NCBI GenBank assembly: GCA_025449115.1
Contig: JAHLKC010000229.1
Location: forward strand, 1-36,297
Reading direction: 5' to 3'
Origin: Chytridium lagenaria
Taxonomy: Eukaryota > Chytridiomycota > Chytridiomycetes > Chytridiales > Chytridiaceae
DNA: 36,297 nt
A model generated the notes under the pieces. The model made no database searches, was not told the origin of the DNA, and saw nothing but the letters and a program-made list of their open reading frames with translations. Of this stretch, positions 1 through 36,297 are shown one piece after another. The translations under genes and the position numbers were made by a program. The first letter of the stretch is position 1. Every line of letters begins with the position of its first letter.

Positions 1-461
1 TGGCCGAAGCCGCGCAAGCCGAACGGAGATCACGCAGCAAGACGTGAAAACGCTCATGTCTCTAACCAAGAAAGAAAGGGTTAGAATACCCCCATATGTC
101 AACACATATACAACAAAACTAGAAACCCCCAATAGGGCTAAAGGTCCTTCCCAACGGAAAAACATCAAGAAAAAGAGGCCAACGCCTCATGGCCTATGCC
201 AACCAGGAGAAACGGGGCAAAGAGAGGTCTCTGCCTGTCACCCGACAGCGAAAGAAATGAAACAAAGAAAGAAAACAATGAAAGGATGGGCTGCTGTAGC
301 TGGAAACTACCCCAGGACCCAAAATAAATAAAGAAAGAAACGCACAAAAGAGACAGAAGTGAGTGAGAAGGCACTGCGCACCTCGCAAGGAGACAACGCT
401 AGCGAAAACTCAGGCCTTAGATAGACCAATTTACTCAGAAAGACAGAAATATTACACTCAC
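1..461. other. Left edge, no gene supported
   Basis: No convincing coding segment is seen. Reading on the reverse strand, this is what lies downstream of the exon ending at 462. The sequence is pyrimidine-rich on that strand and could be intron or 3' UTR. Short open frames on both strands here have low-complexity composition and no recognisable motif. Confidence 0.4.
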
Positions 462-1099
462 CCTGTCTAACAGATCAGGGACAAAATCCTGACCCAAGTT
501 CAGACGTTCATGATCCGACGAGGAGGACGAAGACGAAGACGACGACGAGGAGTCTGAAGAAGAATCCGAATCCGACACCGAACCATCCGATGACGAGCGA
601 GACTTCTTACGTCGCTTGGAGCCTCGGCGACGGCGAGATGAAACCCCGCGCTTGCCTTTGGAGGCCTTCTTGCGGAGTCGTTGGTTTTCGCGTTCCAGCG
701 CCTTAACCCTGGAAACCCAATCAATGTCCTCTTGGGTCCTGTCGGATTCCTCATTGGACCCATCCAAGACGGCCGCCTCTACCTCGTCCTCCTCTTCGCT
801 ATCACCCACACCAGCCAACAACCAATCCTCCGGGTTCCAAACAAAAGTGCCAGCCAGAATATCGTTTACAATATCCATGGTGAATGGAACTACTCCCCTA
901 ACCCGTACAGGACGCGCCTCATAAAAGGACAAAACCTCCAAAAGGCGAGCCCTGCGGTTGATCAAGGATCCTGGATGGGACGATCATCCCCCAAATCCGA
1001 GATAGCCTGGGTAAGAGAGGCCCCATCCATGGCCGACACCAAAACCCCATCCCAGGACGTAGTGGAAGGAAGAAGAGGAGGGAGTACTACAGCAGCCAT
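462..1099 (-). pseudogene. Exon of an unidentified Ser/Arg-rich protein, frameshifted
   Basis: The reverse strand opens with an ATG at 1099 (MAAVVLPPLLPS). After about 44 codons the frame breaks near 966-970 and continues in another frame with RARLLEVLSFYEARPVR. Then come an acidic stretch (EEEDEVEAA), a short heptad-like segment (VKALERENQRLRKK), a run rich in Arg and Lys, and a long Ser/Asp run. At 462/461 the sequence reads AGG|GTGAGT, a good splice donor, so coding probably continued toward position 1, but I cannot define the next exon. The family is not recognised. The layout (compact N-terminal region, acidic linker, coiled coil, basic and Ser-rich tail) would suit a transposon structural protein or a host nuclear protein. 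The single shift may be an error or a mutation. Confidence 0.4.
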
Positions 1100-1372
1100 A
1101 CCTTAAAACGACAGCCAGTAAACAAATCTTGACGACTCTTACAACGGGTCGTCAAGAAGAGAAAAAGATGGTTACACTAACCAAATGTAAATCCCTATAT
1201 TTTCCTTATTTATCCGCCAGATTATCGTGACAATCTCGTGCGGATAAATAATAAACATATACCCTCCATTTGTACTTATACCTTTTTTGCTGGAGATTAT
1301 GGTAAATACTTGTCATTGCTTGACCTCTTACCACCAACGTTGCTATGACTTGTCGCGTTCAAGAGAAAACAC
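1100..1372. other. AT-rich spacer before the transposon, no gene
   Basis: AT-rich sequence without a supported gene. It contains an imperfect inverted pair around 1141-1156 (GACGACTC and GGGTCGTC arms) and ends with GAAAACAC at 1365-1372, which recurs just outside the right end of the transposon at 15382-15389. Confidence 0.4.
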
Positions 1373-1375
1373 ACC

Positions 1376-1429
1376 CGGGTTATATCCCATAGTACAAAAC
1401 CGACGACAACTAAAAAAATTTCGTCGAAT
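1376..1429 (+). repeat. Left terminal inverted repeat
   Basis: CGGGTTATATCCC at the outer edge is followed by the core AAAACCGACGACAACTAAAA and TTCGTCGA. Aligned to the reverse complement of 15331-15382, the core matches exactly over about 24 bases; the outermost 20 bases match with a few substitutions and one indel. Confidence 0.88.
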
Positions 1430-1993
1430 TTGGATATAGTTTGCCGTAAATCGGCGTATGCTGCCGCTTTTGCACCAAATCAATTCGTTGGTCACACAAT
1501 ATTCGCCACTTATTAAATGCGGCAGAATACCGCCAAATACGTAAATTTTTTCATCATACGGGGAGCTGAATTTTCGGTCACGCAATGGAAATTTCTTTAT
1601 TTTACAGAATTCAGACAGTACCACAGGATTTGCATCGAACTATACTATAGCGCCGTAAACGGCCATCTACGGGAGTCTTCTGTTTCTCCACCATAAGGAC
1701 TTTACCGTAACCTAAAGCTTTTAATCTGAATATATATTCATTACAGTCGTACTTAAAAATTATTAGGACTCATAAGCCACGTGTGCATAAAGAAAACGTT
1801 CTTCCTATTTAGCCCACATACACAGTGTTCAGTACAAACATTGACGTCAGACCGCAATACTCTTTTCCACAAAGGTATTTTTACCTTTTTTGCTTTTGTC
1901 AAACTATACTGAATTTGTGGTCATATTCTTTGTGTATACGCTGACTGTCGCAGAATGTTGACACTGCCAATGCAGGTATAATACGTTTTGTCG

Positions 1994-2133
1994 CGTGTAC
2001 GTACGCTTACGTGCGTACACGTGCGTTTCTGTACGCGTGCGTACGTGTGCGTACATTTGCGCACGTAAATGTAAGACGCGTGCACAAGTGTACGTAAACG
2101 TACGCAAACGGTGCATGTACGTACGTATAGTGG
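1994..2133. repeat. Alternating purine-pyrimidine ACGT/GTAC tract
   Basis: About 140 bp made almost entirely of CGTAC, GTACG, ACGTG and TGCGTAC words, many self-complementary. It lies 3' of the reverse-strand gene in the subterminal part of the transposon and is preserved at 31915-32047 in copy 2. Such alternating tracts can adopt Z-DNA or cruciforms; that is inference here. Open frames across it (Arg/Thr/Tyr-rich) are by-products of the repeat. Confidence 0.7.
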
Positions 2134-2305
2134 AATCAATGCATACTTCGTGAACGTTCCTATACATACTCTTGTATTTTATTTTGAAGATGTTCACGAT
2201 TTTTTCTCTCTAAACTCCAAAAATAAATACATTCTGCACAAAATTGGGACTTTGATAAAAATATATTAACGTAATTTTGACCATCAACGTACAGCACCAT
2301 TAAGT

Positions 2306-4396
2306 TCAACGTCTATAATTCCTGGCGTTGTACCTGCGAGCTTTGTTAGGAGATATGTCGCTATCCGAAGAGGTGTAACTCAAGTTTGTACCGCGACGGT
2401 CGCGTAAACGAGATGTTGATCCCCTCAAACTACCACGTGACAGGCTTCTAGCTCTTCCCTTGTCAGGAGAAAAGCTAGCTGAATTTCGAATACGCTGAGA
2501 CCGGCGAGGTGGTGACGGGGGCAGTTCCTCAGATAAGATTCGTCGAGACCTGCGAGGTGGGGACTCTGAAAATCGTGGCAATGGTCTTACTCCTGGTCGG
2601 CGCACGCGGTTATTGGCTACAGCAACGTCATGCTCAAAAGAAGCTGAGGAGACTCTTCGTTGTGCTTTTGTCATGAAAACTAATTACTAAAGTGCTTGAA
2701 GCAAGGAAAAACTTACAGTTGCTGCTGTTTGTTAAGGCATCCACAGATCCCCTAATAGTTTCAAGTTTTTCGTCGAAGTTGTCAAGTCTTTCCTTCAACG
2801 CCAAAAGAGAGGATTCAAAACTTTTCTGCATATTGTCTTGCGCTTGACGTAGATAAGAGAAGTTAGATGCAAGCGTTCTCTGAGTCAAGTTGTTTTTCGT
2901 GTATAAGAAGGACGAGACTGTCTTGTTGTGCAGCAGCAGTCTGCAAATTCTTGCCGCCAACGCTAACAATGAAACAGTCGTTCAGCCTTTTGAGCTCGTT
3001 AACACCGAACCCTAAATCAAAAATAAGTTAATTTTAATATTTTAATTGTCAGCCAAAACATCAAATAAATGCACAGTATACAACAGTATACTACCGCACA
3101 CTACATTACACTGCCGCACACTACAGTGTACTGCCGCATACTACAGTATACCAAACGCACACTACAGTATACAACCGTATGTAGCCGTACATCATTGTAT
3201 GCGGAGTTTACCACCGTTACCAGCCGTACAATGACTATACACCACAATATACCTTGAATCCTTACCTGGAACATGCTTTTGAAAGCCTGGTGACATGTAT
3301 GCTTTTGCAGCCAAAGCCTCAGGGTACGTAGCTAATAAGACAATGCCAGCGTCAATCTTTCTACTCATGTTATCAGCCTGTTTTTTTATATTAGTTTCTA
3401 AAAATGTTCAAACCGATGGCAATGGGACTGACCGTCTGGAACAAGATGCTCCCAATGTCGACGGAAAAGGAGTTGATGTTAGAGCTTGTCCGAGTTAGCA
3501 TTTTGAAAATGCATTCCTTCTGTTGTTTGACTGCTTCACACTCTCTATAAAAGTAGGGTGTTAGCAAACTTGTTAGATCTTTCCCACCAGTATACCATCA
3601 TGCATCACTTGACCACTCCGAATCTTATATGCTCCTTCAATGGGGACAGGAAGAGAAGGAGCCGGTGGAGCACGTATTCTTGATTCCTCGTTAGCGGCAT
3701 CAACCGCCATCATGCCTGCAGTAACAGTTTCGTTGTCGTCTTCGCTGTAAGTTGGCTCCGAGTGGCTTCTGGACCCTGCAGCTTTATTGGATAAATAGTT
3801 AATTTTACCGTGTCAGTGAAGATGATCTGGATTTGAGTATGTTACAGAGTTCTCACCAAGGTTGTATTGGAACCCCTTCCCCCATGTTCATCATCATGTC
3901 CACCAAGGCTCATCGGTATGTTGATATGTCTGCACAAGTCAAAAAGCTCTGTTGTCAAACCATCGTATGCCTTTAAAATTTTCTTCCAACACCGTATGAT
4001 GCTGTCATATAAAAAAAGTTGACAACCGTACATAAGCGCACGTTACCGCAAACAACCATAGAATAAACGCATTAAACCATACATTGCCATAAATAAACGC
4101 AAACGGCCGTATACCACAGCCGTTAAGGTGATTAATGAAATATTTCAATATCTTGAGTCCATCGAATCGTAAACTTTTAAAACAGGTTTGTGGTCTGGTA
4201 CGTAGGTATACGTATACAGCTAGCTGCTGCGGTAAGCTAAGATAGGTTTATTTTATCACATCAACTTCAAACATTTGCCTTTTGGCCATAGACTCTAAAA
4301 TATTATAACTTCATGTGGCGCTTCTATATTTGATTGTCTTGTACAAAAGACGATGGAATACTTGCGTACCCCACCGCCTTCGTATGAATCACTCAT
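2306..4396 (-). CDS. Transposon passenger gene: spliced coiled-coil protein with basic PPRRS tail
   Basis: Function unknown. Exons on the reverse strand that join in frame by my reading: 3857-4001, 3596-3775, 3433-3544, 3266-3377, 2717-3011, 2306-2679, with introns of 37-254 bp that all begin GT and end AG. A first exon with an ATG at 4396 (MSDSYEGGG) is likely but its splicing is unclear. The product has an N-terminal part (CWKKILKAYDGLTTELF), a Ser/Asp-rich linker, a segment with FFRRHWEHLVQT joined to SRKIDAGIVLLATYPEA, a heptad-like region (LRQAQDNMQKSFESSLLALK), and a basic tail with two PPRRS(R/Q)RI repeats, suggesting a nuclear, DNA- or RNA-binding protein. Copy 1 carries frame breaks that copy 2 lacks (C-run near 3870, A-run near 2897), while copy 2 has its own near 32584. 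It is divergent from the gene at 4530. Confidence 0.62.
3040..3240. repeat. Degenerate tandem motif within an intron
   Basis: The 254-bp intron of the reverse-strand gene (3012-3265) is filled with imperfect repeats of ACTACAGTATAC, CTGCCGCACACTAC and ACCGTATG words. The same word family recurs in other introns and the subterminal repeats of this transposon. Copy 2 keeps it at about 32970-33150 with only a few changes. Confidence 0.65.
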
Positions 4397-4529
4397 TTGG
4401 TTGTCTCATTTGGTTGTATACACGGTCACAGACGGTTTAGTCAGTAAAAGAATAACCATCGTGAAAGTCAAAGTTACGTCTGATAGTGCGACATTAGTAT
4501 TACGTACGTAAAAAAATTCGACGAAGAAA
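4397..4529. promoter_or_regulatory. Presumed bidirectional promoter between divergent passenger genes
   Basis: A 133-bp gap separates the likely ATG of the reverse gene (4396) from the ATG of the forward gene (4530). It contains TACGTACGTA and no gene. The bidirectional promoter role is inferred from geometry only. Confidence 0.4.
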
Positions 4530-7236
4530 ATGTACTGTCCATGCTGTGCTGAAGACGTCCCCTCCGTCACGTCTAGAAAGATGCTTGAGAACCACATTAG
4601 AGATGACCATGCTTCCAGTGGTGCTCTCATAACCTTGCTTCTGAAGCTTGATAGTGAAGCGACCATTGAAAGAGTCTTGACTATGGTTATTGGCGGCGGT
4701 TCCCACGCCCAAGCGCAGCCCCCCCTAGCCCAGCAGACGCAACGACAGCCATCAACTATAGGCGAGTCTCGCTCAGCAAAAGGCACCTACCATATTGAAA
4801 CCAGGATGGCGGAAAAAAAGTAAGATGGTGTTGCTTAAATCTCTCATTTCTTTAGTGTTTTGGGGGTTGCGAAGCAACTTTTTAAGTTGAGCACAGAGGA
4901 GAAGAAGGCCATAGATAGGATGACGGCGGAGCAGAAGACGTTATCCGGAGCAATTCGAATGATTCCGCATTTGATTGAAGATGCAGCCGTAGCTGAAGCA
5001 TTACGTACGAAGATTACCGAGGTAGGCAAAGCTCTGTTGTTTTAGTGATATTGAAGTTGTTAGGCCAAAGAGAAGTATCTTGCCGCTTACCGTGCTGGGT
5101 ACACTCAACAAAATCCGAACGTTGCAAGCTATCAAGTCACCGATAACAATCAAGTTCGCATTGTTTGGAAGACAGGAAAAGAATTCGAGGAGGTACTGCT
5201 TTTTTCTTCCATACATTAATCTTACTTCGAGGGCGAGGAGCAACGCAGACCTAGCTCTCCAAAGCTTAGAGTCGGTAGCAGTAAAGCCATCTACGTAGAA
5301 GATGACAGTGACAACGACGAGGTCCACGCGCAATACAAGCCTGCCTTGGGACAGTACATTGAAGGTTTGACGACAATTTTATTTAAACTAATGGGTATAG
5401 AACCTAAGATTGCCTCAAAAGGTCATCCACTTGCATTGCGGGTCGACGTGAGCAAAATTCGGAAGAAACAAGAAGAGGAGGAGGCTGAAAGCCGACCACG
5501 AACGCCATCGGAAGAATACGAGGATCGACCCGTTAGAAAAGGTGCGTAATCTTCCGCCCTCCCCTGCTTTTATTTACTGACAGATGGGGTTTTTTCAACC
5601 GTTTACCGCCGCTTACTCCTTTTTTCACCGCATTTTTTGTTTATTTTTATTTTGCGCTTACTGAATTTGTTTAGGAAAAGCTCCAGCGGCAACTTTACAG
5701 CAGAGAAGGAAGGGTAGGCTTTAACTTTTTACTCAGCTTTGCTCACCACGCTAAAAGAGGAAATCGAAGGAGGACCGCCATCCGAGGAGTATGAGGAGGA
5801 GCCGCCCGTTGGAAAAGGTGTTTTAAAACGTTACATATATATATATAACCGGAACGTTTCAATGTGATTTTATATAGGTAAGGCTCCGAAGGTCGTGTTG
5901 CCGCGGACAAAGAGAAAGGGTAAGATTTATTACTTTATTTTTAAAAACGCTTGCTAAACCAAAGGGCAGAAACTGTTGAAGAAGAGTTCCGTCGAATTCA
6001 TGAGGAAGCGGCAGCAGCTGGTGGGTTAGATTTATTTAGCAATAAGCCGTTTATTAAACTTACCGATTATATGGAAGCACCGCCAGAAGTGAGAAAGGTA
6101 CTTAAATCTCCGAAAAGCCCCAAATCTCCGAAAAGCCCCAAAATAGGTGCGTAAATTTATTATATTCCTCGAAAACCAAAATAAAAACATGTGTGGTGGC
6201 GGGCTTGCCGACTTTAACCATGTTTACTTTTTCCCGGTGTCTACTCCAGTTTTAGCTTCTCTAATTTTCAAACAATTTTAGCCAAGGAACAGCACGAAGA
6301 GGTACCGATTTCTCCGGCAAAGTAAAAGCGGGTAAGTACTTTTATTGTTTTACTTTCGTGCCCTTTTTTCTTTTGTTCATGTCGTAATTGATATCATTCT
6401 ATTTTTAGTCCATGAGACGGTGCCGACGTCGCCTAAAGCTGTGAAATCATGTAAGTGTTTTATATTTTTTTTGTTATCACGAACTGGCCATCTTTATGGC
6501 TCTTTTTCCTTCACAGCCGTTTGCGTTTCCTTTTCGGTCGTTTGCGCTTTAATCTGGTTACTTACCCCCGTTAACGGCCATCTCCTCTATTCTACTACTT
6601 TTTCTGACTTTATATTACTCAGCCAAAGGTTTGCCCGTTTCAACTAAAGGCAAAGGGAAGGGTAATTATTTATGAGGTTTATTAGAAATTAACCGTTTAC
6701 TTGCTATTGTTTCAGGGCCAGAGATTCCTTCGGGAGAAGGTGAGTATTCAAAAAATAATTTTTCTGAAGTACCCTAATTATTTGTAAGGTGTCGCCAGCT
6801 CTTCAAAGGAGCTGCCGACGTCAAAGGGAAAACAGGTCGCAACCGAAAGTGAAGGTGAGGCGGTTGCTGTCCACCTGATGTACATTTTCGCTAATGTTTG
6901 GACAAAAATTTATTCTTATTTCCAATTTTTTTTTTTAAAAAACCAGAATCGCGAACTGCTACCCCCGAAACCGAAGGAACCGCGGAAACCGTCATCGTCA
7001 AACGTGGAGCACCCAAACGCAAACATCAGGAAGAGCGTGCTGGTTGGAGAGAGGATAAAGCACAGCTAATCTTTATGTAGCTCCTTCGCAAAATCGAAAA
7101 AGGCGAAAGAAACGCCTGAATTCCCGGACTGTAAGTTTAGCGTTTAGTTTCTAATTTTAACCCCTTAATTAATTTAGTCGTAACAAAACAATCCCCCAAG
7201 GACGAACTGTTATCATTTGCCTTCGGTTGGGGTTGA
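4530..7236 (+). CDS. Transposon passenger gene: zinc-finger N-terminus and a chain of phase-1 microexons
   Basis: Function unknown. Exon 1 (4530-4819) begins MYCPCCAEDVPS and carries CxxC followed by HIRDDH, a C2H2-like finger. Then 4856-5021, 5064-5192 and 5232-5541 join in frame (helical KLSTEEKKAIDRM; EDDSDNDE; KIRKKQEEEE). Next come short exons 5675-5713, 5758-5817, 5878-5919, 5970-6146, 6282-6331, 6409-6450, 6623-6661, 6716-6739 and 6789-6854, all entered and left in phase 1 and coding for Lys/Pro/Ser-rich links such as GKAP, SEEYEEEPP and four SPK repeats. A further exon starts at 6947; the 3' end is ambiguous, with stops at 7080, 7181 or 7234. In copy 1 exon 9 lacks one base compared with copy 2, producing an early stop near 6323. 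The charged, proline-rich tail suggests a scaffold or DNA-associated protein. Confidence 0.68.
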
Positions 7237-7629
7237 ATTTAACTTCAAGTAATAGCAGGGAGGAGATTTGGGATGTAAGTGACTTTGATTATTATCTTTA
7301 CTAAGAAAATTAACATTATTTAGGAACTGTTGCAGCTTTGGATGTCCCTTTATGAAGGAAGACCCCCTGCAAGGATCTACGCCGATAAAATTGGTTTAAA
7401 CAACCAACATGGTGACACGTAGTTGTTTAACTTTTCCAGACACATAGCTGATTTGTACTTGAAATATCCACCTATTGCAAGATTTTGCTGCATTTGTATA
7501 ATAAATTCGTCTGTTCTATGTATGTTATTAAATGCGCTAAAAACAATAAAAAAGTGCGAATATATTACCGGCTTATATTGCCACGTGGATACATCTAAAA
7601 TTTTGATATAACTTTCTATGTGTTTAATG
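7237..7629. other. 3' region of the microexon gene, no separate gene
   Basis: A strong donor-acceptor pair (GGGAT|GTAAGT at 7275 and ATTTAG at about 7322) suggests that the transcript may extend here, possibly as spliced 3' UTR. Two AATAAA-like words (near 7499 and 7545) could be polyadenylation signals. Sixty-codon open frames on both strands overlap and show no motif. Confidence 0.35.
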
Positions 7630-8855
7630 CACACCCGCAAACTGGCGTCAGACGCTAGTGCAATACCTCAAGTGAAAGCTCTTGATGTGTTGAGGCTACA
7701 AGTAACGTGAACTGGCGTCTTATGCTCCTAACCACTCGGTATCGGTGGATTATCGTAGTTTATATATAAAACATGGGATGTTCATCGGCATAGATAATTG
7801 TAGCGACGCGTCAGCGTCTTGAAACCTTCACCAATGTGTTCCTGGATGCCTAATACCTTGTAATCAGCAAAGACCCCACCGTGATTGACGTTTCAACCCA
7901 TTTGCATGTGGTGATCCCGTCAGTTCACGTAAACTTGAGCATATGCAGGAAAATCATGATGTCGTACCCGCAAACTGGCGTCAGACGCTAGTGCAATACC
8001 TCAAGTGAAAGCTCTTGATGTGTTGAGGCTACAAGTAACGTGAACTGGCCTCTTATGCTCCTAACCACTCGGTTTCGGTGGATTATCGTAGTTTATATAT
8101 AAAATATGGGATGTTCATCGGCATAGATATTTGTAGCGACGCGTCAGCGTCTTGAAACCTTCACCAATGTGTTCCTGGATGCCTAATACCTTGTAATCAG
8201 CAAAGACCCCACCGTGATTGACGTTTCAACCCATTTGCATGTGGTGATCCCGTCAGTTCACGTAAACTTGAGCATATGCAGGAAAATCATGATGTCGTAC
8301 CCACAAACTGGCGTCAGACGCTAGTGCAATACCTCAAGTGAAAGCTCTTGATGTGTTGAGGCCACAAGTAACGTGAACTGGCCTCTTATGCTCCTAACCA
8401 CTCGGTATCGGTGGATTTTCGTAGTTTAATATATAAAACATGGGATGTTCATCGGCATAGATAATTGTAGCGACGCGTCAGCGTCTTGAAACCTTCACCA
8501 GTGTGTTCCTGGATGCCTAATACCTTGTAATCAGCAAAGACCCCACCGTGATTGACGTTTCAACCCATTTGCATGTGGTGATCCTGTCAGTTCACGTAAA
8601 CTTGAGCATATGCAGGAAAATCATGATGTCGTACCCGCAAACTGGCGTCAGACGCTAGTGCAATACCTCAAATGAAAGCTCTTGCTGTGTTGAGGCTACA
8701 AGTAACGTGATCTGGCCTCTTATGCTCCTAACCACTCGGTTTCGGTGGATTATCGTAGTTTATATATAAAATATGGGATGTTCATCGGCATAGATATTTG
8801 TAGCGACGCGTCAGCGTCTTAAAACCTTCACCAATGTGTTCCTGGATGCCAATGC
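7630..8855. repeat. Tandem array A: ~334-bp unit, about 3.7 copies
   Basis: The word GCAAACTGGCGTCAGACGC recurs at 7636, 7970, 8303 (one change) and 8637, giving periods of 334, 333 and 334 bp. Units differ by few substitutions. Each contains small inverted motifs (GGCGTCAGACGC, GACGCGTCAGCGTC, CCACTCGGTATCGGTGG). No frame stays open across units. The array lies immediately upstream of the transposase gene. Confidence 0.93.
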
Positions 8856-8939
8856 TTTTCAAAAACACGCCATTACTCTACCCACTCTTGTAATGTTGCT
8901 GATGTATATTTGATTGGCGTTTGTTTTTGGATGTAAACG

Positions 8940-8968
8940 GCAAAATTATATAAGGTTGAATAAAATGA
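8940..8968 (+). promoter_or_regulatory. Possible TATA element upstream of the transposase
   Basis: ATTATATAAGG at about 8945 precedes an ATG at 8965 and sits between array A and the first recognisable transposase exon. The ATG opens only a short frame ending in a T-run. A promoter is plausible from position, but the true start codon of the transposase is not resolved. Confidence 0.35.
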
Positions 8969-9108
8969 CAATTTTTGGTAGCAAGTTTTTTTTTTAAGAT
9001 TTTTCACTCCCGCATACAACAGTAAATGTGTAACATCGGTGGTAAGCGGTTGTATGCTGTGAAGTACATGTTTATACTGAGGTATGCGGGTCTGTTTTTT
9101 GTTTGCAG

Positions 9109-12100
9109 AATTATTTTATTTGCCATGACCTTGTCAAAATCCACGTTGAAAACGTGATTGTCCGTGATTTTAACGGAAGTACCATGTATTCTGCAAACTT
9201 GGGGACCTTGAGAGATAGGCCCTATACCAAATGGGAAAAATACATGCAAAAGAGGTTAGCCTTGAAGGGCCTAGTTTATACACGCGGGAATTTAGGTATT
9301 CCTTTATGGCTTGCCGTTTGCTGATGATCTTAAGATGCATACGTCGAAAAGGAGCTTTCGTGGACTGTACTTGACTCTGGTTCCGACACATCCCGAAACA
9401 CAAGTACTCCTTTGCATGGGGCCACCTTTCAGGATGCTTCTAGTTTACAAGCAGCAATAACGGAATACACTTTGATGGATCCATATGGTGATGTTACAAT
9501 TCAGGATGGTGAAGGAATGGACAGGGATATACCGGCAGATATCAACATATCTGGATCAGACCGAATTGGATACGGTCCAAATGAGTATGATAACCAATTC
9601 TAGTATGTCATCTAATGTATTGCACCATAGCACTGAAGAATACCGACGAAAAGTGTTGATTGATTACAAAGAAAGTATTCTAAATCAAGAAACCACTGCA
9701 GCGCCTCGTCCCAACAACGTATTCATTCTTCAAGACTATAGCGCCAATCCTAAAGTGAATCAGGTATCGACGTCATGATCTAACAGCTACTGATATTTGG
9801 AAGAAAACTAAATTCGTTTCGCTTCAAATATACAATATGGGGATGGAATTGGAGCGAACCGAATGCAACTGCACTCGTAGAATATCGACTTGTATACATA
9901 AAGACGTTATCCCCTTTGTTAAAGATCACATTAAATATCCGCAAGGTGAGCTTAGTTTTTTCTCGGACGACACAGTTGTCCACAACAGCGGTATCAGACA
10001 AGTTGTACGCTTACCGCTAAATACGTACGTTTACTAGCGTTGTTACACGCATAAAGCCGCATTTGTTTGGTTGTTGCCATAACTGCACGCATACTGTTTT
10101 CAGCTTACTGCACCTTTATTAGTGTATAGCTGATCGCAAGCGTTTTTTTTTTTTATCTTCCACACAGATACAGACCCGTTTATAAGTCTTCACTTTGACA
10201 AGAGATTTAAGATATTCGCGGTTCTTGATGAAAGAATTACTACTGGATCGCAGTGGCTTATACTTCGCATGTTCATCAACAAAAGCAACAAGGTGGCTTT
10301 CCACTGCGAAGGTATCCATTGCAGAAATGGGAAAGTCAACGTCAGCCCATGTTATCACATTGATGTCCTACGAAAAGCTGATCCAAGTACATTAAGCTTC
10401 AGTCAACAAGTCGTATCTCCTGAAGAGGACGAAAAAAATGGTTCGGTGTCTTGGAAGCCAATACCCCCACCGCATTATTCACTTCTTGAACGTGAGGCTA
10501 GTTTTTGGCCTCCAAGAATCTTCAGGGCTGGAGAAGATGCGATTCTGAACCCTGGCACTGTCTTCTACCTTGAAGGTGACTCTCAATGCGTCTGCGGATT
10601 AAAGATACGAAATTGCGATTCTGAAAAAAGATTTCGGTGGTGTATGCTATACACAGAACAGGGTGCCGTTCGCTGCTTTATTGAAACAGCAAAATGCTCT
10701 CGTTGCCCTCCAAGGTATAACAGATTTATTGGGCCTGACCTTGGAGATCGGGGAATATTCAATAAGAACAATTTCTGTCTTATAACGCACTTTTTCCTGG
10801 ACAAGATAACGGAACTGATTACCTCAACAACATTCTCCTTTCACGCTTACTCAAAGCACTTACAGTCAAACTATAATGAGTTTGGTCGGGGAAGGTGCCT
10901 GTACAAGCCTCCTTCTAGTAAAGTCATATCTGCGGTAAGTCATCACTTGTCATAAATTTTTTTCCATTCCATTCCTGCAAGCTGGCCAGGTACTGCTTGA
11001 CCATCTGGATCAATGATCCAAATGCCCGCATACTAACGTTAACGGCGGTAATACACCGCACATAAACGTATGTTAACGTTTGCGGCCGTCTGTTTAAGTG
11101 TACAGCCGTAAACGGCCGTATGCGTTAATTTTGTACCTACTTCCGGGAATCCCTAACTTTTTTTTAGGCTTGGTTTTCCTTTCGTAAGATACAAGATTTA
11201 ACCATGGGCATGGATATACAATGCCCATTCTGTAAGGAAACTGGCTACGATATGGTTGCTTGTGACGGTATCAGCATTGGTTATCAAGAAGACAAGAAGA
11301 CAAGCAACCTCATCCCACCAACATTCATCGATTCATACAGCAGTGAGAACAACACTGTGAACTACTTAGCGTCAAAACAGGTGAGAAATTCTTTTGCAGT
11401 GAATATTCTAATATGGCATAGTTTGTGCCTAGCAGAAATGTTAGAAAGGCAGGACGAGAGTTCTGCGATATATTCAAGCATGTGCATAACGGTGTTACGC
11501 GTCAAATGAAAGCAGCTGGAAAAGAGTTGGGATTGCTTTTAAACGTATACTGGGACAATGCACCGCGTTTCATGGCATTCATACTTAGAGATGAGATATG
11601 GACCCCAGCTGAAATAGCGGCGCTTAGAACTTTGCTTAAAGTAGTGAGTATATTTCATTGTGCCGTATTACTCTTTGACCTATCGTAACATCTATAAAGA
11701 TATTCTGTGAACAGTCAGTTGTTACAATCATATTGCCTGTCGGTGATAAATGTCTTCAGGAATTAGAACGCTGGGAGCAGCTAGATGTGCAGGAGAAGTT
11801 GACTTTGATTGATGATCTTCGTCAAAACGTACCTTCAGTCGGCAATTTGTTATTTGAGGTCATTGTTGTTGGAAACAACACATATTTACCGGAAGAATTC
11901 ATCAAACTTGCTCAATGGTTAAGAAAGAGAAGGAATGTTGTTGAGAGCCAACATAGCCGCCATCCTGTAGCGGATCCAAAGACAACCGAACATGGAGATT
12001 ATGTGAACAAAAACTGGCAAAAAGTAAGTACAGAAGCCGTACAAAACCCCATGTAACCGTATACAACCGTATACTGTTATGTACCTTTGTATACTGCCGT

Positions 12101-12836
12101 TTACGTTTGTGTGCGCCCGTCTTTGGACTCTGTTGATTAACGCTTTCAAAAGACAGGTTCCTTTTACTTTTTACCTGAAATACGGCAACGTCCACGATAT
12201 CTCAACCTTGGACCTGCAGACAATCTACCTACAGCAGCTAAAAAGGGGACAACGGAAGCTGACGTTTGTCCTAAATATTACGACAGGCAGAGGAAGGCTA
12301 AATCAATGACGGCCGGAGCAATGGTTTTTTTATGTCGTCATCGATTTTATATTGGATTTCACCTTTTTCCTAAAGCTGAAAGCATCAATGATGTTTTCGC
12401 AACTCTATACACAAGGTACCATACAATTCAACAATTTAACTCTAAATCTTGCAGGTTTGAACAGTGCCCATCCATTTGTGTTGGTGATAATAATTGCCAT
12501 GCTGCAGACTACTGCACTTTGCGGGAGTACGAATTCTTCAAAGATTGTCGATTTGTTATAGACGATTTTCACTCAAATGCTCACAGGGGCTGTTCCGCTG
12601 CTTCTCACGCAAAACACTACAGAAAGCATATTAAAATTGGAGATCTTAATACGAGCTACACCGAATCGGCCAACCACAACATGGGAGTCTTGCGTCAAAT
12701 GGTTTCATATATGACTGAAGGACATGCTATTATGACTATATTCACCTACATTTGTATGGCAAATAGGACGGTTTGGAAGGAACTGTCAGTGAAGGGTAGC
12801 GAATTGTTTTTAAAAAAGTTTGCATGTCGACGATGA
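9109..12836 (+). CDS. Spliced DDE transposase with cysteine clusters (KDZ/HMGXB3-like)
   Basis: Likely exons: 9109-9295, 9335-9945 (with frame slips near 9590 and 9762), 10168-10934, 11168-11380, ~11433-11643, 11715-12023, 12153-12415, 12455-12836. Features in order: a SWIM-like CxC-x6-CxH cluster (ECNCTRRISTCIH); a CxC..C..C region (QCVCGLKI then AKCSRCPPRYNRF); CPFC; a first candidate catalytic Asp in ACDGISIGY; a second in GDNNCH; then FVIDDFHSNAHRGCS and YTESANHNMGVLRQM, which supplies the candidate Glu. The motifs from FVIDDFH to a terminal MANRT resemble the end of KDZ and HMGXB3-type transposases as I know them. The exon joint at 11380/11433 is out of frame as read. The protein would bind the element ends and catalyse excision and insertion in the nucleus. 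The true start is upstream and unresolved. Confidence 0.72.
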
Positions 12837-13086
12837 AGAATATATATTGTCTTATTACAAAAGTTAGTTTACAATGACTACGTTGAAATGGAACCGTAAA
12901 ATTCAAATGAGCCGTTACCAATTTCTTTTACATTAGACAAACCGCCGATCACGCCTGTTTACGGCTACGCGTCATTTTTTATGGCCGTTAGTTTTATGAA
13001 TGAATATGATATAATCTATATTAAAATCGCTGACTTTAGAAACAAATGGCATAATCCTCCAAACATAACGCTTCTATATGTTTGGT
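12837..13086. other. Spacer after the transposase, no gene
   Basis: AT-rich 3' flank. It holds ACGGCTACG and AACCGTA words of the element-wide motif but no open frame with coding character. Confidence 0.45.
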
Positions 13087-15170
13087 GTGATTAGGTAGCA
13101 TCCTGAACCATTTAATGCATTAGTAGATTCATGCCGATAGCAGAGGGAACAGTATACAACCGTAGACGGCCGAAAGCGGTTATGATAGAATATCCGTCTA
13201 AAGCCGTCTACGGCCGTTTGCGGCCTTTAGTTACTGTCTAACTTTTAAAACGGGATTTGCTTGCTGGACCGTGTTGACAGGTGGCTGTCAGTTGAAAGAT
13301 AAAAGGTTCATCTTTTGCTATGCTGCTGAAGATTAGAAGAGCTATGCCATGGCAAAGATTGGAGTGATTAGGTGGGGTCCTGAACCATTTAATGCATTCT
13401 AGCGCAAAAGTAGATTCATGCCGATAGCAGAAGAAACAGTATACAACCGTAGACGGCCGAAAGCGGTTATGATAGAATATCCGTCTAAAGCCGTCTACGG
13501 CCGTTTGCGGCCTTTAGTTACTGTCTAACTTTTAAAACGGGATTTGCTTGCTGGACCGTGTTGACAGGTGGCTGTCAGTTGAAAGATAAAAGGTTCATCT
13601 TTTGCTATGCTGCTGAAGATTAGAAGAGCTATGCCATGGCAAAGATTGGAGTAATTAGGTGGGGTCCTGAACCATTTAATGCATTCTAGCGCAAAAGTAG
13701 ATTCATGCCGATAGCAGAAGAAACAGTATACAACCGTAGACGGCCGAAAGCGGTTATAATAGAATATACGTCTATAGCCGTTTACGGCCGTTTGCGGCCT
13801 TTAGATTCTGTCTAACGTTTTAAAACAGGATTTGCTTGCTGGACCGTGTTGACAGGTGGCTGTCAGTCGAAAGATACAAGGTTCATATTTTGCTATGCTG
13901 CTGAAGATTAGAAGAGCTATGCCATGGCAAAGATTGGAGTGATTAGGTGGGGTCCTGAACCATTTAATGCATTCGAGCGCAAAAGTAAATTCATGCCGAT
14001 AGCAGAAGAAACAGTATACAACCGTAGACGGCCGAAAGCGGTTATGATAGAATATCCGTCTATAGCCGTCTACGGCCGTTTGCGGCCTTTAGATTCTGTC
14101 TAACGTTTTAAAACAGGATTTGCTTGCTGGACCGTGTTGACAGGTGGCTGTCAGTCGAAAGATACAAGGTTCATATTTTGCTATGCTGCTGAAGATTAGA
14201 AGAGCTATGCCATGGCAAAGATTGGAGTGATTAGGTGGGGTCCTGAACCATTTAATGCATTCGAGCGCAAAAGTAGATTCATGCCGATAGCAGAAGAAAC
14301 AGTATACAACCGTAGACGGCCGAAAGCGGTTATGATAGAATATCCGTCTAAAGCCGTCTACGGCCGTTTGCGGCCTTTAGTTCTGTCTAACTTTTAAAAC
14401 GGGATTTGCTTGCTGGACCGTGTTGACAGGTGGCTGTCAGTTGAAAGATAAAAGGTTCATATTTTGCTATGCTGCTGAAGATTAGAAGAGCTATGCCATG
14501 GCAAAGATTGGAGTAATTAGGTGGGGTCCTGAACCATTTAATGCATTCTAGCGCAAAAGTAGATTCATGCCGATAGCAGAAGAAACAGTATACAACCGTA
14601 GACGGCCGAAAGCGGTTATAATAGAATATACGTCTATAGCCGTTTACGGCCGTTTGCGGCCTTTAGATTCTGTCTAACGTTTTAAAACAGGATTTGCTTG
14701 CTGGACCGTGTTGACAGGTGGCTGTCAGTCGAAAGATACAAGGTTCATATTTTGCTATGCTGCTGAAGATTAGAAGAGCTATGCCATGGCAAAGATTGGA
14801 GTGATTAGGTGGGGTCCTGAACCATTTAATGCATTCGAGCGCAAAAGTAAATTCATGCCGATAGCAGAAGAAACAGTATACAACCGTAGACGGCCGAAAG
14901 CGGTTATGATAGAATATCCGTCTATAGCCGTCTACGGCCGTTTGCGGCCTTTAGATTCTGTCTAACGTTTTAAAACAGGATTTGCTTGCTGGACCGTGTT
15001 GACAGGTGGCTGTCAGTCGAAAGATACAAGGTTCATATTTTGCTATGCTGCTGAAGATTAGAAGAGCTATGCCATGGCAAAGATTGGCGTGATTCGGTGG
15101 GGTCCTCAACCCTTTAATGCATTCGAGCGCAAAAGTAAATTCATGCCGATAGCAGAACAAACAGTATACA
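13087..15170. repeat. Tandem array B: ~288-bp unit, about 7 copies, higher-order organised
   Basis: ATTCATGCCGATAGCAG starts at 13127, 13414, 13701, 13989, 14277, 14563, 14851 and 15139, so units are 286-288 bp. Variants fall into type A (ACTTTTAAAACGGG) and types B and B' (ACGTTTTAAAACAGG), in the order A A B B' A B B'. Units 2-4 and 5-7 therefore repeat a ~862-bp trio. Every unit has the inverted arms CCGTAGACGGC and GCCGTCTACGG (sometimes GCCGTTTACGG) about 35 bp apart, followed by GTTTGCGGCC. The last unit decays near the right end of the element. Confidence 0.94.
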
Positions 15171-15330
15171 GCCGCAAATGGCGGTGTACGATTAAATTTT
15201 TGTGCAACAAAAAAATTTAGTAATGCTTGCGGCTAATTACTGCCGTTTTTGTCAAAGCATTGATGAAACTAGATTGGTAATGTATTTTGGTAACCGTACA
15301 TAACCGTATGTTTACGATACGGTCATGAAA

Positions 15331-15382
15331 ATCGACGAAGTTTTTTTAGTTGTCGTCGGTTTTGACCTTGGTATTTATCCCG
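15331..15382 (-). repeat. Right terminal inverted repeat
   Basis: ATCGACGAAG TTTTTTTAGT is followed by TGTCGTCGGTTTT and an outer end ATTTATCCCG. Reverse-complemented, it matches 1376-1429. GAAAACAC follows directly at 15382-15389, the candidate target duplication. Confidence 0.87.
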
Positions 15383-15389
15383 AAAACAC

Positions 15390-15673
15390 GCGTCACGTCA
15401 CGATACGAAATAACATAAAATACAACGCATCTTGAAGCACTTTTATTCATGACTACATGGTAAAGTCTTAGGGACATAACATTTTAAATTCTATTTTACC
15501 ATCAAACCATCATCATCAACAAGAATATCTTATGATTAATAATTACTTATTATTAATAATAATTGACCCAGCTTACATACTGATAAAAGAAGACAAGATC
15601 ATCACCATCATCATCGAAACCACACCAACATCCACCCTCTGACCTCCACTCACCAACAACGGTCCCTTTGTCG
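15390..15673. other. Right flank of the transposon, no gene
   Basis: AT-rich spacer with ATTAATAATTACTTATTATT near 15535-15560 and repeated ATCATC/CACCATC trinucleotides. It is probably 3' sequence of the reverse-strand peptidase gene; its exact end is not defined. Confidence 0.4.
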
Positions 15674-18167
15674 TCACACCACCCATCCCATACTTCCCTC
15701 CCCCTCCTTCATCCTCCTCGCCACCTCCCTCCAAACCTCCCTCACCTCAAACCCCCTCTCAACAACAACATGTCCATCCGCATCCTGTCTCACAAACTCG
15801 GCCGGATACCACTTCTCCATCCCCTCCTTCCACCCCTCCATCGAATACCCCTGCGTGAACGGAATCTGTCCATAAATCACCGAACTAAAATTCCCAGGTA
15901 CAACCCTCCTCTCTTCCACCGTCAAATTCCCTCTCACATCCTCCGGAATACCCGCAACATCCATAAACCCCGCCACAACGCCCCCCTCAAAGAAGTCGGT
16001 GTGAAAGTCAAGCCAGAAGCCCCTCCATAAGTAAAGCCTTGATCCCCACAGCATCCCTTAAACTTCTCACCATGCAAGCACAAGCACTCCCACATCCACC
16101 GTCACTGACAATCGCAACATCTTGGGGTTCCAACCGTTTTGGAGGCGTGAACACGGTGCTGAGAAGGTCGGTTTCTTGACCGCTTTGGCAGAATCGAAAG
16201 AGGCCAGAGAGGGATTGGGGACCGCCACCACGGTCTTGGGTGTAGGAGGAGGTGAAGATGGTGGTGTTGTTGTTGATGGGGACGGCGTCGCCCCTTGGAA
16301 GCCGTAAAAGTCAATGTTGAGGAGCGCGCGAGTGGAAGGCGTGAAACGGATTTGGTCGACAATCATTCCGGTTTTGGGGAAGAGGTACTGAAAGGGATGG
16401 TTAGAATTGACGCATTGACCAAAATAAAAAAAAAAGGTGGGGGGAGAAGCGTTGAACAAAACATTGTAATAAGTAAAACGAAAATATCAAGGGTGAAGAA
16501 GGGTAGAACGAAACATTGTAATAAGTAAACGACAATATCAAGGGTTAAACGAAATATGGTCAAAAGGAGAACAAAAAAATCAATGATACAAGAGATGCAG
16601 GTAATCCCAAGAAAGAACATAAAAGGGCTCACCTCAGCAATCGCCGTCGAGATACAGAAATACCCACCCCCATTCCCCGACACATCAATAATCAACCGTT
16701 TCGCCCCCCTCTTCTCCAAACTCTGCAACCCCCCAACAATCGTCGCAACCCATTTCGGCACCACCTCCGTAAAACTCACCCTGAGGGGACACGGTAGCAA
16801 ACACCCACACCCCCGTCTCCCCGTCCTCCAACATATAAAACGCAGTAGAATTATCACTAACCAGAGGGCTATCAATGGACACACGGAGGGTGGACCCAAG
16901 TGGACCTAGCGTGAGGGTGTTGGCGAGGGATGCTGCGATGGGGACGGAGGGGAGGAGATCTGCGGGTGTGATGGGACGGTGGGAATTGGGAGGAGGGGTG
17001 AACGAGAATGACGTTGCTGACGGAGGGATGCGGTTGTCATCGGTGGGGTGACGGGAAGGCGCAGTTGTTGGTGTAATAGGAGTCACTGTCGGTGTAGTCA
17101 AAGCCGTAAAAGGTGGAAGCCACCCAAGGGATGGTGAGGGTGATGTCAGGGCTGCCGTTTGGGGTGTGATGACGTAGGTTCGGGTTGGGGGGGCGTCGTG
17201 ACCGAGGAAATAGGTGTAGGAGAATTGCCCTGCACGGGGGGTGTAAGCACCTTGACGGTATAAACGACGGTGAAGGACCCGATTGAACCGGGATTCAGGG
17301 ACCGTGAGAATCCAGAGAATTTATCGGCGAATTCTTGAACGGCTTTCACGGCATCGATGCCGTCGATGGATTTAATGGTGTGGTTGACGTAGATGGAGGG
17401 TCAAAGTCGGGGAGGTAGTTGGACCATGGGATATCATCGATGTTGAGCGTGTCAATGATTTGGATGATGGGGTGGCGGAGGAGGAAGGGTAGATGGCGGC
17501 GAAATCCCAGGGTTGACTGAACTGGTAGTTGGTTGTACAGCATGATCATGAGAGATGTGGGCGTCGTTCACAGAGCTGATGAGGAGGGTGATGCGGCTAA
17601 AGAATTCGTGTTGTTGGTGACGGTAGGGTCGTTGACAAGTTGATCGAGTTCAGCGGCAAGGTTGACGTTCTTGTTAGTTGGAGTAGACTTGGTGGAGTGT
17701 TGATGTAGAGGTCCGTAAAAGGATAGCTATCACGAGTATTAAGAAAAAATCACGCCTTTTTTCAAAACTTACATATCGAGGAACTGCTTTAACGTGGCGA
17801 CGTGATCCTTTTTAAAGTCGTATGACGCTTCAAAGACATTGTAACAAGCGTACACCTCAGGAAGCAAAGAGAACGGTTTCCCAATCAAAAGCCCACAAGG
17901 ATCTTTTCAACAAAAAACACATTAAAAAAAAAACACTTTGGCTAGAAATGATTTACCCTCAGTTGCAATAGGTGGAATGGTAGTAGAGCTCGGCTGTGAA
18001 GTCATTGACGTTGACGTGAAAGTTGATGTGGCTTGAGCAGAGGTTGTGGGAACAGTCAACGTTGTCGATTGAGCCCTTGCATTGCCCATGAGAAGAGATG
18101 CGATGAGGAGTACGAAGAGACGGAATCCGCCTCTAGTAGTAGAGGAAGGCATCATCATCATTATCAT
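15674..18167 (-). pseudogene. Secreted S41-family serine peptidase gene, broken by frameshifts
   Basis: Reading the reverse strand from 18167, a signal peptide (RLFVLLIASLLMGNARAQ) and a Ser/Thr-rich stretch precede an intron at about 17957. Next come DPCGLLIGKPFSLLPEVYAC and FLDM, as in the N-terminal region of fungal S41 peptidases. Further on are SSVNDAHISH (candidate catalytic His), the PDZ-like segment HTIKSIDGIDAVKAVQEFA, RLIIDVSGNGGGY (a hallmark of the family), and VAIVSDGGCGSACA, with the candidate nucleophile Ser in GSA. These blocks lie in the right order and spacing but in different frames, with at least five 1-nt shifts, several at homopolymers. The gene would cleave proteins outside the cell. 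It may be an intact host gene in low-accuracy sequence or a young pseudogene. Its GC-rich coding bias differs from the transposon beside it. Confidence 0.72.
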
Positions 18168-18282
18168 GATGATGGTTGTTGATAATAGAGTATGACTTGC
18201 AGAGGGAATGATGTATCCTTTTCCCCCCCCTTTTTAAAGTGCTGAACATGTAATAAATATTAACATGCGTTTGACATGTCAA
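18168..18282. promoter_or_regulatory. Upstream region of the S41 gene
   Basis: About 115 bp between the peptidase start and the LINE 3' end. It holds a pyrimidine/T-rich patch (CCTTTTCCCCCCCC...) and AT-rich sequence; no specific promoter element can be assigned. Confidence 0.3.
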
Positions 18283-18673
18283 TGGGGGGGTTACGAATAC
18301 TTTATTCGGTGACACTTAAGGGGTAAGATAACAGAATCAAAGAACGAAAACAGGCGGTCAAAGATATCAAAGAAACGGCGATTCAGCAAAAAGTCGAACA
18401 AGGTGTAGTGAGAGTGCGGAGCAAGACGGAACCGCAAATCCCACACCTCCTCGTAGGAGTCCAGGGGTAAAACATTAAGAAGAGAATAAGAAGGAAGCGT
18501 AAAGGGAACAATCACGAAAATGAGAACGGTTAAAATTGCCGGTGACAACCAGGACAGACATGGACGGGACGCATCCAACAAGTGCCAGCCCGCCAACGAA
18601 GCACGCGCGAGAGAAAAGGAGGAGAAACATAGAGAGAAGAATCAACGAAGACGAAACACGGCGGGAACAGGGT

Positions 18674-21600
18674 TCAACGTAGGAGATTAAAGCAGAAGGA
18701 GGAATTAAGGAGACAGCGTGAGAACGAAGAAAGGAAGAAAGACGAGGACGAGGGAAGGAAGAGAATCAAAGGCAAGGCGGAGGGTACGTACACAGAGCGG
18801 GCAGACATCAAACGCGAAACCAAGTCCAAACAGGCCAGGGGGCACGACGGAAAAAAACCACGCGCGCAGGGGGTGAAGCGGGTGGAGACGGTCAAGATGA
18901 TAGGTGAACGAGGTGAGGAGAGAGTCTGCCCGGAGTGAAGGTGCCCCAACCAGCAAAGAAAAAGCCAAATTGGAGGGAAAAGAAAAGGGAGAGAAAACCA
19001 ACGTGCAGCAGAAGCATAGAGGTCAGAGAGGGCGGCAAAACCAGCGGAGGCCTGAAGACGAGCAAAAAGAGCAAGGCAGACAAGCCCATAGTCCAACAAC
19101 GGGCGCCAAAAGGTGCGGAGGATGGTCAGGCGAGCGGAAGGGTGCCAGAGAGAACCAGAGGCTTGGAAAGCGGCCAACGAAGAGCGGGCGCGGAGGACAT
19201 ACCCAGGCAGCCGGCATCAGGATCTCCAGAAGCGTGGCGTTCCCAGTCCACCCAAAGGAACGGTGGGGCAGACCAAGGTAGCGATAGGAAAGACGGCGAG
19301 GGAGAGGAACCGGCGAGGAGGAGGGGAGGAGCCAACTGAGGCAGGCCAACAACAGCGCTTTTGGATAAGTTGTACAGCATGCCAACCGAGAGAGCCCAAT
19401 CGGAACAGAGGTCAAGCAGGTGTTGTGCGTGGGAGAAGAAAAAGCTTTAAGAAGTACATCATCAGCAAACAAAGGGCACAAGGAGAAGAAGGAAGTAAAG
19501 GAAAGGGTCCAACAAATGTATAAGAGGATCAATAAACAAATTAAAAGAAGGGGAGCCAGAATTGAACCCTGAAAGAGGCCACGAAGACGGGGGAAAGGGA
19601 GGGACAGGGAGCCATTAACAACAACAGATGAGGTCGTGTCACGAAGCATGAGGCCGTAAATGAGGGAGATGAAGATGGGGGGCAGCCGCGGGCGTGGAGC
19701 ACTTGGAGAAGCCGGGCGTGGTCCACGGAATCGTAAGCAGACTTGATATCCAGAAAGATGGAGATGGGCGCTTTTCCGGTACGAGAGAGGGCATCCGAGA
19801 GCAGGGCATGCGAGAGGCAGCTGAATCCATGGCGAAAACCAGCTTGGTGGGGGTGGAGAGCCAGCCAGGAAAATTCGCACGTTGAAGGAAGGAGAGGAAG
19901 ATACGTTCAAAAAGGCGGCGGAGCATGAGGGTGAGAGCAATGGGACGAGTATTGGGGGCTGTAGGGGGCTCGGTTTTTGGGAGGAGAGTAAGGGTAGCGT
20001 GATTCCAGGCGGTGGGGTGAGGCCGGAGGCAGCGCAGTGGCGGAAAAGGGAGGCAAGAGGGGAAGAAAGAGGGGGAGGGGATGAGGGCGCGGAGAACCAA
20101 TACGTGGAGAGAATCATGGCCGCAGGCTTTGTGAGTGGGATACTGGAGGATGGAGGAAGAGATGGAGGAGTTGGTGAAAGCGGCGACAAAATCCAAGGAT
20201 TGGGGAGGAGGGAGGGGAGGTGCAGGACGGGAGCGGTGTGGGGAGGAGCAAAAGGTTAGCATAGTGGGCATAGCAATCTTCCAGCGGGGACGTGGTGGGG
20301 GTGCGGGAGGTAAGACGAGTGGTGGGGCGGCGGGATCGTTGATGGCGTCGGAAGAGACGGATGTGGTCGGAAGGGGAGTACTGGTGGCCAGGGCGTCGGG
20401 AAGGCGGTCAGGAGTGAGTTGGATGGTGCCAGGGTCGTAGGAGCCAAGGACATGCTCGCAAGAGTAGTGGAGGGTGTCGTGGAGAGTAGCGTAGACGGAG
20501 TCCAAAGCTGCTTGCTGGACTGCCCGGGAGGACGTGTGGAGGGTGCGGAGGAGCGAGAGTTGAGAAAACAGTGGGGAGGCAGCCGCGTCAAAATGGTGAG
20601 CAAGATGGAGGGCAGTGGCGGGGTCGCGAAGCTTCTTGAGGAAAAACGACGAGGGGTGGGGTGGTGTGGGCGGGTGCACAAGAGGAGGAAGGGCCAGGGA
20701 GAGATGAAGAACACCATGGTCAGAAAGAGGAATGGCCAGCGGATCAGAGGGCGGTCGGAAGATCCAAGAGAGGGTGCACTGGCACAGGCCCAAAGGTGAT
20801 CAAGATGAGGGATGGCGGGGGAGGAGGGGTGGGGCGGCAGAAAGGTGAGGGGGTGGCGCGGGAAGTAGGAGTGAAAGTAGGTGATGAGAGACGTGCGACG
20901 GGGAACCGGAGATCCAGTGAGGGAGCCAGCCGAGGACATGGAGAAAGTGACGTTAAAATCTCCGAGAATGGCGAGGGGGCAAAGGACCGAGGGACAACGG
21001 CCTCCAGGTGTTGGATGAGGGTGGTAGCCAAGCCGAGGCGGGAAGTAACTGCAATAAAGGGTGAGGAATCAACTGTAAAACCAAGAACATATTCAGAACG
21101 AAAACACCAGGAAACGCGGGAAGAAAACTGGGACTACACGCAAGGAGTAGGCCATCATGTTCATGGCCGCGAACACCAGGGAGGCGAGGGGGGCGAATTG
21201 AGTGACCAACGACAAGTGGGGAGGAGGCAATTGCGGACCAGTCCAACCACCACGTTTCCGCAACCACAAATACATCAAAGGTGCCAGACCGTAAAAGACC
21301 AGTGAGATGCTGCCAGCCAGCGAAGCGGAGGCCGTGTGCATTTTGGTAGCCAATGGAGAGAGTCATTGCGGGGGGTGTTGACGCGCTTAGCAGCAGAGGC
21401 GAGATCAGAATTGGAATTGCGTTTATTGGGACGACGAACAACAAGCGGGGTCTCAGGGGGAGGGGAGGGGAGGAGGGAGTCGGGGTAACATCTTTGGTGG
21501 TGGAGGGGGGGAGGTTGACGGAGGGAGGGCAGTTGGGGTCATAGAAGGGGTCAAAGGTGGGGGCAGGGACGCAGCAAGGGAGGGAGCAAGAGGAGGGAGG

Positions 21601-21717
21601 GTGACAGGGAGAGTCTCGCCATAGGAGGCAGGGCAACGTGGAGGAAGTAGTGGCGCAAGGCAAGCGGCTTGGTGGCATCAGTGGCGCCAGCGGAAAGACG
21701 AGCAAGGGCGCGGTCAC
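18674..21717 (-). pseudogene. LINE endonuclease-reverse transcriptase polyprotein, frameshifted
   Basis: Reverse-strand reading. The endonuclease/exonuclease/phosphatase domain is seen as LSIGYQNAHGL, VVAETWW, LGDFNV (near 20950), LDHLWA and SDHGVLHLSL (about 20720). The reverse transcriptase follows: KACGHDSLHVLVLRAL, LLPKTEPPTAPNTRPIALT, DIKSAYDSVDHARLL with the first catalytic Asp (about 19730), GLFQGSILAP, and FADDVLL carrying the catalytic Asp pair (about 19470). The C-terminal region to about 18674 is Leu/Phe-rich and not recognised. The motifs lie in canonical order for LINE-type target-primed elements but fall in several frames, with breaks in both the nuclease and RT parts. The element is probably inactive as read. 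Long plus-strand open frames here are antisense shadows of GC-rich coding DNA. Confidence 0.78.
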
Positions 21718-21973
21718 GAATGGCAGTGCGGGTCACGGAAGTGAGACAGGAACGGAGGGATCAAAGGTAGGGTCGAAAGTGCCAAATTTTGCAGCATCTA
21801 AAGAGGTCAGTAGCTTGTCTTTCTGATCCTTGTGAACGGTCAGACCAACAATGGAGGAGTTAATGTAAAAGAGGTCCGGAATGGGGATGGAGGGGGCCAG
21901 GGCACGGAGATCACGACGAAGCTCGCTGAGGCGGATCCAAGGGGCGTCACGGTAGTACAGGGTGACAAAATCA

Positions 21974-22617
21974 TCAGGGGAGGTGAAGCGGGGGGTGGAG
22001 TAGCGGCGGTACGGGCAATGCGAGAGCGACGGGCCTCATTGAAGCGAGCAGCAATGGCAGCGGGGGAGGAACGATCAGGGGGAGGCAGGGCAGCAACGGA
22101 AGCGTAGGAAGCAGCACGGGGAGCTGGGGCAGAGGTTGGGGGGTCAGGGTGGAGGCCTGGAGAGCAGAGGTGGAGGAGGACGTCGAAAGGGCAGTCAAGG
22201 TCGAGTTCAACTTGGTCATCAAGGCGGGGAGAGGGGCGATCACAGTGTGGAGGTCTCGAAGGTAGTTTGGTCGGAAAGGAGGTGGACAGCGTTGGGTGAG
22301 GGCCATGGGAGAAGGTACGAAGACAGCAGCAATAATCTGGTAGCCAACATCACGAGGGCCAGCAATAGAGTTACAGTTGGTGCAGAGGACAAAGGGAACG
22401 ATCCACGCAGAGGGAACCGTTGCACTTGGGGCAGGAGGGCATGAAGGCATGCCAGTGGTGGACAAAGGGTACCCAGGCAGTGGAGTCCGTAGTGTGGAAA
22501 GGTGGGAGGAAGACAGGAGGCCCAGAGGGAGCGGGGCCGCCAGGATGGGTAGTTGGAGTCACTGGGCGGGTGGGGTGCCACCAGGGGAAGCGGTGTGAAA
22601 AGAGGTTGGCGAGTCAC
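21974..22617 (-). pseudogene. LINE N-terminal Cys-rich region
   Basis: Upstream of the nuclease on the reverse strand, two overlapping frames read PSCPKCNGSLCVDRSLCP and VPFVLCTNCNSIAGPRDVGY. Put side by side they suggest a CxxC-type zinc-binding module split by a one-base shift, followed by a Ser/Pro-rich part. This is where LINEs keep an ORF1-like or N-terminal nucleic-acid-binding module. No precise family is assigned. Confidence 0.45.
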
Positions 22618-22635
22618 TCATCAGGTACGGCACGT

Positions 22636-22780
22636 CAATCAATATAAGAAATTCAATCAATATAAGAAATTTCAATCAATATAAGAAATTTCAATCAATA
22701 TAAGAAATTTCAATCAATATAAGAAATTTCAATCAATATAAGAAATTTCAATCAATATAAGAAATTTCAATCAATATAAG
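22636..22780. repeat. 19-bp minisatellite CAATCAATATAAGAAATTT, ~7.6 units
   Basis: The unit recurs head to tail from 22636 to 22780; the first unit is one T shorter. It begins exactly where GC-rich LINE sequence stops and AT-rich DNA begins, so it marks the LINE 5' junction or insertion site. Confidence 0.95.
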
Positions 22781-23082
22781 TCAAATGATGTCAGTGTTTC
22801 TGAAACCATAAAAGTAAATAAATATAATTGATAAGCAGACATGAAGAATTGTCACATTAAGCATTGTCACAAGTGTGACAAAGAGTATTAATAATAACTT
22901 TAACAGTGTAATACAAGAGGCCCTAATAATAATATAGCCGCCCTTGAATACAAAACAAAAGCAAAATTTACTCTCTGAAAATCACCCAGTCCAAAGCAAG
23001 CCTTTATATATTCGGAGAAAAAAAAAGAGTTGAAAAGGTGCAACACTCTCACCGAATCCATCATCGTCCATGCGCATCATAA
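22781..23082. other. AT-rich spacer between LINE copies, no gene
   Basis: No coding frame. It contains an inverted pair, GTCACATT...ATTGTCAC and TTGTCACAAGTGTGACAA near 22862-22880, the latter a good palindrome; nothing else is recognisable. Confidence 0.45.
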
Positions 23083-23741
23083 AATGGGGGTTACGGATAC
23101 TTTATTCGGTGACACTTAAGGGGGTAAGATAACAGAATCAAAGAACGAAAACAGGCGGTCAAAGAGATCAAAGAAACGGCGATTCAGCAAAAAGTCGAAC
23201 AAGGTGTAGTGAGAGTGCGGAGCAAGACGGAACCGCAAATCCCACACCTCCTCGTAGGAGTCCAGGGGTAAACATTAAGAAGAGAATAAGGAAGGGAAGC
23301 GTAAAGGGAACAATCACGAAAATGAGAACGGTTAAAATTGCGGTGACAACCAGGACAGACGTGGACGGGACGCATCCAACAGGTGCCAGCCCGCCAACGA
23401 AGCACGCGCGAGAGAAGAGGAGGAGAAACATAGAGAGAAGAATCTACGAAAGACGAAACACGGCGGGAACAGGGTTCAACGTAGGAGATTAAAGCAGAGA
23501 GGAGGGATCAAAGAGACAGCTTGAGAACGAAGAAAGGAGGAGAGACAAGGACGAGGGGAAGGAAGAGAATCAAAGGCAAGGCGGAGGGTACGTACACAGA
23601 GCGGGCAGACATCAATTGTTGAAACCAAGTTCCACACAGGCCAGGGCGGGACGGAAAAACCACGCGGCAGGGGTGAAGCGGGTGGAGACGGTCAAGATGA
23701 TAGGTGAACGCGGTGAGAGAGAGTCTGCCCGGGAGTGAAAG
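23083..23741 (-). mobile_element. LINE copy 2, 5'-truncated (3' end only)
   Basis: Matches 18283 to about 18945 with the same 3' end and frequent small indels (for example AAGGGGTAAG against AAGGGGGTAAG). It stops at GTGAAAGG near 23741, where LTR-like sequence starting TGTGATC follows. Truncation may be the usual 5' loss of LINEs or be due to a later insertion. Confidence 0.85.
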
Positions 23742-24306
23742 GTGTGATCTTCTCTTGACCATCCCTCCCTACCTAGCTTCGACTAGGGGGTAGGGGAGAA
23801 GAGTAAAGGAGTTGCTCCAGCAGAGCAAGTCCACAGAGCACTAGGACAGGATGTACTCCTGAATCTAAGTGATGTTTATGTTGTTTGGCGATGGTGTGGT
23901 GAGTGATCGCGAGATTCTGCTTATCTAAGGGAGAAGGGAACGTGTTTAGTATCTTCATTATCGGCTTACCTTGCTTCTAAACCAATATCAGCACCAGATC
24001 GTCTCCAGGCAATCGGGGATGGCTATAAGTCTCCATGCCACCCTACTATGGCACCTTTTTGGAACATGGGCTTCGTTTGCCTCTCAGAGCTTAGAACAGG
24101 GTAACCTCACTCATTGCTGCCGTTAGCGCCTGATCATTGGGTCGGAAAGCACAGAGGTGGAATGTAGCTGACCAAGCCTTGACTAAAGGACACTGTGAAT
24201 GAGGAGGGATTCCATCATAGCCTTCCGTCTCAAACAGCCGGATTGCCACTTCACCAGGTGGTAAGGGGGCAGAGGGGTCAACTGTCATCCAACTAAGAGT
24301 GAAGGG
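23742..24306. repeat. LTR-like or solo-LTR material, divergent
   Basis: Starts TGTGATCTTCTCTTGACC and folds into an end hairpin (CCCTACCTAG pairing with CTAGGGGGTAGGG, flanked by CTTCTC/GAGAAG), followed by GGATGTACTCC. The LTR at 24307 has the same plan (TGTGAAGTTCTCTC, GTTCTCT/AGAGAAC arms, then GGAGGTACTCC). I infer a related LTR family, possibly truncated. The latter part (24091-24306) has an unassigned reverse-strand open frame. Confidence 0.4.
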
Positions 24307-25255
24307 TGTGAAGTTCTCTCTATGGCCCCCTCTGTTAAGCCCCGGCATACAGAGGTAGAGAACCACATAATAGGTGACAAGACTAGCGTCTAGGAGGTAC
24401 TCCTAGATCAAGAGTCAGGCCCTATTCTGCCTTTAGTGACAGCGGGGATTTAAGTTGCTGTGGTTCTGCTCTAAAACTAATCATATGAAAGAAAGGAAGG
24501 AAAAGGAAGGAAAAAGATACTCAGGCGGAGATCCAACGCGCCAGAGTGGAAGGGTCACTCAAGGAGGGAGTCCATCCGCTCCTAGTAGTGTACAAGGCCT
24601 CGTAATCGCCGCAATAAGCCGTTTTAACATGTTCTCATCTGATCTCTTCTACCTAAGGCCCTGCTCATGCCGCACTCCCACTCACAGGCAACTAGATAGC
24701 CAGTCATCGCAATCAAGAAAAGAACAGAGGTGGTTATACTACCCAACCTTCGAAGGAATCATGCCACAGAGGCGTCTATCCAGGGCTCAGGCCTTCTTAG
24801 ACTCAAGTGTCTTGGTTCAAGGTGTAGTCTCCCCCAGCGGCGTAATCCCCGAGCGCCCGCAGGTACAACTAAATAACACAATATTGAATAACAGAAGAAT
24901 GAAGAAAGCATGGCCCAAGGGCAGCCATGCCTGGATGTATGGGTGGGATCAATCCAGGACTACAGAGGTGCACGTCAATCTATTCAACTTTCTACAAATA
25001 ATAAAACAATACATAAAGGGGAATCAAATAACAACAACAGGCATCTCGACCAACGTGGTAGCATGTCATAAGTTGGCATACCACGTCAACCGCCCTTCCT
25101 TCTATAAAAACCTCTCTCGTATCTATGGGGAAAAACTATGAAAAACCCCGAGAGGGAAAAGAATGGAACGGGAACAACAAAATAAGAATAAGGGCACGAC
25201 GTCTATATAAGCGACGCATTCATGCCTCTTGGTGAGGTTATCCAATAATCTCACA
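24307..25255 (+). repeat. Long terminal repeat-like direct repeat 1
   Basis: 949 bp starting TGTGAAGTTC and ending CCAATAATCTCACA, so its ends are the inverted pair TGTGA/TCACA typical of LTRs. A near-identical copy is at 30296-31243, with seven differences in the first ~175 bp. A TATA box (TATATAAG, 25204-25211) sits 45 bp before the end, the usual U3-R layout. A 228-codon open frame (24455-25141) runs through it but is broken by indels in the second repeat and is not called as a gene. No clear tRNA primer site follows. Confidence 0.75.
25203..25211 (+). promoter_or_regulatory. TATA box of the LTR
   Basis: CTATATAAG precedes the putative R-U5 segment and the downstream ATG at 25298. The same word occurs at about 31194 in the second repeat. 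Confidence 0.5.
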
Positions 25256-25297
25256 AGGGGAGATCACGCCGCAAGGCCACGCGCGTGGTGATAGAGG

Positions 25298-27108
25298 ATG
25301 GGGGATCAACTCAGTATCAACTACTTAACTATCACCGATCGTCACTTGTGGACTTATGTACCTACGCGTGCTTTAGAAGAATTCCCCTTACGGCATTCCA
25401 AGACAGTAATAGCCCGCCCTCCCTCCCATAACAGTGAAGGTGTTGGTCTCGCTGATGCGTCGCCCTCTCAAGTGTGGGTGAACATGGTAAAAAGTCATAT
25501 TCCCTCAAGAGAGAATCTGAGTCAAAGCTTGCAGTATAGTAAGAGATCTGATGTCTTTGTTAGAATGACACCAGAACCGTTGAAAGACATTATCAAGGGT
25601 ACTAAGGACTATGTCTATTATCCTGCGAGACTAGATGGTCTCAAACGAATTTGGATAGTTAATATCAATGATGATAGAGATCCTCTAGGCGGTGAGCCTC
25701 ATAGAAAGCATGGCGCCGTTACCCACGTCATGCATGTCTCCAAACCAATTCCCCCAGGAACTAATGAGTTTCCTGATCCTATGTCAATGGGATTAGAAGA
25801 ATATATGAGAAAGTATTATGCTTATCGTATTTATGATATCCGCGAGCTTACGTACCCTATTCCTGAACGGAAAGAGCGTAAGACGGATCCATTATCCTTA
25901 CTAGAGTTGTATGGAGTTAATAGTACCACGCACTTTGCAAGAGTACCTGAGAATATGGTCAACGACTGTAAACCAAATACGTTGAAAGAACTTAAACCTT
26001 CCCCACAAGTGAAGTCTCCATTGATTGAAGACTCTAAGCTACGAATAGTGAGCTGGAATGTTAATGGACTCCATCGCTTAGCCATGGTCCTCTATGGACA
26101 GAAGTTGGAAGGCGATGAAGCCAATCCGGCAGAATGCCTCGCTCGATATTTCGAGAAGCAAGGTTATCAGATAGTATGTCCCAAGAGACACGCATTAGTC
26201 AGAAAAGACAGCTCTTCTGGGATCAGTTGATGAACCTAGAGAACTGGAACGTGCATGCCGATGACATGAGATCCGGTTATGCTGGTGTCGCTACTTTTGT
26301 CCGCAAGGGACTCCCCGTCATAGAGAAAGAGGCCCGCCGAGGCATCTGTCTCCGTGAGGATTCTCCTGATAACGAGTGGAGCCAAGGAGGTGAAGGTCGA
26401 TGCGTGACTATCTCTCTACCCGGAATGTACGTCGTTAACGTGTATGTCCCTAACGGGTCTAGAAGTCAAGCTAGACAGGATTATAAAATGAGATTCCTCT
26501 CTAAATGCAATAGTTTCATCGAGGAGATGAAACATAGGAAGAGCACTATCGTCGCTGGCGACTTTAATGTAGCTCGTTCCTCATTCGACATACGCTTTCC
26601 TATGCGTATGGTTGGTTATTCTGGCTTTGAGCAAGAAGAAGTTAAGCTCTTCAACGAGTTGTATTTTTATAAGAAGCATGGCTTCATTGATGGCTTTAGA
26701 CATTGCCATCCACACGACCCAGGTTATACTTGGCATGACCCGCAAGCCAGACACCAGAGCTTGTGGAGGGTCGACTATATAATGATTGATCCTAGCCTTC
26801 ACGCTAGGTGGTCAGTTCACCATAGATATATGTCTGGACTTAGTGACCATCAACTCGTAGAGTTGACGATAGAACAAGAAGATCCTTTTCTCGCTGGGAC
26901 TGAAACGTTGATGACGTTACCAGTCTTAATAACCGATCCTGAAGTTCACGTGAATAACGTAGATAAGGATGCGGAGAATAGAAGTACGCGTAAATCGAGT
27001 ACTAAGAAAAGTACAAGTCGCGTAGATGACACTTTGAACGACGTCTTAGCCTTTAATAAGACAAGTGATGATTTTAGTAAGCATCAGAGAGATGACCTGC
27101 TTACATGA
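25298..27108 (+). pseudogene. Unknown N-terminal domain plus exonuclease III/AP-endonuclease-like nuclease
   Basis: An ATG at 25298 lies 43 bp after the LTR. About 245 residues of unrecognised sequence (for example IWIVNINDDRDPLGGEP) precede an endonuclease/exonuclease/phosphatase domain: LRIVSWNVNGLH, SQETRIS with the metal-binding Glu, GYAGVATFVRKGLP, VNVYVPNGS, IVAGDFNVA, DGFRHCHPHDPGYTWH, LWRVDYIM and GLSDHQLVEL with the catalytic Asp-His. The order and spacing match exonuclease III-type AP endonucleases rather than the shorter LINE type. A one-base loss in the C-run near 26180 puts the first 290 residues in a different frame from the rest. A Ser/Lys/Thr-rich linker follows. The position, where gag-protease-RT would normally lie, is odd. 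Confidence 0.75.
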
Positions 27109-28446
27109 ATATTATCAAGTTCCTAGAAACGGGAGCTTTACCAGATATGAAGATCTTAAGAAAGGTGTGCTGTTGAATGCACAACATACAATTATGAGAA
27201 ATAAACTCTTGTATCGAGTTATACATGTGAATAACTATTTATTGAGGCGTTCCCCTGTACGCTTAGCATTATGTGTGCCAAGTAGTTTACACATCGTCGC
27301 TATGGAGCAGATCCATAACGATATGATGACTGGTGGACACTTGGGTGCCAAAAAGTTGTTACCACTATGTTGGAGAGGTTCTGGTGGCCTACCGTCACTA
27401 GAGATTTATATACGCATGTGAGCACATGTATAATATGTCAACAGTCCAAAGATCATCTGAAGCGCTTAGGTGCGCTGAAGCCAGTCCCACTAGGTGATAA
27501 ACCTTGGGACCGCGTGGCAATTGATGTTGTTGGTCCCTTGAAACAATCCATCAATGGGAATAAGTATGTAGTTGTTCTTACCGACTATTTTACACGCTGG
27601 GCTGATGCCTTTGCTGTACCTGATATTGAAGCGAATACTGTCGCTAAGATTATTGTTGAGCAGTGCTTCTGTAGATTTGGTATCCCAGTCTCGCTGCACT
27701 CTGACAACGGAAGCCCTTTCCCAAGCGAGTTAATGCGCAAAGTTGCCATTATACTTGGAATGTCACAATCCTTCTCGATGCCTTATTGGCCTCAAGCTAA
27801 TGGTCTCGTCGAGAGAACTAACAAGACTTTATGTCAGATGATACGTGCGTATGTTAACCAACGAACACACGCTGATTGGGATAATGTTTTACCATATATC
27901 CTTTATGCATATAGAACCACTATGCATCCTACTACAAAAGAGACTCCTTTCTTGTTAATGTTTGGTCGTGATCCTATCACGCCTGCCGACTTACGGTTTG
28001 GTATAAATATATCTTCTGATGATGTTTATGCTGAAGAATACCCTGATCCACGCACGTGGACCGCAGAAGAAGGTCCTGTTCCTTTTGTTAATGTATCGTT
28101 ACTTGGTCCTGCCGATATTGAGGAGAGCTATGCTCCTCCTAGTCGGATGAAGCAGAATATTATTCCATTTCCTCGAATCGCTGTTGCCTATACGCAATAT
28201 ATAGCTACCATTGAGTCAGCCTTATCCAAGTTGACTTATGAGTTACCAACTAAGAGTACACGAAAGTTGCATGAAGTTATCGCTGACACGATAATGAAGT
28301 TCAACTTGACCGCATTTTATCTAGTGTGCCCACAGAATTATGATGCCGACCGTCGAGACTTAAGAAAGTTTCATATGAGATATCCTCGAGAGGGTAATGA
28401 TGTGGAGACCGTGTTGTTTTACACCTTATGGGAACAGTACCTCTGA
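27109..28446 (+). pseudogene. Gypsy-type integrase: H2C2 zinc finger and DDE core, frameshifted
   Basis: IIKFLETGALPD at about 27106 in one frame and LLYRVI in the next are the usual lead-in of Ty3/gypsy integrases. The zinc finger reads HNDMMTGGH, then after a shift near 27360 CIICQQSK. The catalytic core has AIDVVGPL (first Asp), HSDNGSPF (second Asp) and YWPQANGLVERTNKTL (Glu), with 35 residues between the second Asp and the Glu, the canonical D,D35E. The core then runs to MFGRDPITPADL. Beyond it about 155 more residues continue without a recognised domain to a stop at 28444. The enzyme would join element DNA to the target. At least two frame breaks are present. Confidence 0.85.
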
Positions 28447-28775
28447 GCGATAACTCGAGAGATCGGGTTAAAGTAATAATGATACATCGTGGTGTCATCA
28501 GTGATATGGCGCAATTTAGAGCATACAAGCCTATGTTGATAAGAACACTATGAATGTGTACTTAGATGAACGTTGTATTTTACAACCAAGAGATACGATA
28601 AGTTAGACGGTGCGCCCTTGGGTCCTGGTTCTAACATTATACGTTTGTTGGTGGACAAGATTCATCACGTCGATACCCCTATGGTGTTGATACAAACTCG
28701 AGAAGATGTTGAGTCTCTCGTTGATAACATACTTGGTACCGCACACGAAAGTGTGGTACTGAGGGATCTTCCACT
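28447..28775 (+). pseudogene. Linker region between integrase core and C-terminal domain
   Basis: Coding-like sequence continues after the 28444 stop in shifted frames, with MIHRGVISDMAQFRAYK and then SNIIRLLVDKIHHVDTP. It ends at a stop just before ATG 28776. No domain is recognised. Together with the end of the previous segment it makes an unusually long insert before the integrase C-terminal domain. Confidence 0.45.
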
Positions 28776-29297
28776 ATGAAGAGGAAGAAAAGTAAGCAAG
28801 AGAAACTCATTGATGAACATCTTGCCAAAGAACGTCAGAAGATACGCCATTATGCTGACGAGTTGCCTGCATTACTGAGTTATGCTAGGGCTTTACTGTT
28901 GAGAGAGGAACTCCAACGAAAAGAGAAAGCTAACTCTCTCAAGCGGAATGATAGATACGCATTTGAGATAGGAGACCGAGTATGGTTCTCCATGCCTCTG
29001 AGAACCGACAAACAAGGTCGGGAGGATTCCCAGATTAAGAAGTTCCAGTTCCGTTGGTCTGGCCCTATGAGAGTCATTGCAAGATCTGCTGACTTTAATA
29101 GATATACTGTTGTAGAAGTGTTGCCAGATGGTCGATTATTGTCCAGACAGGCTAATGCTGCTAGATTGCGGCATATAATATCATACCACCCCAGGATACT
29201 GCCGATAAGGCCGCTAGAGGTGTTGTTGATGATGACTTTGCTCAAGAGATTGAGCTTTGGAAGAAGTTTGCCGTTCTTCAGCGTCGACCAAGGATGA
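28776..29297 (+). pseudogene. Integrase C-terminal (SH3/GPY-F-like) segment
   Basis: A Lys-rich helical part (KRKKSKQEKLIDEHLAKER) leads into YAFEIGDRVWFS, FQFRWSGPMRVIAR and YTVVEVLPDGR. This matches the small beta-barrel that follows the core in chromoviral integrases (GDxVW, KF.GP, Y.V). The family usually binds DNA or aids target choice through it. The end is frameshifted into the chromodomain segment. Confidence 0.7.
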
Positions 29298-29829
29298 AAG
29301 TCGCTGAAGTGTGAACAGAGAGCTATTCAAAAGATTTGATAGTGATGTTGCTGAAGGTCAATATGATGACCCAGAGTTTTATGTCGAAAGACTAGAAGAT
29401 CATACTCTTGAAAATGGTAAAGAGTATGAGTATAAGGTTAAATGGCTTGGACAAGGCCCATACCATAATACTTGGTTGCTAGAACGTGAGATTCCATCAG
29501 CGATAGTCCGAGATTATTGGAACGGCATTGCCAAGACCAATGTTAAGGAATTCTTTAAACGGTTAGCCCATGTTGATAAGCACGGCATACCCAAGCGCGA
29601 GAAAGTAGAAACTCGCTTTACTGACGCAAACGATAATGCTGGCTTCCAAGAGTTGTCCAGCAATACGTCAGAAGAAGTCATAGTTCCACACCCAGAGGTA
29701 GAACTTGACAATAGAGTTAATGTGAATGATGACATTAACGGTGATAAGGACTCACAACATTTGAATCCAATAGAACTTGTCACTCCACGTGAAGACACGG
29801 AAATAGCTAAGCATGATGATTACCCTTAG
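29298..29829 (+). pseudogene. C-terminal chromodomain of the integrase element
   Basis: FYVERLEDHTLENGKEYEYK, then VKWLGQGPYHNTWLLER and IVRDYWN, fit the chromodomain pattern: aromatic Y, VKW, and TWL near the end. Chromodomains at integrase C-termini bind modified histone H3 and direct insertion to heterochromatin. An acidic tail of about 90 residues follows to the stop at 29827. The domain lies in a frame different from the preceding segment; no ATG is needed if it belongs to one polyprotein. Confidence 0.78.
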
Positions 29830-29932
29830 CTTTAGAAGACTTTGTATTCACTACACTTTACTAGTCTATATAAGATATGTATATATTTATCGTAAAAACT
29901 CACGAGGGACCTTGTTCTCAAGTGTGGGTGCA

Positions 29933-29985
29933 TGTGAGATTATTGGATAACCTCACCAAGAGGCATGAATGCGTCGCTTATAGAC
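29933..29985 (-). repeat. Inverted copy of the LTR 3' end (R-U5)
   Basis: TGTGAGATTATTGGATAACC to GTCGCTTATAGAC is the reverse complement of 25201-25255 apart from a two-base TA loss. It gives the nuclease-integrase unit a 53-55 bp inverted repeat at its two sides. Confidence 0.85.
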
Positions 29986-30295
29986 ACAACATATGCACAC
30001 ACACATAAACAGCACATATGCGCGCCACCTCCTTCAATAAAAACCCTATAAATGTGCTGAAAAATATATATAAAAAACCCAAAGGGAAAAGAAGGGAGGA
30101 TTCAAGATGACGCGGGATATAACAGAACTCAATGGACTTAGACAAAATGTCCTTAAGAGCCATAGGCATATGAACAATGTAATTCTTCACACTCCCCAAT
30201 TGCCTGGCTGACCGCTTCAGCCTCCAACGCGTCTGCCAGGGGATGTCCGCGCCCTTACTCACTGCCTCGCCAACCCCCGCCTTCCCATCTCTTAC
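29986..30295. other. Mosaic spacer between inverted U5 and LTR 2
   Basis: Holds AATAAAAACCCTATAAAT and AAAAAACCC AAAGGGAAAAGAAGGG, clearly related in the same orientation to 25092-25165 of the LTR but diverged. The rest is unassigned; a reverse-strand open frame with WQTRWRLKRSARQLGSVKN runs through it. No polypurine tract precedes LTR 2 on the plus strand. Confidence 0.45.
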
Positions 30296-31243
30296 TGTGA
30301 AGTTCTCTCTATGGCCCCCTCTGCTAAGCCCCGTCATACAGAGTAGAGAACCACATAATAGGTGACAAGACTAGCGTCAAGGAGGTACTCCTAGATCAAG
30401 AGTCAAGCCCTATTCTGCCTTTAGTGACAGCGGGCATTTAAGTTGCTGTGGTTCTGCTCTAAAACTAATCTAAATGAAAGAAAGGAAGGAAAAAAGAAGG
30501 ATAAAGGTACTCAGGCGGAGATCCAACGCGCCAGAGTGGAAGGGTCATCAAGGAGGGAGTCCATCCCGCTCCTAGTAGTGTACAAGGCCTCGTAATCGCC
30601 GCAAGAAGCCGTTTTAACATGTTCTCATCTGATCTCTTCTACCTAAGGCCCTGCTCATGCCGCACTCCCACTCACAAGCAACTAGATAGCCAGTCATCGC
30701 AATCGAGAAAGAACAGAGGTGGTTATACTACCAAACCTTCAAAGGAATCATGCCACAGAGGCGTCTATCCAGGTCTCAGGCCTACTTAGACTCAAGTGTC
30801 TTGGTTCAAGCTGTAGTCTCCCCCAGCGGCGTAATCCCCGAGCGCCACAGGTACAACTAAATAACACAATATTGAATAACAGAAGAATGAAGAAAGCATG
30901 GCCCAAGGGCAGCCATGCCTGGATGTATGTGTGGGATCAATCCAGGACTACAGAGGTGCACGTAAATCTATTCAACTTTCTACAAATAATAAAACAATAC
31001 ATAAAGGGGAATCAAATAACAACAACAGGCATCTCGACCAACGTGGTAGCATGTCATAAGTTGGCATACCACGTCAACCGCCCTTCCTTCTATAAAAACC
31101 TCTCTCGTATCTATGGGGAAAAACTATGAAAAACCCCGAGAGGGAAAAGAATGGAACGGGAACAACAAAATAAGAATAAGGGCACGACGTCTATATAAGC
31201 GACGCATTCATGCCTCTTGGTGAGGTTATCCAATAATCTCACA
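30296..31243 (+). repeat. Long terminal repeat-like direct repeat 2
   Basis: Starts TGTGAAGTTC and ends AATCTCACA, matching 24307-25255 with scattered substitutions and indels. It is followed at 31244-31296 by the same 53 bp of internal sequence, including the start codon, that follows repeat 1, so it is the 5' LTR of another element copy rather than simply the 3' LTR of the first. Confidence 0.85.
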
Positions 31244-31296
31244 GGGGAGATCACGCCGCAAGGCCACGCGCGTGGTGATAGAGGATGGGGGATCAA
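31244..31296 (+). pseudogene. Start of a second nuclease-integrase gene, cut by transposon copy 2
   Basis: Identical in content to 25256-25309: GGGGAGATCACGCCGC, then ATGGGGGATCAA coding for MGDQ. At 31297 transposon copy 2 begins, four codons into the gene. Confidence 0.8.
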
Positions 31297-31352
31297 GGGT
31301 TATATCCTATAGTACAAAAACCGACGACAACTAAAAAAATTTCGTCGAATTT
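31297..31352 (+). repeat. Left terminal inverted repeat of copy 2
   Basis: Same core AACCGACGACAACTAAAA as 1397-1414, with one extra A before it and CCTATAG in place of CCCATAG. Confidence 0.85.
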
Positions 31353-32222
31353 GGATATAGTTTGCCGTAAATCGGCGTATGCTGCCGCTTTTGCACCAAA
31401 TCAATTCGTTGGTCACACAATATTCGCCACTTATTAAATGCGGCAGAATACCGCCAAATACGTAAATTTTTTCATCATACGGGGAGCTGAATTTTCGGTC
31501 ACGCAATGGAAATTTCTTTATTTACAGAATTCAGACAGTACCACAGGATTTGCATCGAACTATACTATAGCGCCGTAAACGGCCATCTACGGGAGTCTTC
31601 TGTTTCTCCACCATAAGGACTTTACCTTAACCTAAAGCTTTTAATCTGAATATATATTCATTACAGTCGTACTTAAAAATTATTAGGACTCATAAGCCAC
31701 GTGTGCATAAAGAAAACGTTCTTCCTATTTAGCCCACATACACAGTGTTCAGTACAAACATTGACGTCAGACCGCAATACTCTTTTCCACAAAGGTATTT
31801 TTACCTTTTTTGCTTTTGTCAAACTATACTGAATTTGTGGTCATATTCTTTGTGTATACGCTGACTGTCGCAGAATGTTGACACTGCCAATGCAGGTATA
31901 ATACGTTTTGTCGCGTGTACGTACGCTTACGTGCGTACACGTGCGTTTCTGTACGCGTGCGTACGTGTGCGTACATTTGCGCACGTAAATGTAAGACGCG
32001 TGCACAAGTGTACGTAAACGTACGCAAACGTGCATGTACGTACGTATAGTGGAATCAATGCATACTTCGTGAACGTTCCTATACATACTCTTGTATTTTA
32101 TTTTTGAAGATGTTCACGATTTTTTCTCTCTAAACTCCAAAAATAAATACATTCTGCACAAAATTGGGACTTTGATAAAATATATTAACGTAATTTTGAC
32201 ATCAACGTACAGCACCATTAGT

Positions 32223-34306
32223 TCAACGTCTATAATTCCTGGCGTTGTACCTGCGAGCTTTGTTAGGAGATATGTCGCTATCCGAAGAGGTGTAACTCAA
32301 GTTTGTACGCGAACGGTCGCGTAAACGAGATGTTGATCCCCTCAAACTACCACGTGACAGGCTTCTAGCTCTTCCCTTGTCAGGAGAAAAGCTAGCTGAA
32401 TTTCGAATACGCTGAGACCGGCGAGGTGGTGACGGGGGCAGTTCCTCAGATAAGATTCGTCGAGACCTGCGAGGTGGGGACTCTGAAAATCGTGGCAATG
32501 GTCTTACTCCTGGTCGGCGCACGCGGTTATTGGCTACAGCAACGTCATGCTCAAAAGAAGCTGAGGAGACTCTTCGTTGTGCTTTGTCATGAAAACTAAT
32601 TACTAAAGTGCTTGAAGCAAGAAAAACTTACAGTTGCTGCTGTTTGTTAAGGCATCCACAGATCCCCTAATAGTTTCAAGTTTTTCGTCGAAGTTGTCAA
32701 GTCTTTCCTTCAACGCCAAAAGAGAGGATTCAAAACTTTTCTGCATATTGTCTTGCGCTTGACGTAGATAAGAGAAGTTAGATGCAAGCGTTCTCTGAGT
32801 CAAGTTGTTTTCGTGTATAAGAAGGACGAGACTGTCTTGTTGTGCAGCAGCAGTCTGCAAATTCTTGCCGCCAACGCTAACAATGAAACAGTCGTTCAGC
32901 CTTTTGAGCTCGTTAACACCGAACCCTAAATCAAAAATAAGTTAATTTTAATATTTTAATTGTCAGCCAAAACATCAAATAAATGCACAGTATACAACAG
33001 TATACTACCGCACACTACATTATACTGCCGCACACTACAGTGTACTGCCGCATACTACAGTATACAAACGCACACTACAGTATACAACCGTATGTAGCCG
33101 TACATCATTGTATGCGGCAGTTTACCACCGTTACCAGCCGTACAATGACTATACACCACAATATACCTTGAATCCTTACCTGGAACATGCTTTTGAAAGC
33201 CTGGTGACATGTATGCTTTTGCAGCCAAAGCCTCAGGGTACGTAGCTAATAAGACAATGCCAGCGTCAATCTTTCTACTCATGTTATCAGCCTGTTTTTT
33301 ATATTAGTTTCTAAAAATGTTCAAACCGATGGCAATGGGACTGACCGTCTGAACAAGATGCTCCCAATGTCGACGGAAAAAGGAGTTGATGTTAGAGCTT
33401 GTCGAGTTAGCATTTGAAAATGCATTCCTTCTGTTGTTTGACTGCTTCACACTCTCTATAAAAGTAGGGTGTTAGCAAACTTGTTAGATCTTTCCCACCA
33501 GTATACCATCATGCATCACTTGACCACTCCGAATCTTATATGCTCCTTCAATGGGGACAGGAAGAGAAGGAGCCGGTGGAGCACGTATTCTTGATTCCTC
33601 GTTAGCGGCATCAACCGCCATCATGCCTGCAGTAACAGTTTCGTTGTCGTCTTCGCTGTAAGTTGGCTCCGAGTGGCTTCTGGACCCTGCAGCTTTATTG
33701 GATAAATAGTTAATTTACCGTGTCAGTGAAGATGATCTGGATTTGAGTATGTTACAGAGTTCTCACCAAGGTTGTATTGGAACCCCCTTCCCCCATGTTC
33801 ATCATCATGTCCACCAAGGCTCATCGGTATGTTGATATGTCTGCACAAGTCAAAAAGCTCTGTTGTCAAACCATCGTATGCCTTTAAAATTTTCTTCCAA
33901 CACCGTATGATGCTGTCATATAAAAAAAGTTGACAACCGTACATAAGCGCACGTTACCGCAAACAACCATAGAATAACGCATTAAACCATACATTGCCAT
34001 AAATAAACGCAAACGGCCGTATACCACAGCCGTTAAGGTGATTAATGAAATATTTCAATATCTTGAGTCCATCGAATCGTAAACTTTTAAAACAGGTTTG
34101 TGGTCTGGTACGTAGGTATACGTATACAGCTAGCTGCTGCGGTAAGCTAAGATAGGTTTATTTTATCACATCAACTTCAAACATTTGCCTTTTGGCCATA
34201 GACTCTAAAATATTATAACTTCATGTGGCGCTTCTATATTTGATTGTCTTGTACAAAAGACGATGGAATACTTGCGTACCCCACCGCCTTCGTATGAATC
34301 ACTCAT
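32223..34306 (-). CDS. Second copy of the coiled-coil passenger gene
   Basis: Same exon plan as at 2306-4396. Here the exon holding GHDDEHGGRG ends with FQYNLG and splices in frame to SRSHSEPTYSEDD, and the exon with QTAAAQQDSLVLLIHENN reads straight into the coiled coil; both points are frameshifted in copy 1. Conversely one A is missing near 32584, which shifts the start of the last exon (MTK...). A composite of both copies suggests the ancestral gene was intact. Function unknown, with a basic Ser/Arg tail as described for copy 1. Confidence 0.62.
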
Positions 34307-34439
34307 TTGGTTGTCTCATTTGGTTGTATACACGGTCACAGACGGTTTAGTCAGTAAAAGAATAACCATCGTGAAAGTCAAAGTTACGTCTGATAGTGCG
34401 ACATTAGTATTACGTACGTAAAAAAATTCGACGAAGAAA

Positions 34440-36243
34440 ATGTACTGTCCATGCTGTGCTGAAGACGTCCCCTCCGTCACGTCTAGAAAGATGCTTGAGA
34501 ACCACATTAGAGATGACCATGCTTCCAGTGGTGCTCTCATAACCTTGCTTCTGAAGCTTGATAGTGAAGCGACCATTGAAAGAGTCTTGACTATGGTTAT
34601 TGGCGGCGGTTCCCACGCCCAAGCGCAGCCCCCCCTAGCCCAGCAGACGCAACGACAGCCATCAACTATAGGCGAGTCTCGCTCAGCAAAAGGCACCTAC
34701 CATATTGAAACCAGGATGGCGGAAAAAAAGTAAGATGGTGTTGCTTAAATCTCTCATTTCTTTAGTGTTTTGGGGGTTGCGAAGCAACTTTTTAAGTTGA
34801 GCACAGAGGAGAAGAAGGCCATAGATAGGATGACGGCGGAGCAGAAGACGTTATCCGGAGCAATTCGAATGATTCCGCATTTGATTGAAGATGCAGCCGT
34901 AGCTGAAGCATTACGTACGAAGATTACCGAGGTAGGCAAAGCTCTGTTGTTTTAGTGATATTGAAGTTGTTAGGCCAAAGAGAAGTATCTTGCCGCTTAC
35001 CGTGCTGGGTACACTCAACAAAATCCGAACGTTGCAAGCTATCAAGTCACCGATAACAATCAAGTTCGCATTGTTTGGAAGACAGGAAAAGAATTCGAGG
35101 AGGTACTGCTTTTTTCTTCCATACATTAATCTTACTTCGAGGGCGAGGAGCAACGCAGACCTAGCTCTCCAAAGCTTAGAGTCGGTAGCAGTAAAGCCAT
35201 CTACGTAGAAGATGACAGTGACAACGACGAGGTCCACGCGCAATACAAGCCTGCCTTGGGACAGTACATTGAAGGTTTGACGACAATTTTATTTAAACTA
35301 ATGGGTATAGAACCTAAGATTGCCTCAAAAGGTCATCCACTTGCATTGCGGGTCGACGTGAGCAAAATTCGGAAGAAACAAGAAGAGGAGGAGGCTGAAA
35401 GCCGACCACGAACGCCATCGGAAGAATACGAGGATCGACCCGTTAGAAAAGGTGCGTAATCTTCCGCCCTCCCCTGCTTTTATTTACTGACAGATGGGGT
35501 TTTTTCAACCGTTTTACCGCCGCTTACTCCTTTTTTCACCGCATTTTTTGTTTATTTTTATTTTGCGCTTACTGAATTTGTTTAGGAAAAGCTCCAGCGG
35601 CAACTTTACAGCAGAGAAGGAAGGGTAGGCTTTAACTTTTTACTCAGCTTTGCTCACCACGCTAAAAGAGGAAATCGAAGGAGGACCGCCATCCGAGGAG
35701 TATGAGGAGGAGCCGCCCGTTGGAAAAGGTGTTTTAAAACGTTACATATATATATATAACCGGAACGTTTCAATGTGATTTTATATAGGTAAGGCTCCGA
35801 AGGTCGTGTTGCCGCGGACAAAGAGAAAGGGTAAGATTTATTACTTTATTTTTAAAAAACGCTTGCTAAACCAAGGGCAGAAACTGTTGAAGAAGAGTTC
35901 CGTCGAATTCATGAGGAAGCGGCAGCAGCTGGTGGGTTAGATTTATTTAGCAATAAGCCGTTTATTAAACTTACCGATTATATGGAAGCACCGCCAGAAG
36001 TGAGAAAGGTACTTAAATCTCCGAAAAGCCCCAAATCTCCGAAAAGCCCCAAAATAGGTGCGTAAATTTATTATATTCCTCGAAAACCAAAATAAAAACA
36101 TGTGTGGTGGCGGGCTTGCCGACTTTAACCATGTTTACTTTTTCCCGGTGTCTACTCCAGTTTTAGCTTCTCTAATTTTCAAACAATTTTAGCCAAGGAA
36201 CAGCACGAAGAGGTACCGATTTCTCCGGCAAAGTCAAAAGCGG
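34440..36243 (+). CDS. Second copy of the microexon passenger gene, truncated by window end
   Basis: Starts MYCPCCAEDVPS at 34440. Exons correspond one to one with copy 1. The exon at 36193-36243 is 51 nt here and reads AKSKAG through to the donor G|GTAAGT, whereas copy 1 lacks one base and meets a stop. The reading of all splice sites is therefore supported by an independent copy. The remaining exons lie beyond the window. Confidence 0.7.
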
Positions 36244-36297
36244 GTAAGTACTTTTATTGTTTTACTTTCGTGCCCTTTTTTCTTTTGTTCATGTCGT

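Follow-up and report, generated by a model that had tools for sequence, protein, structure and literature searches.

The window, a stretch of 36,297 nucleotides that forms one contig (C229) of the Chytridium lagenaria genome (41.9 Mb in 356 contigs), contained a KDZ-type DNA transposon of ~14 kb with terminal inverted repeats (TIRs) at positions 1376 to 15382. The best-matched 37 nt of the TIRs were found at 1395-1431 and 15328-15364 and continue outward to 1376 and 15382, respectively. The element is flanked by AAAACACAC and AAAACACGC, an imperfect 9-nt duplication recognized by eye only. A CxC4/KDZ-type transposase gene was predicted on the plus strand at 9184 to 12836, with 9 exons at a stricter setting of the gene finder and 11 at another setting, and its intron phases were mixed. 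The CxC4 cysteine cluster of the transposase scored 87.5 bits in Pfam against a cut-off of 26.9, and in a scan of the single ORF 12141-12836, the KDZ transposase domain (PF18758) stayed at 16 bits, below its cut-off of 26.6.

Upstream of the transposase gene and on the same strand, we identified an apparent accessory gene of 18 exons at 4530 to 7422, which harbors an array of exon cassettes. This position within an element bearing both TIRs and a CxC4 transposase agrees with a preceding sequence-only reading, in which the gene was described as transposon-borne. The left part of a second copy of the element was located at 31317 to 36297 on the plus strand, where the contig end cuts within the intron after the tenth exon of the array gene.

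Additional features were observed in the window. The element carries a second gene on the minus strand at 2303-3800, also present in copy 2, which is apparently spliced and R/S/P-rich with PPRRSRRI-type repeats; its stretch 2306-2683 yielded no Pfam hit. Tandem repeats of the element comprise four copies of a ~333-nt unit at 7633-8850 and seven to eight copies of a ~287-nt unit at 13082-15258. Adjoining copy 2, an LTR-retrotransposon-like insertion at 24857-31243 has direct repeats at 24857-25156 and 30845-31144 and, by eye, an integrase-like ORF. A repeat end similar to this insertion lies just upstream of the array gene at one paralogous place (L047), and similar LTR-retrotransposon-like sequence was seen by eye roughly where exon 14 ends at another (L049). 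Minus-strand ORFs at 19023-22781 appear by eye to be non-LTR retrotransposon-like and adjoin a 19-nt tandem repeat at 22630-22781.

Exon map of the array gene

In our hand model, all exons of which lie on the plus strand, the gene begins with four conserved 5' exons, E1 (4530-4819), E2 (4856-5021), E3 (5064-5192), and E4 (5232-5364), with phases 0>2, 2>0, 0>0, and 0>1. Introns 4 to 16 are all in phase 1, and E5 to E16 thus form twelve symmetric exons in succession: E5 (5401-5541, 141 nt), E6 (5675-5713, 39 nt), E7 (5758-5817, 60 nt), E8 (5878-5919, 42 nt), E9 (5970-6146, 177 nt), E10 (6282-6331, 50 nt here and 51 nt in the sister copy C349 and in copy 2 at 36193-36243), E11 (6409-6450, 42 nt), E12 (6623-6661, 39 nt), E13 (6716-6739, 24 nt), E14 (6789-6854, 66 nt), E15 (6947-7042, 96 nt), and E16 (7081-7130, 50 nt here and 51 nt in C349). 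Two conserved 3' exons close the gene, namely E17 (7178-7274, 97 nt here and 98 nt in C349, phase 1>0) and E18 (7324-7422), which includes the stop. Nine consecutive phase-1 exons had been claimed for 5675 to 6854, and the hand model returned them with the same lengths and phase; E5, E15, and E16 lie beyond that interval and extend the run to twelve.

The sister copy C349 has 18 exons and 580 codons that are read without interruption in the hand model. Relative to it, E10, E16, and E17 have each lost one base in the window copy. Other copies retain intact sequence there, in 11 of the 12 rows covering E10 and in 5 of 6 at the E16 and E17 places, indicating that the window's own gene is broken or misassembled. 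All 12 middle exons of C349 are symmetric, so that any of them could be removed without a change of frame, as had been proposed. Among introns 4 to 16 of the window gene, nine of the 13 contain in-frame stops, and two (introns 4 and 8) are a multiple of three in length and free of stops.

Two further observations concern other copies of this gene. The copy on C18 (L016) has ~80 extra bases near the place corresponding to window position 5376; by eye, they resemble an incompletely duplicated unit that includes an in-frame stop. The exon 9 SPK repeat of this copy is longer by nine bases. An isolated match of 98 nt (92%) to exon 12, intron 12, and exon 13 was found at C39:47973-48070, with a CxC4 remnant ~2.1 kb away at C39:50167.

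The hand model was compared with public protein models of C. lagenaria, which may be purely computational. BC829DRAFT_444013 skips 12 residues at the start of E2 and then, from a point inside E2 to the end of E8, matches it gap-free; its acceptor for E9 lies 5 nt upstream of ours, and its protein stops soon after. BC829DRAFT_449828 (533 aa) starts later than our model of the paralog L043 and otherwise matches it save for a single gap of 3 residues. The shorter public model P0003 (221 aa) departs early from the family sequence and gives the array no support.

Paralogs and exon-intron units

A 193-residue draft of exons 1 to 3 matched 51 rows in the genome. In protein searches, each of which scored only ~8,000 candidates with short exact words in common, no relative was detected outside C. 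lagenaria, and a distant paralog used as the query likewise gave no protein match at E <= 0.01 among such candidates. A CxC4 match was located within 8 kb of 16 of 39 gene places, against 0.7 expected. Nine of these 16 matches were on the same strand as the array gene, and seven (at C114, C255, C207, C40, C95, C221:11132, and C77) were on the opposite strand, which perhaps reflects two layouts of the element.

Complete open hand models were obtained for C349 (18 exons, 580 aa), L043 (18 exons, 576 aa), and L044 (13 exons, 536 aa), in which 34 of 34 middle introns were in phase 1. The penultimate exon is 98 nt with phase 1>0 in each of the three, and L043 and L044 share the phases of the first four exons with the window gene. 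Over the alignment to L043, identity was 50% for L044 and 27% for the window protein. At these identities of 27-50%, the end exons are kept, and 12 or 7 other symmetric exons stand between them: L043 has exons of 93 nt, seven times 45 nt, 39, 42, 153, and 135 nt, and L044 has exons of 147, 57, 81, 12, 36, 153, and 165 nt. The array of the L041 group (L040, L041, L042, L047, and L049) is of like kind; L041 itself was left out of the complete models because a one-base shift in exon 2 of its hand model precludes an open CDS. Uncurated models of the distant members L048, L050, L053/L054, and L055 and of the decayed L046 and L047 had mixed phases. On this evidence, an all-phase-1 run of middle introns can be claimed for C349, L043, and L044 rather than for the family as a whole.

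The paralogs provide direct evidence for the growth of the array by duplication. L043 has a 45-nt exon plus 72-nt intron, together a 117-nt unit, seven times in tandem, and seven tandem matches to this unit were found in each of C114, C244, and C331 (21 in total; one per place at only 79%). Compared with one unit, the others in the L043 array range from identical down to 60% (exon) and 45% (intron) identity. In the three most diverged units of C114, identities were 0.98/0.85, 0.89/0.54, and 0.60/0.45 for exon/intron, with the exon better kept. Additionally, L042 differs from L041 by a 344-nt insertion that adds symmetric exons of 39 and 63 nt; the repeat in L042 is 94% alike across 233 nt, and the two loci are ~98% alike over 2.7 kb before the insertion and 97% after it. 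The growth by exon duplication suggested by the sequence-only reading is thus seen directly in L043 and L042, and its signal within the window gene is weak. Four of the 66 exon pairs of the window gene were similar at p<0.01, two of them (E5-E7 and E6-E8) in register with each other; the resemblances of E5-E7, E6-E8, and E10-E11 had p values of 0.002-0.004 each, which are weak after correction for 66 pairs. The traces of duplication in the window gene are older than those in the paralogs.

As judged from these alignments, there is good support in the family for the duplication of exon cassettes that leave the frame unchanged, and the duplication of symmetric units is also the likely origin of the window's array. 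The symmetry of the exons might alternatively reflect combinatorial alternative splicing of the kind known from the microexon genes (MEGs) of schistosomes, in which the skipping of cassettes would keep exons symmetric and generate many putative linker variants. The removability of each of the 12 exons is compatible with this explanation, as are the stop-free introns with lengths in multiples of three (introns 4 and 8 of the window and six in the L043 array), which would be frame-neutral if retained. However, the duplication of symmetric units already accounts for the symmetry, and of the 12 exons only one has a length of 36 nt or less; we consider such splicing unlikely to be the explanation. 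The six L043 introns leave the 117-nt unit open across them, and they were set aside as evidence of retention because copies of one unit share this property by descent.

Substitution patterns in the five comparisons made for the L041 group revealed no clear coding constraint, and the alignments break in the last exons. Divergence in symmetric exons and introns was 0.366 and 0.287 (L046), 0.044 and 0.065 (L047), 0.106 and 0.098 (L049), 0.204 and 0.132 (L042), and 0.201 and 0.176 (L040). A third-position excess was present in L047 only (6, 7, 13) and absent in L046, L049, L042, and L040.

The phase-1 run compared with chance

Genes were predicted by phase-free dynamic programming (DP) with splice-site weights and codon preferences, the codon table being trained on window exons 1 to 5 and the transposase. 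The final splice weights were taken from the hand-set junctions, since weights retrained on the program's own output drifted and over-split exons. With splice weights from the paralog L041 alone, DP recovered 16 of the 17 C349 introns and predicted 18 introns in C349 at two stricter settings. With weights from both L041 and C349, all 17 were recovered when the most stringent of the four settings was used.

The C349 gene scored 228.7, compared with 116.6 ± 10.7 (maximum 147.5) for 200 dinucleotide shuffles of its middle with the ends kept, a contrast that is partly circular because C349's own introns contributed to the splice weights used here, and window exons 1 to 5 and the transposase to the codon table. 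At the setting of the shuffle test, 13 of the 14 middle introns predicted in the real C349 were in phase 1, and the longest phase-1 run was 8, interrupted by an extra intron that DP placed within the 177-nt exon. In the shuffles (n = 200), the longest phase-1 run averaged 2.27 and never exceeded 6. This phase-1 result is not built into the gene finder. As controls analyzed by the same uncurated method, the transposase gene had two of eight introns in phase 1, and three host chaperonin genes had five of 18. Fisher's test of 13/13 against 7/26 phase-1 introns gave p = 1.3e-5, where the 13 are hand-modelled and would be non-independent if the exons were duplicated.

A preference for phase 1 could also arise if introns had been gained independently in a continuous K/P/S-rich coding region offering similar proto-splice sites (K-G codons, AAG|G). 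Many junctions do read AAG or AGG before the GT with a split G-codon, and introns predicted in shuffled sequence were somewhat more often in phase 1 than in other phases (1067 of 2530). This explanation is at odds with the paralogs, in which exon and intron were copied together in tandem, and with the window gene, in which exon pairs recur in register. We regard it as improbable, and independent intron gain as the sole cause is disfavoured.

It is more improbable still that the exons are a reading illusion in an unspliced or decayed region, with L043 representing a coding minisatellite. The open 117-nt unit across six introns of L043, the three one-base losses of the window copy, and the L041 group without visible coding constraint would fit such an artefact. 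In contrast, shuffled sequences fall far below the real sequence, most junctions are common to two public models, in-frame stops occur in most of window introns 4 to 16, and three paralogs have complete open CDSs. Taken together, we consider it probable that the predicted twelve-exon phase-1 array of this gene, which seems to be an accessory of a KDZ-type transposon, grew by tandem duplication of exons together with their introns.

The encoded protein and comparison with known systems

The residues K, P, S, T, E, and G made up 62% of the middle of the window gene product and 40% and 38% of its ends, and they accounted for 62-68% of the middle in the three complete proteins. The Lys/Pro/Ser-rich composition proposed earlier was thus recovered; the placement in tails was not, the array encoding a middle between conserved ends. 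E1 begins with MYCPCC...LENHI and is zinc-finger-like. The N-termini MYCPCC, MFCPAC, and MYCPGC conserve C3, C6, H22, and H31 in a CxxC...H...H pattern and, by eye, would speak against a signal peptide or secretion. A Pfam scan of the end exons yielded no hit over the cut-off; zf-C2H2_12 remained below it (E = 0.3, 11.2 bits against 27.3), and the C-terminal pieces gave no SAP hit. A short conserved C-terminal motif looks SAP-like by eye, with no tool confirming it. AlphaFold2, given 3 sequences as input for the public model P0002, gave a mean pLDDT of 47.6, with a helical N-domain in which blocks of residues 51-130 reached 71-90, and the middle was mostly below 50 without confident structure. 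A Foldseek search of this model against the PDB returned no match at E <= 0.001. These features suggest that a flexible linker connects an N-terminus that is zinc-finger-like and helical to a short conserved motif at the C-terminus, and the protein may be a nuclear transposition cofactor that acts with the transposase and has an adjustable linker length.

The predicted gene structures show conserved end exons of fixed phase, a variable middle, tandem units in paralogs, and a differing number of units in copies that are nearly identical. The K/P/S/E-rich middle would be encoded by the twelve predicted symmetric phase-1 exons, and the array would grow by tandem duplication of entire exon-plus-intron units with the frame intact. 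Unequal exchange or slippage between units may add or remove a few K/P/S/E-rich residues at a time, and because both boundaries of each unit follow a codon's first base, the frame and the folded ends would be spared. It is likely, from the copies compared, that the middle of the protein grows and shrinks without loss of frame. A bolder proposal is that a selfish element carries a self-extending cassette, the symmetric units of which would multiply within the element, vary in number among the copies of a genome, and be combined by the host spliceosome into many linker variants of a transposition cofactor. We give this proposal only a small chance; if it is true, the transposon diversifies its own protein through splicing.

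Ancient animal genes are the usual source of inferences about exon duplication; here, the process was caught with units ranging from identical to barely recognizable. The element is present in multiple copies within a single fungal genome, where age, copy number, and unit number are all readable, and the family would offer a tractable case for the origin of symmetric exon arrays and disordered linkers. It would also add to KDZ-type transposons a cargo gene family whose end exons match no Pfam family over the cut-off.

Other cargo genes are known from the KDZ (Kyakuja-Dileera-Zisupton) elements of fungi, namely TET/JBP, according to passages of PMC12730594. The main text of PMC12730594 uses none of the terms 'zinc finger', 'SAP', and 'accessory', and no title among the matches listed from the open-licence literature concerned symmetric-exon arrays in a fungal transposon. 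The present element resembles these transposons in its CxC4 cluster over the cut-off and in carrying a cargo gene, but the gene is of another kind, with end exons lacking a Pfam hit, and the host is a chytrid.

In the MEGs of Schistosoma, conventional end exons flank small symmetric ones. Passages of PMC5825161 state that ~80% of their coding region lies in symmetric exons of 6-36 bp and that their products are, almost without exception, secreted or membrane-anchored. The present gene shares with MEGs a run of small symmetric exons between end exons, an exon symmetry that would keep the frame upon skipping (12/12 middle exons symmetric in C349, 12/12 in L043, and 7/7 in L044), and possible isoform diversity. 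Nevertheless, exons of 36 nt or less number 1 of 12 in C349 (1% of coding), 0 of 12 in L043, and 2 of 7 in L044 (3%), and symmetric exons make up 48% of the coding region. The gene is thus too coarse in its exons to be called a microexon gene in the schistosome sense, as the sequence-only reading had done. Unlike MEGs, it belongs to a transposon, and where a signal peptide would be expected its coding sequence has, as judged by eye, no evident one and opens with a CxxC motif that is zinc-finger-like.

Collagens, elastin, and titin PEVK are exon-duplicated repetitive animal genes. Collagen evolved by exon duplication and has successive symmetric exons for extended or disorder-like sequence, as described in PMC4838654. 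The present gene is similar to collagens, elastin, and titin PEVK in its exon duplication and in its symmetric exons for sequence of that kind. In contrast to these animal host genes, it is a fungal transposon gene in which units have changed recently between copies.
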